Part shown: one piece after another, positions 1 through 64,000 of the stretch
Numbering within the stretch: position 1 is the first letter of the stretch
Layout of the letters: every line of letters starts with the position of its first letter
Origin: Bosea sp. BIWAKO-01
Lineage (GTDB): Bacteria > Pseudomonadota > Alphaproteobacteria > Rhizobiales > Beijerinckiaceae
Reading direction: 5' to 3'
DNA: 64,000 bases
Assembly (NCBI RefSeq): GCF_001748145.1
Contig: NZ_BCQA01000001.1
Location: forward strand, 4,180,501 to 4,244,500
Translations under genes and position numbers: made by a program
The notes under the pieces: generated by a model
What the model saw: only the letters and a program-made list of their open reading frames with translations
What the model was told of the DNA's origin: nothing
Database searches by the model: none

Positions 1-1
1 G

Positions 2-400
2 ACGCCGGACGCGACTGCGACCGCACATTCCAGACTGTGCGGCTCCACCGTCACCGTCGATCTGACGATGGACGGTGATGTCGTCATCGGCTTCGGGCAT
101 GACGTCAAAGCCTGTGCGCTTGGGCAGGCTTCCTCCTCGATCATGGCGCGCCATGTCATCGGGGCCACGGCCGGCGAACTTCGCGCGGTTCGCGAGCAGG
201 CCCGTGCGATCCTGAAGGAGAATGCCGAGCCGCCTGCCGGCAAATGGAGCGATCTCGCGGTTCTGGTGCCGGTGCGCGACTATAAGGCGCGCCATGCCTC
301 GACCATGCTGACCTTCGACGCCGTGGTCGACGCGATCGGTCAGATCGAGGCGGCGCGCGAGGCCGCGGCGCCGGCAGCCAAGGTCGCGGCGCTCAGGTGA
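2..400 (+). CDS. Iron-sulfur cluster assembly scaffold protein, NifU/IscU-like (5' end outside window)
   Basis: The reading frame is open from the window edge to a TGA at 398-400, so only the C-terminal 132 residues are seen. The stretch beginning CGSTVTVDLTMDGDVV and continuing to DVKACALGQASSSIMARHV is the core of the IscU/SufU-like scaffold family of Rhizobiales, which holds a nascent Fe-S cluster on conserved cysteines and passes it to apoproteins. Two of those cysteines (in CGST and KACALG) are visible. About 20 N-terminal residues are probably missing. The stop overlaps the convergent PAP2 gene by 8 bp. Family assignment is from recognised sequence similarity. Confidence 0.85.
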   Translation, partial: TPDATATAHSRLCGSTVTVDLTMDGDVVIGFGHDVKACALGQASSSIMARHVIGATAGELRAVREQARAILKENAEPPAGKWSDLAVLVPVRDYKARHASTMLTFDAVVDAIGQIEAAREAAAPAAKVAALR

Positions 401-1142
401 GCCCCAGTGACTTTCGGATTTCGGGACGTGTTTCGTCGAAACGCTGCTTGAAGGCTCGGTCCGCCAGAAGCGCATCGGCAACTTGTCGGCCGATTTTCTC
501 GCCCGCCACCAGGTCGCTGGCATAATGGAAGCCGCAAACCAGCCGGCTCTCGCCATAGCTTGTGACGCGCTCCGCGAACTTGTCCTTCATCTCCGGGGCA
601 GCATCGCTGAGCAGCGCGGCATAGAGCGCGGCGGTCGCGGCATGGCCGGCGGGGAAGGAGGTCCCTTCCGGCCTGCCACCGGGGCACGGCTTGACCCTGA
701 CCTTGTTCCACATCGCAAAGGGCCGGGTCCGCGAGGTCAGGCGGCGGACGCTGAGGAGCACGATGCCGAGTTCGATATTCGCTTCGCGGAAAAGCAGGCG
801 AACCTCGCGGTGCTCGGAGAGATGCGCGTCGATTCCCATGCCTTCGAGAAAGCGGGCGAGCGTCTGGTATTGATCGGCGATCGCGGCCTTCTCGCGCTCC
901 GGCGTCCGATTCAGCGTGATCTGCAAGACCTCTTCGAACTCCTTCCGGTGCTCGGGCGAGTTCATTGCCGGGGGCAGACCGATGATCTTGGCGACATCGA
1001 TCTTGCCGGGCTCAAGCCAGAGGAGGCTGTTCCGCTGCTGGGCCGGCGCTGATGTCAGGGACAAAAGCAAGGCGGCGGGAACCAGAATGGAGGTCGCGCC
1101 GATGCGGAAACGGGAGGCCGATCGCGGAGCGGAGCAAAGCAT
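393..1142 (-). CDS. Secreted PAP2-superfamily (class A type) acid phosphatase
   Basis: A 249-residue protein with an N-terminal signal peptide (hydrophobic run about residues 15-32, likely cleaved near SAPA-QQ). The three PAP2 phosphatase motifs are in order: SRTRPF (the K/R-x6-RP part), SFPAGHAAT (the PSGH-type motif) and ESRLVCGFHYASDLVAG (the SR-x5-H-x3-D motif with catalytic His). The family hydrolyses phosphomonoesters, here probably in the periplasm. It is convergent with the Fe-S scaffold gene and divergent from yidD, with only 14 bp between the two starts. The physiological substrate cannot be told from sequence. Confidence 0.85.
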   Translation of the reverse strand: MLCSAPRSASRFRIGATSILVPAALLLSLTSAPAQQRNSLLWLEPGKIDVAKIIGLPPAMNSPEHRKEFEEVLQITLNRTPEREKAAIADQYQTLARFLEGMGIDAHLSEHREVRLLFREANIELGIVLLSVRRLTSRTRPFAMWNKVRVKPCPGGRPEGTSFPAGHAATAALYAALLSDAAPEMKDKFAERVTSYGESRLVCGFHYASDLVAGEKIGRQVADALLADRAFKQRFDETRPEIRKSLGLT

Positions 1143-1156
1143 GAGCGAATCTCAAA

Positions 1157-1519
1157 ATGAAACAGGTAATGACGAAGAACGATGAAATGACATCGGTGCG
1201 CGTGTTGTCACGTCTTTTTGCGCGTGCACCCCGTTCTGGCGCGCATTGGTTGATTCGCGGTTACCAGCTCAGCATCTCGATGCTGATCGGACGGCAATGT
1301 CGGCATTGGCCGAGTTGCTCGACCTACACGGACGAGGCGATCCAGCGCTTTGGTCTCTGGCGCGGCGGCTGGATCGGGGTCGCGCGGATCTGCCGCTGTA
1401 CGCCGCTCGGCACCAGCGGCATCGATCTCGTCTGCGAGGAGCTGCCGCCAAAGGCGCGCTGGTACCTGCCCTGGCGCTATGGCCGCTGGCGCGGCGTCAA
1501 TGCGCCTCCCGTGGAGTAG
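1157..1519 (+). CDS. yidD: Membrane protein insertion efficiency factor YidD
   Basis: A 120-residue protein with the YidD core: WLIRGYQLSISMLIG, an amphipathic segment, then CRHWPSCSTYTDEAI, which matches the C-x3-PSCS-Y family signature, then a helix FGLWRGGWIGVARICRC. YidD is a small membrane-associated protein assisting YidC-dependent insertion. Usual family length is 70-120 residues. Start is uncertain: ATG codons at 1157, 1169 and 1187 are in frame and none has a strong ribosome site. The usual rpmH-rnpA-yidC context is not present; location near thrS is common in Rhizobiales (family knowledge). Confidence 0.9.
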   Translation: MKQVMTKNDEMTSVRVLSRLFARAPRSGAHWLIRGYQLSISMLIGRQCRHWPSCSTYTDEAIQRFGLWRGGWIGVARICRCTPLGTSGIDLVCEELPPKARWYLPWRYGRWRGVNAPPVE

Positions 1520-1562
1520 GTCGCGTCCAGCGGCCTCTGCCATCGGGGGACATGCGCCGAGA

Positions 1563-1793
1563 TCAACGTGGCTTGCCTCCGGCCTGGGCGTTCTGCATCG
1601 CCGCCCTGCAGCCCTCGGAGAATGCGGCCTGTCTTTCGCGGAAACAGGCGACAAGCCGTCCACCACCAGGCTTCACGCCCGGGCAATTGGCGACGAAGTC
1701 TTCCTGACAGGCCTTGCGGATGGCGGCGGTGTCCTGCGCGAGGGCAGGTGGTGCCGCGAGAAGGGCGAGGGCAATCAATGCCGTCCTGCGCAT
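1563..1793 (-). CDS. Small secreted cysteine-rich repeat protein
   Basis: A 76-residue protein starting at the ATG at 1791-1793, chosen because it begins directly with a good signal peptide (MRRTALIALALLAAPPALA-QD). The mature part has the spaced cysteines of the small cysteine-rich repeat family (RKACQEDFVANCPG, then LVACFRERQAAFSEGCRAAM). Proteins of this type are exported and common in Hyphomicrobiales; no activity is known. It lies between yidD and thrS on the opposite strand. An upstream in-frame ATG would add nine residues before the signal peptide and is less likely. Confidence 0.7.
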   Translation of the reverse strand: MRRTALIALALLAAPPALAQDTAAIRKACQEDFVANCPGVKPGGGRLVACFRERQAAFSEGCRAAMQNAQAGGKPR

Positions 1794-1936
1794 TGGGCGC
1801 TCCCAAGTCTGAACCGGCATAGCTTACAAGCCATTCTGGCGGGCGTGTGGCAGGCCGGAGGCCCTGGGCGAAATCGGCGGAATGCTGCACCTGCGAGTGA
1901 TTGCGCGGTTGGCGCGCCTCGTATAGGCGAGACGCA

Positions 1937-1969
1937 CGCGGGAGCCGAAACCGGCTGCAGGCTCCCGCG
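1937..1969 (+). promoter_or_regulatory. GC-rich hairpin in the thrS leader
   Basis: Perfect 10-bp stem CGCGGGAGCC / GGCTCCCGCG with a 13-nt loop, about 70 nt upstream of the thrS start. No T-run follows on the plus strand. It could be a leader structure acting on thrS, but this is inference; it does not show the features of a T-box. Confidence 0.3.
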
Positions 1970-2035
1970 ACTTCACAGATGCAGCCGGCCTTGACTTACG
2001 GGGTTCGTTTCCCCGAGTGAGCAGGACCGTGATCG

Positions 2036-4036
2036 ATGACGATCTCCCTGACCTTTCCTGATGGTGCAAAGCGCGAGTTTCCGGCCGGGATCACCGGCAA
2101 GGAGATCGCTGGCGGCATCTCACCTTCCCTTTTGAAGCGCACAGTCGCGATGGCGCTTGACGGCACCGTCGTGGACCTCGGCGACGCGATCATGAAGGAC
2201 TCGAAGATCGAGTTCCTCAACCGCGAGGATCCGCGCGCGCTCGAACTGATCCGCCATGATTGCGCCCACGTGCTCGCCGAAGCCGTGCAGGAACTCTATC
2301 CCGGCACACAGGTCACGATCGGCCCGGTGATCGAGAATGGCTTCTTCTACGATTTTTTCCGGAACGAGCCGTTCTCTCCAGAGGATTTCGCGCCGATCGA
2401 GAAGAAGATGCGCGAGATCATTGCGCGCGACAAAGCCTTCACCAAGGAAGAGTGGAGCCGCGACAAGGCGAAGCAGTTCTTCCGCGACAAGGGCGAGGCC
2501 TTCAAGGTCGAGCTCGTCGATGCGATCCCGGAAGACCAGACCCTGAAGACGTACGCTCAGGGTGACTGGATCGACCTCTGCCGCGGGCCGCACATGACCT
2601 CGGTCGGCAAGGTCGGCAACGCCTTCAAACTGATGAAGGTGGCTGGCGCCTATTGGCGCGGCGACAGCAACAACCCGATGCTGACGCGGATCTACGGCAC
2701 CGCCTTCGCCAAGCAGGAGGAGCTCGACGCGCATCTCAAGCAGATCGAGGAGGCGGAGAAGCGCGACCACCGCAAGCTCGGCCGGGAAATGGACCTGTTC
2801 CATTTCCAGGAGGAGGGTCCGGGCGTCGTCTTCTGGCACTCGAAGGGCTGGCGCCTGTTCCAGGAGATCATCGCCTATATGCGCCGGCGGCTTGCCGCCG
2901 ATTACGAGGAGGTCAATGCGCCGCAGATCCTCGACAAGTCGCTCTGGGAAACCTCAGGCCACTGGGGCTGGTATCAGGACAACATGTTCGCGGTGAAATC
3001 GGCCGGCGCGCTCGAGCATCCGAATGATCCGGAGAAGGACCAGCGCATGTTCGCGCTGAAGCCGATGAACTGCCCCGGCCATGTCCAGATCTTCAAGCAT
3101 GGGCTCAAGAGCTATCGCGACCTGCCGATCCGGCTCGCCGAGTTCGGCGCGGTCCATCGCTATGAGCCCTCTGGAGCGCTGCACGGGCTGATGCGCGTGC
3201 GCGGCTTCACGCAGGACGATGCGCACATCTTCTGCGCTGAGAACGACCTGGCGGCGGAGTGCCTGAAGATCAATGACCTGATCCTCTCGGTCTATGCCGA
3301 TTTCGGCTTTACCGATGATCTCGTCATCAAGCTTTCGACACGCCCGGAGAAGCGCGTCGGTACGGATGCGATGTGGGACCACGCCGAAGACGTGATGACC
3401 AAGGTGCTGGATCTGATCGCCCGGCAATCGGGCAACCGGATCAAGACGGAGATCAACCCGGGCGAGGGCGCCTTCTATGGCCCCAAGTTCGAGTATGTCC
3501 TTCGCGATGCGATTGGGCGCGACTGGCAGTGCGGCACGACGCAGGTCGATTTCAACCTGCCGGAACGCTTCGGCGCGTTCTATATCGGCTCGGATGGCGA
3601 GAAGAAGACGCCGAGCATGGTGCACCGCGCGATCTGCGGTTCGCTGGAGCGCTTCGCCGGCATCCTGATCGAACATCATGCCGGGCACTTCCCGCTGTGG
3701 CTCGCGCCGGAACAGATCCTGGTCTGCCCGATCACCTCCGAGGCCGATGCCTATGCCGAGCAGGTCACGATTGCCTGCATGAACCAGGGCCTCAGGGCAC
3801 GTGCCGATCTTCGCAACGAGAAGATCAGCTACAAGGTGCGGGAGCACTCGCTCGCCAAGGTTCCGGTGATTCTGGCCGTCGGCAAGCGCGAGGCCGAGGA
3901 GCGCACGGTCACCGTGCGCCGTCTCGGCAGCCAGCAGCAGACTGTGATGAGCCTGAACGAGGCACTGGTGGCCTTCACCACCGAGGCGACGCCTCCGGAT
4001 CTGGCTCGCCGCAAGGCCGAGATGGCAGCATCCTGA
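2036..4036 (+). CDS. thrS: Threonine--tRNA ligase
   Basis: A 666-residue class II aminoacyl-tRNA synthetase that charges tRNA-Thr. Domains in order: TGS (about 1-62), editing domain with the [12 protein letters not shown] and late H/C zinc-type motifs (about 63-230), catalytic core (about 240-540) with [10 protein letters not shown] carrying the zinc-ligand Cys, [16 protein letters not shown], and [12 protein letters not shown], and a C-terminal anticodon-binding domain beginning near [15 protein letters not shown]. The length is normal. The ATG at 2036 follows a hairpin-containing leader. A tRNA-Thr(TGT) gene lies 13 kb away. Intact, essential core gene. Confidence 0.98.
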
Positions 4037-4085
4037 ACACGCTCATCCATGCGGGGCTCGCCAAATCCGGGCCCCGCATGTCAGA

Positions 4086-5381
4086 GTGCCGGGGATGCTG
4101 ACGGGATCTTATCGCAAGCGGCTCGAAGCCGATTTGAGTCGCTGGGTCGCTGAGGGGCTTGTCAGTTCCGACAGTGCGACCGCAATTCGTGGCTCGCTGC
4201 AGCGCGACGGGGGCTTTCGACTGCCGGGGCTGCTCGGGATGCTGGGCGGGTTGCTCATCGCGGCAAGCGTTGCAGCCTTCGTCGCGGCGAACTGGGAGGA
4301 GATTCCGCGGCTGACGAAGCTGGCAATGATCCTGGCCAGTATCGTGGTCGCGCTCGGGATTTCAGCCCGCCTCGAAACCCGAGGTTCCAAGCTTGGTGCC
4401 GATGCCGCCTCGACCTGCGGTGTCCTCTGTTTTGCCGCCGGTGTCGCTCTGGTCGGCCAGATGTATCATTTGCCGACGGATTGGCCGGGTGGCGCGCTCC
4501 TGATCGCGCTCGGCGCATTGGCAGTCGCGTTCCTGCAGCGCTCGGACGGCGCCCTGATCGTTGCGTTCATCGCCCTGGCAAGCTGGAGCTGGGGGCGCTG
4601 GCAGGACAGCGGCGGCTCGCTCCAGTTCTATTTCCTGCTAGGCTACCTGCCGGCGCTGTGGTTGGCATTGGGGCGCCGGGCCCGGCTCGTGCATCATGTC
4701 GCCGTCCTCTCGCTCGCGTGCTGGCTGGCGCTCGTGCCGGGTGACTGGCTGCGTGGCTCCTTCGACTACTGGCTCCTGGCCTATGGGCTCGCGCTTTCGG
4801 CCTCCTATATCGTGCTCGGTGCGGTGGCGCTGGATCGCGGGGGGCCAGCTCTGCTGAGCGCCTGCCTGCCCTGGGGGCTGCTCGGGCTGATGGTGGTGCT
4901 CAATGTCGAACTGATCCGCATCCTCGATTCCAGCTGGTCGCGGGGCGGGCAGGCGAGCTGGCCGGCCTATCTCGCCTATGCCGTCGCTGTGCCTGGCGTG
5001 TTCGCCTTCGTTGCGTTGGCGCGCGAGCGGCGTTTTGCTGTTCCTCTGGGAATCGCTCTCCTGTTCGCGCTTTTGGTGCCGACGATCTTCTGGATGGGTG
5101 GTGCGACGCGCCTGTCCGGCAAGGTCGTGGTGGCGAGCCTCGTGCTCGCGAGCGCCGTGGGGTTGATTGCCGCCGGAGCGATCGGCGGAGTCCGCCGTCT
5201 GGTCGTGGCCGGTGCGGCATTGTTCGGTGTCGCCATCCTGATCCTGCTTTGGCAGACCATCGGCAGCCTGCTCGACCAGTCGCTGTTCTTCCTGATCGCA
5301 GGCGCGGTGCTGCTGCTGCTTGCCAGTGGCGCGCGACGGCTCTTCGCGCGCCTTGCCCGGCCGGTTGGGGAGGTGGCGTGA
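4086..5381 (+). CDS. DUF2157 multi-pass membrane protein
   Basis: A 431-residue protein with a soluble N-terminus of about 55 residues (LEADLSRWVAEGLVSSDSA) followed by about twelve hydrophobic segments, the pattern of DUF2157 proteins; the FVAANWEEIPRLTKL segment is the family hallmark after the first membrane segment. The function is unknown. Its stop overlaps the start of the GDYXXLXY gene (TGATG), so the two are translationally coupled; this pairing is widespread. Start may be GTG at 4086 or ATG at 4095. Confidence 0.85.
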   Translation: MPGMLTGSYRKRLEADLSRWVAEGLVSSDSATAIRGSLQRDGGFRLPGLLGMLGGLLIAASVAAFVAANWEEIPRLTKLAMILASIVVALGISARLETRGSKLGADAASTCGVLCFAAGVALVGQMYHLPTDWPGGALLIALGALAVAFLQRSDGALIVAFIALASWSWGRWQDSGGSLQFYFLLGYLPALWLALGRRARLVHHVAVLSLACWLALVPGDWLRGSFDYWLLAYGLALSASYIVLGAVALDRGGPALLSACLPWGLLGLMVVLNVELIRILDSSWSRGGQASWPAYLAYAVAVPGVFAFVALARERRFAVPLGIALLFALLVPTIFWMGGATRLSGKVVVASLVLASAVGLIAAGAIGGVRRLVVAGAALFGVAILILLWQTIGSLLDQSLFFLIAGAVLLLLASGARRLFARLARPVGEVA

Positions 5382-6001
5382 TGGGCGCGCTTGTCGCCGA
5401 CCGGATCGTCGCCCGCGTGCCGGCGACCTTGCGGGCCCTCGTCTCGATGATCGTGCTCTGCGGCGCGATCGGGATGCTTGTCGAAGGCCGAGCCCGCATC
5501 CTGCGTTCCGGCAGCGAGGTGAGGCTGAGGACGGCGCCAGTCGATCCGCGTGACCTGTTTCGTGGTGATTACGTCATCCTGAATTACGATATCAGCATGC
5601 TCGATCTTGCCAGCATCCAGGGGGACCGCGACTTCAGCCGCGGCGATCCCATCCATGTACAGCTCACTCCCGGCACGGATGGCTTCGCCCGGCCTGTCGG
5701 AGCCTACAAGATCAGGCCGCCGGCAAGCGGGGCGGATGTGGTGATCGAAGGTCATGTGCTGACCACTGGCGTGTGCCCGCGAGCGGAGAACGGGACCGTT
5801 GATTGCTCGCGAACCCGCAACGGAGTGCGTGTCGCCTATGGGCTCGAGAGCTACTTTGTGCCGCAAGGGACCGGGCTCGCGATCGAGCGCACGGAACGCA
5901 GCAGGCTAGAAGTCGTTGCGGCCGTTGCGCCCTCGGGCGGTTCTGCGATCAAGCGGCTGCTGATCGACGGCAAACTGGTCCACACCGAGCCCCCCTTCTA
6001 G
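5381..6001 (+). CDS. GDYXXLXY domain protein
   Basis: A 206-residue protein with one N-terminal membrane segment (about residues 13-35) and the family signature FRGDYVILNYDIS that gives the domain its name. Overlaps the DUF2157 stop codon by one base and is almost certainly expressed with it. Both proteins are of unknown function; the partner is an integral membrane protein, so a membrane complex is a reasonable guess. The C-terminal half is predicted extracytoplasmic. Confidence 0.85.
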   Translation: MGALVADRIVARVPATLRALVSMIVLCGAIGMLVEGRARILRSGSEVRLRTAPVDPRDLFRGDYVILNYDISMLDLASIQGDRDFSRGDPIHVQLTPGTDGFARPVGAYKIRPPASGADVVIEGHVLTTGVCPRAENGTVDCSRTRNGVRVAYGLESYFVPQGTGLAIERTERSRLEVVAAVAPSGGSAIKRLLIDGKLVHTEPPF

Positions 6002-6197
6002 GGCTGGCTCGCGTCGGCATTGCCATGGGCAATGCGAGGCCGGGTTCGAAGATCAATAGTATCAAGGCGTTGATGGCGAAGCCCCGCCGGTCGCGGAGAC
6101 GTGATTGATCGATCTGTCGGCTTTCCGGCAGGCGCGCGACGGCTGCCATCTTCCGCGCATATTCCGGAGACACATAGATGTGATCCCGCTTCCCCAT
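5949..6197 (-). CDS. Possible small membrane protein
   Basis: A weak candidate of 82 residues starting MGKRDHIYVSPEYARKM with one hydrophobic segment (about residues 38-58). It overlaps the 3' end of the GDYXXLXY gene by 53 bp on the opposite strand. The first 65 codons fall in the gap between the GDYXXLXY gene and opgC and would otherwise be empty. I do not recognise it and it may not be a gene. Confidence 0.25.
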   Translation of the reverse strand: MGKRDHIYVSPEYARKMAAVARLPESRQIDQSRLRDRRGFAINALILLIFEPGLALPMAMPTRASPRRGARCGPVCRRSAAA

Positions 6198-6339
6198 AGC
6201 GGCCGCATCGATAGCGTTATATGAACGTGAGATGAACGGAATCGGCAGATACCGTTCATGTTTGGCCCGGCCTTGGCGGTCCGGGTGGTTGGCCTGAAAC
6301 ACCGATGGCCGTGTTCCTCGCGTTCCGGAGAAGCTGCTG

Positions 6340-7545
6340 GTGTCGCATTTCCCGTCCTTCGGGCGCTACCTTCTTCGCGGCGCGGGAGCGCTGGCCGCGA
6401 GCCCGGTGGGACGCGACATGCGGATCGATGCCGTCCGCGGGCTCGCCCTCCTGATCATCTTCATCAATCACATGCCGGGAAACGTCGTCGCTGCCGTGAT
6501 GCCGCATAATTTCGGCTTTTCGGATGCGGCCGACATCTTTGTTCTCCTGGCTGGCGTGTCGGCCACGTTCGCCTATGGCTCGGTCATCGAGCGCCGTGGC
6601 CTCGGCATGGGAGCGCTCCGCATCGGCGGCCGTATCTGGACGCTCTACATCGCTCATATCGCAGTTTTCGTGATCGTCTGCGGGGTTGTGGCGCGAGCTG
6701 TAACGACCACCCAGAACCCGCTCTATATCGAAGCGATCAATATCCAGCCCTTCTTCAACGACACGCTCTCGGCACTGGTCGATGCGCTGACGCTGACCTA
6801 CCAGCCGAATTATCTCGACATTCTGCCGCTCTACATCGTGCTGCTGGCCGCCTTTCCGCTGATCTATCGGGCCGTGCGCTTCAATCCTGCGCTGGCGCTC
6901 CTGGGTTCGGTGTTGATCTGGCAGGTCGCGGTCGCTTTCGAGGTGAACCTGCCGAATACGGGTACGCCGGGCTGGTTCTTCAATCCCTTCGCCTGGCAGC
7001 TCGTCTTCACGCTCGGCGTGGTCGTCGGCCGCGGTGTGCAGATGGGCGTCGTCATGCCGAGGTCGGCCATCATCGATGCCCTCGCATTTGCTGTTGTCGG
7101 ACTCGCCCTGGTCATTAAGGTTTCAGCGGGAAATCCGTTTGGCATCACCGCCTTGAACGAATGGATCGAGAATCTGCAGATCGGCAGCGACAAGACCAAT
7201 CTGGCCTGGACCCGCCTGCTGCATCTGGCGGCTCTCACCTGGCTCTTCGTGCGTTTCGTGCCGGCGCAGTCGCCGCTGGTTTGCGGAGTGGTCGGACGGC
7301 GACTTGCAGTATTGGGCCGGCATTCCCTTGAGATCTTTTGCACCGGAATCGTGCTCGCGATCATCGGACAGATCATTCTGGCGGAAACCTATTTCGCCCT
7401 GAGCATACAGTTGCTGGTTTGTCTCGGTGGCATTACGATCCTGACAGTGCTAGGAAATTTCCTGTCGTGGTATCAGTCCAACGCGCTCCGTGGTTCCGCA
7501 GAGAAGCCGGCTTCCGGGCTGCACAGTTCTGCGCCGCAATCCTGA
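6340..7545 (+). CDS. opgC: OpgC-like membrane acyltransferase/succinyltransferase
   Basis: A 401-residue protein with about ten membrane segments. The N-terminal motif RIDAVRGLALLIIFINHMPG and FSDAADIFVLLAGVSATFAYG are typical of the OpgC family, which modifies periplasmic glucans with acyl groups such as succinate. The start is GTG at 6340 preceded by CGGAGAAG; an ATG at 6418 would begin directly at MRIDAVRG. A GDSL/SGNH hydrolase gene follows and overlaps, suggesting a joint role in acyl-group addition and removal on a cell-envelope polysaccharide. The exact substrate is not shown by sequence. Confidence 0.85.
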   Translation: MSHFPSFGRYLLRGAGALAASPVGRDMRIDAVRGLALLIIFINHMPGNVVAAVMPHNFGFSDAADIFVLLAGVSATFAYGSVIERRGLGMGALRIGGRIWTLYIAHIAVFVIVCGVVARAVTTTQNPLYIEAINIQPFFNDTLSALVDALTLTYQPNYLDILPLYIVLLAAFPLIYRAVRFNPALALLGSVLIWQVAVAFEVNLPNTGTPGWFFNPFAWQLVFTLGVVVGRGVQMGVVMPRSAIIDALAFAVVGLALVIKVSAGNPFGITALNEWIENLQIGSDKTNLAWTRLLHLAALTWLFVRFVPAQSPLVCGVVGRRLAVLGRHSLEIFCTGIVLAIIGQIILAETYFALSIQLLVCLGGITILTVLGNFLSWYQSNALRGSAEKPASGLHSSAPQS

Positions 7546-8312
7546 CGACCGCACTTGTCTCCAGTTCCGTTCAGGCCGGGCCCCTGACGCTTGCTGGTCG
7601 GGCCGATCTTCGCTGCCGTTCGGGAGCAGCCCAGTATCCTTTCCAACCGATGCTGCCGGCCGCCAAGCGGGTTCTTCGGGACACAGGCAAGCTCACCATC
7701 GTCGCGCTCGGTTCGTCGGCCACCGCCGGAGCCGGGGCAAGCGAGATCAGCCACAGCTACCCCGCGCTTCTCGAGTCCGAGCTCAAGCGCCGGCTGCCCG
7801 AGGCCGAGGTCAAGGTCGTCAACAAGGGTGTTGGTGGCCAGTCGGCCTATGACATGCTGCAGCGGATGGACACTGAGGTCCTTGAGGAGAAGCCGGCGCT
7901 GGTAATCTGGCAGACGGCGGTCAACGACGCTGTCCGCGACATCGGCGAGGAGAAGCTGGCGAAAATCCTGCGGAAGGGAATTCGCAAGCTCCGCGATGCC
8001 GATGTCGACACCGTCCTGATCGATCTGCCCTGGCTCCCGCGCGAAGAGCGCTATCCGAAATATGACGACTACCGGGCTGTCCTGGCAAAGGTCGCGGAGG
8101 AGCAGGGCGCTGCGGTGTTCCCGCGTTACGGAATCATGAAGAGCTGGGCGAGATCAAAGCAGTTCACGGCCGAGGAACTCGTTGGCATGGACGGGCTCCA
8201 TATGGTCGACGCCGGCTATCGCTGCCTCGCCGTCAGAATCGCGGACGGGATTGCCGCCGAGCTGACCGGGGCCAAGCTCGGCCTTGCGGAAGCTCCCGGC
8301 GCCAGCAACTGA
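7467..8312 (+). CDS. Secreted SGNH/GDSL hydrolase
   Basis: An esterase-type hydrolase with all four blocks: VALGSSATAGAGAS (block I with nucleophile Ser), NKGVGGQSAYDM (block II Gly), WQTAVNDAVR (block III Asn) and DGLHMVDAGY (block V with catalytic Asp and His). A signal peptide (AAILTTALVSSSVQAG) lies near the N-terminus. The start is chosen as GTG at 7467 so that the signal peptide is near the beginning; this overlaps opgC by 79 bp. Other starts are possible. The pairing with an OpgC-type acyltransferase suggests deacylation or acyl transfer in the periplasm. Confidence 0.8.
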   Translation: MVSVQRAPWFRREAGFRAAQFCAAILTTALVSSSVQAGPLTLAGRADLRCRSGAAQYPFQPMLPAAKRVLRDTGKLTIVALGSSATAGAGASEISHSYPALLESELKRRLPEAEVKVVNKGVGGQSAYDMLQRMDTEVLEEKPALVIWQTAVNDAVRDIGEEKLAKILRKGIRKLRDADVDTVLIDLPWLPREERYPKYDDYRAVLAKVAEEQGAAVFPRYGIMKSWARSKQFTAEELVGMDGLHMVDAGYRCLAVRIADGIAAELTGAKLGLAEAPGASN

Positions 8313-8341
8313 GCATTCGGTCCTGCCGGCGGATGACGAGT

Positions 8342-9301
8342 TCACTTCGTCGCAATGACCTCGATATCCCGATCGAGCCCGCTCTCGACCTTGAAGTCCT
8401 TCGAGAAGATCTGGCCTTCCTGGCGGGCGATCAGCACATAGTCGCCTTCGGCCAGGATCACTTGCGGAAAGGCACCGATGGCTTCGCGAATGACGTCGCC
8501 GCCGGGTGTCAGCACGCTGAAGGCGGTGCCGGCGAAGGCCTCGCCGCCGGGAGACGCGACGAGCTTCAGCGTTACCCGCGCGGCCCTGTGGTGCAGGGTG
8601 GCGTCGGTGACCTTGCCCGATTCCACCGTCACATCCGCGCGCTGGATCGCGTTGGAATCGCCGTAAGTCGAGACCACGTGATAGGTCCCTTCGGGCAAGC
8701 GGATCAGCTCGCCTGCCTTGGCATTGCCGACGAGGCGACCTTCCGAGTTCCCCTGTAACGGCACGAAGATCGAGAATGACAGCTGCGCCGCCTGGATGGG
8801 CGTCTCGCCGATGGAGCCTGCGAGGATGAGGCCGCCGGCGCTGATCGCAATTTGTTCGCGCGTTCCTTGCGGGCCGAGCACCACCCGCTTGGTGCCGCTG
8901 GCGAAGCCATAGGCGGCGTGCAGCACATAGGAGCCAGGCTCGAGCGAGAATATCGGCTCTGCATCATTCGAGCGGGCGACGATGCGTGGCGGCGAGCCGT
9001 CGACGGACTCGATCAGGACGCGCCAGACGAGGCCGGAGCGGATCGGCTTGCGGTCATTGGCGAATTGGGCGCTGGCGCTGAGATTGGCCGAGCCGATCGT
9101 CGCGGTGTTTCCCGGCGCCGGCAGGGGGGCGCTCTCCGGGGTATTCGGTCGCGACGGGGACAGCGGAACGATCTGCGCGATCGCAGCCGTCAGGGAGAAG
9201 AGCAGTGCCATGGCAGCCGAAGACAGGCGCGCCAGCATTCGCGCGCGCGGCGCGCTGGTCCGGCCTCGTCTCTGGAAACGATCCAATTCAAACATGCTCA
9301 T
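8342..9301 (-). CDS. Secreted protein of unknown function with repeated beta-type units
   Basis: A 319-residue protein from the ATG at 9299-9301; the signal peptide is ARLSSAAMALLFSLTAAIAQ. The mature part is Ser/Pro-rich at first, then has repeated units of the pattern LEPGSYVLHAAYGF, LPEGTYHVVSTYGD and LAEGDYVLIARQEG, which look like carboxypeptidase-regulatory or PEGA-like beta-sandwich repeats. No enzyme motif is visible. The reading frame stays open much further upstream (to 9991) but that part runs antisense to the nitroreductase gene and is not used. It is probably a periplasmic or surface-associated protein. Confidence 0.65.
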   Translation of the reverse strand: MSMFELDRFQRRGRTSAPRARMLARLSSAAMALLFSLTAAIAQIVPLSPSRPNTPESAPLPAPGNTATIGSANLSASAQFANDRKPIRSGLVWRVLIESVDGSPPRIVARSNDAEPIFSLEPGSYVLHAAYGFASGTKRVVLGPQGTREQIAISAGGLILAGSIGETPIQAAQLSFSIFVPLQGNSEGRLVGNAKAGELIRLPEGTYHVVSTYGDSNAIQRADVTVESGKVTDATLHHRAARVTLKLVASPGGEAFAGTAFSVLTPGGDVIREAIGAFPQVILAEGDYVLIARQEGQIFSKDFKVESGLDRDIEVIATK

Positions 9302-9433
9302 GGTCCTTGACGCCCTTGCACCCGCGTCTGAGCAGGCTTGCTTGTCCTCTTCATGGCAAACCACTAGTTCAGATGCCAGTAGCGCTGGCGGCCCCGACTG
9401 CTCCGCCGGCCGTTTCTCTCGCCCGGAAGTCTC

Positions 9434-10003
9434 ATGACCGATACGCTCGCCCTGCTCAAGCTGCGCCGTTCGGTGCCGCCGCAATTCCTGTCTGCTCCCG
9501 GCCCCAGCGCCGACCAGCTCCGCGACCTGCTGACCATTGGCGCGCGTGTGCCCGATCACGGCAAGCTTGCGCCGTGGCGTTTCGTTCTGTTCGAAGGCAT
9601 CGCACGCGAGACGGCCGGCGATGTGGTCGCAAAGGTGTTTCGCGCCAGGAACCCTGACGCCGACGACGAGAAGGTTGCTTTTGAGCGGAAGCGCCTGACC
9701 CATGCGCCGCTGATCATCGGCGTGGTCTCGCGTGCGCGGCCGCATGTCAAAATTCCGGAATGGGAGCAGGAGCTTTCCGCCGGCGCCGTCTGCATGAATA
9801 TCCTCGTGGCTGCTCACGCGATGGGTTTCGGTGCGTCCTGGCTGACCAACTGGTTTTCGTTCGATCGTGACGTGCTCTCTGCGTTCGGCCTCGCTGATGA
9901 TGAGCGCATGGCAGGCTTCATCCATATCGGCACGCCCGAAACCGTCCCCGCCGACCGGGACCGGCCGGTGCTCGCCGACATTGTCAGCCATTACGGGGCC
10001 TGA
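9434..10003 (+). CDS. Nitroreductase family protein (YdjA-like)
   Basis: A 189-residue FMN-dependent oxidoreductase. The N-terminus LKLRRSVPPQ (the RRS FMN-phosphate contact), GARVPDHGKLAPWRFV, and GAVCMNILVAAHAMGFGASWLTNW match the short, YdjA-like nitroreductase subgroup, which reduces nitro compounds or related substrates with NAD(P)H. The next gene, a flavin reductase-like protein, starts 4 bp after its stop, so the two form an operon and probably share redox or flavin chemistry. Confidence 0.85.
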   Translation: MTDTLALLKLRRSVPPQFLSAPGPSADQLRDLLTIGARVPDHGKLAPWRFVLFEGIARETAGDVVAKVFRARNPDADDEKVAFERKRLTHAPLIIGVVSRARPHVKIPEWEQELSAGAVCMNILVAAHAMGFGASWLTNWFSFDRDVLSAFGLADDERMAGFIHIGTPETVPADRDRPVLADIVSHYGA

Positions 10004-10007
10004 GCGG

Positions 10008-10613
10008 ATGATCTACTCGACCGCGCTCCAGGACCACGGCCTGCCGCACGACCCGTTCAAGGCGATCGTGACGCCGCGTCCGATCGGCTGGATCACGGCG
10101 CTGAGTGCCAAGGGCGAGATCAATCTCTCGCCCTACAGCTTTTTCAACGCGGTCTCGTCGCGGCCGCATATCGTGATGTTCTCCTCCGAGGACAAGAAGG
10201 ACGCGGTTTCCTTCATCGAGGAGACGGGCGAGTTCACCTGTTCGCTGGTCACCAAGGCACTGGCGCAGCAGATGAACCTGACGTCGGCGCCGCTGCCGCG
10301 TGGGGCGAGCGAATACGAGCATTCCGGGCTCGCAATGGCCGAGTCGAGTTTCGTCAAGCCTCCGCGTGTCGCCGGCAGCCCGGCCGCGCTCGAGTGCAAG
10401 CTGCTTTCCATCCAGCAGCTCAAGGATCTCGACGAAAAGCCGGTGCCGCGCTGGATGGTGCTGGGTCAGGTCGTCGGGATCTTCATGGATGACGCCTATG
10501 TCCGGGACGGGCGTTTCGACACGGCGGCGGCCCATCCGATCGCCCGCTGCGGCTATGCGGACTATGCCGAGGTCGACCACCTGTTCTCGATCATCCGCCC
10601 GACCGGCGGCTGA
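10008..10613 (+). CDS. Flavin reductase family (FMN-binding split-barrel) protein
   Basis: A 201-residue protein beginning at the ATG only 4 bp after the nitroreductase stop. The motif AIVTPRPIGWITALSAKGEINLSPYS followed by FFNAVSSRPHIVMFS is the flavin-binding signature of the flavin reductase-like/DIM6 family, which binds FMN and reduces it with NAD(P)H. Length is normal. Together with the preceding nitroreductase it suggests an FMN-dependent reduction function; the substrate is unknown. Confidence 0.85.
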   Translation: MIYSTALQDHGLPHDPFKAIVTPRPIGWITALSAKGEINLSPYSFFNAVSSRPHIVMFSSEDKKDAVSFIEETGEFTCSLVTKALAQQMNLTSAPLPRGASEYEHSGLAMAESSFVKPPRVAGSPAALECKLLSIQQLKDLDEKPVPRWMVLGQVVGIFMDDAYVRDGRFDTAAAHPIARCGYADYAEVDHLFSIIRPTGG

Positions 10614-10622
10614 GCAGGGCCC

Positions 10623-10805
10623 GTGCCGCGGCCGCCGGACGAGGATGACGACTGGCGAATGACCGTCAATCTGCTTGCGATCATCGCAACGCTCCTGCTG
10701 CTTGGCGCTGGAATCTGGCTGCTCTTCGGACTCGATCGCGCGCGGAAGGCGCAGGATTGCCTGTCCTCGACACAGCGCAACTGCCGGCAGATCCGCGTTC
10801 CCTGA
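10623..10805 (+). CDS. Small single-pass membrane protein
   Basis: A 60-residue protein from a GTG start 9 bp after the flavin reductase stop. It has an acidic N-terminus (PPDEDDDW), one membrane helix (NLLAIIATLLLLGAGIWLLF) and a basic, cysteine-containing C-terminus. I do not recognise the family. The close spacing suggests co-transcription with the flavin reductase gene. Confidence 0.55.
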   Translation: MPRPPDEDDDWRMTVNLLAIIATLLLLGAGIWLLFGLDRARKAQDCLSSTQRNCRQIRVP

Positions 10806-10848
10806 TCGAAGCGCCGGAAGCCGATTCTTCAGGATCAGTTTCCGGGGC

Positions 10849-11727
10849 TCATCGACCCAGCTTCTCAGCCCGCGCCTTCAGGCGCTGTGCCCTGACAAGG
10901 TGAGGGCGATCGAGCATCTCGCCGTTGAGTCCGATCACGCCCATCCCCGGATTGGCCGCGAACAGGGCGATGATGGCATCGGCCTTGGCGACGTCCTCGG
11001 GCGCTGGAGCGAAGACCTCGTTGATCACCGGAACCTGCGCGGGATGGATCGCCATCTTGCCGGTGAAGCCGTCCCGGCGAGCCGCGATGCATTCGGCGCG
11101 AAAGCCATCGGCATCACGGAAGTTTGTGAAGACGGTGTCGATCGCATCGACCTGCGAGGATGCGGCGGCGAAGAGCGTGAGCGATCGGGCGAGGCGGTAG
11201 GGATCGGTATAGGAGCCGTCGCTCAGCCGGTTGCTCTCGGCGCCGAGATCCGCGGACAGGTCTTCTGCTCCCCAGGTCAGAGCCGCGAGCCGATGCGTGG
11301 CGCCGGCATAGCTGCCGAGGCCGAAGATGCCCTTTCCAGTTTCGGTGGCGATCGGAATGATCCGGGTCGCGCCGTCCGGGAGTTCGCATTCAGCCTCCCG
11401 AACTGCGATCCTGGCGGCGAGATGCGAGACATCGGTGCCGCCCTCGGATTTCGGCAGCATGATCGCATCGGGGGCGCCCGGCATGATCATATCGAGATCG
11501 GCATCGCTGAGCCCGGTCGTGAGCGCATTGATGCGCACGATCAGGAGGGGCCGCTTCGCCTGCTGGCGAGCCACCTTGAGGAAATCCAGGCTGATGGTGC
11601 GGGCCTGGGCCTTGCCGTCGAGTGCGACCGAATCCTCCAGGTCCAGGATCAGCGCATCGGCGCCGCTCTCCAGGCCCTTCTGGAGCTTCTTCGGGCTGTC
11701 GCCCGGTACGAAAAGGAGCGAACGCAT
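10849..11727 (-). CDS. HpcH/HpaI aldolase family CoA-ester lyase (CitE-like)
   Basis: A 292-residue protein starting MRSLLFVPGDSPKKL, the family N-terminus. The metal-binding region LILDLEDSVALDGKAQAR, PLLIVRIN and IHPAQVPVINEVFAP match CitE-like lyases that cleave or make malyl-CoA or related 3-hydroxyacyl-CoA esters. The upstream MaoC-type hydratase gene ends 4 bp before this start, so the two act as an operon, consistent with hydration of an enoyl-CoA followed by C-C cleavage. Which CoA ester is used cannot be told. Confidence 0.85.
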   Translation of the reverse strand: MRSLLFVPGDSPKKLQKGLESGADALILDLEDSVALDGKAQARTISLDFLKVARQQAKRPLLIVRINALTTGLSDADLDMIMPGAPDAIMLPKSEGGTDVSHLAARIAVREAECELPDGATRIIPIATETGKGIFGLGSYAGATHRLAALTWGAEDLSADLGAESNRLSDGSYTDPYRLARSLTLFAAASSQVDAIDTVFTNFRDADGFRAECIAARRDGFTGKMAIHPAQVPVINEVFAPAPEDVAKADAIIALFAANPGMGVIGLNGEMLDRPHLVRAQRLKARAEKLGR

Positions 11728-11731
11728 CCGG

Positions 11732-12229
11732 TCAGACCGCGATCGTCGTGGGTTCGGGGTGTTTGCGCATGAAGGCCTGGCGGCGACATTGGGCGACCAG
11801 GGTGCCGTCCTGCTTATAGGCGCGATGGTGGAACTCGACGATCCCGGCATCGGGTCGCGAGCGGGACTCACGCTTGCCGACGATTTCGGTGACGCAGTTC
11901 ACGGTGTCGCCCTCGAAGAGCGGGGCAGGGAAGGTCACGTCGGTCATGCCGAGATTCCCGATGGTGGTGCCGACCGTGGTGTCGTTGACGGAGATGCCGA
12001 TCATCAGCCCCAGGGTGAACAGGGAGTTCATCAGCGGCTTGCCCCACTCCGTTTCGGTCGCGCAGAAATGCGCATCGATATGAAGAGGTTGCGGATTCAA
12101 GGTCATGTTCGAGAAAAGCATGTTGTCCATCTGGGTCACGGTGCGCGTAAGTCCGTGCTCGATGACCGCGCCGACCTGGAAATCCTCGAAATAGATCCCG
12201 CCGCGCTTGTGCCGCTTCACCTCGGTCAT
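11732..12229 (-). CDS. MaoC family dehydratase (hot-dog fold)
   Basis: A 165-residue protein with a single hot-dog domain; the segment GIYFEDFQVGAVIEHGLTRT, the DNMLFSNMTLNPQPLHIDA region (with the D/N-x5-H type active site) and FPAPLFEGDTVN match the MaoC (R)-specific enoyl-CoA hydratase family. Translated just ahead of the CitE-like lyase gene with a 4-bp gap. It is shorter than the double-hot-dog mesaconyl-CoA hydratase, so that assignment is not supported. Confidence 0.85.
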   Translation of the reverse strand: MTEVKRHKRGGIYFEDFQVGAVIEHGLTRTVTQMDNMLFSNMTLNPQPLHIDAHFCATETEWGKPLMNSLFTLGLMIGISVNDTTVGTTIGNLGMTDVTFPAPLFEGDTVNCVTEIVGKRESRSRPDAGIVEFHHRAYKQDGTLVAQCRRQAFMRKHPEPTTIAV

Positions 12230-12366
12230 GAACGCTCCTCCAATGCCGCATTCCGGCGCTTCAAGCCGGCTCGATGATTCCGCGTGTTTAACGGTTCGCT
12301 TACCATAATCGGGGCAGTCTCCACAGGAGCTCCGGCACCTTGCGCTCGGGCTGCCCGAGAGTCTGC

Positions 12367-13434
12367 ATGTTCCTGTTCACTACGCCTACGACGCGTGAGA
12401 CTGCACCGGCCAATCCGGTCGTCAATGCCATTCGCGACGGCGCCGAACGGAGCGGTGCCGGTTTCGATTACCTGCTGAAGACGGCGCAGCGCGAATCGGC
12501 GCTTGATCCCGATGCGAAGGCCAAGACCTCGAGCGCCACCGGGTTGTTCCAGTTCATCGAGCAGACCTGGCTTTCCATGGTGAAGCAGGAGGGGCCGAAG
12601 CAGGGGCTTTCCGATTACGCCAATGCGATCAGCGCCGACGAGACCGGTCGGCTCAGCGTGCCGGACGCCGCGACGCGAGACAAAATCCTGCAACTGCGCA
12701 ATGATCCGCAGGTGGCTGCCGTCATGGCCGGGGCACTGACCCAGAAGAATCGCGACCAGCTTGCCTCGACGCTCGGTCGCCAGCCGAATGCCGGCGAACT
12801 CTACATGGCGCATGTGCTCGGCTCGCGTGGCGCGAGCGACCTCATTCGCGCCGCCGGCAATGATCCGACGCGGGTCGCAGCCAAGGACTTTCCCGAGGCC
12901 GCTTCAGCCAATCGCAACATCTTCTTCGACAAGTCAGGCCGCGCCCGCACGGCCCAGGAGGTCTACGGCGTGCTGGCGGCGAGCCATGCCAACACGCAGC
13001 TTGCCGCAGCGACCACGACGGGGAGCGTCAAGTCCGCGGCTGGCACTGACCAGCCGGTGCCGATTGCTGCCGCGTTGGCGCCTGATCGGGCCAAGGGGCT
13101 GATCGGATTGTTCTCGACCGAGGGCTCGCGCCAGCCGGTCTCCAAGGCGGTGGCCAATCTCTGGACGACGCCGCGCAGCGACGCTTCGCGTCTGGCGGCC
13201 CTCGATCCTGCCGACCGCTATTTCCCGCGGCAGGGCGCAAGCGACGCCGCTCCGTCTCCTCCGCCCGCCTCAACGGCGCCCGCGAACCCGCCGACTGCCA
13301 CGACTGCTCCCTTGCCGCCATCGCGCCCGCTCGATTTGACCCAGGCTGGGAACACCGTACCCAAATCGACGGCGAAGCCGCGTCGTGCCCCGCTCGATCT
13401 TTCCGCCTTCATGGTCCAGCGGAGCGGCACATGA
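12367..13434 (+). CDS. Lytic transglycosylase (SLT domain) with Pro/Ala-rich tail
   Basis: A 355-residue protein from the ATG at 12367. The SLT motif is clear: YLLKTAQRESALDPDAKAK (catalytic Glu in RES) followed by SSATGLFQFIEQTWL. The domain covers about residues 25-190 and cleaves peptidoglycan glycan strands. The rest is a low-complexity tail rich in Pro, Ala and Thr (about residues 285-330). No clear signal peptide is visible, so export may be by another route. The stop overlaps the DUF2336 start (ATGA), so both are translationally coupled, an arrangement often seen in Rhizobiales. Confidence 0.8.
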   Translation: MFLFTTPTTRETAPANPVVNAIRDGAERSGAGFDYLLKTAQRESALDPDAKAKTSSATGLFQFIEQTWLSMVKQEGPKQGLSDYANAISADETGRLSVPDAATRDKILQLRNDPQVAAVMAGALTQKNRDQLASTLGRQPNAGELYMAHVLGSRGASDLIRAAGNDPTRVAAKDFPEAASANRNIFFDKSGRARTAQEVYGVLAASHANTQLAAATTTGSVKSAAGTDQPVPIAAALAPDRAKGLIGLFSTEGSRQPVSKAVANLWTTPRSDASRLAALDPADRYFPRQGASDAAPSPPPASTAPANPPTATTAPLPPSRPLDLTQAGNTVPKSTAKPRRAPLDLSAFMVQRSGT

Positions 13435-14645
13435 TCGTTCGCCGATTCCTGCTCTGGGCCCGTACGGCCAACGCCGAAGCCCGCGCCTCCGGCGCAGCCG
13501 CGCTTGCGGGCGCTTATTTGCACTCCGGCATGTCCGACGAGGATCGCCGCGAGGCCGAAACTGCGCTGATCGCGCTGATCGATGATCCGTCGCCCCTGGT
13601 TCGCCGCGCCATCGCGGAGGAGGTCGCGACCTCGCCGCGTGCGCCGCGTGCGCTGATCCTCAACCTCATCGCCGAGCAAAGCGACGTGAATGCACTGGTC
13701 CTGGCGCATTCGCCGGTGCTGACCGAGGCGGACCTGGTCGATGCCGCTGCCGTTGGGGATGCTCTGGCGCAACGCGCCATCGCACAGCGGCCCTGTCTGC
13801 CGACCAGTGTCGCGGCAGCGCTAGCCGAAGTCGGCTGTGAGGAAGCGCTGCTGGCCCTGGCAGGCAATCGCAGCGCGTGGATGCCGAGCTTCTCGCTTGA
13901 GCGCATGTTCGAGCGCGCGGGCGGCTCCGGGGCCTTGCGCGAGGCGCTGCTTGCCCGAAACGATCTGCCTGCAGGGCTTCGCCAGGCCATTGCGGGGCGG
14001 ATGTCGGATGCGTTGGCGAGCTTCGTCTCCGGCTGCGGCTGGCTGACGCCGGAGCGCAGCGCAAGGCTGGCGCGCGAGTCGACCGAGCGGGTGGCTGTCG
14101 CACTCGCAGCAGGCGGCGAAGACAGCGATGCGCCAGCGATCGTCGAGTGCCTGCGCGAGAACGGCCGGCTGACGCCGGGGTTGATGCTGCGCTCGCTCCT
14201 CAGCGTAGAGCCGGCCCTGGCGGAGGCGGCGTTCTCGTCCCTTTCCGGTCTGCCGCTCGCTCGCGTGTCGGCGATCCTCCGGGACCGGAGCGGCGCGAGC
14301 TTGCGAGGGCTGTACCGCAAGGCCGGCATGCCGGGCTCGTTGCTGCCGGCCTTTGCGGCAGCAATCGCCGCATTGAACATATCCGGCTTCGAACGGGTGA
14401 GCGGTACGCAGGGCATCGACCGAGCCATCATGGCCAGCGTCATGAGCTGCTGCGAGAGCCTCGAAGGCAGCGAGGCCGATTCGCTGAACGGCCTGCTGCG
14501 GCGGCTCGATGCCGAAGCGGCGCGCGAGGAAGCGCGGCTGATGGCGGATGCGTTTGCAGATGATGCGGCGCTCGCCCTGCTGGTCGAGGCCGATCCGTCC
14601 CTGCTCGTCGAGCTCGACGAGGCGGATCTTCGAAGCGCTGCCTGA
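13431..14645 (+). CDS. DUF2336 domain protein
   Basis: A 404-residue, Ala-rich, all-helical protein. Segments such as LVRRAIAEEVATSPRAPRAL and NALVLAHSPVLTEADLVDAA recur in a HEAT-like pattern, as in the DUF2336 family found in Alphaproteobacteria. Function unknown. It starts four bases before the lytic transglycosylase stop. No membrane segment or catalytic motif is seen. Confidence 0.8.
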   Translation: MIVRRFLLWARTANAEARASGAAALAGAYLHSGMSDEDRREAETALIALIDDPSPLVRRAIAEEVATSPRAPRALILNLIAEQSDVNALVLAHSPVLTEADLVDAAAVGDALAQRAIAQRPCLPTSVAAALAEVGCEEALLALAGNRSAWMPSFSLERMFERAGGSGALREALLARNDLPAGLRQAIAGRMSDALASFVSGCGWLTPERSARLARESTERVAVALAAGGEDSDAPAIVECLRENGRLTPGLMLRSLLSVEPALAEAAFSSLSGLPLARVSAILRDRSGASLRGLYRKAGMPGSLLPAFAAAIAALNISGFERVSGTQGIDRAIMASVMSCCESLEGSEADSLNGLLRRLDAEAAREEARLMADAFADDAALALLVEADPSLLVELDEADLRSAA

Positions 14646-14663
14646 GGCGTCGTCGCCGGCGGG

Positions 14664-15437
14664 TCAGTAGCCGAATTGCTCGCGCAGGATGCGTTCATCC
14701 AGGCTGTGGCCGGGATCGTGCAGCATGACGAGGTCGATGCCGCGGTCGATCGCGATCGCGACCGAGACGACATTGTCGATCTGGATATGGTCGGCCATCG
14801 CGCTGACCGGGCGTTTTGGCGCTTCCAGGACCTCGATCATGACCTGTGCCTGGTCGGGAAGCAGGGCCCCGCGCCAGCGCCGTGGGCGAAAGGCGGCGAT
14901 CGGGGTCAGGGCCAGCAGAGGCGCATCGAGCGGCAGGATCGGGCCATTGGCTGAGAGATTGTAGGCCGTCGAGCCCGCAGGCGTCGCCAGCAGGATACCG
15001 TCGGATATCAGTTCCTCCAGCCGCACCTGGCCATCGACGGACAGGCGAAGCTTCGCCGCCTGGTAGGAGCGGCGGAGCAGGGACACTTCGTTGATCGCCT
15101 TGGCACGGTATTCCCGGCCATTCTCGTCGATCGCGAGCATCGAAAGCGGGTGGACGATGCTGCGATGGGCGGCTTCCAGGCGCTTGGTCAGGCCGCGCTC
15201 GCGGAACTCGTTCATCAGGAAGCCGACCGAGCCGCGATTCATGCCGTAGATCGGCTTTCCCGTGCCGATGAAGCGATGCAGCGTCTGTAGCATCAGCCCG
15301 TCGCCACCAAGCGCCACAATGACATCGGCGCTGTCGCAATCGGCATTGCCATAGCGCGCGACGAGCTTCTCCAGTGCGGCTTCGGCCTCTGGCGTCTCAC
15401 TGGCGACGAAGGAGATGGCTGCGAAGCGCGCGGTCAT
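14664..15437 (-). CDS. nadK: NAD kinase
   Basis: A 257-residue enzyme phosphorylating NAD+ to NADP+. Start taken as the ATG at 15435-15437 ([13 protein letters not shown]). The catalytic GGDG is in [17 protein letters not shown], the NAD-binding region is [14 protein letters not shown], and NEVSLLRRS and [15 protein letters not shown] are the later family motifs. Full-length. Convergent with DUF2336. Core housekeeping gene. Confidence 0.95.
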
Positions 15438-15523
15438 CAGGGGGTCCGGATCAGCCAGGCTCAGGGGCAAGGAGCGGTTGGCATAGCACGGCGGTGACGG
15501 AAGGGGCGAGCCTGGGCAGGCAT

Positions 15524-15550
15524 AAAAAGAGCCGGGGTCGCCCCCGGCTC
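15524..15550 (-). terminator. Rho-independent terminator downstream of the MBL-fold gene
   Basis: On the minus strand, stem GAGCCGGGG / CCCCGGCTC (15529-15550) is followed by TTTTT (15524-15528 on the plus strand as AAAAA). It lies 23 bp after the stop of the metallo-hydrolase gene. Confidence 0.8.
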
Positions 15551-15573
15551 GATGCGCGACGATGCCGCATGCC

Positions 15574-16560
15574 TCAGATGGACGTGGTCCATTGCACGGG
15601 GACGAGCTCGAAGCCGTTACCCGATTTCGCGATGTGGCCGGTGGCCGGGAAGGGCGCGTGGTAGAACGCGACCTGCATCTTGTCGGCAGAGACCATGTCG
15701 AGGAGCTTGCGGCGTGTGGCGGCAGCCTGTGGCCCGTCCATATCGAACACCGCGGACCAGTCCGGATTGCGGACGAAGAGGGCTGGGTGGTTGGTCGTGT
15801 CCGACATCACCATCATCCTTGCCGCGCCGGAGCTGAGCGCGAAGGTGGTGTGGCCGGGCGTATGGCCAGGCGCCGCGATGGCTGTGATGCCGGGCAGGAT
15901 CTCCTTGCCGGCCTCAAACTGCTTCACATCCTTGGAGACAGGGCCGAAGACGCGGCGCACGCCGCCAAATGCCCCCTTCATGGCCTCGGGCGCGGCGTTC
16001 ATCCTGGCGTCGTCCATCCAGTAGGCCCATTCCGCCGCCGGGACCATGACCTCGGCATTGGGGAAAACGGCCGTGCCGTCCTTCAGGCGGAAGCCGTTGA
16101 TATGATCGCCATGGAAATGGCTGAAGACGACCGTGGATACATCCTTGGGATCGAAACCAGCGGCGCGGAAATTGGCGAGCCAGGCTCCGGAGGTCGGCGC
16201 GCCCGAATCGCCATTGCCGGTATCGATCAGGATGAGCTTTCCGCCACTCTGGATGGCGAGCGTCGTGAAGGTGATGTTCAAGGCGTCGGCCGGCAGGAAG
16301 GCCTGCGCCATCGCCGTCTTGACCTCCGCGAGTTCGGCATTGCGGACGAAGCCCTCGAGCGGACGACGGGCGAAGCCGTCATTGATCGCGGTGAGGACCA
16401 TGTCCCCGATCTTGTAGCGATAGTATCCGGGGGCCTGATTCACGGGGGCTCCTTGCGCTTGAGCCGGTGTGAATCCGGCAGGTAAATCCAAGGTGGTGGC
16501 AACAGCGAGCGCGCCGGCACCGGCAATCACGGTGCGGCGCGACGGACTAAAAGGCGGCAT
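15574..16560 (-). CDS. Tat-exported MBL-fold metallo-hydrolase
   Basis: A 328-residue protein with a twin-arginine type signal ([18 protein letters not shown]) and the zinc-binding motif [12 protein letters not shown] (HxHxDH), plus [11 protein letters not shown] and an Asp in MVMSDTTNH, so all metal ligands are present. The fold is used by lactonases, thioesterases and glyoxalase II; the overall sequence is closest to secreted, quorum-quenching-like or arylsulfatase-like MBL enzymes, but the substrate is not known. The Tat signal predicts export in folded form. Confidence 0.85.
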
Positions 16561-16645
16561 TGCAGTCTCCCTAGGCGCGTCTTCGGCCTGAGCAGCAGCC
16601 TAGCGTCCGGTTCGGGGGCTTCAACCGCGCGGGATTGTTGCGAGG

Positions 16646-17122
16646 TCAACTTTCCGTGAGTGGTGCGTCCATGGTGCGCTGGCCGTCTGCGGGTACGCGA
16701 TGGTCGTGCGAAGGGGCGCTGGCAGCCAGCAACCCGTCATAGCGCGCCAGGGCCCGCAGCATGGCCGCGCAAAGGGCCAAGGAGCCGAGCATGGCGTTGC
16801 CCGAACATTCCGCGACCAGGGCCTGGAAGGCCGCGCTGTCCTCCTCGGCCAGGCATTGCAGGCTCCAGTTCCACTCCGGAGCCTTCTGGCGCAGGAGGTT
16901 GATCGCGACGTCGATATTGGCGCTGACCAGGCCGAGCGCCTTCCAGAGCGAACCCTGCTGATAGATGCCGCCCATGGGCGTGCGGCGGCCGACGAGATGG
17001 CTCGGCTTGCGCCGTACGGTAAAGCCCAGCGCCTCATAGATATCGGCATCGAGCGCACGATCGGGCTTTTCGGCCGTCTCGCAGCGCTCGGCCAGCGCGA
17101 GCAAGTGTTCCCGTCTGTCCAT
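16646..17122 (-). CDS. Conserved hypothetical protein with a phage-type N-terminal motif
   Basis: A 158-residue protein. The start RREHLLALAERCETAEKPDRALDADIYEALGF resembles a motif seen in many short phage- or island-borne proteins of Alphaproteobacteria (L-x2-R-x-E-x3-P-x2-L-D-x2-I). The remainder is helical and has no recognised domain. It sits next to a tRNA gene, which is a common location for phage-derived genes, but there are no other phage genes here. Confidence 0.6.
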   Translation of the reverse strand: MDRREHLLALAERCETAEKPDRALDADIYEALGFTVRRKPSHLVGRRTPMGGIYQQGSLWKALGLVSANIDVAINLLRQKAPEWNWSLQCLAEEDSAAFQALVAECSGNAMLGSLALCAAMLRALARYDGLLAASAPSHDHRVPADGQRTMDAPLTES

Positions 17123-17208
17123 GGCCGTTCGCCTAGCCCGGAGGCTCTCACAGCATCGCTTGCACCTTCGTGCCGCCAGCCGGTCGCGCGAAGCGAGCCA
17201 GAGATGTG

Positions 17209-17283
17209 TGGTGCCGGCTGAGGGGATTGAACCCCCGACCTTCGGTTTACAAAACCGCTGCTCTACCGCTGAGCTAAGCCGGC
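17209..17283 (-). tRNA. tRNA-Thr (anticodon TGT)
   Basis: On the minus strand the sequence starts GCCGGCTTAGCTCAGCGGTA, has a D-loop, an anticodon loop TTTGTAA (anticodon TGT, Thr), the T-loop GGTTCAATCCC, a closing GCCGGC acceptor strand, and encoded CCA (17209-17211). All four stems pair. Confidence 0.93.
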
Positions 17284-17347
17284 CCGGTTGGCCAGATGCG
17301 GTTACCAGTCACGAGCGGCGAGGGCAAGATCGGGAACCACTTGCCCA

Positions 17348-17378
17348 AAGAAAAGCCCCGCCTCGAGGAGGCGGGGCT
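17348..17378 (-). terminator. Rho-independent terminator of the MHS transporter gene
   Basis: Perfect 11-bp stem AGCCCCGCCTC / GAGGCGGGGCT (17354-17378) with a 3-nt loop. On the minus strand it is followed by TTTTCTTT. It lies 24 bp after the transporter stop. Confidence 0.85.
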
Positions 17379-17401
17379 CGCACCTGTCGGCGATGGGCCG
17401 A

Positions 17402-19078
17402 TCAGTTGTTGTCGTAGGTGAGGATGTCGCGATCCTTGGTCTCGGGCACGAAGAGCATACCGATGACGAAGGTCATCATGGCGATCACGATCGGGTACCA
17501 GAGGCCGTAGAAGATGTCGCCGGTGCCGGCCACCATGGCGAAGGAGGTCGCCGGCAGCAGACCACCGAACCAGCCGTTGCCGATATGGTAGGGCAGCGAC
17601 ATGCCGGTGTAGCGGATACGGGTCGGGAAGAGCTCGACCAGGGCGGCGGCGATCGGGCCGTAGACCATCGTCACATAGACGACGAGGATCGTCAGGATGC
17701 CGATGATGGTCAGCGACTGGGCGTTGAACAGCGCGTTCATGAAGCCGGTCTTGACGATCCGGGCGTCGCCTGCCGCGGGATAACCGGCGGCGACCGCTTC
17801 CTTGGCGAGGTTGGCGGCGAAGCCGGCATCGATCGCGACATCCTTGCCGTTGACCGTGACCTTGGCCGCGGTGCCGGCCGGGGCCGGGACCTGGGTGTAC
17901 TGGATCGCCTGCGAGGCGAGCGTGCGGCGCGCGACATCGCAGGGCTGGGTGAAGGTGCGCACGCCGACCGGGTCGAAGACCGAGCCGCAGGTGGCCGGAT
18001 CGGCGACAACCTGAACCTTGACGTTCTCATGCGCTGCGGCGAGGCCGGGATTGGCAGCCTTGGTGAGCGCGCCGAAGAGCGGGAAGTAGGTCAGCGCCGC
18101 GATCAGGCAGCCGGCCAGGATGACGGGCTTGCGGCCGATCCTGTCCGAAAGCGAGCCGAACAGGATGAAGCCGCCGGTACCGAGGATCAGCGACCAGGCG
18201 ATCAGCACGTTGGCCGAATAGAGATCGACCTTCAGGATGCTCTGGATGAAGAACAGGGCGTAGAACTGACCGGTGTACCAGACGACGGCCTGGCCGGCGG
18301 TGAGACCGAACAGCGCCAGCAGGGCGATCTTCGCATTCTTCCACTGGCCAAAGGCCTCGGAAAGCGGTGCCTTCGAGCCGCTGCCCTCTTCCTTCATCTT
18401 CTTGAAGGCCGGGGATTCCTGCATCTGCAGACGGATCCAGACCGAGATCGCCAGCAGGAAAATCGAGGCCAGGAACGGAATGCGCCAGCCCCAGGCGGTG
18501 AATTCGGCCTCACCCATGGTGGTGCGGATGCCGAGAATGACGATCAGCGAAAGCAGCAGGCCGAGCGTCGCCGTGGTCTGGATCCAGGAGGTGTAGAAGC
18601 CGCGACGGCCCGGAGGCGCGTGCTCGGCGACATAGACCGCGGCCCCGCCATACTCACCGCCGAGCGCCAGGCCCTGCAGCATGCGCAACGCGATCAGGAT
18701 CACCGGTGCGATCCAGCCGATCGAGTTGTAGCCGGGCAGCAGGCCGACCAGGAAGGTCGAGGCGCCCATGATCACGATCGTGACGAGGAAGGTGTATTTG
18801 CGGCCGATGAGATCACCCAGGCGGCCGAAGAACAGCGCACCGAAGGGGCGGACGAGGAAGCCGGCGGCGAAGGCGAGCAACGCGAAGATGGCGCGCGTAT
18901 TCGGATCGAACGCGGAGAAGAAATGCGCGCCGATCATCACGGCGAGCGAACCGTAGAGATAGAAGTCGTACCATTCAAAGACGGTGCCGAGCGACGAAGC
19001 GAGAATGACGCGCTTCTCTTCCTTCGTCATGGGGCGTCGCGTCGCCGCAGCCCCCGATGTCTGTGCTGCCATGCTCAT
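17402..19078 (-). CDS. MFS transporter of the metabolite:H+ symporter (MHS) family
   Basis: A 558-residue, 12-segment membrane transporter from the ATG at 19076-19078, which has a good ribosome site (GGGGAGAACGCC before the ATG). Motifs of the MHS/ShiA-KgtP group: GTVFEWYDFYLYGSLA, FFGRLGDLIGRKYTF (loop 2-3) and GLALGGEYGGAAVYVAEHAP. It probably imports an organic acid or betaine with protons. Odd feature: an insertion of about 115 residues (about residues 340-450) between membrane segments 8 and 9 with two Cys, predicted to be outside the membrane. Confidence 0.88.
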   Translation of the reverse strand: MSMAAQTSGAAATRRPMTKEEKRVILASSLGTVFEWYDFYLYGSLAVMIGAHFFSAFDPNTRAIFALLAFAAGFLVRPFGALFFGRLGDLIGRKYTFLVTIVIMGASTFLVGLLPGYNSIGWIAPVILIALRMLQGLALGGEYGGAAVYVAEHAPPGRRGFYTSWIQTTATLGLLLSLIVILGIRTTMGEAEFTAWGWRIPFLASIFLLAISVWIRLQMQESPAFKKMKEEGSGSKAPLSEAFGQWKNAKIALLALFGLTAGQAVVWYTGQFYALFFIQSILKVDLYSANVLIAWSLILGTGGFILFGSLSDRIGRKPVILAGCLIAALTYFPLFGALTKAANPGLAAAHENVKVQVVADPATCGSVFDPVGVRTFTQPCDVARRTLASQAIQYTQVPAPAGTAAKVTVNGKDVAIDAGFAANLAKEAVAAGYPAAGDARIVKTGFMNALFNAQSLTIIGILTILVVYVTMVYGPIAAALVELFPTRIRYTGMSLPYHIGNGWFGGLLPATSFAMVAGTGDIFYGLWYPIVIAMMTFVIGMLFVPETKDRDILTYDNN

Positions 19079-19401
19079 GGCGTTCTCCCCTGAATAATGC
19101 CCGGCATCGGGAATATCCCCCGGGCCGCCCGTTTCCCTGTGGCTCGATTTCTTGCGACACGATGCCACTGCCTGCCGGGTGAAGTTTCGCTTGCACCTAT
19201 CCGGCAATTGCACAGGAATGCGCTCACGCGAAACGTTGTGCAATCAAGCACTTGGTCTTGCATCGTTCGACGTAAGACTTAAGGCTTAGAGGTCTTTTCC
19301 TCGTTCCCGCACGCCGCGGATTTTCCCGGATTGGCAGTGCGGCGCTGACCGTCCTATAGTCGGCACGAGGCCGACTTGATGCGGGGAAAAGGAGCGCGCC
19401 G
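19079..19401. other. Intergenic region upstream of the MHS transporter
   Basis: Divergent control region between the transporter and the secreted protein at 19402. It contains a short A/T-rich stretch near 19240-19300 but no gene, tRNA or hairpin that I can support. Promoters for both flanking genes probably lie here. Confidence 0.4.
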
Positions 19402-19887
19402 ATGCCGCGCATCCATGCAACGTTACCGCTGCTGGCATTCCTGGTTTTCCTGAGCCCGGTGAGCGAGGCTGTGGCAGCTGGATCAGGCAGAGCTTTCGCG
19501 CCGGCCGGGCCGCCGTCCTTTGCGCCGCGAATGGCTCCTGGCTTTCGGCATTTGGCGCGCCAGAATGGACCGTTCTTCCGGCATGATCGCGCCCGACGCT
19601 TCCTGGGCAACCCGGGGTTCATCGGTGGCCCCTGGTATTCCCCCTCCGATTTCGGCCGCGACACCGTGATCCTGCAGGAGCGCGAGTCAGAGCGGACCAT
19701 CGATCGCTCGCGCGATTATACGCCGGTGATGGTGGGGATTCCGCAGCCCCCGACGCCCGAGCCAGTGATCTACCGGCTGGAAGGTTCACGGCAGCGGCCG
19801 ATTGTGCGCATCATCCGTATCGGCGAGCAGCGGAGTTATGCCCGCGACGATGACGGCGCCCGCATCCGCAATGTGCCCCGGCGCTGA
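19402..19887 (+). CDS. Secreted hypothetical protein
   Basis: A 161-residue protein with a signal peptide (PLLAFLVFLSPVSEAVAAGS) and a start ATG preceded by AAAAGGAG, a strong ribosome site. The mature part is basic, rich in Arg, Phe, Gly and Pro, with no Cys and no recognised domain. It converges with rlmB, with 3 bp between the stops. The function is unknown. Confidence 0.7.
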   Translation: MPRIHATLPLLAFLVFLSPVSEAVAAGSGRAFAPAGPPSFAPRMAPGFRHLARQNGPFFRHDRARRFLGNPGFIGGPWYSPSDFGRDTVILQERESERTIDRSRDYTPVMVGIPQPPTPEPVIYRLEGSRQRPIVRIIRIGEQRSYARDDDGARIRNVPRR

Positions 19888-19890
19888 GTG

Positions 19891-20694
19891 TCAGCGCCGC
19901 CGGCTTGCCGCATAGAGCGCGATCGCGGTGGCGTTTGAGACGTTGAGGCTGGTGATCGCGCCCGGCACTTCAAGCCTTGCGAGATGGTCGCAGAGATCGC
20001 GGCTGCGCTGACGCAGGCCTTTCCCTTCCGCACCCATAACCATGACGAGCGGCCGCTGCAGGGCGATTTCGTCGAAGGCAGTCGCTCCTTCCGAATCAAA
20101 GCCGATTCGCTGGAAGCCGCGCTTGCCAAGCTGGTCCAGCGCATCGCCGAGATTGCGGACCGCGATCAGCGGAACATGCTCGAGCGCGCCGGATGCCGAT
20201 TTTGCCAGCACGCCGGTCGCTGCCGGGGAATGGCGAATCGTGACGATCACTGCGGCAGCGCCGAATGCGGCGGCCGAGCGCAGGATCGCACCGACATTGT
20301 GCGGGTCGGTGATCTGGTCAAGCGCGAGCACGATCGCATCGTCGGGAAGGCTGTCCAGATCAGGCGAGGGCAGGGGATCGCAGACGAGATAGAGGCCTTG
20401 ATGCACGGCATCTGGAGTGAGCAGGCGGTCGATCTCGGACGGGCGGACCAGCTCGGGTTCGAGCGGCAGCGTGCCGACCTCCTCGCTCAGCCGCTTCAGG
20501 GCGTTCTCCGTGGCGAGAAGGCGTCGAAAGCGTCGGTTGGGATTGCGAAGTGCCTCGATCACCGGATGGACGCCGTAGAGCACGGCCTCGTCGATATCGC
20601 CGGGCCGGTGTGGCGGGGGGCCGGCATCGCGGTCGCGGCGTGCGAAGGGCTTGCCGCCGGACCAGGCCGGCTTGGGGCGGAACGGCGCGGGCAT
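19891..20694 (-). CDS. rlmB: 23S rRNA (guanosine-2'-O-)-methyltransferase RlmB (TrmH/SpoU family)
   Basis: A 267-residue SPOUT-fold methyltransferase. N-terminal substrate-binding domain with LYGVHPVIEALRNPNRR; catalytic region ALDQITDPHNVGAILRSA (motif 1 Arg), MVMGAEGKGL (motif 2) and ITSLNVSNATAIALY (motif 3). Methylates the ribose of G2251 in the 23S rRNA P-loop. In Rhizobiales rlmB is followed by tRNA-Tyr, tRNA-Gly and tuf, which is the order here until the break in tRNA-Gly. Confidence 0.92.
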   Translation of the reverse strand: MPAPFRPKPAWSGGKPFARRDRDAGPPPHRPGDIDEAVLYGVHPVIEALRNPNRRFRRLLATENALKRLSEEVGTLPLEPELVRPSEIDRLLTPDAVHQGLYLVCDPLPSPDLDSLPDDAIVLALDQITDPHNVGAILRSAAAFGAAAVIVTIRHSPAATGVLAKSASGALEHVPLIAVRNLGDALDQLGKRGFQRIGFDSEGATAFDEIALQRPLVMVMGAEGKGLRQRSRDLCDHLARLEVPGAITSLNVSNATAIALYAASRRR

Positions 20695-20825
20695 GGGGGA
20701 CCTCCGAAGCTTGACGGCCCATGCCCTGCCATGGCGGGCGGCGCTTTGCCAGCCCGGACGACGGATTTTCGGTGTCGTGCAGCAGCGGGCGCTGTCGCAG
20801 GCAAGAGGGATTGAGAGGGAACGGG

Positions 20826-21386
20826 ATGGCCAGGGCCGAGGATATCCAGCGCTTCGTCGTGATTACCGGTGGGCCCGGTTCCGGCAAGACGACGTTGATC
20901 GAGGCGCTCTCAAAGCGAGGATTCGCGACGTCTCCGGAAGCCGGCCGCGCCATCATTCGCGATCAGGTGGGGATCGGGGGGCAGGCATTGCCCTGGGCCG
21001 ATCGGGAGCTCTTCGCCGAGCTGATGCTGAGTTGGGAGCTGCGTTCCCATCAGGCTGCGAGGGAGCAGGCCGGGCTGGTCATCTTTGATCGAGGGGTTCC
21101 CGATATCGCGGGTTACCTGAGGCTCTCGGGACTTGGCGTTCCCACGCATGTGGACAACGCGGCAAGACGGTTCCGCTACCGAAGCGAGGTCTTCATCGCG
21201 CCGCCCTGGCGCGAGATCTTTGGGCAGGATGAGGAGCGCAAGCAGGATTTCGCCGAGGCTGAGCGAACCTATGAGGCGATGGTCGCGGCCTATGACGATT
21301 ATGGCTACCGGCTGTGCGAGGTGCCGCGGTGTCGTGTCGAGGAGCGTGTGGAATTCATTCGGGCCCGGATTACGGGCGCTTCCTGA
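20826..21386 (+). CDS. AAA/P-loop ATPase, kinase-like
   Basis: A 186-residue P-loop protein with Walker A GGPGSGKTTLIEAL (residues 15-28) and an IFDRGVPDIAGY segment resembling the LID/DR region of small kinases. It belongs to a widespread 'ATPase/kinase' family (AAA_28-like) of about 180 residues with no established role. The start is chosen at 20826 so that the P-loop is near the N-terminus, after GGGAACGGG. It is encoded between rlmB and the tRNA-Tyr gene. Confidence 0.75.
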   Translation: MARAEDIQRFVVITGGPGSGKTTLIEALSKRGFATSPEAGRAIIRDQVGIGGQALPWADRELFAELMLSWELRSHQAAREQAGLVIFDRGVPDIAGYLRLSGLGVPTHVDNAARRFRYRSEVFIAPPWREIFGQDEERKQDFAEAERTYEAMVAAYDDYGYRLCEVPRCRVEERVEFIRARITGAS

Positions 21387-21572
21387 GGCTGGGCCATGCC
21401 GGCGCCAGGAAAGGCGGCTGGGGATGGATACAAGGAAACGCGGGTGAACCGTTTTTTGCCGTTGACACGCCGAAGCCCGGTCACCATAAGTCCGCCCGCA
21501 CCTGTTGCCCGTCACGAAAGTGAAACAGGCGCTTGGACGACGCTGCTTCACGGCGCGTGTCCGCGACACGGC

Positions 21573-21657
21573 GGGGGAATGTCCCGAGCGGCAAAGGGGG
21601 CGGACTGTAAATCCGCTGGCTATGCCTTCGCAGGTTCGAGTCCTGCTTCCCCCACCA
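21573..21657 (+). tRNA. tRNA-Tyr (anticodon GTA)
   Basis: Acceptor GGGGGAA (21573-21579) pairs with TTCCCCC (21647-21653). Anticodon loop ACTGTAAAT gives GTA (Tyr). A long variable arm (class II tRNA), T-arm CAGGTTCGAGTCCTG and encoded CCA (21655-21657) are present. Confidence 0.95.
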
Positions 21658-21706
21658 TCGTGTCTTGTCTATGTTGATGCCGCCGTCAGGCGGTGTCGCA
21701 CCCGGC

Positions 21707-21739
21707 GCGGGTGTAGCTCAATGGTAGAGCAGCAGCCTT
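21707..21739 (+). pseudogene. Truncated tRNA-Gly, 5' half only (candidate island junction)
   Basis: The sequence starts GCGGGTGTAGCTCAATGG, the usual 5' half of alphaproteobacterial tRNA-Gly(TCC), and runs through the D-arm into the anticodon stem (AGCAGCCTT). At 21740 it stops matching: the expected CCAAGC anticodon and 3' half are missing. It lies where the order rlmB, tRNA-Tyr, tRNA-Gly, tuf is expected, so it is the remains of the native gene. The shared AGCCTT at the break and in the intact copy at 21847 could be the crossover core. Confidence 0.75.
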
Positions 21740-21846
21740 AATGCGCCATGGTTCAAAACGTTCAAGTTCGACAAGCGTCGGCGGCTTGCAAAAAGTAGGT
21801 GGCGGTTGCGAGTTGAGTTTGATAAGGCGTCAGCAATGGCGCACAC

Positions 21847-21920
21847 GCGGGCGTAGCTTAGTGGTAAAGCACTAGCCTTCCAAGCTAGCTATGGGGGTTC
21901 GATTCCCCCCGCCCGCTCCA
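21847..21920 (+). tRNA. tRNA-Gly (anticodon TCC), divergent copy
   Basis: Complete cloverleaf: GCGGGCG pairs with CGCCCGC, anticodon loop CTTCCAA (TCC, Gly), T-arm GGGGGTTCGATTCCCCC, and encoded CCA. It differs from the truncated copy upstream in the acceptor stem, D-arm (GTAGCTTAGTGG) and anticodon stem, so it is not a simple duplication. It likely supplies tRNA-Gly(TCC) after loss of the native gene and may have come with the island. Confidence 0.93.
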
Positions 21921-22241
21921 TTTACCGACACTCTGCTGTGCGTTGGCCATGGGGCATGCGACCATGCTCATACGGTCGTGGATATGATGAGCCCGTCCCA
22001 CTGGTTGACTTGGTGTAACCGCTAGGGCTGTGCACAGGCTGGCCCGGCGCGCCCTCAATAGCGCTGTAGCCGGGCCAGCCTGTGTGCAGGCCGGGTCCAG
22101 AAGAGCACTTCTGATTCGCATTTGGCGCGGTGAGTAATTCGGTGGTCCGGCAGTCGGAAGGTCATTTGCGAATCAATTGTCCTTCCGGTTGGGCGTGCGA
22201 GCGGGTCCAAGCGGCGCCTCTGCGGAGGTATGAATTCCCGC
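21921..22241. other. Non-coding region at the start of the island
   Basis: No gene is supported here. It contains the strong inverted repeat at 22037-22082. The rest shows no coding pattern on either strand. Confidence 0.5.
22037..22082. repeat. Inverted repeat next to the tRNA-Gly
   Basis: Perfect 13-bp arms AGGCTGGCCCGGC (22037-22049) and GCCGGGCCAGCCT (22070-22082) around a 20-nt spacer; pairing continues outward imperfectly (TGTGCAC / GTGTGCA). No T-run follows, so it is a poor terminator. Its location just inside the island junction suggests an attachment- or recombination-related site, but this is inference. Confidence 0.6.
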
Positions 22242-22598
22242 TTATGGTGCCTTCGGCTTGTGCCGGCTGAGTGGAATGCGGCCGTGCCCCTCCCGGAGGG
22301 GGATCGGTACTCCAGTTGCCGGAACAAAGCCGGCAGCATCGAGGGCTTCTCCGAACGATTGCGTCCGTGCGACCAATTCGATGATCTCGATTAGTTCGTT
22401 TATCGAGAGGACAACCGTCATTTCTCCTGGCGCATCCCCCGTGGCCGTTAGAACGGTTGGAGCGTCCTGCGCGGCACCAGGCCGGTCTATTTCCAAGGGT
22501 CGCCGGGCAAGTTCGACCAAGGATCCTAGCAAACGTTCTTTCGAATTCTCGGTCGCGTGAGCGGCGTCGCGAATGCGTTGTGCAAGCTGCTTATCCAT
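22242..22598 (-). CDS. Hypothetical protein, last gene of the FtsH-like cassette
   Basis: A 118-residue protein starting at the ATG 22596-22598 (MDKQLAQRIRDAAHATENSKERLLGSL), only 2 bp after the stop of the DUF6634 gene, so the two are probably translated together. It is helical at the N-terminus, with a hydrophobic middle (MTVVLSINELIEIIELVART). No family recognised. Co-linear with the ParA-like, FtsH-like and DUF6634 genes. Confidence 0.6.
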   Translation of the reverse strand: MDKQLAQRIRDAAHATENSKERLLGSLVELARRPLEIDRPGAAQDAPTVLTATGDAPGEMTVVLSINELIEIIELVARTQSFGEALDAAGFVPATGVPIPLREGHGRIPLSRHKPKAP

Positions 22599-22600
22599 GG

Positions 22601-22933
22601 TCAGCCGTCCAGCTTTGTGCCGCGCGGAGCACCCAACCGGTACCATCGGGATATCGTCCTCGCCCACCCTCGCTGCGCGTCGAGAAAGAAAAGGCCTGAC
22701 GTAGCGATGGGTCGACCTATCCCGGGGAGTTCGGGGTGTTCGGAAACCTCACCTATAAGGCAGCGCTCGGCTCGCGTACCCACCCACCAACGATCAATGG
22801 TCGGGGCGCTTAAGCGGGTTGTATAGGTCCCGGCGGCCACCGCTTCCAAGTCGTCCGCGAGCCGCCGAAGTCTTTCGACCTCTCGACCAAGCGTCGCGCG
22901 CTCCTCCGAGGAAACGCCACCCCACATCAGCAT
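22601..22933 (-). CDS. DUF6634 family protein
   Basis: A 110-residue protein. The segment ERLRRLADDLEAVAAG, then APTIDRWWVGTRAERCLIGEVSEHP and GWARTISRWYRLG match the small DUF6634 family of Alphaproteobacteria as I remember it (pattern LAxDLxxIAxG ... C/LxGxVxGHP ... GWARTLSRFYRLG). Function unknown. It lies 76 bp downstream of the FtsH-like gene and 2 bp upstream of the next gene. The overall fold is not predictable from this view. Confidence 0.6.
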   Translation of the reverse strand: MLMWGGVSSEERATLGREVERLRRLADDLEAVAAGTYTTRLSAPTIDRWWVGTRAERCLIGEVSEHPELPGIGRPIATSGLFFLDAQRGWARTISRWYRLGAPRGTKLDG

Positions 22934-23009
22934 CTACATTCCCTCCGGCCAGCCAACCCAGGCCGTTTCGTGTGTGCAGCTCAGGCGAATCGCCGAAACA
23001 CCTGCGCGT

Positions 23010-24962
23010 TCATTGGAGCTCACTGGGTCGTACTGGTTTCGACAAGTTCTCGGCGACACTCCGACCGCCGCTTGAGCCTGCGAACAACTTGACGAGATCG
23101 GGCCCAGCGATTCGCTTCTTTGCTAGAAGCTCCTCCGTCGTTCGGTCCGCCTCGATCCGGTGATCTTCTACGAGCAAACGTGCCCTGCTCATCTGTTCGG
23201 CAAGAATCTTCTCGATTCGCTCGCGAACGGCCTGCGACGTGTGGAGCAGGCGCCAGAGATCGGCTTCTCCATCCGCGGCCAGAAACGCCAATCCTTTGCC
23301 GAGTCCATAGGATGCCTCAAGCCGCAGTGCGACTAGGGTCGCAAGGTGAAGGTCGCTACCGCGGATCCCACCACCTCCAACCGACCGACTACCCAGGATG
23401 ACCTCCTCCGCAGCAATGCCCCCCAGCAGGAAACAGATCTCGTCAAGCAGCGCATTGGTCGTGATTTCGGCGACGCTATTCCCGGCGATTTGGACGCCGC
23501 CCAATGCTTGGTACCCCCAGGCCAGTTCGGCCGTGTCGCGGATCTCCACGAACTCAAAGGGCCTCTCCAGCACGACTGCGACAGTCGCATGGCCGGCCTC
23601 GTGGATGGCCGTGCGGCGCAGCATCTTTTCCGGGATCGCAATTGTGGGCGGAAGCGACGCCAGGAGGTCGGCGATCGAGATGGCTCTCCGCGCCCGGCGA
23701 GCCAACCGACGGGCTTCGCGAGCGAGTTGCTCCAATGCAGCTCCACTCCAGCCCTCTGTCCGGGCGACGATCGCAGACAGGTTCTCGCCCTGAAGCGCAT
23801 TTTCAAGATGCCAGCGGATGATGCCCTCTCGGGCGGGACCGTCAGGGAGCGGCATTCGGACATGGCGGTCCAAGCGTCCCGGTCGAACGAGAGCGGCGTC
23901 GAGCCGATGCGGGTGGTTGCACGCACCGACCACAATCACCCCTTCTCGTTGCTCCGCGCCGTCGATGCATTCAAGCAAGGCTGCGACGACTTCCGTGCAG
24001 TACTGGGCGTTGTGGTCGGCGAATTTCTCCCGATCCCCGACTGCATCAATTTCATCGATGAAAATGATGGAAGGAGCCTTGCGACGTGCCTCGTCGAAGG
24101 CCGCGCGCATTGCCTTGAGCAAGTCGCCAAGATGACCACGTGCCTGCCATCGCGCGAGTGATCCCAGAACCAAATGAACGTCGCAAGTGGCGGCCAGCGC
24201 TTTCACAAAAGTCGTCTTACCGGTTCCCGTCGGCCCGCTAACAAGGATTCCCCTATCGACATCGGGCCAGCCGATCCTACCCTCGCGCCAATCTTGCAGA
24301 TCGATGGCGAGTTCCCGCGCCCAGCTTCCGGCCTCGCCAAGGCCGTGCAGATTCTCGATTCGGAGTTGTCGCACCTCGACCGGCGTCGAGCTCGCCTGGG
24401 CCTTTCGCATGCACTCAAGCGATTGGGAAATAGGTCGCCCGCGCCGGAGCATAGTGTGGATGAAGGCAAGCGGCATGGACGCCAATTCCTGTGCCTGCTG
24501 CGTGCTCATACGCTGCTTCAGACAAACTCTGCCTGCCGCGGCGAGATGGCGAGGCTCTGGCACCGCAAGTTCAACGACGCCGTCAACCGCTGCGAGCACC
24601 ATGTCCGGAAGCTCGGCAGTGGCTCTGGCCAGGACGACGAACCGGTCCTCTTTCAGGATGTCATCCTTGAACGAATCCTTTCTCCCCTTGACCCAGTGCT
24701 CCCAGGCATTCTCGATCCTCGTCGACGGCGCGACGCCGAACGCATTGCCCAAACGGGGGCGTGTGGTCGCAAACTTCACCGCCAGCCGATAGTCGTCAGC
24801 ATCGGCCCCTTCCGGCAGCAGCAAGACCAGCGCCAGCGGCCCCCCAAGACGCAACTGCGGATAACCTCGACAGCACCGAACGATCATGGAGTACGCAAGG
24901 AATCCGCCAACATTCTTGGTGATCCTGTCGCGCTCCCGGAACGCCGTCACGCTTCGATTCAT
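23010..24962 (-). CDS. Soluble FtsH-like AAA+ ATPase with M41 zinc peptidase domain
   Basis: A 650-residue protein from the ATG 24960-24962, with ribosome site GAAGGAAT. Domains: N-terminal unknown region (1-205), AAA+ module with Walker A GPTGTGKT (243-250), Walker B IIFIDEID (299-306) and SRH RPGRLDRH (360-367), then an M41-type peptidase with HEAGH (454-458) and a candidate third zinc ligand Asp at about 537 (GSDLHLAT). All catalytic residues needed for ATP-driven proteolysis are visible. Unlike true FtsH it has no clear N-terminal membrane segments; the N-terminal domain is different. It is part of a minus-strand cassette with a ParA-like gene and DUF6634, and is not the housekeeping FtsH. 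Confidence 0.85.
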   Translation of the reverse strand: MNRSVTAFRERDRITKNVGGFLAYSMIVRCCRGYPQLRLGGPLALVLLLPEGADADDYRLAVKFATTRPRLGNAFGVAPSTRIENAWEHWVKGRKDSFKDDILKEDRFVVLARATAELPDMVLAAVDGVVELAVPEPRHLAAAGRVCLKQRMSTQQAQELASMPLAFIHTMLRRGRPISQSLECMRKAQASSTPVEVRQLRIENLHGLGEAGSWARELAIDLQDWREGRIGWPDVDRGILVSGPTGTGKTTFVKALAATCDVHLVLGSLARWQARGHLGDLLKAMRAAFDEARRKAPSIIFIDEIDAVGDREKFADHNAQYCTEVVAALLECIDGAEQREGVIVVGACNHPHRLDAALVRPGRLDRHVRMPLPDGPAREGIIRWHLENALQGENLSAIVARTEGWSGAALEQLAREARRLARRARRAISIADLLASLPPTIAIPEKMLRRTAIHEAGHATVAVVLERPFEFVEIRDTAELAWGYQALGGVQIAGNSVAEITTNALLDEICFLLGGIAAEEVILGSRSVGGGGIRGSDLHLATLVALRLEASYGLGKGLAFLAADGEADLWRLLHTSQAVRERIEKILAEQMSRARLLVEDHRIEADRTTEELLAKKRIAGPDLVKLFAGSSGGRSVAENLSKPVRPSELQ

Positions 24963-25251
24963 CGCGAATTCCTTCTGGCCCCGGCCAGGATTCGATCCCT
25001 TGCGAAATGGAGAGACCCCAGGCCTGCTCGCGGCCAGTCGGAGCAACCGTCCTTCCGAGCCCATCGCATTTCGCTTCGCGCCGTTTGCGACAGGATTGGC
25101 CCCCGGCGTTCGACGCCGAACTCCGGCGGTTCCGAGCCACCCGGCGATCCTGCTCCAAAGATGACTGAGTTATACCGCCGCCGCCGACTTTCGGTTGACG
25201 ATCAGAGGGTTGGGCCTCTCATCCGATGGCGGCACGACCTACGCGCTCCCG

Positions 25252-25953
25252 CTAGGACGCATCGTGCGGGACCTCCAACAGAGAGCTGCCCGTTGTCTTC
25301 AGCACGGCATGCGCGATCACCTCCGCCGCCATCGCTCGAAGCGATGACAATGCAATTCGACCCTCTACGATGAGAGGCTCTGACCTGAAATCGAACCACG
25401 GAATTCCGCCTGGTTGGATCACACGATCGCTCGTTGGCGCCGGAAGCCGGAGACGTCGCGTGACGCGACCAAGGATTGGTTCGTAGTCCAACTGACGCAT
25501 TGCCGATGGCCAGCCCACCGGCAAAATCCATGGCAACCCGAGACCCGGTTGTACGGGCACGCCAGCAATCTGGTGGAAATCCCGAGCAACCTGCTCAACA
25601 TCAGCGGAACTCGTCCACATGGGCAGTAGCATTCGAACTGCCGGATCGGTGATCCATCCTCGGTCAAATGTGGACGCCGGAAGGTCAACGACTATCGCCT
25701 CGGTTCTTGAGGCTTGGCCTACGCACAGCTTGATTTCTGCCAAGCTCGGAGCGCGCTTATTGGCTGCGAGCCAAGTCGCCCCAAATGGGGCGGTCGCCTC
25801 TCCTTGGAGCATTGGCTGCTCGTCGCTCGCCGTGACCTGGATGTGAAGCGTATTCAACCCGAGCTGGCTCAATCCGAGAGCTAGCAGGAGGCTGGCGGTC
25901 GTCCTACCCGAATACGCACTCGAGCCGGCAATGAGGAAAGTCTCCATTTTCAC
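25252..25953 (-). CDS. ParA/MinD-like P-loop protein with a degenerate Walker A
   Basis: A 233-residue protein starting METFLIAGSSAYSGRTTASLLLALGLSQLG, the topology of ParA/MinD ATPases (beta strand, P-loop, helix). The P-loop reads GSSAYSGRTT: the essential Lys is Arg and the deviant first Lys is absent, so ATP binding may be weak or lost. A later AIVVDLPASTFDRG corresponds to the Walker B-like region. The ATG has the ribosome site AAGGAAGTGAAA. It is the first gene of the minus-strand cassette and is divergent from the XRE gene. Confidence 0.7.
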   Translation of the reverse strand: MKMETFLIAGSSAYSGRTTASLLLALGLSQLGLNTLHIQVTASDEQPMLQGEATAPFGATWLAANKRAPSLAEIKLCVGQASRTEAIVVDLPASTFDRGWITDPAVRMLLPMWTSSADVEQVARDFHQIAGVPVQPGLGLPWILPVGWPSAMRQLDYEPILGRVTRRLRLPAPTSDRVIQPGGIPWFDFRSEPLIVEGRIALSSLRAMAAEVIAHAVLKTTGSSLLEVPHDAS

Positions 25954-26026
25954 TTCCTTTCGAATCCTTGCTGCGGCCGATTCGGGAGGAGCCTATCAAC
26001 GGGAAAGCGCGAGATCCATATGAAAT

Positions 26027-26040
26027 GACAAATATTTGTC
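26027..26040. promoter_or_regulatory. Perfect palindrome, candidate operator between the ParA-like and XRE genes
   Basis: GACAAATATTTGTC is a perfect 14-bp dyad in the AT-rich 166-bp divergent gap. A TTGACA (26076-26081) lies downstream toward the XRE gene. The best-supported guess is that it binds the neighbouring XRE regulator or another factor; no binding data exist here. Confidence 0.5.
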
Positions 26041-26119
26041 TTTTAAGGTCATTAAGCGCCTCATTGGGCAAATTGTTGACAAGCTGGATTTCGCAATCTT
26101 CCTGTGCTTTTTCAATGGA

Positions 26120-26365
26120 ATGCTTACTTCCGGACGGTTCCTGAAAGCTGCCCGCGTTGGCTTGGGACTAAGTCCCGAGCAAGTCGCCGAGGAAGCAGGG
26201 ATCAGCCGCACCTCCCTGAGCAGGTTGGAGGCGGGATCTGACAAGGTCGCGCTGAAGCTGTTCATCGCGGTCCAGAACGTGCTGGAACACCACGGGATCA
26301 AGTTCCTCACCGGCGATGGCTCCACCGGGCCGAGCATCCGCTTTCCCGTCGATTATCGAGGCTAA
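26120..26365 (+). CDS. XRE-family helix-turn-helix regulator
   Basis: An 81-residue protein from the ATG 26120. The helix-turn-helix lies in GLSPEQVAEEAGISRTSLSRLEAGSD (about residues 16-41), typical of the Cro/C1 family, followed by about 40 residues without a second domain. It is divergent from the ParA-like/FtsH-like cassette and is the likely repressor of both directions through the palindrome at 26027-26040. The ribosome site is weak; upstream in-frame starts exist. Confidence 0.8.
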   Translation: MLTSGRFLKAARVGLGLSPEQVAEEAGISRTSLSRLEAGSDKVALKLFIAVQNVLEHHGIKFLTGDGSTGPSIRFPVDYRG

Positions 26366-26519
26366 GGCAGGCCGATCAGTGCCCCTTGGGCGAGCGGCGG
26401 CCCGGCCGCACTCAACCGCGTGCTCAGCGTCCTTGCCCCAATCTCGCTGGTTGCATTGCTAGCAACACTAGTGCTGCTCATCGGCTTCCAAGGCGACACA
26501 CAGGTCGGCGCGACCGAGA

Positions 26520-26765
26520 TCAGCTTGTCCGGTCTTCCGTTGTCGACGTCTTCCGCATCTCGTAGTCAACAACAGCGAGCTGGAGGGCTGCCCGCTCTTG
26601 GGCCTCTCGGGGATTGGGTGTCGCGCCTTCGAGATACCCAATGCGCCGAAGCGCATAGTGGTACTCGTCCGGAGAAGCGAGACGAATGCTGGGTTCCGGC
26701 TTCAGTGTCACCGCGGCGCGGCGGAGGATAGCGGCAACCCCACGTAACAAGCTGGTTGCGGGCAT
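26520..26765 (-). CDS. Small protein resembling the N-terminus of HigA-type antitoxins
   Basis: An 81-residue protein. The C-terminal part DEYHYALRRIGYLEGATPNP and ALQLAVVDYEMRK is similar to the protein at 41201 (DYRYALQRIGQLEDAKPNS, ALRAAIIRYEQRE) and to the N-terminal region of HigA antitoxins (pattern EYxxALxxIexLmxAxPxTxE ... L..LV..YE). The helix-turn-helix domain of HigA is missing. No toxin gene is adjacent. It may be a remnant domain or an independent regulator; similarity to HigA is from memory. Confidence 0.5.
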   Translation of the reverse strand: MPATSLLRGVAAILRRAAVTLKPEPSIRLASPDEYHYALRRIGYLEGATPNPREAQERAALQLAVVDYEMRKTSTTEDRTS

Positions 26766-26986
26766 GACACCCCCCTGCGGTCGCCAGCGCTGAGCCGATT
26801 GATGGGAAATTCGGTTGGTACCATTGCCACATCAAACCGGCCAGCGCGGGATTTGTTCGTCCCGTTCATCGTGTGTGACCGGGGGATTTGCCTTTCACCC
26901 TGTCGACAGCAAGCCGAGGGCGAGCCGGTGCCGGAACATAAAGCGCGGGCAGAAGTTCTCACTACCCTCTAAACGGAGCCGCCGTG

Positions 26987-27253
26987 ATGAGACCCATGGA
27001 ACCTATCGGAACGGGCCACCAACTCGCCCTCAGAATGGCCGCCCGGTTCCCACGCGAAGACTGGATCGCCCCCCTTGTCGCCCGTACCGGTTTGAGCCGG
27101 CAGACCATCGAATGGCATCTTCACGAAGAGACCGAGCTGCCGGCGGACATTCTGGCTGTGGCTGCCGAACTTCTTTCTTCGCCAGAGAGGGATCGCGAGG
27201 AAGGATCAGTAGGAGACAATCTTCTGACGGAGGATGATTTGCCGTCCCGATGA
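26987..27253 (+). CDS. Hypothetical protein, paralogue of the gene at 35660
   Basis: An 88-residue protein with ATG at 26987 (a GTG at 26984 is also in frame) and GGAGCC upstream. Segment RTGLSRQTIEWHLHEETELPADILAVAAEL resembles RSGRTRGSVEWLLQQRSVVPAGLFCAAIAL in the protein at 35660, so they are paralogues of a small island family. The region looks like a helix-turn-helix-like fold followed by a helix, but no family is recognised. Confidence 0.55.
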   Translation: MRPMEPIGTGHQLALRMAARFPREDWIAPLVARTGLSRQTIEWHLHEETELPADILAVAAELLSSPERDREEGSVGDNLLTEDDLPSR

Positions 27254-27672
27254 TTGGTGGCATGCCTCCTCCACCGCGCTGGCCCGGGTGGTGATCTCGG
27301 TGATTTCTGGCTCGGTTAGGGTTGGCGGCCGCCGCAGAAGAATCCGGGCGAGCCGTGGATAATTCGCTGCGTCCGTGCAAGGCTGTCGCCACCGGCGGTC
27401 CGCCACCGAGGGGCGTTGTGACCCTACGTTCATGATCAAACGGATCCCCTGACCCATACCAAGGAGGGGGTAGGATCTGAGACCTTTGCCCCTATTCCAG
27501 AATGGGAGCCGCGAGCAGCAATATCGCCTTCGTTCCTTGAGGGCTCGACGTGGTGGGATTGCTCATCATTGCGGCTTCAATGCCAGGTTTCACCCTCGGC
27601 GATTTATTTGACGATTTTGGCTTCGCAATCCATCGCACGGACCGGCCGACGCACAACGCAAGGTAGCCTGGC
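27254..27672. other. Gap with no supported gene
   Basis: 419 bp without a convincing reading frame on either strand, and no tRNA or clear terminator. Frames exist only as short runs rich in Arg and Pro, typical of antisense or non-coding GC-rich DNA. Confidence 0.4.
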
Positions 27673-27894
27673 ATGCGTGAAGAACGTCCAGACCGTAGGC
27701 GAAACCGGGCGCCAGCGTACCCAAGCCGCCGCTCCATGATGCTGAGCTCGGAGGCGGACTATATCCGGGCCTGTGCCCGCGCTTGCGAGCTCCATGCGGC
27801 TGCTCGCCACCCGATGGCTGAGGTGGAGCTCGAGAATTTGGCTCTCGCCATCCTGACATGGGAAGTCAGGGGCGGCGGGCCGAACGGGATCTGA
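27673..27894 (+). CDS. Small hypothetical protein
   Basis: A 73-residue candidate. The basic N-terminal part (RPDRRRNRAP) may not be translated; an alternative ATG at 27736 gives MMLSSEADYIRACARACELH. The later part is helical and has HPMAEVELENLALAILTWE. Coding is plausible but there is no recognised family. Confidence 0.4.
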   Translation: MREERPDRRRNRAPAYPSRRSMMLSSEADYIRACARACELHAAARHPMAEVELENLALAILTWEVRGGGPNGI

Positions 27895-27983
27895 GCGCCA
27901 ATGCGTGCAATGGTGTTGGCTGATGCCGAGAGACCTCGGTGATCGCGTCCCGGCATGGCAGCGGGGTTCCGGCCCAGCCCAGG

Positions 27984-28289
27984 CTATTGGGGTTTGTTCA
28001 CGCGGAAGCTAAGCGCCTCGAAAATGCGATCAAGTTCTCTGGTGAAACTGTCATCAAGATCGTCAGCGACGAGGCCTTCACGATGCGCGACCATCGACAG
28101 CAAGGTCTCCCGGAGCTGTTGGCAGTGGGCGCGGAGTTCGGCGAGGTTGGCGTTGGCCTCTCCTTCCGTATCGGCGCCGATCGCCGAGACGTAACCAAGG
28201 AGGATTATCACCGCAGCTTCCAATGCATGCGTGGTCCCGAGAAGGCTCGGGGGGCCTTCGGGGTCATGCGGGTCGATGGTGAAGGTCAT
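27984..28289 (-). CDS. Hypothetical helical protein
   Basis: A 101-residue protein: a short hydrophobic stretch (LEAAVIILLGYVSAIG), then heptad-like helical sequence NANLAELRAHCQQLRETLL and DLDDSFTRELDRIFEALS. Stands alone upstream of the mer genes. No family recognised. Confidence 0.55.
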   Translation of the reverse strand: MTFTIDPHDPEGPPSLLGTTHALEAAVIILLGYVSAIGADTEGEANANLAELRAHCQQLRETLLSMVAHREGLVADDLDDSFTRELDRIFEALSFRVNKPQ

Positions 28290-28420
28290 GCCCTAGTTCT
28301 CCCTCAACACTGGAGCCAGCAACCCGCTCTTGAATGCGCGCTGAGCCTCGGCCGCACCGCCGCATCGGCAAGCCACCTCTGAAGCGCCTCCTGTGCCGAT
28401 CTCGCGATCCGACAGTGGCT

Positions 28421-28681
28421 TCAAGGTAGCGCCCGTCTCGGCCCCGGCGTGCTCGGCCGGGCGCAGCAACGAGTTGCCTCGAGAGAGCCCCATGCGGCGG
28501 CCTGGATTGGTAGGCATGGCGCGGACCCGTAGGAACAGTACACGCAGCAATCACCTTCCAACGGCCTCAGGAGCGCGCCACACCCTTTGCATTCGTAGAA
28601 ATACTGGCAAGCGTCGGTGGGCATCGTTTCCGTCGCGGCCTGAGCACAGTGCGGGCACGTGATTGTCGATTGAAACTGCAT
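28421..28681 (-). CDS. GDCCVxC-domain small metal-associated protein
   Basis: An 86-residue protein starting MQFQSTITCPHCAQAATETM and containing EGDCCVYCSYGSAPCLPIQ, the GDCCVxC signature of a small cysteine-rich family (some members carry selenocysteine) that is commonly encoded beside merT. It starts 5 bp after the merT stop, in the same operon. Likely binds a soft metal such as Hg(II). About 25 residues follow the usual family end (CxPIQ), so the 3' end may have been altered. Confidence 0.75.
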   Translation of the reverse strand: MQFQSTITCPHCAQAATETMPTDACQYFYECKGCGALLRPLEGDCCVYCSYGSAPCLPIQAAAWGSLEATRCCARPSTPGPRRALP

Positions 28682-28686
28682 CTGCA

Positions 28687-29106
28687 CTATCGCGTCAGTT
28701 TGAGGAGGATTGGTTCGACATAGGGCCCCCACACAAGCGCCAGGCCGACGACACCCGAGCCAAGGCCGAGCATGATCGTGGTACGCGCTGATCCGGGGGG
28801 CGCAGCGCAAGCGCCACCACCGTCACAGACGGGTCTGCGCCTCCGCCAGAAGAATACCCCCCAGCCCAACGCCAACATGATTGTTGCTCCGCCGAGCAGT
28901 GGGAGGCGCATGTCAGCAAGAAATGCCAAGCCGCTGAAGACCGCCCCAGTGACCCCGAGACCGGCGAGGGCCATTGGCAAGACACAACACGAGGACGCGA
29001 CAAGTGCACCGAACCCGATAATGGCACCAGCGCCTGCCAGCGGCCGCGAGGATGGCGCCGAAAGGGGCTCTGGCGTGGCTGAGGCTCCGAGTTCCGTGCT
29101 GGTCAA
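28687..29106 (-). CDS. merT: Mercuric transport protein MerT
   Basis: A 139-residue membrane protein with three hydrophobic segments; the Cys-Cys pair in the first (FGALVASSCCVLPMALAG) is the Hg(II)-binding motif of MerT, and a second Cys pair region (CDGGGACAAPP) lies in the loop. It imports Hg(II) for reduction by MerA. The gene is divergent from a truncated merR and sits upstream of the GDCCVxC gene. No merA or merP is visible, so the operon is incomplete. Confidence 0.85.
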   Translation of the reverse strand: MTSTELGASATPEPLSAPSSRPLAGAGAIIGFGALVASSCCVLPMALAGLGVTGAVFSGLAFLADMRLPLLGGATIMLALGWGVFFWRRRRPVCDGGGACAAPPGSARTTIMLGLGSGVVGLALVWGPYVEPILLKLTR

Positions 29107-29141
29107 GGTGGTGCTCCATCACGATCCATGGCACCCTGCCA

Positions 29142-29158
29142 CCCGTAGCTACTACGGG
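29142..29158. promoter_or_regulatory. MerR-type operator dyad, mer copy 1
   Basis: Perfect palindrome CCCGTAG-CTA-CTACGGG between divergent merT and truncated merR. Dyads of this spacing lie in the long-spacer promoters controlled by MerR-family activators. The same element occurs in copy 2 with one mismatch. Confidence 0.6.
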
Positions 29159-29170
29159 ATCAAGCGAAAA

Positions 29171-29341
29171 ATGCCCACGCCGATGCGAGGCATCACGGCC
29201 GGCCAGCTAGCCAAAGCCGCGAGCGTGAATCTCGAAACGATCCGTAGCTACGAAAACATCGGGCTCATGCCCGAGCCACCCCGCACGCGAGGCAGTCACA
29301 GCGCCTGCGGACACGTCGCCCCGGGTCCGCGGCGTGCCTAG
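29171..29341 (+). pseudogene. merR copy 1, truncated after the DNA-binding domain
   Basis: Starts MPTPMRGITAGQLAKAA like the intact merR at 29856 but ends after 56 residues. The sequence is near-identical to copy 2 until about residue 42 and then diverges (GSHSACGHVAP), so the metal-binding C-terminal half is gone. It also has Tyr-to-Ser changes at a helix position normally Tyr-Tyr (SYEN, where copy 2 has YYEN). Not expected to respond to mercury. Confidence 0.85.
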
Positions 29342-29354
29342 TATTGGCACTCCG

Positions 29355-29618
29355 TTAGGACCTTCTTTGCGTGCAATCAGCGGCGCCCTTGGGACGCGGG
29401 CCTGAAACAATTTCATAGAACCGCCGAACGGCCAGCGACGCCAGATCGACCTTCGGATCCGCCGACCACAACGCCGTGGTAATGCGCGCAAGGCGCTGGC
29501 GTTCGTGCGGTGCGTCCTTCGGGGCGATCTCGGGCGCGATCTCGCTCCATGCCTCATCGAAAGCCGCGGCGATCCGGACAAGCTCTTCGGGCGTCGTGAC
29601 AATTGATCGGAACGGCAT
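29355..29618 (-). CDS. Hypothetical protein, MPFRSIV family member 1
   Basis: An 87-residue protein starting MPFRSIVTTPEELVRIAAAFDEAW; the ATG has GGGGAAATG before it. Two related proteins occur in this window: one at 34494 starts MPFRSIVATPEELAGIVAAFEDAW, and another at 63384 shares DAAWDEI and a later ERxRLxYIVAAL. Helical, no catalytic motif recognised. This family is a small island-borne paralogue group of unknown function. Confidence 0.6.
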   Translation of the reverse strand: MPFRSIVTTPEELVRIAAAFDEAWSEIAPEIAPKDAPHERQRLARITTALWSADPKVDLASLAVRRFYEIVSGPRPKGAADCTQRRS

Positions 29619-29696
29619 CATTTCCCCTTTTGCCGGGTCGCAGCCTGGCCCAGCGCGAGTCTGTCTTTGGCAAGTCGCGGTACAAGCAAGTGAAAA

Positions 29697-29797
29697 GCAC
29701 CACTTCCGGCGCCAGTGCCTGCCAGAGGTAGCGCAGACGCTGCCGGAACGGGCTCCGATGTGGCTGTGGTTTCGGGTTCGATACTGACCGAGGTGGT
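29697..29797 (-). pseudogene. merT copy 2, 5' fragment only
   Basis: On the minus strand a stretch encoding VSIEPETTATSEPVPAAS then LPLAGTGA aligns with the start of MerT (TSTELGASATPEPLSAPSS, RPLAGAGA) upstream of the intact merR. The frame is lost afterwards, before the first membrane segment. It is the counterpart of the truncation in copy 1. The positions are approximate. Confidence 0.6.
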
Positions 29798-29826
29798 GAT
29801 CTATCGCGATCCATGCCAGTCTGCCA

Positions 29827-29843
29827 CCTGTAGCTACTACGGG
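29827..29843. promoter_or_regulatory. MerR-type operator dyad, mer copy 2
   Basis: CCTGTAG-CTA-CTACGGG, one mismatch from the perfect dyad of copy 1, upstream of the intact merR at 29856. Confidence 0.55.
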
Positions 29844-29855
29844 ATCAAGCGAAAA

Positions 29856-30263
29856 ATGCCCACGACGATGCGAGGCATCACCGCCGGCCAGCTAGCCAAA
29901 GCCGCGGGCGTGAATCTCGAGACGATCCGCTACTACGAAAACATTGGGCTCATGCCTGAGCCACCCCGCACGCGAGGCGGTCACCGCGCCTATGATGAAG
30001 CCCATACCAGACGGCTTGCCTTCATTCGGCGGGCGCGCGAACTGGGCTTCACCATCGAGGATGTTCGGGCCCTGCTGGCCTTGACCAACCCGGAGCACAC
30101 CTCCTGCGCGCAGGTGAAGGAGATCGCCGTCACGCACTTGACGCAGGTGCGTAACAAGATCGCTGACCTCGCCAGGCTTGAGACCATTCTCGACGCGACG
30201 ATCTCCCGTTGCACGAGCGAGCCGACGGCCCATTGCCCGGTGCTCGATATGCTTGAACCCTAG
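29856..30263 (+). CDS. merR: Mercuric-resistance regulator MerR
   Basis: A 135-residue MerR-family regulator with the winged helix-turn-helix GQLAKAAGVNLETIRYYEN at the N-terminus and three cysteines in the canonical mercury-binding positions, residues 84, 119 and 127. It should repress and, on Hg(II) binding, activate a mer promoter. In this window the only intact mer target is merT in copy 1. The start is the ATG 13 bp after its operator dyad. Confidence 0.9.
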   Translation: MPTTMRGITAGQLAKAAGVNLETIRYYENIGLMPEPPRTRGGHRAYDEAHTRRLAFIRRARELGFTIEDVRALLALTNPEHTSCAQVKEIAVTHLTQVRNKIADLARLETILDATISRCTSEPTAHCPVLDMLEP

Positions 30264-30516
30264 CGAAGATGCCGATTGTGTCTTCTGCGTGCGCGCCAGT
30301 CGTGAACTTCGGAAAGTCAGGCGCCGGCCGAGTTGGCCTCGACCTTGATAGCGCAACGGCATCTGACGGCATCTGGTGCTGTGCTACGCAAAAGGTTCTG
30401 CGCCGACGCTTGAGGCACCTGACCGAAGCGCCAGAAGCGAGCGTACCGCCGCAAAGGCACCGGCCGACCGGGAGGTCGACCGGCGGATGAGCGCACCCAA
30501 GTGTTGCAGGAAGCGC
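30264..30516. other. Gap downstream of merR
   Basis: 253 bp with no coding region I can support and no clear terminator; nothing distinctive on the minus strand. Confidence 0.4.
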
Positions 30517-30765
30517 TCATCGGTTGAAGGCTCTGGGCTGGCCGCTGAAGTCAGCTTGCGCTGCAACGACCACCTCCAGACGATTGCGCACGTTCAGCTT
30601 GGCCATCAGGGTGGTCATGTAGCCCTTGACGGTCTTGGCGCTGAGCGAGAGCTCGTCGGCGATCTCGCTGTTCCGCTTCCCGCGCAGCAGCAGCCTGACG
30701 ATCTGCTCCTCCCGGACGCTGAGTCTGTCACCGAGCGGCCCCGTCAGATTCGAAGCGCTGCTCAT
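30517..30765 (-). CDS. LuxR-type DNA-binding protein, stand-alone
   Basis: An 82-residue protein consisting of only a LuxR/FixJ-type helix-turn-helix (LSVREEQIVRLLLRGKRNSEIADELSLSAKTVKGYMTTLM). The receiver domain of a response regulator is missing. Its ATG overlaps the stop of the upstream secreted protein gene (ATGA), so the two are translationally coupled. It may be a short regulator of the GerE type or the truncated end of a response regulator. Confidence 0.75.
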   Translation of the reverse strand: MSSASNLTGPLGDRLSVREEQIVRLLLRGKRNSEIADELSLSAKTVKGYMTTLMAKLNVRNRLEVVVAAQADFSGQPRAFNR

Positions 30766-31835
30766 CGGGGATTGCTCGCAACAGATCCCAACGAGGCGGT
30801 CGACTGTGGCGGGAAGCGCGGCTGGAGCCGGTCTGCCCCATTCACTGGGAATGGAAAACCAAGCACCGTGGAGCGGCCGCGAACCCGGTTCTGCGCCTGG
30901 CAATTCTGGACGCATTCCGTGGCTGGCGGAGCGACCTCGACCGCATCCTCGCCCATCACCTGGCCCATGCGGCCGCCACTCGCCACGTCCCAGCGGGAGA
31001 CGCCGCCGCAATGGCGCACCGTCGCGAATGGGATAGCGGGGAAGCGGGTGGCGATCCGGTTCTCGCAGTCCGGTTCCGCCCGGCGCGTGGCGACCTGTGG
31101 GCTGTCCCTGCCGACGAACTTGCGGGAGAAGTCATTGCCGAAATTGACGCGGGCCGGGACGATCACCGTGATGTCCTTGTAGGGAACCTCGTCGCCTTCC
31201 CGGTCCCGGAAGTTGCGGTTGTCGAAATAGAACGCCTTCAGTTGTGGGTTGGGTCCTTCCGCCAGGACGTGGGTGAACAGCGTCGGCGTTCCATCCTGGC
31301 GCTCCACCTCCATCTGGAAGATGCCGCCATTGGCGCAGTCCTTGGCCTGGCTCTTCATGCTGATCCCCAGACCCGTGCGCCCGATCTCGATCGATTCCCC
31401 CGTGATCTCGACGGTGAGGCCACTGTTCAGGGTCAGCCCGCGATGGTCGGGCAGTTTGCTGGCGAAGACCGGGGTCGGCACTCCGCCCGTGATGTCGAGC
31501 GGGTTTGGCGCGCCGGTCATCGTGAAGTTGCGGATACCCAGGGTCGCCGCGTCAACATCGAATTGGTTGTATTTGCCCTGCACGCGAAAACTCGTTCCAA
31601 GGGCGCTGGCGGGGATCGTGGCATTCTGGGTGCGTCCGAGTACTGAGAACGCGCCCCCCTCGCACCCGGCCGACGACGCGGCATCGGCTCCCCCTGCCGC
31701 CAGGCTCAGCGGCAGGACAGCAAGCATCACCAGCCCGAGATTGCCTCCGGTGCGACGAATGTCGCCAGAGCAAGCATGTGCTGGGCTCATCGCCGCGGAA
31801 ACAGAAAGAAACGGCAAATAACATCGAGGAGACAT
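30762..31835 (-). CDS. Secreted hypothetical protein
   Basis: A 357-residue protein from the ATG 31833-31835, which has the ribosome site AGGAAGG. A hydrophobic signal-type stretch (LGLVMLAVLPLSLAAGGADA) lies about residues 30-50. The mature part starts with CEGGAFSVLGRTQNATIP and is beta-rich, with several Cys. No recognised family. The last 100 residues are of lower quality (Arg/Pro-rich) and could be partly non-native. Coupled to the LuxR gene. Confidence 0.55.
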   Translation of the reverse strand: MSPRCYLPFLSVSAAMSPAHACSGDIRRTGGNLGLVMLAVLPLSLAAGGADAASSAGCEGGAFSVLGRTQNATIPASALGTSFRVQGKYNQFDVDAATLGIRNFTMTGAPNPLDITGGVPTPVFASKLPDHRGLTLNSGLTVEITGESIEIGRTGLGISMKSQAKDCANGGIFQMEVERQDGTPTLFTHVLAEGPNPQLKAFYFDNRNFRDREGDEVPYKDITVIVPARVNFGNDFSRKFVGRDSPQVATRRAEPDCENRIATRFPAIPFATVRHCGGVSRWDVASGGRMGQVMGEDAVEVAPPATECVQNCQAQNRVRGRSTVLGFPFPVNGADRLQPRFPPQSTASLGSVASNPR

Positions 31836-32371
31836 GATGGTCCTTCCTGGAATTTTGGCCGATCGACAGCCCCGCCCGAAACAGGGCGCCAGTTCCATCC
31901 AAGATCAAATTTGGCTTGGGCGACCGCCCAGCGGTATGGAGGCCGCTCCACTGCAACGATGTTGTGGCGTTCCAGATGCCACAACGGTCGGACCCTACGC
32001 CGGTGAAGCTGACATTTGGCTGACAGCCTTTTTATACCTTTGAGGGAAAGCCAACATCCTTTCGTCGGGCGACTGCTCAATAGCGATTACTGGACCGCCG
32101 AGGCAATCGGTGGCCCCCATCTTCCATTTTAGTTTGCTGCCATTGCGTCGGCTCATATCAGGTGGCTCTGATGCCTTCCGGGGATAGCACCTTGGCGGGC
32201 GAGAACCTCGATCGAGCTGACCTCGCTGGTCTCGTCATCCCCTGAATCGGAAGGGTTTCCGCCTCCTAGGCGCGGCCGAGAATTTGCCCGCCTCGCCCGG
32301 CATCCACCGGCTCCTGGAAGGTCGCCGGGATCTCGCCCCTGAGCAGACGTTCCGAAGGTCGCAGACGGGTG
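31836..32371. other. Gap upstream of the secreted protein, including repeat R copy A
   Basis: No gene supported. The stretch 32242-32371 is one of three degenerate copies of repeat R (other copies at 44068-44250 and 51682-51866). Confidence 0.4.
32242..32371 (+). repeat. Repeat R, copy A (partial)
   Basis: Aligns with the other copies from CTGAATCGGAAGGGTTT to CGCAGACGGG, with small deletions. IS1182 copy 1 is inserted right at its end. This copy lacks the GCGGCATTAGG end motif. Confidence 0.6.
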
Positions 32372-33919
32372 GAGGCCGTGTGGAAACGTCTTTCAGGGTC
32401 GTGCTCTGACGATGCGACAGGGTCTGAGGGTCAGGCTCTCATGGCCTTCATCAACGTCGCCGCGCCGAGGATGGCGATGGCCCGCTTGAGATTGTAGGCC
32501 AGCACATGGAGGCTCATCTCGGTTCCGACATTGGGGAGGTGGCGGGTCAGGAAGTGACTTCGGCCCATCCAGTCCTTGATCGTGCCGAAGACGTGCTCGA
32601 CCGTGCGCCTTCGGATCCGCATGGCGTCGGGCATGCGATCGAGCCGGCGCTGCATGGCCTCGATCACCACCTCGTGCTCCCAGCGCTTGATGCGGCGCTG
32701 CTTGCCGGTGGTGCATTGGTCTTTGACCAGGCAGGCTCCGCAGCCGTCGGCCCAGTAGGTATGGAGTGTCAGATCCTTCTCGACCGATGAGAAGCGCCAT
32801 GTGAGCGTCTCGCCGGCGGGACAGCGATAGGTGTCGCTCGGAGCATCGTAGGTGAAGTCCTGCTTGCCCCAGCGCCCGTCGGCTTTGGCCCCTGATGTCA
32901 GGGGCTTGGGGACGATGGCGGAGATGCCGATCTCGTCGCAGGCCAGGACCTCCTCGCCTGAGAAGTAGCCGCGATCGGCCAGCACAGTCAGCGCACCGGC
33001 TCCTGTCGCATCCTTTGCCTGACGCCCCATGCTGGCGAGCTGGCTGCGGTCGTGGCCGATGTTGGTGACCTCATGAGCCACGATCAGATGATGTTTGGCG
33101 TCGACCGCCGCCTGAACGTTGTAGCCGACGAGGCCAGTGCCCTTGCCGTTGGTGGCCATGGCGCGGGCGTCGGGATCGGTCAGCGAGACCTGACGGTCTG
33201 GCGCCACCGCGACGACGTGGTCCATCGCCTGGAGGTCACGCATCTGCTGACGCAGGCGATCAAGCCGGTCCTTGAGGCGGATGCTGCGCATCTGCGCGAC
33301 GTCATCCTCCTGCCGGTCGGCCGTATCGAGCAGCGACAGATAGCGTGCGATGCTTGCCTCCACCTGCTCCATCCGGCGACGGATCGCGCCGGGCGTGAAG
33401 TTCTTGTCGCGCGTGTTGACGGCCTTGAACCGGCTGCCGTCCACGGCCACGGTGCCGCCTGCCAGAAGGCCGAGTTGGCGGCACAGCACGACGAACTGCG
33501 CGCAGGCAGCCCGGATCGCAGCCCCATTGTCACGGCGAAAGTCGGCGATGGTCTTGAAGTCGGGCGCAAGCTTGCCCGTCAGCCACATCACCTCGACGTT
33601 GCGGCCGGCCTCGCGCTCCAGCCGGCGGCTCGACTGAACCTGGTTGAGGTAGCCGTAGAGGTACAGCTTGAGAAGGGTAGCGGGGTGGTATCCAGGCCGC
33701 CCCGTCGAGGCCGGGCCGGCAAAGCCCATCGTTCCCAGATCGAGTTCGTCGATGAAGACATCCACCACCCGGACCGGATTATCTTCGCTGACGTAGTCCT
33801 CAAGACAGTCGGGCAGGAGCAGTCTCTGCAGCCGGGTCTCGCCTTCGATGTAGCGCGCCATGCAAGCCCTCGGATCGCTCCAGAAAGCCTACCAGATCAG
33901 CCCGTTTCCACACAGCCTC
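32372..33919 (-). mobile_element. IS1182-family insertion sequence, copy 1
   Basis: About 1.55 kb, ends deduced from the inverted repeats GAGGCCGTGTGGAAACG (left) and CGTTTCCACACAGCCTC (right). A 4-bp GGTG flanks both sides as candidate target duplication. Carries a single transposase gene on the minus strand. The whole element is, by eye, identical to copy 2 at 51867-53414. Confidence 0.8.
32431..33861 (-). CDS. IS1182-family transposase, copy 1
   Basis: A 476-residue DDE transposase: N-terminal MARYIEGETRLQRLLLPDCL and GRPGYHPATLLKLYLYGYLN are IS1182-family signatures; the DDE residues are in AVDGSRFKAVN, VLADRGYFSG and the late VEHVFGTIKDWMG. It is full length with no frameshift and identical to copy 2, so it may be active. 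A strong coding-like antisense frame on the plus strand (33052-33987) is its shadow. Confidence 0.9.
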   Translation of the reverse strand: MARYIEGETRLQRLLLPDCLEDYVSEDNPVRVVDVFIDELDLGTMGFAGPASTGRPGYHPATLLKLYLYGYLNQVQSSRRLEREAGRNVEVMWLTGKLAPDFKTIADFRRDNGAAIRAACAQFVVLCRQLGLLAGGTVAVDGSRFKAVNTRDKNFTPGAIRRRMEQVEASIARYLSLLDTADRQEDDVAQMRSIRLKDRLDRLRQQMRDLQAMDHVVAVAPDRQVSLTDPDARAMATNGKGTGLVGYNVQAAVDAKHHLIVAHEVTNIGHDRSQLASMGRQAKDATGAGALTVLADRGYFSGEEVLACDEIGISAIVPKPLTSGAKADGRWGKQDFTYDAPSDTYRCPAGETLTWRFSSVEKDLTLHTYWADGCGACLVKDQCTTGKQRRIKRWEHEVVIEAMQRRLDRMPDAMRIRRRTVEHVFGTIKDWMGRSHFLTRHLPNVGTEMSLHVLAYNLKRAIAILGAATLMKAMRA

Positions 33920-34045
33920 GGTGGTCAGCGGACCATCGGGCCTGCGAATGCGATTCCCAGTCCGTGCTCGCCAATTGTCCGGGCTAGTGTCGCCTCAGAA
34001 ACATAACAACTGCCGGGCGTCCTGATCCTTCGCCCGGAATTAACT

Positions 34046-34079
34046 GGCCCGCCGCTCCGAAAGGGGGCGGGCCATTTTT
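34046..34079 (+). terminator. Rho-independent terminator
   Basis: Stem GGCCCGCC / GGCGGGCC with 12-nt loop followed by ATTTTT. No protein gene precedes it in this window. Confidence 0.75.
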
Positions 34080-34139
34080 CGCGGCACCGCACTTTCCAAT
34101 GCGCGTTTGTCCGCAAGACGACCCATGAACCCCTGACTT

Positions 34140-34174
34140 GGCCCGCTGTGGGTTGACGCCGCGGGCCCTTTTTT
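34140..34174 (+). terminator. Second Rho-independent terminator
   Basis: Stem GGCCCGC / GCGGGCC with a 14-nt loop followed by CTTTTTT. It lies 26 bp upstream of the cold-shock start. Confidence 0.7.
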
Positions 34175-34199
34175 GGGCTCAGGGGTCCGGAGGACAGTC

Positions 34200-34397
34200 A
34201 TGACGACGGGAACTGTGAAGTGGTTCAACCCCACCAAAGGATTTGGTTTTATTCAGCCTGACGACGGCGGGCACGATGTCTTTGTTCACATCAGCGCCGT
34301 GGAGCGCGCGGGATTGCGCATCGCTTACGATCTCGTTCCGGACCAACGCCTTTACAACGGCACACTTCTTCCTCCCGCGTACCCATTTGTGGTATGA
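34200..34397 (+). pseudogene. Cold-shock protein, C-terminally truncated
   Basis: Starts [20 protein letters not shown] then [19 protein letters not shown], which is the complete N-terminal two-thirds of CspA-family proteins with the RNP1 (KGFGFI) and RNP2 (VFVHI) motifs. At 34317 the match ends and the frame runs into unrelated sequence ([12 protein letters not shown]) to a stop, 65 residues in all. The last two strands of the fold are missing, so it is probably non-functional. Its ATG is preceded by CCGGAGGACAGTC, a good ribosome site. Confidence 0.8.
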
Positions 34398-34493
34398 TAA
34401 CAACGCCTTGGCTGGATCGGGCGGCGGCTGGGTATTCGCACTTGCACTGATGGAAGTAGTTTTTGAACTGTGCGGTTCGCAGGGGAGGAAGCG

Positions 34494-34787
34494 ATGCCGT
34501 TTCGATCGATTGTCGCCACGCCCGAGGAACTTGCCGGGATCGTGGCAGCGTTTGAGGATGCATGGCGCAAAATCGATGCACGGGGATCTATCGATCCCCA
34601 AAGGGTTTCCGCTGAACGGGAGCGTCTCGGATACATCGTTGCGGGTTTGTGGTCGGCGGACCATACGCGCGCACTGGCGGAGTTGGCGGTAAAACAGTTC
34701 GATGAAACTGCCGTGGCTCCTAGCGCCCCAGTCCCCGTTAATGTGCGCGGAAGTTCCCCGAACAATGTAGGCACGCCGGGGAACTAG
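34494..34787 (+). CDS. Hypothetical protein, MPFRSIV family member 2
   Basis: A 97-residue protein starting MPFRSIVATPEELAGIVAAF, with ribosome site GGGGAGGAAGCG. It is a clear paralogue of the protein at 29355 over the first 75 residues, with ERLGYIVAGLWSADHTRALAELAV. The C-terminal 25 residues (APSAPVPVNVRG) are not shared and are disordered. Function unknown. Confidence 0.6.
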   Translation: MPFRSIVATPEELAGIVAAFEDAWRKIDARGSIDPQRVSAERERLGYIVAGLWSADHTRALAELAVKQFDETAVAPSAPVPVNVRGSSPNNVGTPGN

Positions 34788-35094
34788 CGGGGCACTGCGG
34801 CTTCGCTACGCCGGGGTGGCGTTGTTCACATCGGCGCCGTCACGGGCCGGCGGACCCCTGCGATTCGTGGTTCGATAAATCCAGTAGTGATCCAGTTGAT
34901 CCCGCTCAGTATCTGGGAACTACAAACCGAATATGAATCGGAGATCCTCTACGCCCAGTATCTTTGGAAGACTATGTGTTGATCCCCGACCAAACGTTAT
35001 TCAAAGCAGGGAAATACGCACAGTGTTGCCCATCTGCACTGGCCGCCGATTTACGGTCATCCATACTGGGCGCGTTCTCAACGAGGGCTAAACG
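34788..35094. other. Gap with no supported gene
   Basis: 307 bp without a convincing frame, tRNA or terminator. It presumably contains the promoter of the small lipoprotein gene at 35095. Confidence 0.4.
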
Positions 35095-35226
35095 ATGAAA
35101 AAACTGCTGGTCTTGGCTGTTTCTGTGGCGTTGGTTGGCGTCGGTGGGTGCGCTGATTATGGCTTTGGCAAGGGCAAGGGCAAGGCGCCTCCGCCTGTGG
35201 CTACGCCGATCGTTACCAAGGGCTGA
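35095..35226 (+). CDS. Small lipoprotein
   Basis: A 43-residue protein (under the usual size cut-off). It starts MKKLLVLAVSVALVGVGGC: a signal peptide followed by the lipobox VGGC, so the mature protein is a lipid-anchored peptide of about 25 residues, DYGFGKGKGKAPPPV and so on. A perfect terminator follows 21 bp after the stop, which supports a real, separately transcribed gene. This is a gene type that is often missed. Family unknown. Confidence 0.65.
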   Translation: MKKLLVLAVSVALVGVGGCADYGFGKGKGKAPPPVATPIVTKG

Positions 35227-35247
35227 CACCTAGCGCCATTGAGACTG

Positions 35248-35279
35248 AAAACGGCCGGTTCGACCGGCCGTTTTCTTTT
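35248..35279 (+). terminator. Rho-independent terminator of the lipoprotein gene
   Basis: AAAACGGCCGGT-TCG-ACCGGCCGTTTT stem-loop followed by CTTTT. On the minus strand there is also an A/T tail, so it could act in both directions. Confidence 0.8.
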
Positions 35280-35299
35280 GGGCAGGCTGAATTCGGTCG

Positions 35300-35510
35300 G
35301 TGGCGATATTTCTGGCCGGTTCCACTGGCAATGATCGGATGATCGAGGACGTCTCCGGCGACCTTGCTTCCTTCGAGGCCTGGCTGGATGGTTCGGGCGG
35401 CAAGGAACTGCTGATGCAGCCGCCGCAGGAGTGCGCGAATGGATCGTGTCGCGGCGAATGACCAGAACCGGGGTGGGGGACGACGACCCCGCCACGGCCG
35501 AGCCGTTCAA
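35300..35510 (+). pseudogene. Remnant of an SRAP (YedK/HMCES-like) protein
   Basis: Frame 1 encodes LASFEAWLDGSGGKELLMQP and stops at 35461; frame 2 (from 35431) encodes REWIVSRRMTRTGVGDDDP and AEPF. Read through a frameshift, this is the C-terminal region of SOS-response-associated peptidases (pattern WL.G....LL.P ... W.VS..VN). The catalytic Cys2 end and the N-terminal two-thirds are missing, so it cannot be active. Recognition is from family knowledge. Confidence 0.6.
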
Positions 35511-35659
35511 GGAAACGCTGTTCCGATTTGTCTATCACCCGTTTGGATCGCACGATACCGGACTGCAAACATCATGCGGGGCGGGACCTGAATGGCGGTT
35601 CCGTGCGGAACCAAATCCCCTGGTGAGTGTTCATTGCGTAGTCCCGCAGAGCAGCTTCC

Positions 35660-35932
35660 ATGGCAAGCTCATTCGCACGTGTCCCCAAACCGATCGGACC
35701 GGGAGCGCCGCCGACAGGCGTAGCTCTTTTTCGAGAACTGCAAGCCAGTTGCGAGGGGCTCGACTTCATCAGTGAATTAGCAATGCGGTCTGGCCGCACG
35801 CGGGGCTCTGTGGAGTGGTTGCTTCAGCAGAGAAGTGTTGTCCCCGCCGGGCTTTTCTGCGCTGCCATCGCTTTAAGAATTTCTCTTGCGACGAAAGCCA
35901 AGGCGCCGCTCACACTCCACGGAACTTCCTGA
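35660..35932 (+). CDS. Hypothetical protein, paralogue of the gene at 26987
   Basis: A 90-residue protein from the ATG 35660. Its middle (SELAMRSGRTRGSVEWLLQQRSVVPAGL) resembles the protein at 26987. It has a Pro-rich N-terminus. The coding potential is supported mainly by the paralogue. Function unknown. Confidence 0.5.
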   Translation: MASSFARVPKPIGPGAPPTGVALFRELQASCEGLDFISELAMRSGRTRGSVEWLLQQRSVVPAGLFCAAIALRISLATKAKAPLTLHGTS

Positions 35933-35996
35933 GCCCAAGCTGCTTGGGATAGCCTGCATCGTCACTGAAACGGCACCTGTCTAGGAGGCCAAGACA

Positions 35997-36185
35997 ATGC
36001 CTGAAAACGCTTCCAAACACAGTCTTGAGGGCCAGATTGCGATCGCCCGGAGGAATTTGTCCGATCTAATGGAGCGAGCCACCGCGACGTCTGGATCTGG
36101 CGCGGAAGAGGCCATCGCGAACAGGATCAACGATCAACAGGACCTACTCACCGCGCTGCTGAAACAGCGCGAGGCGATTGGCTGA
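35997..36185 (+). CDS. Small hypothetical helical protein
   Basis: A 62-residue protein, with a strong ribosome site (CTAGGAGGCCAAGACA before the ATG). Sequence is almost all helix (LEGQIAIARRNLSDLMERAT, then NRINDQQDLLTALLKQREAI) and looks like a two-helix coiled coil. No family recognised. Confidence 0.55.
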   Translation: MPENASKHSLEGQIAIARRNLSDLMERATATSGSGAEEAIANRINDQQDLLTALLKQREAIG

Positions 36186-36283
36186 ATGGTGTTCCGGCAG
36201 CTCGCTCGCCGTCCCGCCGGAGCACGGCGAAATCCGCGCGGCGGGTATCGCGCTAAACCCTCAAACCGGCATGGTCCAGGCGG

Positions 36284-36559
36284 ATGAACTCAAACCACTT
36301 CATCGCAGTCATCGAAAAAGAAGCTGGCGCTCTTTACGGAGGCTGGTTTCCGGATTGTCCAGGCGCCGCGTCGGCCGGCAACACCATGGACGAATGTACG
36401 CGGTCGGCTTCGGCCAGCCTTCGAACTTGGGTAGCGGACTCCCTTGCAGCCGGTAAGCAGTTGCCAGCGCCGCGCTCCTTAGAGGAGATGAACGCAGATC
36501 CCGACGTTACCGCCGCGCGCTCTCGAGGGGCTGTTCTGTTGGAGGTGCCGCTCATTTGA
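36284..36559 (+). CDS. HicB-like antitoxin-type protein, no DNA-binding domain
   Basis: A 91-residue protein: HFIAVIEKEAGALYGGWFPDCPGA and ASAGNTMDECTRSASASL then LPAPRSLEEMNADP match the HicB fold (pattern FPDLPG..SxGdT..EA...A...L......G..lPxPs). It ends at VPLI without the C-terminal ribbon- or helix-turn-helix domain of HicB. No HicA toxin gene is found on either side within 300 bp. It may be an orphan regulatory or anti-toxin protein. Confidence 0.7.
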   Translation: MNSNHFIAVIEKEAGALYGGWFPDCPGAASAGNTMDECTRSASASLRTWVADSLAAGKQLPAPRSLEEMNADPDVTAARSRGAVLLEVPLI

Positions 36560-36952
36560 GAGTGGGCAGGTGCTGTTCCAAAGCGAAACAACGTTTACGC
36601 ACACTCGCTGGAAATCCAATAAAATCAATGGGTTGCAGACCGATTCCCTAAACTTGCCGTCGCCGCTCAAGGCAGGTTATGCCCTGAGCTGGGCTGCCGG
36701 GTCGAGCGAGGCTCATTCCTTCGATGCGGCGCGCGCCGGGGCAGCACAGGCAACCGCTGGCGACCTGAGCCAGGCCGGGAGCATTCGGCGCTGTCAGCGC
36801 CGCGCACCGTTACCTCCTCGAATCTTTCAGGGGGTCCCTAATATCTACAAAAACGTCTTTGGCGAGAAGGTCGAGGATCTCCGCCAAATGGGTACCGGGC
36901 TGCTCATCTTCGGGATAAGAGTGCCGGCCGGTTGCCCGGCCGGCAGTCTCGC
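36560..36952. other. Gap with no supported gene
   Basis: A 128-residue plus-strand frame (36570-36956) covers most of it but has unusual composition and no similarity to anything I know. Not called. Confidence 0.4.
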
Positions 36953-37627
36953 TTAACTGCCCTTGCCGCCGCCGTTGCCGTTGTCGTTGCCGCCGTGGCC
37001 GCCGCCGTTGTCATCGCCCTTGCCGCCATGGCCGTTATTGTCGCCATCCCCGCCATGATCGTTATTGCCGCCGTGGCCATGCTCACCGCCATGCTCGCCT
37101 ACGCCAGTACCAGCCACGCCGCCGCCGGTACCAGTGCCAGCGTCACCAGTGCCAGTCCCGGCCGGTCCTCCAGCAGGGCCGCCACCACCGCCAGTACCAG
37201 CCACGCCAGCGCCGCCAGTACCAGTGCCAGTGTCACCGGTGCCAGTCCCGGCCGGTCCTCCAGCAGGGCCGCCAACCCCGCCAGCACCAGCGCCCCCAGT
37301 ACCGCCAGCGCCCACAGTGCCATTCCCGCCTCCCGTGCTTCCGGCCACGCCCGCGGTCGCGGTGCCGGCTCCGCCCGCTCCCGCTGCGGCCGAGGCTACG
37401 CCGGGCGCGATCTGGCCAGCATTGCCGGTCGAGGCGCTTGACGTGGAGGCCGCAGCTCCGGGCGTCGCGGCCGTGCCGAGTTCGCCGGGATTGTTGCCGC
37501 CGAGGCGCTGGATGTTGAGGTCACAGTTCCAGTACCATGTGTCGACGCAGACCAGCGGCGGCGCAGCCATGGCGGTCGAGGTGATCAGCGCGGTCGCGAG
37601 ACCGGCGAGAAGGATAACGGGTTTCAT
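36953..37627 (-). CDS. Secreted Gly-rich, collagen-like repeat protein
   Basis: A 224-residue protein from the ATG 37625-37627, with signal peptide KPVILLAGLATALITSTAMAAP. The N-terminal mature part has two Cys (LVCVDTWYWNCDL). The rest is low-complexity: two near-perfect 30-residue repeats of GGPAGGPAGTGTGDTGTGTG type (90-bp DNA unit), then a Gly/His/Asn/Asp-rich tail (EHGGEHGHGGNNDHGG). It is probably a cell-surface or extracellular protein, and the tail might bind metals or polyanions. Glycine-rich repeats of this type are prone to expansion and contraction. Confidence 0.65.
   Translation of the reverse strand: MKPVILLAGLATALITSTAMAAPPLVCVDTWYWNCDLNIQRLGGNNPGELGTAATPGAAASTSSASTGNAGQIAPGVASAAAGAGGAGTATAGVAGSTGGGNGTVGAGGTGGAGAGGVGGPAGGPAGTGTGDTGTGTGGAGVAGTGGGGGPAGGPAGTGTGDAGTGTGGGVAGTGVGEHGGEHGHGGNNDHGGDGDNNGHGGKGDDNGGGHGGNDNGNGGGKGS
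37132..37290. repeat. 90-bp tandem repeat in the Gly-rich gene
   Basis: Two adjacent copies with a 90-bp period (equivalent positions 37141 and 37231), coding for a 30-residue unit. They differ at few positions. The repeat lies inside a reading frame, so it is not a CRISPR array. Confidence 0.8.
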
Positions 37628-38094
37628 CGTATTGCTTTCAGGGGACAACACGTCCCCGAGGGGTGAATGGTAGTAACTCCCGATAGGCCGAAATGGGTCC
37701 AAGCCACTTCGCAGCATCTGAAAGTACCTGCCGCGCGGGTAAGGAGTGGAAACCCAGCCGCAGGCTCTCGACTGTTTCTCTGAGGCCACCTGTCGAGTGG
37801 GCCTGCCGGGGCTAAACGCCAAAACTCCCCGGCAAAACAGATTACGCTGCTCGCTCCTGCGGCTCGGCGACCAGCGTCGAAAGATCCTGCCCGCCATTGT
37901 CGACCCGGATGCAAGCCGTTCTCGATGTATGGCGTGTCCATCGTGCTGATGCGGATCGCAGGCATCGTGAAGCCCCACTTGGCGCAGACCTTCCGGTCGC
38001 CTTGGTGAAGGTCTCGACCGAATATTCGCGCTCGGTGAAGACGTAATCCGCGCCGAAGCGCACCCTCTTCGCGCCGGGTGCCTGGGCCTCGTGC
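37628..38094. other. Region with decayed coding sequence
   Basis: On the minus strand two frames contain coding-like fragments: RFGADYVFTEREYSVETFTK (about 38003-38063) and MPAIRISTMDTPYIENGLHP (about 37906-37965), which together look like a broken gene with a frameshift. I cannot name the family. The remainder is the upstream region of the Gly-rich gene. Confidence 0.35.
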
Positions 38095-38361
38095 TTGGAG
38101 GATGCTCAGGCGGCGAAGCCGGGCAGCCTCGCCGGCTGGGCATTACCGCGCGAGATCATCGAGCGCTTGGGGATGCCGAGGACTGCTGTCACGCGAGCCT
38201 CGATGTCGCGCGCACTGGCGCGGCTGCATCAGCGCGGCCTCATGGCGCGCGCATCGCATGTCTCCCCCATTTTTTTTGGGAAGGGCGATATAAGATTCGG
38301 AAAAGGGGGAAACGGCACGCGCGCTTATGGGTTTGGCCTCAAGGACCGTGGTGTCGGATGA
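38095..38361 (+). CDS. Possible winged-helix-like small protein
   Basis: An 88-residue candidate with a TTG start. The segment PREIIERLGMPRTAVTRASMSRALARLHQRGLM looks like a winged-helix DNA-binding element. The start and end are poorly supported and it may be a truncated gene. Confidence 0.3.
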   Translation: MEDAQAAKPGSLAGWALPREIIERLGMPRTAVTRASMSRALARLHQRGLMARASHVSPIFFGKGDIRFGKGGNGTRAYGFGLKDRGVG

Positions 38362-39044
38362 GTCGATAAGCGACGGCTCTGCATCAGGCGAGACCGCAAA
38401 AACGTCGGCGCTCAAGTTCTGTTCGAGCTTCCGCTCCCTGCAAGCACTCGGTCCGATAGCGCGTGATCCTAGCTCTGATTCAGTTCGGGCTCTCAGTCCC
38501 GCCGCTACGCAGGATCGCTGGCGCCGAAATGGCCAAAACCCAGCGCTCAAGATCGCGCATCGGATCAAAGTGGAGCTCCTCTGGCGCGTGCCCCGGGCCT
38601 TGCTGACCAGTCCGCGGACTGAACGCCAAGGCCACGCGAAGAGCAGTTCCGCCGCTCTGGGCGGAGTTAGGCGGGGCGCTTAGGCCGCGCTGGCGCTGCG
38701 GCAGCGTTAGCGCGCAGTTAGCCAACCCACGGAGAAACAACTGGTTCCTCAGCCCGGCGGATTATTCGGGTCGGTGTCGCGAACAGGCGCTGAGAACGGA
38801 TTGCGGCGCTCGCGCAAAAAGGGAGAAAGCCCCGCCTTAGGCTCGGCGGGGCCTCAGGCCGTGCGTGGCGTGGAGAGTGGCGATACCAGCACGCCGACAA
38901 AACGACCCGACCCCTAACCAGTTCCATCCGTGCCAACAATTTTTGCGATCGGCCGGAACCCCATTAGGTGGCCGGCTCTACGAGTATGGGCGTGAGGCTC
39001 GCGTTCGCCGCTTGCTCGTATCGGGCGCGCCGACGCGCACTGCA
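38362..39044. other. Gap with no supported gene
   Basis: 683 bp. Several frames are open but all have the Arg/Ser/Pro-rich composition of non-coding DNA. It holds a hairpin (38829-38852). Confidence 0.4.
38816..38852 (-). terminator. Candidate terminator for the gene at 39045
   Basis: Stem GCCCCGCC / GGCGGGGC (38829-38836 and 38845-38852). On the minus strand it is followed by TTTCTCCCTTTTT. It lies nearly 200 bp downstream of the stop. Confidence 0.55.
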
Positions 39045-39230
39045 CTACTCGCCGCCGCCAATGGCAGTTTCGCTGGGTTTCGCGGCCGGTTGGTCGGCCG
39101 ACCCCGTATCCTTATCGGGTCCGGGATTGATCGATACCTTGTTCAAAGAGTCTTTATCTGGCGCACCTTGTATCGACTTCACTTTCTCTTGTTCTTCCGG
39201 GGACAATTTGTTTCCGCTTCCATCACGCAT
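39045..39230 (-). CDS. Small hydrophilic hypothetical protein
   Basis: A 61-residue, highly charged protein (KLSPEEQEKVKSIQGAPDKD) from the ATG 39228-39230 with ribosome site AGGGAGG. No hydrophobic stretch; likely disordered. Longer in-frame starts exist but would run antisense to the gene at 39370. No family recognised. Confidence 0.5.
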   Translation of the reverse strand: MRDGSGNKLSPEEQEKVKSIQGAPDKDSLNKVSINPGPDKDTGSADQPAAKPSETAIGGGE

Positions 39231-39369
39231 GGCGACCTCCCTTTCCTGTGGGGTGAACCGCCCAGCAAGCTGACTGTTCCTCGGAATCTGGCGAGTGTCG
39301 CGCTTTGAGAGGGGCTCTTCACGGAAAACCCGCCACCCCCTTCGGAGCGGCGGGCACAGGAGGGATTTG

Positions 39370-39636
39370 ATGTCCAATTCGCATCCCGTCCGCATGCTCC
39401 GCACTAAACTCGAAGACGCGCGGATAGAATTAGTGCAGGCGATGGCCGTGGCGGAGGCGCCATCGCCAGCGGACTTAGCCAAACTCGCAGCGGTGCAAGC
39501 GGCCCTTACGGCTGTGCGCCAAACGATCGATGAGGAAGGCGCCCGTCTCGGATGGGGGGCGATGGCGAATTGGGCTAATTTAGCCCACGCGCCACGGGAG
39601 ATAGGCGTCCTCGCCGTAAGGGCTCTAGCCGCGTAG
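39370..39636 (+). CDS. Small hypothetical protein
   Basis: An 88-residue protein, ATG 39370 with ribosome site AGGAGGG. Helical N-terminal part RMLRTKLEDARIELVQAMAV, then LAKLAAVQAALTAVRQTIDE. No family recognised. The upstream gene is divergent. Confidence 0.55.
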   Translation: MSNSHPVRMLRTKLEDARIELVQAMAVAEAPSPADLAKLAAVQAALTAVRQTIDEEGARLGWGAMANWANLAHAPREIGVLAVRALAA

Positions 39637-39649
39637 AGACAGTTGATGT

Positions 39650-39832
39650 CTATCTCTTACGGTCGTCCATAAAGGCCCGATCACTCCTCCGCGAACTGCT
39701 CTGGCTTCGGTACTTGAGGTGCATGCCGAGGGTTGTAATTGCACCCCCGAAAATCATTCCGCTAACAGCGGGTATCCATGCCTTGTGATATCCGAGACTG
39801 GGCATCAAAACAGCGACTTTTGCACTCAGCAC
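39650..39832 (-). CDS. Possible small membrane protein
   Basis: A 60-residue candidate with a hydrophobic segment (WIPAVSGMIFGGAITTLGM) and a basic tail. Its stop is 13 bp from the stop of the gene at 39370. Low confidence; no known relative. Confidence 0.35.
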   Translation of the reverse strand: MLSAKVAVLMPSLGYHKAWIPAVSGMIFGGAITTLGMHLKYRSQSSSRRSDRAFMDDRKR

Positions 39833-39856
39833 GGCTGGCCGATGTCGGCCGCCGAT

Positions 39857-39881
39857 GCGGCATTAGGTAGCAAAAACCACC
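39857..39881 (+). repeat. End motif GCGGCATTAGGTAGCAAA, copy 1
   Basis: The 25-bp motif starting GCGGCATTAGGTAGCAAA and ending ACCACC occurs four times: here, 42955-42979, 51682-51706 (same orientation) and 44226-44250 (inverted). Here it is followed by about 55 bp and then the coiled-coil/winged-helix pseudogene. Confidence 0.75.
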
Positions 39882-39937
39882 AGATCTGAATCGGTCAGTT
39901 TGGTAGGTTCCGGCTCCTTTTGACGGAGCGGGAGCAG

Positions 39938-40370
39938 GTGAGAGTTGACGAGGAACTGAAGCGGAAGCGCGCCGAGCTGCTCGGCGAGGTCGAGAAATTA
40001 AAGGCCAGGATTTAGGCGATCAACGGGCAGATCTCGGTGATCGACCAGGTGGTCGCGATCTACGATCCTGATTATGCCCCGCTGGGACCAGCGGCAACGA
40101 AGCCGCAGCGGACGAAGGCACCCCAGCGGCTCCCTCCCGAACTCGCACGGATCAACAAGAACGAAGCCATCCTCGAGGTGCTCCGCGAGGCGGAGCGACC
40201 GCTTTCAACGGCGGACTGCACCGCAAAGGTGCCGACGCGCACGCTTTCTTCCATGCGGCGTTTCCTGACGCATGTGTCCGCCGAACTGATCGCCCTGACC
40301 AAGCGCGGTCGCGTGCGCCAAGCGGATAGTCGCCATGGCCCGATGGAGCATGCGAGAACACGCCAAAGGT
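39938..40370 (+). pseudogene. Coiled-coil plus winged-helix protein, copy 1, nonsense mutation
   Basis: GTG start at 39938, then RVDEELKRKRAELLGEVEKL; a TAG at 40013-40015 stops the frame at codon 26, where copy 2 (43036) has CAG. The frame continues as INGQISVIDQVVAIYDPDYA, then LARINKNEAILEVLREAERP (a winged-helix-like module). Two copies of this family occur in the window and both are broken. It could be a DNA-binding protein of mobile elements; function unknown. Confidence 0.7.
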
Positions 40371-40655
40371 TTGCTGGATCCTGCCAAAGCAATGGCATGT
40401 CCTGCCCTTCAGGTCTGCGCGCTTTGCGGATCGCAGTTCCGCAACATCCCTTTCAACGTCCGAACTCAGACGTGCACGACGCGGTGGTCAAATTTGATCG
40501 GGCCGCGCATGCTGTCTCCACCCATGATCGGCGAGCGTCCCTATGCTCCACGTCCCAATTTAGTACACGGTATCCCAACGTTCCGGACATATGGGGTACA
40601 GCGCGGAAACGAGAGAAGCTTGTATCGAGATGCCAGGGCTCCGGGGGGAGAGGGA

Positions 40656-41096
40656 ATGAGCACTCTTGTTCGCGCGATCGAGATCGCCGCCAAGGCTCAC
40701 GAAGGCCAGAAGGATAAGGCAGGCGAGCCCTACATCGCGCACCCAATGCGAATCATGGCGCGGTTCCTCGCGGCCGGCCAGGAGCAGTATGCGATCATCG
40801 CTGCGCTCCATGACGTGGTTGAGGATTCCGACTGGACCTTGGACGATCTGCGGCGCGAGGGCTTCTCGGACGCCGTGGTGTCTGCCGTCGACGCGCTAAC
40901 CCGCAGGGATGGCGAGGAGTACCTCCCGTTCGTGCGCCGCGCGGCCAGCCATCCGCAGGCGCGCTTCGTGAAGCAGGCCGATCTTCTCGATAACCTGGCA
41001 GCGGCACGGCTGGCGAACGTTGGCGACCGCGACCGTTTGAGCCGAAAATACGCGGCTGGCCTTCGCGCACTCCACGAGACGCCGCTGCCGCTCTGA
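40656..41096 (+). CDS. Stand-alone HD-domain hydrolase, (p)ppGpp hydrolase-like (SAH)
   Basis: A 146-residue protein with the HD motif and its partners: AKAHEGQKDKAGEPYIAHP (His15, His29), ALHDVVEDSDWT (His52, Asp53, Glu56-Asp57) and a late Asp in LLDNLAAARLANVGD. This matches the hydrolase half of RelA/SpoT enzymes and small alarmone hydrolases, which remove the pyrophosphate of (p)ppGpp. No synthetase domain is attached. The start is the ATG at 40656 preceded by GGGGGGAGAGGGA. Such enzymes in islands can act as alarmone modulators or antitoxins. Confidence 0.8.
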   Translation: MSTLVRAIEIAAKAHEGQKDKAGEPYIAHPMRIMARFLAAGQEQYAIIAALHDVVEDSDWTLDDLRREGFSDAVVSAVDALTRRDGEEYLPFVRRAASHPQARFVKQADLLDNLAAARLANVGDRDRLSRKYAAGLRALHETPLPL

Positions 41097-41200
41097 CGCA
41101 TCAGCTTTGGGGGGCACGGACGGTGGCCAAAGTCTCCCCCTTGAAAACGCCGAACCTCGCGATAAATTTTTTCGGTATCAGCCACGGAAGGAGAAATCCG

Positions 41201-41395
41201 ATGACCGCGGTTCCCGAACTCAAACCGGAAACGCCGACAATCTGCATCACTTGCCATGAGGATTATCGGTATGCGCTTCAGCGCATCGGCCAGCTCGAGG
41301 ATGCCAAGCCCAATTCGGTAGACGCCCTCGAACTGGAAGCGCTCCGAGCCGCCATCATCCGATATGAGCAGCGAGAGATGTCGCCCAGCGAATGA
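41201..41395 (+). CDS. Small HigA-N-like protein
   Basis: A 64-residue protein, ATG 41201 with ribosome site GGAAGGAG. Segment DYRYALQRIGQLEDAKPN and LEALRAAIIRYEQRE resembles the N-terminal region of HigA antitoxins and the protein at 26520. It has no helix-turn-helix, so it is either a truncated antitoxin or an independent small protein. No adjacent toxin is seen; the upstream neighbour is the HD hydrolase. Confidence 0.5.
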   Translation: MTAVPELKPETPTICITCHEDYRYALQRIGQLEDAKPNSVDALELEALRAAIIRYEQREMSPSE

Positions 41396-41610
41396 CTGGC
41401 CATGACGATAGCAGTCGGCTTCGCCAGGGCGTGACCGGAAGCCTTGAGGCTACTCCGGAAAAGGCGGAGCGGCAGCATAAGGTTCGGCCTTACGCGAGTG
41501 CCGCAGCGCCGGAACTCCTCTAGCTGATCTCACGTTTATTGAGTTGGCACCAGGAGGAGATCGCAAGATGCTCTCAATCCTGGCCCGTCACTGTAGAGGT
41601 GGAGGTTGCC

Positions 41611-41988
41611 ATGAGGAAGCTCGCAACATTCGCCACTGCCGCCTTCCTCATGTTCGGCGGTGTCGGAACGGCCGACGCGCAATATTGGCGCGGGGGCGGC
41701 TGGGGCTATCATCGTCACGGGTGGAACGGCGGGGCCGTGGCCGCCGGGCTTGTCGGCGGGGCGCTCCTCGGAGGCTTGGTTGCCTCAGCCGCCGCTGCCC
41801 CAGCCTATGGCTACGGGTACCCCGCCTATGGTTATGGATACTATGGCTATCCCGCCTATGCCTACTATGGCCCTCGTGTCTATTATCGTCAGCGCTATTA
41901 CTACGCACGGCCAGTCTATTATACTCACCGCTATTATGGCTGGAATCGGGGCTATTACGCCCCACATTACTACCGCGGATATTGGTGA
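41611..41988 (+). CDS. Secreted Tyr/Gly-rich protein
   Basis: A 125-residue protein from the ATG 41611 with ribosome site GGTGGAGG. Signal peptide KLATFATAAFLMFGGVGTADA. The mature part is Gly-rich with a hydrophobic AVAAGLVGGALLGGLVAS segment, then a Tyr-rich repeat region (GYGYPAYGYGYYGYPAYAYYG). Proteins like this are common in Rhizobiales and may be surface-exposed; no function known. Confidence 0.65.
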   Translation: MRKLATFATAAFLMFGGVGTADAQYWRGGGWGYHRHGWNGGAVAAGLVGGALLGGLVASAAAAPAYGYGYPAYGYGYYGYPAYAYYGPRVYYRQRYYYARPVYYTHRYYGWNRGYYAPHYYRGYW

Positions 41989-42284
41989 AGACGGTTCAGA
42001 GCGTTCGCCGGAAAGCGGGTGGTCTAGTCATGCCCGCCGCGTGGCAGGCTCCGAACCTTGCCGGCTCGATAGGGATGGCGATGTGACAATCGTCGCCAGC
42101 AACCAAAGTCTCCGACCGGCCCCGGACCGTGCGGGCCGGTCGTAAGAGCATTGCTCGCACGCACGAGACGGATGCCGGGCGTCCCCCAAATCTGTTCCGT
42201 CAGAGCGCCAAACCTCTGGAACAAGCTCGAAGCTATGAGGTTTTGAGTGCAGCCGGGGGAGGACACTCATCACGGAGAACGTCC

Positions 42285-42596
42285 ATGACCTACCGCATTC
42301 TGACCACTGTCTTTGCAGCCGCCCTTGTAAGTGCGGCGGCCCTGGCACAAACGACAACGACGACGACAATCACGACGGAACAATCGGGCAAGATCAAATC
42401 CTACTTCATGAAGGAGAAGCCCAAATCCGTGAAGGTGCAGGAATCTGTCGCGGTTGGCGCCACTCTTCCGACAGCAGTCGAACTGCACGCATTCCCTGCG
42501 GATGTCGGCGTAACTCAATATCGCTATACGATGGTCAATGACCACGCCGTGCTGGTCGAGCCCAGCACGCGAAAGATCATTCAGATCATCGAATAA
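42285..42596 (+). CDS. DUF1236 family secreted protein
   Basis: A 103-residue protein with signal peptide RILTTVFAAALVSAAALAQ, a Thr-rich spacer and the DUF1236 domain (VGATLPTAVELHAFPADV and VTQYRYTMVNDHAVLVEPS, ending TRKIIQIIE). The family is widespread in Rhizobiales and often induced by stress; its role is unknown. The ATG at 42285 is preceded by CGGAGAACG. Confidence 0.8.
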   Translation: MTYRILTTVFAAALVSAAALAQTTTTTTITTEQSGKIKSYFMKEKPKSVKVQESVAVGATLPTAVELHAFPADVGVTQYRYTMVNDHAVLVEPSTRKIIQIIE

Positions 42597-42703
42597 GCCT
42601 TCCTGCCGCCTGTCGCGGCGCGGCAGGCGGCACTTCAAAAATTTTGCGGAATCTCAGAGTGCTTGGCGAGGCGCGGCGGAGCGCTAGAGGTTGCCACGAG
42701 CAA

Positions 42704-42904
42704 TCACCGGATCCTCAGGAAACTCATTCCCGTTGCGAACACTCCCACAATTAGCAGGACTACCGCGAACCCTATAAGAACGCTGTTTACCACCACTAAC
42801 GCCGAGCCTGCCAAGCGACGCCTCGACGACGCATTGGGTTTAGATTCGTTGGCCCGATCTGGCTCGGCGTTTGACCGCTTCGCCTTCAATATCGGGCACC
42901 TCAT
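42704..42904 (-). CDS. Possible small membrane protein
   Basis: A 66-residue candidate with one membrane segment (GSALVVVNSVLIGFAVVLL) at the C-terminal half and a basic N-terminus. Poor ribosome site. No known relative. Confidence 0.35.
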   Translation of the reverse strand: MRCPILKAKRSNAEPDRANESKPNASSRRRLAGSALVVVNSVLIGFAVVLLIVGVFATGMSFLRIR

Positions 42905-43035
42905 TTGGAGCGCAAAAAGGGGACCGCGGCATCCTCCCACAGCGGGCCAAGGGGGCGGCATTAGGTAGCAAAAACCACCAGACCTGATCCGGCCAGTTTG
43001 GTAGCTTCTGGCTCCCATTAACGGAGCAGGAGCAG

Positions 43036-43483
43036 GTGAAGGTCGACGAGGAACTGAAGCGTAAGCGTGCCGAGCTGCTCGGCGAGGTCGAGGAACTGAC
43101 GGCCAGGATCCAGGCAATCAATGGACAGGTCGCCGCGATCGACCAGGTGATCGCGATCTACGATCCGACCTACGCACCGCGCGGGATCAGCGGCAACGAA
43201 GCCGCAGCGGCCGAGAGCAGCCCAACAGCTTCCTCCCGAATTCGCACGGATCAACAAGAACGAGGCCATCCTCGAGGTGCTCCGCGAGGCGGAGCACCCG
43301 CTTTCAACCGCGGACTGCACCTCCCGGATCGCAGAGCGCAACGGTGCAGACGCGGACGATCCGTGTATGCCGCGTTTCCTGACACAGGTCTCCGCCACTT
43401 TGATCGCCCTGACCAAGCGCGGCCGCGTGCGCCAAGCGGGCACCATCGACGGCCGAAAGCACTTATGGGAGATCGCAGCTTAG
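43036..43483 (+). pseudogene. Coiled-coil plus winged-helix protein, copy 2, frameshifted
   Basis: GTG start at 43036, KVDEELKRKRAELLGEVEEL then QVAAIDQVIAIYDPTYAP. Around 43200-43215 the frame shifts: the downstream half, INKNEAILEVLREAEHPLS... to GRKHLWEIAA, is in another frame ending at 43483. Aligns with the copy at 39938. Its stop overlaps the stop of the transposase fragment on the other strand. Confidence 0.7.
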
Positions 43484-43710
43484 GCTGCGGCGCTTCCATC
43501 CCAGATCAGCTCGGGCGGCTTGTTGCCCTGCCAATAGCCGCACAGGTACCGCGACGTCGGTCGCCTCAGCGCCTGTCCGAGCAGCGAGCGCGTCAGCCCG
43601 CCATTGCTCATCCGCCTCGTGTCCTCGCGCCAGGCGATGTCGGCAGCGTACCAGTCGAGATATCGCGTCGAGAAGCGGTGGTGGATGCCGATATATGCCC
43701 GCTGGATACG
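43480..43710 (-). pseudogene. Transposase C-terminal fragment (IS1595/ISXO2-like)
   Basis: No start codon; the minus-strand frame from 43710 to a TAA at 43480 encodes RIQRAYIGIHHRFSTRYLDW, then ADIAWREDTRRMSNG, then RYLCGYWQGNKPPELIWDG. WREDTRRMSNG resembles the C-terminus of ISXO2-like (IS1595 family) transposases. A stop (TGA) precedes the fragment, so the gene is broken. The family name is from memory. Confidence 0.5.
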
Positions 43711-44067
43711 GCTGGCTCAGCGCTCCCCTCGAGGCGAGGGAGAGCGGTATTTCCCAGCCCCCGGTGAAGGCAGGGAAGCTGAATCCGATGGTGATGAACG
43801 GCGTGGTCATGCTCGGAGATCCGGTATTGGGATTGCGATGGTCGAGACAGCGGGAACGATCGACACCCTGGGAAGGCGTCGCGGTTCAGGTCAGTGCTGT
43901 CATATGATCCGATGCATGATCCGCGCTCATGCCAGGGCGAGAACGCGGAGTCGATCGGGATGCGCGGCGTTGGTTAACGGCGGCGCGACATTTAGTCGGC
44001 GCAGGCTCACTCACTATTCCCGAACGAACGTCAGCTTCCGGACCGAGATCGAAGGGGCAAAATCGAC

Positions 44068-44250
44068 CCCGTCTGCGACCTTCGGAACGTCTGCTCAGGG
44101 GGCGAGATCCCGGCGACCTCTCCAGAGCCGGTAGGTGCCGGTAGAGGCGGGGCACGTCTCACCGAAGTTCTCGGCCTCAGCGAGGAGGCGAAAACCCTTC
44201 CGAGTCAGATTCTTACTGAGGCTTGGGTGGTCTTTGCTACCTAATGCCGC
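44068..44250 (-). repeat. Repeat R, copy B (inverted, not interrupted by IS1182)
   Basis: The reverse complement starts GCGGCATTAGGTAGCAAAGA and reads to CGCAGACGGG, then GTCGATTTTG. Copies A and C are interrupted by IS1182 right after CAGACGGG. In copy B the sequence continues, so it is the uninterrupted target. Confidence 0.7.
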
Positions 44251-44488
44251 GCCGATGTAGTACGTTGATCGCCACCACGGCGCTCGTAGCCAGAAGCGCG
44301 GCTTTCATTAGGCTGGCCTGGATTACTCCAAAATTCGATGCTAGCCGACCGTGAAGGGCGTCCAAAGTATATCCGGTCGCAAATATGAGCAAAAGTCCGG
44401 CTGCCCCATAAAGCAAATAAACAGCCGCTATCCTTTTCAACCGACCAGTGATCTCGGTCGCGACGGTAACATCGTCAGCGAGCCACAA
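44237..44488 (-). CDS. Hypothetical membrane protein
   Basis: An 83-residue protein with two or three hydrophobic stretches (IAAVYLLYGAAGLLLIFATG and LMKAALLATSAVVAINVLHR). The last codons (GGC ATT AGG TAG) lie in the inverted-repeat end, so the element supplied its stop codon. No family recognised. Confidence 0.5.
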   Translation of the reverse strand: MWLADDVTVATEITGRLKRIAAVYLLYGAAGLLLIFATGYTLDALHGRLASNFGVIQASLMKAALLATSAVVAINVLHRRGIR

Positions 44489-44731
44489 TAAAGCCAGTGA
44501 TTAGGCCGATCGCGGCAGCAAACCAAGGGCACGAAGTGGCCTCTCGTAAACCTCCTCGATTATCATCTGTTGGACATCAGTGGCCTGCTCTTGGGCGACG
44601 TTCACCATTCTTTCGTCCCACGCCCTGCTCACTGCGGCTCCTAATGAGTCAGCCATCTCGCCGACGCGGTGGCCAACAACTTGGGCGACTTCGGAGATAT
44701 TCCCGGTCGCGTTTCCGGAATTCAGAACCAT
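44475..44731 (-). pseudogene. DUF883/ElaB-YqjD-like protein, frameshifted
   Basis: The ATG at 44729-44731 has the ribosome site GGAGGAAAAC. The frame gives MVLNSGNATGNISEVAQVVG ... EEVYERPLRALGLLPRSA and stops at 44501. If one base is added near 44519, the frame reads YERPLRALG-x-FAAAIGLITGFIVAR and stops at 44475: this is the C-terminal membrane anchor of ElaB/DUF883 proteins. The family binds ribosomes at the membrane in stationary phase. The frameshift removes the anchor; sequencing error is possible. Confidence 0.65.
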
Positions 44732-44889
44732 GTTTTCCTCCAGGGACGAAGATAGCTCGCATCTTCGAAACGCTCGCCGATGAGGCGAGTTCCGTAGTGC
44801 TTGCGGAAGCCTTGGCGTTCGTGAGCACGAACTCATGGAACCAATCTGGCGAATGCGCATTTTCCGCGCAGTAACTCGCGAGCGGCACC

Positions 44890-45912
44890 ATGACGATCAA
44901 TCAAACCGGTGATGTAGTTCGGACGTCGACGCGACTACGGCGCGTTACTTCTGACAAGCTCACAATCAAGCGCGTGCGGTATGGCCGCGCCTTTGGATAC
45001 CGGGACCCGGAGGGCGCGAAGATTGCAGATGAGGAGACGTTAGCTCGCATCCGCGCCCTGGCTATCCCTCCGGCCTATCAGGATGTTCGCATCGCTGCCG
45101 ATCCCCAGGCCCATTTGCAAGCCGTGGGCCGTGACGAAGCCGGCCGCGTCCAGCATCGTTACCACCCTGACTGGGAGAAGGTGCGTGAGAGGCGCAAGCT
45201 GAAGCGCCTTGCCCGCGTGATCTCTGCACTGCCGAAACTTCGCCGCCGGATCGCCACCGACATGAAGGCGCGCACGCTGTCGCGGGAAAAGGCACTCGCC
45301 TGCGCTGCGGCCATCATCGATCGCTGCCATCTACGGGTCGGCAATGAGACCTACGCCAAGGCCAATGGCAGCCACGGTACTTCCACATTGCTCAAACGAC
45401 ACGTCACGCTAGCAGGAACACGGGTGGCACTGCATTTCCGCGGCAAGAGCGGCAAGGACATCGCCTGCGTGACGGACGATGCTCCGCTTGGCCGGGCGCT
45501 GGCGCGCATCATCACACTTCCGGGGCAACGACTATTCCAATATCGCCAGGAGGATGGCTCGGTCGCAGCGATCCATGCGAGCGAGATCAACGCCTATCTC
45601 AAGGCCGCCTGCGGGGTGCCGGTCAGCAGCAAGGATTTGCGCATGCTCGCTGCCAACGCGGCAGCGGCGGAATTGCTTTTGGCCGGTGTGGAGATGGCGA
45701 CTGAGACTGGGCGCAAGCGCCAGCTCGCCGACATCATGCGGACGATCTCGGAGCGGCTGGTCAACACTCCGGCAGTGGTTCGAAAAAGCTATGTCCACGC
45801 CATCGTCATCGAGGCATATGCCAGCGGCCGCTTGCAGCGCAGCTATGCGAAGGCGCGTGGCCGACCAGGCTGTTCGCGTATCGAACGTGCACTAGGGCTA
45901 CTTGCGGCCTGA
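44890..45912 (+). CDS. DNA topoisomerase IB
   Basis: A 340-residue type IB topoisomerase of the poxvirus/bacterial type. Motifs: VRYGRAFGYRDPEG in the N-terminal clamp, CHLRVGNETYAKANGSHGTSTL, HFRGKSGKDIACV with catalytic Arg/Lys, and RKSYVHAIV carrying the nucleophile Tyr at about residue 301. It relaxes supercoils by a 3'-phosphotyrosine intermediate. In Rhizobiales these genes are commonly near Ku and LigD genes, as here. Confidence 0.92.
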   Translation: MTINQTGDVVRTSTRLRRVTSDKLTIKRVRYGRAFGYRDPEGAKIADEETLARIRALAIPPAYQDVRIAADPQAHLQAVGRDEAGRVQHRYHPDWEKVRERRKLKRLARVISALPKLRRRIATDMKARTLSREKALACAAAIIDRCHLRVGNETYAKANGSHGTSTLLKRHVTLAGTRVALHFRGKSGKDIACVTDDAPLGRALARIITLPGQRLFQYRQEDGSVAAIHASEINAYLKAACGVPVSSKDLRMLAANAAAAELLLAGVEMATETGRKRQLADIMRTISERLVNTPAVVRKSYVHAIVIEAYASGRLQRSYAKARGRPGCSRIERALGLLAA

Positions 45913-46103
45913 CTTACGCAGCTTTTTCGCGACCCCGTGGGGGCCGCTTTGGCCTGACTCGCTTTCAGATCCAGGCGCGACGGTCGAGTTCTCGTTGATA
46001 AGGGCCCTGGGGAGGGTCGCGCGTCACCCGGCACGGCCGTTGAGTATACGTGTTCAGGTCCTGTAGGCCCCGATGCCCCCTGGATCCTGAAACGGCGTCT
46101 CCT

Positions 46104-46461
46104 TTATTGGGTCCATGCGCTCGCGAAAGAGGCCCGCGACAGGCGGAACAAGGTATCGGTGACGTAAGCGGAAGGGTCGAGGCTTGAGAGGTCGAGGCGA
46201 CCTGCCACTTGGCTCGCGGCACCCGACACGACAGAGCCGAGCCCCGACGCGGCGCTGGCGCCTAGGCGTGCGGTCCCGCCGACGATCGCGGAGGTGGCCG
46301 AGGCAATCAGCACAACGCTGACGATCGCGCTGACGGCCCAGGTCATAAAGCCATGCGCCGTATCGCGGAAGGCGACCTCGTCGGTATGCAGACCAATACG
46401 TTTGGTACGAAGGCGGCCAGCGAGATAGCCACCGGCTCCGGCCGCAATGAGGTGGACGACT
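46104..46461 (-). pseudogene. Membrane protein fragment fused onto the truncated Ku gene
   Basis: In a frame shifted relative to the Ku gene, the sequence encodes VHLIAAGAGGYLAGRLRTKR, DEVAFRDTAHGFMTWAVSA, a hydrophobic segment (IVSVVLIASATSAIVGG) and a long Ala/Ser/Gly tail. It resembles the C-terminal half of Rhizobiales membrane proteins of unknown function. The N-terminal part is missing because the Ku gene joins it. Confidence 0.5.
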
Positions 46462-47142
46462 CTGCTTTGAAGCGATGAGTTTTTGAAGGTGTTCCTGAAC
46501 CGGGTCTTTCATGAAGTCGGCCGACCAATGCTCAGTCTTCTGAGCGACGAGCTTATCGGCAAGCGTCCCCAACGCAGGATCCTCCTCAGGCGATCGGATA
46601 TCCCCGAAATATATGCCTGGCTTCCGCACCTCATCACCAAAGCGGAGGGTCCATGCGATGATGCCCTTTCCGCTAGGCTGGAGCATCACCGCACGCTCCC
46701 GTCGGTTGAGGACCACGCGGGATATTCCCACCATGTCCGTCGCGGCCATTGCCTCACGGATAACTGCAAAGGCTTCCTCGCCGACAGGATCGCTAGGCGT
46801 CATGAAATAGGGGCTGTCGAGGTAGATCCAAGGAATCGAGGCAGTCTCCGTAAATAGGTCGATGTCGATCGTTCTGGTGCTCTCGAGCCCGACCGAGGCC
46901 AGCTCCTCATCGTCAAAGACGATGAACTGCTCGTCCCCGACTGCGTAGCCCTTAGCTTCTTTCTCGTCGTTGACGGGTTTCCCCGTTACGGAATCGATGT
47001 AGCGACTGACTACTCTCTGGCCAGTTGCTCGGTTGAGAGTGTGAAAGCGAACCTTTTCGCTCTCCGACGTCGCTGGTTGCAGCGACACTGGACACGTGAC
47101 GAGCGAGAGACGGAGATACCCGGTCCAAAATTTTGGAGGCAT
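46462..47142 (-). pseudogene. Ku protein, C-terminally truncated
   Basis: The first about 225 residues are a good Ku (MPPKFWTGYLRLSLVTCPVS, RYIDSVTGKPVNDEKEAKGY, ASVGLESTRTIDIDLF, RERAVMLQPSGKGIIAWTLR). After SKQ at about 46460 the frame leaves the Ku sequence and continues as Arg-rich nonsense to 46054, because the gene joins the unrelated membrane-protein fragment. The core beta-barrel is present, but the C-terminal part that contacts LigD is lost. It is divergent from the intact Ku gene. Confidence 0.8.
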
Positions 47143-47236
47143 GTGACAACCCTCAACTCACGCTCGATTCAATCCGTCGGAACGTATTCAGTTCCATTTG
47201 CGTTGAGTCATGTTCGTCGCGTTGGAGTTGCGTTCC

Positions 47237-48076
47237 ATGGCCACAGCAAGAGCCCAATGGAAAGGCACGCTGCAAGTCGGCGCGCTGAGTGTACCCGTTG
47301 CGCTGTACACCGCCGCTTCAACGGCGGAACGCACGACTTTCAACATGGTCAATCGAGATACCGGGAACCGTCTTCGTCGCGAGTTCATCGACCCAACCAC
47401 GGGCAAGCCAGTCGAAAAAGAAGACCAGGTGAAAGGCTTCGAAATCGAGCCCGACAATTATGTTGTGATCGAACCCGACGAGCTCGACGCTGCCATTCCG
47501 CAATCCGACAAGAAGCTCGCGATCCAAGCCTTCGTTCCCTTCCTTGAAGTCGACCCTTTGTTTTTCGACAAACCGTACTACCTGGCACCCTCAGGACCGG
47601 GGGCCGATGCTCCCTTCTCCGTCTTGCGAAATGCGCTCCAGCGGCGGGAAGTCGGCGCGCTCGCTCACGCTGTCCTGTTTCGCCGTTACAGAGCTGTCCT
47701 GATCCGCGCCAGCGGACCGGGCATGATCGCTCATACTCTCAACTTCGATTATGAGGTTCGCTCAGCAGCGGGGGCATTCGAAGAGATCCCTGAGATGGAG
47801 ATCAAAGGCGAAATGCTCGAACTCGCCAGACACATCATTTCGACGAAGGTCGGGAAATTTGATCCGGCGGCTTTTACCGATCGCTATGAGGCTGCCATTG
47901 CGGAGCTTGTGAAGGCAAAGATTGAGGGCCGCACGATTTCTGCCCCCAGGCCGCGGACGGCCACAAACGTGGTCAACCTGATGGAAGCCCTTCGGTTGAG
48001 CGCCGGCGTGAAAAAAGCCGACCGGAAACAGGTTGCCTCTCCCAAGACGTCGCAGCCGTCCAAGAAAGCTGGCTAA
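47237..48076 (+). CDS. ku: Non-homologous end joining protein Ku
   Basis: A 279-residue Ku protein from the ATG 47237 (an upstream in-frame ATG at 47210 adds nine residues). Family segments: RAQWKGTLQVGALSVPVALY, NRLRREFIDPTTGKPVEKED, PYYLAPSGPGADAPFSVLRN and LARHIISTKVGKFDPAAF. It binds DNA ends as a homodimer and recruits LigD. The tail is Lys-rich and normal for the family. Together with the ligase gene at 48957 it can form a two-protein repair system. Confidence 0.93.
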   Translation: MATARAQWKGTLQVGALSVPVALYTAASTAERTTFNMVNRDTGNRLRREFIDPTTGKPVEKEDQVKGFEIEPDNYVVIEPDELDAAIPQSDKKLAIQAFVPFLEVDPLFFDKPYYLAPSGPGADAPFSVLRNALQRREVGALAHAVLFRRYRAVLIRASGPGMIAHTLNFDYEVRSAAGAFEEIPEMEIKGEMLELARHIISTKVGKFDPAAFTDRYEAAIAELVKAKIEGRTISAPRPRTATNVVNLMEALRLSAGVKKADRKQVASPKTSQPSKKAG

Positions 48077-48555
48077 GGAACAAAGATTGCCGAACCCCGT
48101 TACGGGCATGTGTGAGGACGCCGCGAACGCTCTCGCACAGCCTAGCGCCCCGTCGCTCATCCGTGAGCGGCGGGGTTCGTGTATAGGTGGGGCTGCATCG
48201 GGCGATCATCACCGCCAAATGGCCTTGGGGGAAAACAGGGGCGAATTTTTTCCGGGCCGACTGGGCATGTTGTGAATGCAATTACCCATTCTTTATCCGA
48301 AGGCGTTGGATCTCTAATTTGAGCGCTGCGACCGCGGCTTCCCCCCGAACACCCCTCATCCCTTGGCTTTAGCGATCAATGGCGCCGGGAATGCCATCGA
48401 GCAATTCTGCGCGGCCGCGACGCGGGCATCGCCAGCAGGTGCTCAACCTCGCATCCATGCCGCCATTCTTCCGAGTAGGATGAAACCTGACGGCCGGCCA
48501 AGTGAGACCAGACCACCCGAGCTCCCGCACCAAACATGGCTCTCTCCAGCAACGC
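48077..48555. other. Gap with no supported gene
   Basis: 479 bp with no convincing coding region on either strand and no clear hairpin terminator. Confidence 0.4.
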
Positions 48556-48735
48556 TCAAACAAGTCGGGTGATCAAAACCGCAGTGTGATCGATCTCGAA
48601 GGTATGCTCGTCAACGTAGTTCACGAGGGCTCCGGTATCGAGCGTGTAGGAGGTACAGCTCAAGCCCGGATAAAGGCACCAAACAATGACGGTGTGGCAG
48701 TTTCCTTCATCATCCTCGCATGTAATTCGCGACAT
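48556..48735 (-). CDS. Small hypothetical protein
   Basis: A 59-residue protein starting MSRITCEDDEGNCHTVIVWC and continuing LYPGLSCTSYTLDTGALVNY. The pattern (RIxCEDxEGNxHTVIVW, then SxTSYxLxxGxxVxY) is a small conserved family in Rhizobiales, known to me by sight only. Three Cys. It is between the two repair genes on the opposite strand. A second ATG four codons upstream is possible. Confidence 0.6.
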   Translation of the reverse strand: MSRITCEDDEGNCHTVIVWCLYPGLSCTSYTLDTGALVNYVDEHTFEIDHTAVLITRLV

Positions 48736-48956
48736 TGGGGTAGGCATCACCGCGATCGACCTCGCCCGGGCCAGTGGAGGCCTGCGAGCGGAAGATTGGG
48801 TGGGCCTCCAACTTGAGTGACGTGGTTTTGACAATGAGCCCATTCTGGCACCTCGCGACACCCCGCAGGACTTCAACCCATTCCGATACCCACTAGTTCC
48901 TGAGTGGAACGATTCCCATCGCCGCAACGTTCTCAGCGAGTGGTGGAGTAGGTGAA

Positions 48957-50018
48957 GTGTGCGCGCGTCGATTGTTGCGGTCTGGTCCTGGATCCGATGC
49001 ACTCAAAGGACCCGTGGTCTTTCGGAAAGAAGATCCGCGCCAGGCCCTGTTGTTCGACACAGACGCACCTATGCCCGCCCGCATCGAGCCGTGTCTGGCC
49101 AAGCTTGTCAAAGCCCCCCCGAAGGGCGAGCAATGGGCCTTCGAAGTGAAATGGGACGGTTATCGACTGGCCGTCCATATTGAGCTGGGCGGGCAAGCTC
49201 GTGTGATCACTCGCGGCGGGCACGACTGGACGGACCGCTTCCCCACGATAGTTGCGGCAACGAAGGTGCTGCCGGTCGACAGCGCCATTTTAGACGGCGA
49301 GGCGGTCGTGCTTGATGATCGAGGCCTCTCCGACTTTGCCGCGCTTCAAGCCGCCCTCGGTGGCCGCGGCGGCAAGCGCAACGCCAGTCTTGCTGTGATG
49401 TTCGCGTTCGATCTCCTTTACCTTAATGGCAAGGATCTGCGGCACCTCTCGCTCGCTGAACGGCGCGTTCTTCTGGCGGCTGTCATCCAGGCCACCACTC
49501 CGGGGATCATGCTGAGCGAGGAGATAAATGCGGAGGGCGACGCGTTCTTGACGCTCGCCTGCAAGATGGGCCTGGAGGGCATCATCGCGAAGCGTCGCGA
49601 CGCCCCTTATCGATCAGGCCGCGGCGGCGAATGGCTCAAGATTAAATGCGTGCAGTCCGAGACGTTCTTCATCATTGGATACGAGCCGTCTGCGGTCGCG
49701 CTCGGCGGGATCGGTCGACTGCTCTTAGCAGCTTGGCGTGGTGAGGGGCTCACATATGTCGGCGGGGTCGGCACGGGATTTACGGAGCGATCGGCGAGGG
49801 ACCTCAGGGAGGCCCTCGATCTTCTCTTGATCGCCAAGCCGGTCTTGCCGATCAAGCGCGCCGCTACGCGATGGGTAAACCCGCAACTGGGCGCCGAGAT
49901 TGAATTCCGCGGCTGGACCAACGATCAGAAGCTCAGGCACCCATCATACAAAGGCCTCCGTGACGCGGCGGATTTCAGTGGAATCCTGGAGCTGCGCTCG
50001 GAGTCCGAGAGCGAGTGA
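48957..50018 (+). CDS. ligD: ATP-dependent DNA ligase, LigD-type ligase domain only
   Basis: A 353-residue ligase. The adenylation motif is FEVKWDGYRL with Lys65 as nucleophile; ILDGEAVVLDD (motif III), GLEGIIAKRR (motif IV-like) and WLKIKC (motif V) follow, then an OB-fold domain. The polymerase and nuclease domains of full LigD are absent, so it works only as the ligase arm. GTG start at 48957; an ATG at 49071 is an alternative. It lies 880 bp after Ku. With topoisomerase IB and Ku it forms a DNA-repair group. Confidence 0.9.
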   Translation: MCARRLLRSGPGSDALKGPVVFRKEDPRQALLFDTDAPMPARIEPCLAKLVKAPPKGEQWAFEVKWDGYRLAVHIELGGQARVITRGGHDWTDRFPTIVAATKVLPVDSAILDGEAVVLDDRGLSDFAALQAALGGRGGKRNASLAVMFAFDLLYLNGKDLRHLSLAERRVLLAAVIQATTPGIMLSEEINAEGDAFLTLACKMGLEGIIAKRRDAPYRSGRGGEWLKIKCVQSETFFIIGYEPSAVALGGIGRLLLAAWRGEGLTYVGGVGTGFTERSARDLREALDLLLIAKPVLPIKRAATRWVNPQLGAEIEFRGWTNDQKLRHPSYKGLRDAADFSGILELRSESESE

Positions 50019-50297
50019 TAATCCTCGACCGCCGTCCTCAGCACATCCAGTGCGAAGCTCTCGCTCTCGCCGGCCGTTGCCCCCTTGACGAACCGCTTTT
50101 CGCTGATTGCCCGCGCGAAGCCCGTCGCTCCGCACTATGCTCCGCATAGATCATTGAACTGGCCCGCAATGAAGCGCCGAGCGAAACGGCCATAGGAGTT
50201 CAGGTCGGGCAAACCGAATACCGACCACTGTGCCCGAAAGGCAAACGGGGGGCGAGGGATCCGCAGGCACAATGTTATTCCGTCGGCCCAGATTGAA
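50019..50297. other. Gap with no supported gene
   Basis: 279 bp between ligase and transglutaminase genes, stops facing each other. No terminator-like hairpin that I can support. Confidence 0.4.
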
Positions 50298-51149
50298 TCA
50301 GCGGTCGACAGAGTCGCGGATCCGCTCGCATATAACCTCCTCCGTTATGACCTCGAAGCGCTGGAGAATGTGCGGGCCAAAAGTGTGGATCATTGGGATG
50401 TCAGCGGCATCCCGGCCCCTCGCGACCAGGATTCGACCGACGCGAGGCATGTTGTGGCGGGCGTCGAATGTGAACCATTGGCCTCCGAGATACGCCTCGA
50501 ACCATGCATTGTAGTCCATCGGTGCAGGGTCCCTCGGGACGCCTATGTCTCCAAGGTACCCATTACAGTAGCGCGCAGGAATATTCATGCAGCGACACAG
50601 CGCTACCGCCAAATGGGTGAAATCGCGGCAAACGCCCACACCTTCCGCCAGCGCTTGGCCCGCCGTGCGGGTGTTCCTCGCGAGTTGATAATCGAAGCGG
50701 ATCTGCGCGTTCACAAAGTTGCAGATTTGTTGGACGCGATTCCAGCCCGGAGCGAAATTGCCAAATAGCTGCCAGGCAATGGGCGAAAGTTCATCGACCT
50801 CACAATAGCGGCTTGCGAGCGTATATTCGAGCACTTCGGACGGCAGGTCACCCGGAAAGATCTCGGGAGCGTCGCGGTCGACGACATCGACCATGCCAGA
50901 ATCCACTACAATCATGTCGTTCGCGAAGGCCACCCCGCCAGGCGGGATGACGAGGCGACGGCAGCGATTTCCGAAGCCGTCGACATACGCTGCGTGGGGG
51001 ACGTCGTTGCCCGTCGATAGGGACCGAATGGTACTGGTCGGGCCCCGCACGATGTCGGTATGGCGGGTGGGATGGGGATCCAGCAACAGGATTGCGGGAG
51101 TCGGGATGTGGCTCACGACTTCGATCCGATAGCCACACCGAATGTACAT
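50298..51149 (-). CDS. Transglutaminase-like cysteine protease family protein
   Basis: A 283-residue protein from the ATG 51147-51149 (MYIRCGYRIEVVSHIPTPAI). It has a beta-rich N-terminal domain (about residues 1-115) and the transglutaminase-like core with GVCRDFTHLAVALCRCMNIP (catalytic Cys), HNMPRVGRI and WFTFDARH (His and Asp). It belongs to the bacterial transglutaminase-like family related to papain-type proteases; substrate unknown. Not exported as far as can be seen. Confidence 0.85.
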   Translation of the reverse strand: MYIRCGYRIEVVSHIPTPAILLLDPHPTRHTDIVRGPTSTIRSLSTGNDVPHAAYVDGFGNRCRRLVIPPGGVAFANDMIVVDSGMVDVVDRDAPEIFPGDLPSEVLEYTLASRYCEVDELSPIAWQLFGNFAPGWNRVQQICNFVNAQIRFDYQLARNTRTAGQALAEGVGVCRDFTHLAVALCRCMNIPARYCNGYLGDIGVPRDPAPMDYNAWFEAYLGGQWFTFDARHNMPRVGRILVARGRDAADIPMIHTFGPHILQRFEVITEEVICERIRDSVDR

Positions 51150-51431
51150 ATCACTGATCCTCGTCCGTGCTGCTCGCGACAGCCGAACCCCCAGAACGGG
51201 CGCGAGGTTCCTCGACCGAATGGCGAGACTTTGGACATTGCCGCCCACTGCGAGCCCTGCTTGTCCGTGTCCTGCTTGGACAGCGGGAGACTTTGTCGCG
51301 GCATAGGTCGAGCTGGTAGTCGCTAAACCAGACGCCGCACTACCGCTGCTGTTGCAGGCGCCAAGTGGGTAGGGAACTTTCGCCCAACGCTACAGTTGCG
51401 GGTTTGCTACCGCAGCGCAGGAGCCAATTCC

Positions 51432-51671
51432 ATGACGTTCGTTCAGCAGATCAAGGAGGGGCAAACGGTCGAGGGCGCCGACGGAGGGCATGTCGGCACC
51501 GTGGACAGCCTCAGCGTCCAGTTATTGAAGCTGAAGAAGAATGATCCGGAATCAAGCGGTGCACATCACTATCTGGACATCGGGCTCGTGGTTGCCGTCG
51601 ACGGCGACACGATCAAGCTCATCGTGCCGGCCTCCGAACCCAAGGAACGCTGGTCCGAGGCCGCTGAGTAG
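51432..51671 (+). CDS. DUF2171 domain protein
   Basis: A 79-residue protein starting [20 protein letters not shown] and continuing [39 protein letters not shown]. This matches DUF2171/PRC-barrel-like proteins, small beta-barrel proteins of unknown function often found near stress genes. ATG 51432. The stop is 11 bp before the end motif of repeat R copy C. Confidence 0.85.
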
Positions 51672-51681
51672 ATGCATCGGC

Positions 51682-51866
51682 GCGGCATTAGGTAGCAAAG
51701 ACCACCCAAGCCTCAGTAAGAATCTGACTCGGAAGGGTTTTCGCCTCCTCGCTGCGGCCGAGAACTTCGGTGAGGCGTGCCCCGCCTCTACCGGCACCTA
51801 CCGGCTCCGGGGAGGTCGCCGGGATCTCGCCCCCCGAGCATACGTTCCGAAGGGCGCAGACGGGTG
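51682..51866 (+). repeat. Repeat R, copy C, interrupted by IS1182 copy 2
   Basis: Begins with GCGGCATTAGGTAGCAAAGA and reads to CGCAGACGGGTG, where IS1182 starts. Nearly 90% like copy B by eye. Its plus-strand frame encodes NFGEACPASTGTYRLRGG, similar in all three copies, so R may be a decayed coding sequence. Confidence 0.7.
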
Positions 51867-53414
51867 GAGGCCGTGTGGAAACGTCTTTCAGGGTCGTGCT
51901 CTGACGATGCGACAGGGTCTGAGGGTCAGGCTCTCATGGCCTTCATCAACGTCGCCGCGCCGAGGATGGCGATGGCCCGCTTGAGATTGTAGGCCAGCAC
52001 ATGGAGGCTCATCTCGGTTCCGACATTGGGGAGGTGGCGGGTCAGGAAGTGACTTCGGCCCATCCAGTCCTTGATCGTGCCGAAGACGTGCTCGACCGTG
52101 CGCCTTCGGATCCGCATGGCGTCGGGCATGCGATCGAGCCGGCGCTGCATGGCCTCGATCACCACCTCGTGCTCCCAGCGCTTGATGCGGCGCTGCTTGC
52201 CGGTGGTGCATTGGTCTTTGACCAGGCAGGCTCCGCAGCCGTCGGCCCAGTAGGTATGGAGTGTCAGATCCTTCTCGACCGATGAGAAGCGCCATGTGAG
52301 CGTCTCGCCGGCGGGACAGCGATAGGTGTCGCTCGGAGCATCGTAGGTGAAGTCCTGCTTGCCCCAGCGCCCGTCGGCTTTGGCCCCTGATGTCAGGGGC
52401 TTGGGGACGATGGCGGAGATGCCGATCTCGTCGCAGGCCAGGACCTCCTCGCCTGAGAAGTAGCCGCGATCGGCCAGCACAGTCAGCGCACCGGCTCCTG
52501 TCGCATCCTTTGCCTGACGCCCCATGCTGGCGAGCTGGCTGCGGTCGTGGCCGATGTTGGTGACCTCATGAGCCACGATCAGATGATGTTTGGCGTCGAC
52601 CGCCGCCTGAACGTTGTAGCCGACGAGGCCAGTGCCCTTGCCGTTGGTGGCCATGGCGCGGGCGTCGGGATCGGTCAGCGAGACCTGACGGTCTGGCGCC
52701 ACCGCGACGACGTGGTCCATCGCCTGGAGGTCACGCATCTGCTGACGCAGGCGATCAAGCCGGTCCTTGAGGCGGATGCTGCGCATCTGCGCGACGTCAT
52801 CCTCCTGCCGGTCGGCCGTATCGAGCAGCGACAGATAGCGTGCGATGCTTGCCTCCACCTGCTCCATCCGGCGACGGATCGCGCCGGGCGTGAAGTTCTT
52901 GTCGCGCGTGTTGACGGCCTTGAACCGGCTGCCGTCCACGGCCACGGTGCCGCCTGCCAGAAGGCCGAGTTGGCGGCACAGCACGACGAACTGCGCGCAG
53001 GCAGCCCGGATCGCAGCCCCATTGTCACGGCGAAAGTCGGCGATGGTCTTGAAGTCGGGCGCAAGCTTGCCCGTCAGCCACATCACCTCGACGTTGCGGC
53101 CGGCCTCGCGCTCCAGCCGGCGGCTCGACTGAACCTGGTTGAGGTAGCCGTAGAGGTACAGCTTGAGAAGGGTAGCGGGGTGGTATCCAGGCCGCCCCGT
53201 CGAGGCCGGGCCGGCAAAGCCCATCGTTCCCAGATCGAGTTCGTCGATGAAGACATCCACCACCCGGACCGGATTATCTTCGCTGACGTAGTCCTCAAGA
53301 CAGTCGGGCAGGAGCAGTCTCTGCAGCCGGGTCTCGCCTTCGATGTAGCGCGCCATGCAAGCCCTCGGATCGCTCCAGAAAGCCTACCAGATCAGCCCGT
53401 TTCCACACAGCCTC
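51867..53414 (-). mobile_element. IS1182-family insertion sequence, copy 2
   Basis: Same ends and length as copy 1 (all features shifted by 19495 bp), same orientation. The element appears identical to copy 1 over its whole length by eye, which suggests recent transposition or duplication. Confidence 0.8.
51926..53356 (-). CDS. IS1182-family transposase, copy 2
   Basis: A 476-residue transposase with the same protein sequence as copy 1 (DDE residues in AVDGSRFKAVN, VLADRGYFSG and VEHVFGTIKDW). Intact reading frame. Inserted at the same position in repeat R as copy 1. Confidence 0.9.
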   Translation of the reverse strand: MARYIEGETRLQRLLLPDCLEDYVSEDNPVRVVDVFIDELDLGTMGFAGPASTGRPGYHPATLLKLYLYGYLNQVQSSRRLEREAGRNVEVMWLTGKLAPDFKTIADFRRDNGAAIRAACAQFVVLCRQLGLLAGGTVAVDGSRFKAVNTRDKNFTPGAIRRRMEQVEASIARYLSLLDTADRQEDDVAQMRSIRLKDRLDRLRQQMRDLQAMDHVVAVAPDRQVSLTDPDARAMATNGKGTGLVGYNVQAAVDAKHHLIVAHEVTNIGHDRSQLASMGRQAKDATGAGALTVLADRGYFSGEEVLACDEIGISAIVPKPLTSGAKADGRWGKQDFTYDAPSDTYRCPAGETLTWRFSSVEKDLTLHTYWADGCGACLVKDQCTTGKQRRIKRWEHEVVIEAMQRRLDRMPDAMRIRRRTVEHVFGTIKDWMGRSHFLTRHLPNVGTEMSLHVLAYNLKRAIAILGAATLMKAMRA

Positions 53415-53996
53415 GGTGGTTTGCTGACGTTCCTCCAGGCCGACCGAAGGGGCTGGGTCGCGCCATTTGCGGACCATTGGCGCATTGCCCAGAAGCAGAC
53501 CCTACGAGTGAGTTGGCCAGAGTTCCGCTCTCGATCCCGGTGTCTACGTTGAGCTTTGTGCAGAGCTGGACGCGGCGCTTTCCCTCGCTCGTCGCCTCAT
53601 CAGACTGCGGCGAAGATGATTGTGCCGCTGAACGACGTAATGTTTTGACTGATCGTCTTCCGAACCAATCATATGATGAGCGAGGATGTCGTTGTGGGAG
53701 AGCATCTCTACACCAGCAGCTATGCGAACTCCGATCCGGCGACTCTCCGGGATCCTCTGAAGACGGTGGTCGGAAGGTTGAGTTAAGGAGCGCTGAATGC
53801 TGCTCTCCTGACTCGCCCGCCCTGGTGCGAGAGCGGAACACGGGGCAACGCCATGGGTGACGTCGCCGTGCAGTGCGCTAAGCTGACCTTGCCGAGTTCG
53901 TGGGCGGCCCGCGGCTGAAGCGCCAGAGCCCGAGACCGTGGCTGGCAGGCGCTGATCAGACGTCTTCGAAGCGAGGCGCAGTTCGGGACATGTGCC
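53415..53996. other. Gap right of IS1182 copy 2
   Basis: 582 bp with no gene I can support. A minus-strand frame (53392-53841) is open but has Ser/Arg-rich composition. Confidence 0.4.
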
Positions 53997-55406
53997 ATGA
54001 ACATCTCGATGTCGCGTCTCCTGCTGATCGCCGCAGCGGCGTTCGCGCTGCTCACCGCGGGTGTCGTGGGTTATCTCCTATGGTCACAGCCCCTGCATTT
54101 GCGCGTCGCGGCGGGCCCCAAGGACGGGATCGATGCCAAGCTGCTGATCGCCTTCAATCGCCTGCTCGACGTCAACCGCGCCGGCGCGCGCCTGGATCTG
54201 GTCGCGACAGCCGACATGCACGAGAGCAGCCGGCTGCTGGAGAAACGGGAGGTTGATCTCGCCGTCGTGCGGCTCGACGATCCCTTGCCGACCAGCGCGG
54301 CATTGGTCGCGATGCTGCGCACCAATCTCGTGATCGCCGCGGCACCGGCGCGACAAAAGCTCGAGAATCTCGCCGATGTGAAGGGCAAGCGCCTCGGTCT
54401 CGTCGCCCGCTCGCAGCTCGACGAGCCGTCTCTCGTCCGGTTGCTCGACATGCTGGGCATCACACCGGCCGAGGTTCACCTGACGATCGTCAAGCCCGAG
54501 GACGTCGCCGGGCTCATCGCCAGCCGACAGCTCGACTGTGTCGTCGTGCTCGGCGTCCCGGCCGATCCGGTGGTCAGGGACGTGGTCGCCGCGGTGGGCG
54601 ACAAGCGGAAGAATCCCCCGACCATCCTCAGTATCGAGCTTGGCGAGTCCCTGAAGCAGAATACCCCGGCCGCCAGTTCCGAGACGATCGAGAAGAACGC
54701 CTTTCCTCGCCTGTCCATTCCCGATGACGACGTCGACACGGTTGGGGTTCCAACCGCGCTCGCCGCCAATCGCGCTTCGACCGGCCCCATGCGCGTGCGG
54801 CTCTACAACAACGCGATCCTGGAGGTGACGCGCGGCCTGCTCGAACGGCGCAGCGAACTGGCGCGCGAGGTGCCGCTGGCCAGCCTGATCACAGCGCCGG
54901 ACAGCGAGAAGGATGCACGTTTTCCGCTTCACCCCGGCACCGCCGCCTATCTGGAAGATACGGACACGAGCTGGGCGACCCTCTTCAGTGAACAGATATG
55001 GAATGTCGTGCTGGTCGGAGGGATCGTCAGTTCGACGCTCGCTGCCGCCGGCGGCTTCCTCAGCAAGGGCGGTCCCGATCGCGTGGGAGGGATCCTGTAC
55101 CGACTGAAGGAAATCACCGAAGGCGCCGGGGCCTCGACCGATCCAGCCGACGCGCCAAGGCTGTCGCAGGAACTCAGCGCCATTGCGATTGACATGGCAA
55201 CCCTCGGCTACCAGCGCCGGTGCAGCTACGAGGAGTTTGCGCCGCTACAACTCGCCTATGAGAGTGCTCGCGACGCTGTCGCCACCCTGCGAGCCGGACC
55301 ACCCGCAACGGCGCGCAGCAATGCGGCATCAGAGGGCGCTGCGAGCGCTGCCCCTGCGTATCCGTTGACGGCCGTCTCGGCGCAGAAGCACAACCAGTCG
55401 AAATGA
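53997..55406 (+). CDS. TAXI-family solute-binding protein with N- and C-terminal membrane anchors
   Basis: A 469-residue protein. N-terminal membrane segment (RLLLIAAAAFALLTAGVVGYLLW), then a periplasmic-binding-protein-like domain (LHLRVAAGPKDGIDAKLL, VKGKRLGLVARSQLDEPS), as in TAXI/TRAP-type binding proteins, then a second membrane segment near residue 340 (VVLVGGIVSSTLAAAGGFLS) and a C-terminal tail of about 110 residues rich in Ala. No TRAP transporter permease is encoded here. The architecture suggests a membrane-tethered sensor or binding protein. Confidence 0.7.
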   Translation: MNISMSRLLLIAAAAFALLTAGVVGYLLWSQPLHLRVAAGPKDGIDAKLLIAFNRLLDVNRAGARLDLVATADMHESSRLLEKREVDLAVVRLDDPLPTSAALVAMLRTNLVIAAAPARQKLENLADVKGKRLGLVARSQLDEPSLVRLLDMLGITPAEVHLTIVKPEDVAGLIASRQLDCVVVLGVPADPVVRDVVAAVGDKRKNPPTILSIELGESLKQNTPAASSETIEKNAFPRLSIPDDDVDTVGVPTALAANRASTGPMRVRLYNNAILEVTRGLLERRSELAREVPLASLITAPDSEKDARFPLHPGTAAYLEDTDTSWATLFSEQIWNVVLVGGIVSSTLAAAGGFLSKGGPDRVGGILYRLKEITEGAGASTDPADAPRLSQELSAIAIDMATLGYQRRCSYEEFAPLQLAYESARDAVATLRAGPPATARSNAASEGAASAAPAYPLTAVSAQKHNQSK

Positions 55407-55456
55407 ATGCCCGCCCACAGGATCCGGGCCTAACCCGCGCCGCCGGGTGGTCGAGT

Positions 55457-55868
55457 TTAGAGCTGTGCGTCGATCGGGAGGAGCTTCAACAGGTCGGCGA
55501 CGAGGCGCCGGCGGAAGCGGGTCTCAGGCTCGTCGGCATAGTGACGATTTGCCCCTCCCGCGTCGCCTCCCAGACGCTGCCGCCGCCACTCGCCTCGAGA
55601 AGGACGCGATAGCTTTTGGCGGCACGACCCCGGTCGCCATGGAGGCCACCAGCCTTTCCGCAAGCTCGGAACTCTCGATATAGAGGCCGGTTTCGGTGTT
55701 GATCACGGCGGAGCGTGGATAGAGGTTGAAGCTGTCGATGAACACGGCTTGCAGGCCATGGACTTGGTGTGCAAGGCGGCAGGCGACCGGCCGGAACGAA
55801 GCGGCCAGCCCGGGCCGGTAGGCGTCGGTAGCCGGGCGCAGCTCGTACAGCTCCATCCCATTCTTCAA
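55457..55868 (-). pseudogene. Phospholipase D-like (cardiolipin synthase type) remnant
   Basis: Minus strand, several frames: GMELYELRPATDAYRPGLAA, then LHTKSM in another frame (the HxK part of an HKD motif), then AVFIDSFNLYPRSAVINTET, then the end FRRRLVADLLKLLPIDAQL in a third. The second HKD region of PLD-family enzymes (GSFNLDPRS) is recognisable as DSFNLYPRS. At least two frameshifts and no N-terminal half: non-functional. Confidence 0.65.
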
Positions 55869-56155
55869 CAGCCGCCCGCGGGCTTTGGCTAGCCTGAGTC
55901 GTTCGAAGCCAGTGAGTTGGTCAGCACGCGCACCCGGAGCGCCTTGACGGTTGCCTGCGCCCTAGCGCGAAGAAGGAAATACGGCGCCCGATTTTTGACT
56001 TTCCGTCCCACGCGGATGTCTAGACGTGCACCCACTTTGAGCTTCTGGCTGTGCTGCACTCGTGATGTCCTCAGGTACAATTTTCACACCGCCCCGGTAG
56101 TGGCAGAGTCGATCATCACGAGCGCATGTTGTCTTCAAAGTCCTGGAGACCGGAA

Positions 56156-56398
56156 ATGACAAAGATTAAATTTGCCGTATTCGCTATGGCGACAGCCGGA
56201 ATCGGCTTCACCGGCCTTGCCTCGACAACGGAAGTCGCAAATGCCGTCGTTTACTGCACGTATATCGGTTATCCGAGCGGTTGCGTTGCGCGGCCCGGTG
56301 TTCGTCTCGTCGCTCGGCCAGTCGGAGTTGGCGCCGTCACCGCGCCACGTCCGGGAAATCGCAACGGGGGTGTCAACCGGGTCGGCGTTCGCCGCTAG
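56156..56398 (+). CDS. Small secreted protein
   Basis: An 80-residue protein with signal peptide KFAVFAMATAGIGFTGLASTTEVANA, two Cys (YCTYIGYPSGC) and a Val/Arg/Gly-rich tail (VRLVARPVGVGAVTAPRPGN). Start ATG 56156 with CTGGAGACCGG upstream. Such 'CTYIGYPSGC' proteins are frequent in Bradyrhizobium-like genomes. Role unknown. Confidence 0.6.
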   Translation: MTKIKFAVFAMATAGIGFTGLASTTEVANAVVYCTYIGYPSGCVARPGVRLVARPVGVGAVTAPRPGNRNGGVNRVGVRR

Positions 56399-56570
56399 CT
56401 CCTTCCGGCTACCGCGCCAGGCCTTCGACGCCTACAATCTCGCTCCCTGACGTGCGCGAGCGGCGGGAGTGAATGCCTGCGCGGGGTGATTGCGTCCGCT
56501 CGGCAACCATTGGGGATTCGATCAGACAGCACCTGATCGAGTGTCCGGGTTCCATGCTGCGAGACAGAGC

Positions 56571-57298
56571 ATGAACTACGTCGTCGAAGCCCTGCGCAAC
56601 AATCCCGAGCTCGCCATCTTCCTGACATCGCGCTCGGCTTCCTGATTGGAAAGGCGAAAATCGGAGGCTTCAGCCTCGGCGTCGTCGTCGGCTGCCTGCT
56701 TGCGGGTGTGCTGGTCGGTCAGCTCGACATCAAGGTGCCCGCCGTGGTGAAGACGGTCTTCTTCGACCTCTTCCTCTTCAACACTGGCTACAAGGTCGGC
56801 CCGCAGTTCTTTCAGGCCTTGAAGCGCGACGCGCTTCCACAAATGGCGCTGACGGTGGTGCTCTGCGTCACATGCCTTCTGATGGCGCTCGGCTTCGCAA
56901 AATTGCTGAGCTTCGACATGGGCACGGCGGCCGGACTTCTTGCTGGAGCGTTTTCGGAGTCAACCGTCATCGGAACCGCAGGCGAAGCGATCCAGCGGCT
57001 CGATCTTCCGCAAGCGGAGCGGACCGCGCTCATCAACAACATCCCCGTCGCCTACGCCGTCACCTATCTGGTCGGGACGGCGGTCCTTCTCTGGTTCCTG
57101 CCGAAGGTCGGTCCCAGGCTGATGGGCATCAATCTGCGCGAGGCCGCGGCGCAGCGCGCGGAGAAGGCCGGCCCGGGCAGCGATGCCGAGGGGATCACCT
57201 CCGCAGCCCGCTTGTTCGACGTCCGCGCCAAAGCAATTGTCATCCACATCGCGCAACGATCATGTTTCGCGAGCGGATTGCCCCTTCGCGGATGCTAA
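56571..57298 (+). pseudogene. Aspartate:alanine exchanger family (AspT) N-terminal half, frameshifted
   Basis: Starts MNYVVEALRNNPELAIFLT and hits a stop within 25 codons. In another frame the sequence continues as IALGFLIGKAKIGGFSLGVV and LLAGVLVGQLDIKVPAVVKT, then FFDLFLFNTGYKVGPQFFQ and TAAGLLAGAFSESTVIGTAG, the first membrane domain of AspT/YidE/YbjL transporters. A 1-base loss near 56626 explains it. The TrkA-C and second membrane domain are missing after about 57230. Confidence 0.7.
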
Positions 57299-57593
57299 TG
57301 AAATAACTATTTCCACCGTAATTGAACGGAATTGTTGATTTGAAAATCAACGTACAATGAACTGATAAAAATTCATCGTCCCAACGTAATCTAACGTTCG
57401 GCGCTCGGTAAATCTCTTTTATCACTTATTCGTGATCTGGTGGGAGGCGCGTAGTCTGCGCAACTTAATCGTGAAAATGTTGAATTGCTAAACGCCAACT
57501 GGCGACAACGAGCGATCGACCCCCAATATCTAGGCCGCTTTGCGGTTCGAAAGCAAGCTGCGTCATGGGCCATAACCTGATGGAGTGGCATAC
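57299..57593. other. AT-rich control region upstream of the arylsulfatase
   Basis: Strikingly AT-rich compared with neighbours. Holds a near-perfect dyad GTTGATTT-GA-AAATCAAC (57334-57351). No gene. Confidence 0.5.
57334..57351. promoter_or_regulatory. Palindromic candidate operator upstream of the arylsulfatase
   Basis: 8-bp arms GTTGATTT / AAATCAAC separated by GA. Located about 240 bp upstream of the gene start. The regulator is unknown. Confidence 0.35.
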
Positions 57594-60068
57594 ATGAAGA
57601 CAGGTCAGTATTTGCGGATCGGCACTGGAATTGTCAGTGCGTTGAGTCTCCTGATCGGTTCAAGTTACTTGTCGACAGCGAAGGCCCAGCAGATCAACGG
57701 CACGCTTGGCCAGCCGAGCGCGACAATCACCCTCGATGGCAAGCAGCTCCCGGCGCCGCCCCCCAAATTCGGCGGCGTGATCAAGGAAACGCTCGAGGGA
57801 TCGAAGGTCTGGTGGCCGCCGCGTGTGGCCCCGCCCAAGGGCGCGCCCAATGTGCTGCTGATCATGACCGACGATCAGGGCTATGGCGTCAGCGGGACTT
57901 TTGGCGGTGTCGTCCCGACCCCGGCACTTGACCGCGTCGCAAAGGCCGGCCTGCGCTACACCCAGTTCAACTCGACCGCTTTGTGCTCGCCGACCCGCGC
58001 GGCCTTGCTCACCGGCCGCAATCACCATTCAACCGGCAACGGCGTGATCACCGAGTTGTCGACCGGATTCCCCGGCTATGACTCGATTATCGGTACGGAC
58101 AACGCGACCATCGGCGCCATTCTCAAGGGGAACGGCTATCCGACCTCATGGTTCGGCAAGAACCACAACACACCGGATTTCCAGTACAGCGTTGCCGGCC
58201 CCTATGACCAATGGCCGTCAGGAATGGGGTTTGATTACTTCTACGGCTTCCAGGGCGGCGAGACCGACCAATGGACGCCCTATCTGTTCCGCGATCACAC
58301 CCAGATTTTCCCGTGGGTCGGCAAGCCCGGCTACAACCTCATTACCGATATGGCTGATGAAGCCATCACGCGGCTGAAGCAGCTTGACGCTGCCGCGCAC
58401 GACACGCCGTTCTTCATCTACTACGCCCCCGGTGGAACCCACTCGCCGCACAACCCGACGCAAGAGTGGATCGACAAATTCAAGGGCAAGTTCGACATGG
58501 GCTGGAATGCCATGCGCGACCAGATCTTCGCCAACCAGAAGCGCCTGGGCGTGATCCCCGCGAATGCAAAACTCACGGATTGGCCCGATAGCCTGCCGAA
58601 ATGGGACAGCTTGTCACCCGACCAGAAGAAGCTGTTCGCCCGTCAGGCCGAAGTCTTCGCCGGCTATGCGGCCTATACCGACAACGAAATCGGCCGCGTG
58701 ATCCAGCAGGTCGAGGACATGGGCAAGCTCGACAACACGCTGATCATCTACATCGTCGGCGATAATGGCACGAGCCCGGAGGGAACGCTGTCCGGTACGC
58801 CGAACCAGTGGACCGCCTATAACGGCATCCTCGACTTCCCGATCGCCGAACAGATGAAATTCTACGACACTTGGGGGTCGGCGGCCAGTTACCCGCATAT
58901 GGCTGTTGCGTGGTCATGGGCGTTCGACACGCCATTCAAATACACCAAGCAGATCGCATCGCATTTCGGCGGCACGCGTCAAGGCCTGGCGATTAGCTGG
59001 CCCGGCCATATCAACGACCCCGGCGGCATCCGCACCCAGTTCCACCACATCATCGATATCGTGCCGACGATCCTGGAAGCGACCCGCATCAAGGCGCCGC
59101 AGACGGTCAATGGGATCAAGCAAAAGCCGATCGAAGGCGTGAGCATGGCCTACACTTTCGACAAGGCCAACGCGAACGCGCCCTCGAAGCGAAAGACCCA
59201 GTATTTCGAAATGATCGCCAATCGCGGCATCTACAATGACGGCTGGTACGCCAACACGACACCGCCGCATGGCCCCTGGATCTTGAACGCGCCCCTGCCG
59301 CCGATCAAAGACTACAAATGGGAGCTGTACAACCTGGCGGAGGACTACTCTCAGGCCAACGATCTCGCCGCAAAAATGCCGGGCAAACTGAAGGACATGC
59401 AGAAGCTGTTCGTCCAGGAGGCGGCCAAGTACAATGTGCTGCCGCTGGACAACAGATCCTTCGCACGAGCGGTCGAGCCGCGGCCGAGCGCCACTGCGGG
59501 CCAGACGGTGTTCACCTATACCGGTGTGAATTCCGGCATCCCCATGGCCAACTCACCGAACGTGATTGGCCGGTCCTATAAGATTACCGCCGAGGTAGAC
59601 GTTCCCCAGGGCGGCGGCAACGGAATGCTCGCCACCACCGGAGGGCGCTGGGGTGGATGGGGCCTTTACCTGCTCAACGGCAAGCCGGTGTTCAATTACA
59701 ACATGCTGATCCTCGCCCAGTACCGCTGGGAAGGCGCGGATGCACTCACCCCGGGCAAGCACACGATCGCATTCGAGTACACCTATGACGGCCCGGGCAT
59801 CGCCAAGGGAGGCAGCGGTGAGCTGAAGGTGGACGGCAAAGTCGTGGCCACCGGGAAGCAGCCGAACTCGATCGCATTCTTGCAGGTCTCCGACGAGACC
59901 TTCGATATCGGCGTCGATACGCGCACGGAGGTCAACGCCAAGGACTACCAGGTGCCGTTTGCCTTCGACGGCAAGATCGACAGGCTGACCGTCAATCTCG
60001 GGCCGATGCAACTGGCCAAGGCGGACCAGAGGAAATTGCGGGAAGCGGCCGCTCGGGCGAAAGACTAG
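57594..60068 (+). CDS. Secreted arylsulfatase (type I, formylglycine-dependent)
   Basis: An 824-residue sulfatase from the ATG 57594 (GGAG at 57582-57585; a GTG at 57585 is an alternative). N-terminal signal peptide ending at STAKA-QQ. Core: NVLLIMTDDQGYG with metal-binding Asp pair, and TALCSPTRAALLTGRNHHSTG with C131-x-P-x-R, the cysteine converted to formylglycine; GKNHNTPDFQ and FFIYYAPGGTHSPHNP follow. A C-terminal domain of about 200 residues is unrelated to the core. It releases sulfate from sulfate esters. A membrane protein gene follows. Confidence 0.92.
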   Translation: MKTGQYLRIGTGIVSALSLLIGSSYLSTAKAQQINGTLGQPSATITLDGKQLPAPPPKFGGVIKETLEGSKVWWPPRVAPPKGAPNVLLIMTDDQGYGVSGTFGGVVPTPALDRVAKAGLRYTQFNSTALCSPTRAALLTGRNHHSTGNGVITELSTGFPGYDSIIGTDNATIGAILKGNGYPTSWFGKNHNTPDFQYSVAGPYDQWPSGMGFDYFYGFQGGETDQWTPYLFRDHTQIFPWVGKPGYNLITDMADEAITRLKQLDAAAHDTPFFIYYAPGGTHSPHNPTQEWIDKFKGKFDMGWNAMRDQIFANQKRLGVIPANAKLTDWPDSLPKWDSLSPDQKKLFARQAEVFAGYAAYTDNEIGRVIQQVEDMGKLDNTLIIYIVGDNGTSPEGTLSGTPNQWTAYNGILDFPIAEQMKFYDTWGSAASYPHMAVAWSWAFDTPFKYTKQIASHFGGTRQGLAISWPGHINDPGGIRTQFHHIIDIVPTILEATRIKAPQTVNGIKQKPIEGVSMAYTFDKANANAPSKRKTQYFEMIANRGIYNDGWYANTTPPHGPWILNAPLPPIKDYKWELYNLAEDYSQANDLAAKMPGKLKDMQKLFVQEAAKYNVLPLDNRSFARAVEPRPSATAGQTVFTYTGVNSGIPMANSPNVIGRSYKITAEVDVPQGGGNGMLATTGGRWGGWGLYLLNGKPVFNYNMLILAQYRWEGADALTPGKHTIAFEYTYDGPGIAKGGSGELKVDGKVVATGKQPNSIAFLQVSDETFDIGVDTRTEVNAKDYQVPFAFDGKIDRLTVNLGPMQLAKADQRKLREAAARAKD

Positions 60069-60481
60069 GAATGGTTGGCTCAGGTGGTGCCGGATCACTC
60101 CGGTGCCACCCGGGTTCCCTCGGCAACCTTCAAAATCGGCCAAAGAGCGATCCGGCTCGATGAGGGGCGGCCCCCAGGCATCCCTATCCGCTCCTTCAAT
60201 GGAATCCGACCTTTCCGGACGGTTCTCGCCGGCAAGCGGTACGCCGTCATCGTGGTTTGCCACCGCCAATGGAAAAGCAACCTGGCGGCGCTGAAGACTC
60301 CGGAAATGAAAAAGGCGGGCTGAATTCGTCAAGGGGAGCGACTTCATCGGCGCTGGCGATCCGCTCGGCTCGATGCTGGCCTTGATGGGTTATATCGCCA
60401 AGGGCGTGGTCCGGAACCGCTGACGTGAATTCCTGGGCGTGTGCGACGCCGCCTACCTCCTCCTGCCGGGTGAAACACCAG
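60069..60481. other. Gap with decayed coding sequence
   Basis: Near 60340-60422 a frame encodes GSDFIGAGDPLGSMLALMGY then IAKGVVRNR and a stop, which looks like the C-terminal end of a lost gene. I cannot name it. No intact gene. Confidence 0.35.
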
Positions 60482-60877
60482 ATGACCATGCGAACTCTGC
60501 AAACCGCGACCGCAGTCGTCGAGGCCGGAGCAGGCCTGGCGTTGTTAGGCGTTCCATCGGTCACGGCGTGGCTATTGCTTGGGGCGGCGCTCGACGCGCC
60601 CGTCGCCGTGAGCCTGGTGCGCGTTGGCGGCGTCGCGATACTTGCGCTTGGTATCGTCTGCTGGCTGGCGCGGGGTGATGCACAGAGCCGCGCCTCGCGC
60701 GGAGTGGTCGCTGCGATGCTGTTCTATAACATTGCAGTCGCCAGCGTGCTCGTGTTCGCCCGCTTTGGCCATGGTCTGCACGGCATGCTGCTGTGGCCAG
60801 CGGTCGCTTTTCACGCTGCGATGGGCGTCTGGTGTGTCCTGAGTCTGCTGAGAAAAGACAAGAGTCTCGTGCGATAG
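60482..60877 (+). CDS. Small integral membrane protein
   Basis: A 131-residue protein with four membrane segments (VVEAGAGLALLGVPSVTAWL, VSLVRVGGVAILALGIVCWL, VVAAMLFYNIAVASVLVF, MLLWPAVAFHAAMGVWCVLS). ATG at 60482 or 60488. Family unknown. It is commonly seen near arylsulfatase genes in my memory of such genomes; a role in sulfatase operons is a guess. Confidence 0.6.
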   Translation: MTMRTLQTATAVVEAGAGLALLGVPSVTAWLLLGAALDAPVAVSLVRVGGVAILALGIVCWLARGDAQSRASRGVVAAMLFYNIAVASVLVFARFGHGLHGMLLWPAVAFHAAMGVWCVLSLLRKDKSLVR

Positions 60878-60975
60878 CCGCGCGCGGACCACCGTGGCAC
60901 GATCTGCCCGAGCACCGGCCGATAGGCAACATGAGCCGCCTGCTTTCGGCGATCAAACCAACTTCGGCTTTCCAC

Positions 60976-62201
60976 GGTGGGCTCAACTGATCGCTGCAAC
61001 ACACTCGGCGAACGTCTCTTCTGGGGTTCGATAGAGCAAGGTTTTTCTTGGCCGTTGGTTGAGCTGTCGGGCGATGGCGCTGAGCTGGGCCTGGCTTTGC
61101 AGGGACAGGTCGGTCCCGTGAGGTAGGTACTGTCGCAGCAGCCGATTGGTGTTTTCGTTGGAGCCGCGTTGCCAGGGTGATCTGGGATCGCAGAAGTAGA
61201 CCTCGACGTTCGAGGCGAGAGCCAAGCGCTTGTGATCGGCGAGCTCCTTGCCCCGATCCCAGGTCAGGGACTGATAGAGTTCGCCGGGCAGTTTCCGGGA
61301 CTGTTTGATCAGGGCGGAAACGACGCTCTCGGTGTCCTTGTTGGCGATCTTGACCAGCATCACGTAGCGCGAGTGACGCTCGACCAGCGTGGCGACGTAG
61401 CTGTTCCGGGCCCCGCCGATCAGGTCGCCTTCCCAATGGCCGGGCACGGCGCGATCCTCGACGGATGCGGGCCGTTCGCTGATGGAGACCGCATCCTTGA
61501 TCTGACCAAGGCCGTTCCGCTTCAGGGTGGCGTGCCTTGAGCGCCGGATCGTTCGTCGAGCCCTGAGGTGGTCCAGAAGCTCCTTCTTCAGCACGATCGC
61601 GTCTGGATGAACAGGCTGCGATAGATGGTTTCGTGCGACACCTGATTGTGCGGCTCCCCGGGCCAAGCGCGCTTAAGCCAGCCGGCAACCTGCTCGGGCG
61701 ACCAGTTCCGCCGCAGCTTCCCGGATACTGTCCGGGCCAGGTCAGGTCGGCAAGCCAGCTTGCAGCGTTTTGGACGTAACGCCCGGTCCCAGGCTGCCTG
61801 ATCGGAGCCTGTCGCGCGATACCGTTCCGGCCCGCCGTTGCGCACAACCTCGCGGCTGATCGTTGATGGCGATCGACCCAGCAGCCGAGCGATCCCTCGC
61901 AGCGAGCAGCGGGTGCTGAGCCCTCGGGAGATTTCCTCCCGCTCGCTCAGACTGAGGGCGCGCGAAGCCCGCGTCCGATCTGGAGGCCGGATGCCGCCGG
62001 TCGGAGAAAGAACCGAAAACACCGACGAGGACTCTCGATCGAAACGCCGTCCGATCGAACTCATTGACACGCCGGCCTTCCAACGATCCCAAATCTCAGC
62101 CCGCTGGGCCGCCGAATAAGAGATCCGCCGCCGCTGCTTCATCACCCACGCTCCCTCTCCGAAGGAAAAGTAGCGTGTTGCGTTCACCCGTTGAGCCCAC
62201 C
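60976..62201 (-). mobile_element. IS30-family insertion sequence
   Basis: Ends deduced from the inverted repeats GGTGGGCTCAAC (60976-60987) and GTTGAGCCCACC (62190-62201). Length about 1.2 kb. Contains a single transposase gene broken by a frameshift. Confidence 0.75.
60983..62142 (-). pseudogene. IS30-family transposase, frameshifted
   Basis: From the ATG 62140-62142 (MKQRRRISYSAAQRAEIWDR) the first part has LSEREEISRGLSTRCSLRGI (helix-turn-helix), SPSTISREVVRNGG and WSPEQVAGWL. After YRSLFIQTR at about 61590 the frame stops; it continues in another frame as VLKKELLDHLRARR, PGHWEGDLIGGARN and LTWDRGKELADHKR with DDE residues (D, D, E in SPWQRGSNENTNRL). A one-base change inactivates it. Confidence 0.85.
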
Positions 62202-62475
62202 ACCCATTGCGGTCGGTTGGGGATGGCCGCATTACGGCAGCCCGGTTGAGGAGCTGCCTCGCCAATCAGCTCGCCTCGACGCCATAGGAGCTTGCAGACA
62301 CCCGTATTTGCGAGCTTCGACGTTGTGCCTAGGGTGGCGAGACCTTTAAGGGAACCGCGGCCCAATCGGCAAGTCTGGTCGCGGATCACCGCTGCGCGGC
62401 CCACCGGGCCGTGTCAGGAGGGCCGAAGCACCTTACCGCCGAGCATTGCGACTAACCCGAGAAATCCGACCCGCG

Positions 62476-62685
62476 CTATCCCGGTGTATAGTCCGTCCAC
62501 GACGCCGGCTCCTGGCCGTGGCGCCCGAAGGGCTCGGGCTTGATCGCCTCGAGGACCGTATCGACCACATCGAGGTAACTCTGCCACATCGGCTTGCCCT
62601 CGAACGTGATGTTCTCCGGGTGCCCCTCGCGCCGGCATAGCGCCCGCGCTGCGGCTTCTCTCGGGTCTGATGGCTTGGTGCTCAT
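62476..62685 (-). CDS. Small hypothetical protein
   Basis: A 69-residue protein from the ATG 62683-62685, ribosome site GGAGGCGACG. Sequence ARALCRREGHPENITFEGKP then MWQSYLDVVDTVLEAI looks like a real, conserved small protein (ordinary composition). No family name known to me. Confidence 0.55.
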   Translation of the reverse strand: MSTKPSDPREAAARALCRREGHPENITFEGKPMWQSYLDVVDTVLEAIKPEPFGRHGQEPASWTDYTPG

Positions 62686-63011
62686 CGTCGCCTCCATGCT
62701 GATAGCGCCTGATCTGCCTCAGCCCTGAGCATGGCTGATGGGCCCGCTCGTCCAGCGATCTCGGCAGGCTCGATCCGCCAAGCGTCGTTGCCACGCAAGC
62801 AACATTAGGGTGGTCGTTTGAAGATCAGAGACTTCACGCCGAATTAAATCCAACCTGGCGAGGAATTCTTTATTTTTCTGCATTTGGCATATGGGCGCTC
62901 TCCCGGCGCTTAAAACAAGGGAAACATCAGAAGGATCGTCCCTAACTCAATACATCTTACAACGACGACCGGCGAGGAGCCCAAGCCCTCACTGACACCC
63001 GCACCAGCGGA
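62686..63011. other. Gap with no supported gene
   Basis: 326 bp, AT-richer in the middle (62820-62900). No gene, tRNA or terminator seen. Confidence 0.4.
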
Positions 63012-63221
63012 TCACCGGCCGATCTCCCGTCGATGCTTTGCCGCAACACGACGCGATAAACGCTCGACGTCCTCAACGTCGCCAGCCTCCTCGGCAACGC
63101 GCAAGCTGCGAGCCGCCTGTTGCAGCCAGCACTCCGCCTGACGGAGTGCGTGAGCGCGCGTTGATCCTGCGCGAATGGAGCGTCTGGCAGCAGCTTCGTC
63201 GAGCAGGTCAATCATCGTCAC
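63012..63221 (-). CDS. Small hypothetical protein
   Basis: A 69-residue helical protein (IDLLDEAAARRSIRAGSTRA, then AECWLQQAARSLRVAEEAGD). Plausible coding composition but no known relative. Confidence 0.45.
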   Translation of the reverse strand: MTMIDLLDEAAARRSIRAGSTRAHALRQAECWLQQAARSLRVAEEAGDVEDVERLSRRVAAKHRREIGR

Positions 63222-63383
63222 TGCGCTCCGCAGGTGTCATATCGCAGCGGTACGACCGCTACGATGCGTCGGATACAGATGTATAGCGAGCTCATGTTCG
63301 ACACGGTCACGAACGCGACGATCATCATCACCATTGGCCATCAATGAAGAACCCGGCCCCACCGAAGCGAGACCGGGCTCCCG

Positions 63384-63590
63384 TCATACGACAACGGTTT
63401 GTCGGAACCGTTCAAGGGTCCGCACTCTCAAGTCATCCTCGTCTTCGGCGACGGCGACCAGGGCGGCCACGATGTAGGCCAATCTGGTACGCTCCTTCTC
63501 ATCACACGCATCGGGAATGGTCGATTTGATTTCGTCCCACGCAGCGTCCAGAGCTGCCTGTGCCCGAGCGAAGATATCGTATGCGGTCAC
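63384..63590 (-). CDS. Hypothetical protein, MPFRSIV family member 3
   Basis: A 68-residue protein from a GTG start at 63590 ([20 protein letters not shown]). Shares the helix pattern of the proteins at 29355 and 34494 (DAAWDEI ... [12 protein letters not shown] ... LERFRQT). A longer reading frame upstream overlaps the pseudogene on the other strand. Start uncertain. Confidence 0.5.
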
Positions 63591-63592
63591 GT

Positions 63593-63893
63593 TCGAGAAA
63601 GGACAACTCCCGCCCGTGAAGGGCTTCTGGTCATTGACCATGTATGACCCGGAACACTTCTTCGCTCCCAACGCACTAAAGCGCTACGCGCTCGGCACGA
63701 AGAACAAGACGCTCAAGTACAACACCGATGGCAGCCTGACCATCTATCTCGGTCACAAGTCACCTGGCCAAGACAAGGAATCCAACTGGCTACCGGCCCC
63801 GAACGGCACCTTTTCGGTCTGGATACGTGCCTACTGGCCCGACCAGCCGATCCTCGACGGCCATGGAAGCCACCGGTCATTGCGGTCGTAAAG
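63593..63893 (+). pseudogene. DUF1254/DUF1214 protein, C-terminal fragment
   Basis: The frame encodes [40 protein letters not shown] and [20 protein letters not shown], then [19 protein letters not shown]: the C-terminal DUF1214 domain. The N-terminal DUF1254 domain is absent. Near 63858 a frame change turns the usual W-K-P-P ending into another frame. It is a truncated and frameshifted relic. Confidence 0.75.
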
Positions 63894-64000
63894 TAGCGGC
63901 AGCCCGGGCGCGTGGGCGAGCCAACTCACGCTGCACCGAGCTGATGGCGTCTTCAGACGCATTTGGCGACGCAGGAGCCGGACACGAACTAGACCCGGCG
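63894..64000. other. End of window, no feature
   Basis: 107 bp of GC-rich sequence without a recognisable gene or hairpin. Confidence 0.4.

Follow-up and report, generated by a model that had tools for sequence, protein, structure and literature searches.

Breaking a tRNA gene by integration and replacing it with a copy carried on the integrant is a principle known in phages. In temperate phages it is described as tRNA-dependent lysogeny (Guerrero-Bustamante and Hatfull 2024, mBio, PMC10865867). These phages use one lambda-like integrase, and two tRNA-Gly(TCC) phages listed in Table 2 of that paper rebuild the tRNA. In Sinorhizobium meliloti, a tRNA gene is inactivated by integration and a foreign isoacceptor on the integrant replaces it (PMC11476347). 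The inserts are phage-related sequences, including islands of phage origin; the available text of that paper notes no multi-recombinase operon. RIT elements (PMC3414803) and phiLM21-like prophages (PMC12429752) are further described systems.

Two types of multi-recombinase elements resemble the present locus in other respects. GInts have a four-gene operon at one end, encoding three recombinase-related products and a small protein, carry cargo, integrate site-specifically and have short, imperfect repeats that fit a staggered exchange of 6 nt (PMC5385486, 2017). Their third protein, GinC, is without the first catalytic Arg, and GinA and GinB have the motif. SEs have the gene order intA, tfp (without RHRY), intB and srap, imperfect inverted terminal repeats and a 6-bp spacer that stems from the target on one side and is foreign on the other, named fingerprint and footprint (PMC10214605). 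They are reported mainly from a subset of Gammaproteobacteria, with no Tfp or Srap homologues in Alphaproteobacteria. The word tRNA is absent from the main text of the GInt paper (PMC5385486), and the main text of the SE paper does not mention tRNA (PMC10214605). A survey of E. coli found GInts at several hotspots; tRNA loci made up 18 of the 41 hotspots, as given there (PMC10121019).

The locus in Bosea sp. BIWAKO-01 combines both sets of features: the principle is that of tRNA-dependent lysogeny, and the element, found in an alphaproteobacterium, is an island of 82 kb whose operon has four genes. Unlike the lysogeny phages as described (PMC10865867), its target is tRNA-Gly(TCC) and the replacement has a fixed place beside one terminus. 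The observations support, with a probability of about 0.9, a site-specific family of GInt/SE-like islands which destroys tRNA-Gly(UCC) and complements it. A literature search, with most subscription papers and supplements outside its scope, found no GInt- or SE-type element in a tRNA gene and no multi-recombinase island that breaks and replaces one.

The window, the whole stretch of 64,000 nucleotides that was analysed, covers positions 4180501-4244500 of contig C1 in a genome of 7.33 Mb (G000; two contigs, 100% complete). A sequence-only reading had placed rlmB, tRNA-Tyr and tRNA-Gly in core order, a break of the native tRNA-Gly at 21739 and a separate intact tRNA-Gly(TCC) behind it. The core order was confirmed by Pfam for the SpoU methylase, by ARAGORN for tRNA-Tyr and by sequence for the 5' part of tRNA-Gly. 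The break is exact to the base and lies in the anticodon loop, and ARAGORN detected the separate gene precisely at 21847-21920. The 5' part, GCGGGTGTAGCTCAATGGTAGAGCAGCAGCCTT (21707-21739), is directly followed by unrelated DNA. At attL, the native 6 bp GCAGCC are kept; TT is common to the native gene and the island end. No tRNA was detected by ARAGORN on 21707-21797, a stretch that starts with the 5' half and spans the left junction.

Table. Features of the split tRNA-Gly locus and the island. Positions without prefix are those of the window; L005 and L007 denote stretches outside the window.
Feature	Position	Strand	Basis
rlmB-type SpoU methylase, core flank	19891..20694	-	Pfam SpoU_methylase, E 3.8e-37
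tRNA-Tyr(GTA), core, intact	21573..21657	+	ARAGORN
Native tRNA-Gly(TCC) 5' part, attL, cut in anticodon loop	21707..21739	+	Sequence; join with 3' half
Left island terminus TTAATGCGCC	21738..21747	+	Same tRNA position in 4/4 genomes
Island portion inside the window	21738..64000	.	
Subterminal motif ACGTTCAAG, 20 nt from terminus start	21758..21766	+	Counterparts at other island ends
Replacement tRNA-Gly(TCC), reading inward, 109 bp from island end	21847..21920	+	ARAGORN
FtsH-like AAA ATPase, cargo, under model cut-off	23010..25064	-	NCBIfam TIGR01241, E 1.8e-55, 188.8 bits vs cut-off 600
Topoisomerase IB, two Ku proteins, ATP-dependent DNA ligase (cargo)	44890..50018	.	Pfam
Operon gene 1, 419 aa (outside window)	L005 4167-5426	-	
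Operon gene 2, 638 aa (outside window)	L005 2254-4170	-	
Operon gene 3, 660 aa (outside window)	L005 275-2257	-	
Operon gene 4, 186 aa (outside window)	L007 13490-14050	-	
Transposase remnant, unknown 427-aa protein, type I secretion-like ABC transporter, HlyD protein (between 3' half and tuf)	L005:6429-12383		

The missing half is located at the far end of the island. When the region was searched against its own genome, a 46-bp match appeared 82 kb downstream: the 3' half of the native tRNA-Gly, TTCCAAGC...CCA, at G000:C1 4284202-4284244 (L005 6203-6245). The right junction consists of GGCGCATTACTGCC followed by the 3' half TTCCAAGCTGAATACGAGGGTTCGATTCCCTTCACCCGCTCCA, and no tRNA was detected in the right-junction stretch L005. 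The target tRNA-Gly is rebuilt at neither junction in this genome. Joined together, the halves form a complete 74-nt tRNA-Gly(TCC) (ARAGORN), 99% identical to the unbroken gene in two genomes of the genus (L045, L071). The earlier proposal that the 5' end was retained rather than the 3' end does not apply: both halves are present, one per island end. The island spans 81,964 bp (G000:C1 4202238-4284201). As anticipated from the window, the 3' half is followed by tuf, which starts at C1 4293515 after about 9.2 kb of intervening DNA. Next is tRNA-Trp, and secE, nusG and ribosomal genes were identified behind it by reading the sequence and its translations; in the regions examined, the core genes expected at the other end are thus present.

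Relatives support the native arrangement. For 29 same-genus loci, stretches with tRNA-Tyr were fetched, and seven of them show tRNA-Tyr and an intact, unsplit tRNA-Gly(TCC) close together; for the other 22, tRNA-Gly(TCC) lay outside the fetched stretch. The same split tRNA in a relative free of the island occurred at none of the loci whose tRNA-Gly was examined. Two points speak against the proposed reading: in G000 about 9 kb of other DNA lies between the 3' half and tuf, and the seven stretches with the closely spaced pair, fetched to about 1.3 kb downstream, contained no tuf (0/7). The spacing itself varies in the genus: between tRNA-Tyr and a tRNA-Gly-like match it ranges from 46 bp (G004) to about 75 kb (G012) at loci including those of G010, G018 and G024, and at some loci the two are on opposite strands. 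The tRNA-Tyr/tRNA-Gly region looks like a hotspot of change in the genus.

Besides the cargo genes in the table, the island in G000 encodes a transglutaminase-like protein, a sulfatase and transposases; an ImuB-like protein and a DnaE-type polymerase adjoin the operon outside the window. A scan of 30 island proteins, among them the four of the operon, brought no conjugation genes to notice. The G+C content is 0.60-0.62 in parts of the island versus 0.64-0.65 in the flanks. Two 476-aa transposase ORFs on the minus strand of the island (32431-33861 and 51926-53356) have identical Pfam scores, and a third 476-aa ORF is located at L006:238-1668.

The recombinase operon occupies the right island end in G000. 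Its four genes overlap and are open throughout. The 419-aa protein belongs to Pfam Phage_integrase, matches XerC, XerD and XerH in a PDB profile search and has an invariant R227/H334/R337/H385/Y394 set (alignment A2). In the 660-aa protein, R320/H432/R435/H461/Y470 are invariant (alignment A3). The 638-aa protein keeps R444/H468/Y477 and has, by our own assignment, N309 at the Arg I position (alignment A1). Judged by these residues, the 419-aa and 660-aa proteins are predicted tyrosine recombinases with a full catalytic set, and the 638-aa protein is one predicted to be without the first catalytic arginine. Its fold matches the XerH, Cre, lambda and Tn1549 integrases (VIA-align); a PDB profile search by sequence with the 638-aa family gave nothing credible. 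Weak matches were obtained to four plasmid integrases of P. aeruginosa, with about 30% identity over 26% of the query.

The order catalytic, non-catalytic, catalytic and small protein is the one described for SEs (PMC10214605). The operon also resembles that of GInts, with the difference that the second protein, not the third, is without the first catalytic arginine (PMC5385486). The likeness to GInts and SEs is one of operon layout and of the ends as described, and for SEs also of the pattern of catalytic residues.

Related islands are present in other genomes. To search 84,980 species genomes, a profile was built from 17 sequences of the 638-aa protein and applied through two short patterns, which distant relatives can escape. 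The peptide pattern matched 50 stretches, and three loci encode a relative with 43-44% identity: Roseomonas nepalensis (L076), Aurantimonas sp. Leaf443 (L077) and Roseomonas pecuniae (L078). In the NCBI taxonomy, both Roseomonas species are now assigned to Muricoccus in the Acetobacterales; Aurantimonas belongs to the Hyphomicrobiales. All three loci have tRNA-Tyr upstream, a 5' half of tRNA-Gly cut at the same base after CAGCC, the terminus TTAATGCGCC and the operon. The 3' halves were found in the same three genomes, with tuf next. The joined halves restore the gene exactly in all four genomes, and this recurrence of one junction excludes chance as the source of the split. In R. pecuniae and R. 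nepalensis, a single contig holds the whole element, of 60,808 bp and 91,071 bp, respectively; in Aurantimonas, the two island ends are on different contigs and their linkage is assumed. On the stretch L117:1-1310 of R. nepalensis, two partial copies of tuf flank an N, which probably marks a join in the assembly.

The near family is rare among the genomes searched, as indicated by low counts at every rank, although distant relatives can be missed. With the 419-aa protein, 4 of 67 genus genomes matched at E up to 1e-8 (the own genome and three weak matches of 29-38% identity), and only the own genome among 397 of the order at E up to 1e-20. The 638-aa profile yielded two of 397 genomes in the family of R. 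nepalensis (G460), both already known, five of 297 in the family of G461 (four of them weak and partial, the fifth being G461) and one of 385 in the class, the own genome. Viral contigs had no match to the left-junction pattern and no relatives of the 638-aa protein. The right-junction pattern matched 70 stretches of viral contigs; these were taken as chance, as the test applied showed a T-arm behind none of them (0/70). Plasmids gave one weak match, an operon of similar layout with about 23-25% identity on pMVF16-3 of Microvirga sp. VF16 (L225, record 534678-540600). This plasmid operon adjoins a gene annotated as Kiwa KwaB-like.

The termini are conserved among the four genomes. At the 5'-half end, TTAATGCGCC is accompanied by a motif like ACGTYCAAG about 20-22 nt in; in R. 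pecuniae this motif is GCGTCCAAG, which lies outside the pattern of the script and was read by eye. The 3'-half end is TAATGCGCC (GAATGCGCC in Aurantimonas); here the motif lies 15 nt in, again in all four. The ends are imperfect inverted terminal repeats, AATGCGCC. The native six bases, GCAGCC or CCAGCC, stand beside the 5' half; the 6 bp beside the 3' half are foreign: ACTGCC in G000, and CTGGCC, ACGTCT and ACCCGT in the others. This agrees with the fingerprint and footprint described for SEs (PMC10214605) and, as imperfect short repeats with a 6-nt staggered exchange, with GInts (PMC5385486). Among the footprints, ACTGCC is similar to a portion of a Gly anticodon stem, unlike ACGTCT and ACCCGT, and therefore no donor is claimed for the footprint. 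The sequence AGCCTT, shared by both tRNAs at the break, had been suggested as the crossover core. It was rejected: AGCCTT is the conserved anticodon arm and is absent from the replacement tRNAs of the three relatives, which have TGCCTT (twice) and AGATTT (once). The partner in the crossover is instead the terminus of the island, GGCGCATT-6 bp-TTAATGCGCC. The operon is located at the 3'-half (footprint) end in G000 and at the 5'-half end in the other three genomes, and the ends keep their orientation; the interior thus appears to have been flipped in one lineage.

These ends bear on the role of the operon. A conventional prophage or ICE integrase could have entered the tRNA, with the recombinase operon as an unrelated passenger, and single tyrosine integrases are indeed described as usually targeting tRNA anticodon arms (PMC8371274). 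However, the first operon gene starts 28-776 bp from an island end in all four genomes, and no further integrase was noted there. The relatives of the operon were searched regardless of site, and all three are in this site. The inverted-repeat ends with a mismatched 6-bp spacer are those described for GInt and SE elements. A passenger operon is therefore very improbable, and the operon itself likely carried out the integration.

The replacement tRNA-Gly(TCC) has a constant position. It lies just inside the end opposite the operon and reads inward in all four genomes, at a distance to the end of 109 bp in G000, 229 bp in R. pecuniae, 215 bp in Aurantimonas and 232 bp in R. nepalensis. Its position opposite the operon in both operon placements makes it part of the island and not of the host locus. 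Replacement and native gene of the same genome share 76-81% identity (81% in G000). Between Aurantimonas and R. pecuniae, the replacements are 95% identical and the native genes 86%; hence the tRNA travels with the element. The replacement of R. nepalensis is without an encoded CCA. A simple scan upstream of the island tRNA, conducted for G000 only, revealed no sigma-70-like promoter. The source of the replacement was sought in phages for the G000 region and in plasmids for the R. nepalensis region, and both searches gave distant tRNA matches only.

Could the second tRNA-Gly be an old host duplicate, the island having landed in the first of two tandem copies? The arrangement in G000 would suit this, as the 5' half and the intact gene share a strand and are separated by 107 bp. 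In the three relatives, however, the replacement is at the other end of the insertion and on the other strand; where the element is contiguous, it lies 61 or 91 kb away from the 5' half. The identities also speak against a duplicate: the replacement has only 81% identity to the native gene in G000, and those of Aurantimonas and R. pecuniae are nearly identical. At the seven near-relative loci with the close pair, ARAGORN reports one tRNA-Gly(TCC) and no tandem second. The duplicate is thus very improbable. An assembly artefact or a chromosomal rearrangement as the origin of the split has a negligible probability: G000 is known as an assembly only, without reads, but it consists of two contigs at 100% completeness, the break is identical to the base in three other assemblies and the halves rejoin exactly in four of four.

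The site-specific island with its own tRNA remains as the explanation. Integration into the anticodon arm with an island-borne replacement, as deduced from the window, is supported by the 3' half and tuf, by the intact relatives and by the three further genomes. The operon proteins would recombine the joined ends of a circular element with the anticodon arm of tRNA-Gly(UCC) in the tRNA-Tyr/tRNA-Gly/tuf cluster. Strand exchange would span about 6 bp, native GCAGCC; the 6 bp of the target would stay beside the 5' half and the foreign 6 bp would land beside the 3' half. Integration would split the tRNA-Gly without rebuilding it. What would let the integrated island persist is the complete tRNA-Gly(UCC) gene of its own, placed just inside the end remote from the operon.

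The need for such a rescue may differ among the genomes. By the wobble rules, TCC is the Gly anticodon that reads GGA. Typing covered each of the 46 tRNA genes found in G000; for Gly, they include one intact TCC gene, that of the island, one GCC and one CCC. The host tRNA is probably essential for GGA codons, and the island tRNA is presumably expressed and charged. For Aurantimonas and R. pecuniae, genome searches gave no other TCC gene, with only part of their tRNAs typed. Outside the island, R. nepalensis carries a second tRNA-Gly(TCC) gene, an atypical one (L232:1470-1543, G460:C88), and rescue is therefore not strictly needed there. The ORFs around this gene encode, as read from the translations, MarR-like proteins and proteins whose tail is PEP-CTERM-like.

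The anticodon stem of the replacements differs from the native one, most in R. nepalensis and least in G000, which keeps AGCCTTCCAAGCT. The difference may thus shield the replacement from self-insertion, in a manner that is not uniform across the genomes. A further-reaching interpretation is tentative and falls somewhat short of even odds: the three-recombinase family may have specialised on the near-unchangeable anticodon loop of tRNA-Gly(UCC) in a tRNA swap. Control of the essential tRNA would pass permanently to the element, whose own copy would be spared by an anticodon arm that drifted from the att site. The native gene would never be returned if the island moved by copying, as SEs are thought to do. 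If this holds, any deletion of the end with the replacement tRNA would kill the cell.

Split tRNA halves together with a tRNA of the same anticodon beside a terminus provide a signature for such islands, and island finders that seek a rebuilt tRNA are expected to miss them. The explanation accounts for the foreign tRNA isoacceptor beside the island end and gives a way to test how an element, once integrated, makes its own loss difficult. The target in the anticodon arm is nearly invariant because the tRNA must work, and this would give a wide host range. Phages are thus not alone in breaking a key tRNA gene and providing a substitute for it: another class of mobile elements does so too, at one identical nucleotide in members of the orders Acetobacterales and Hyphomicrobiales.
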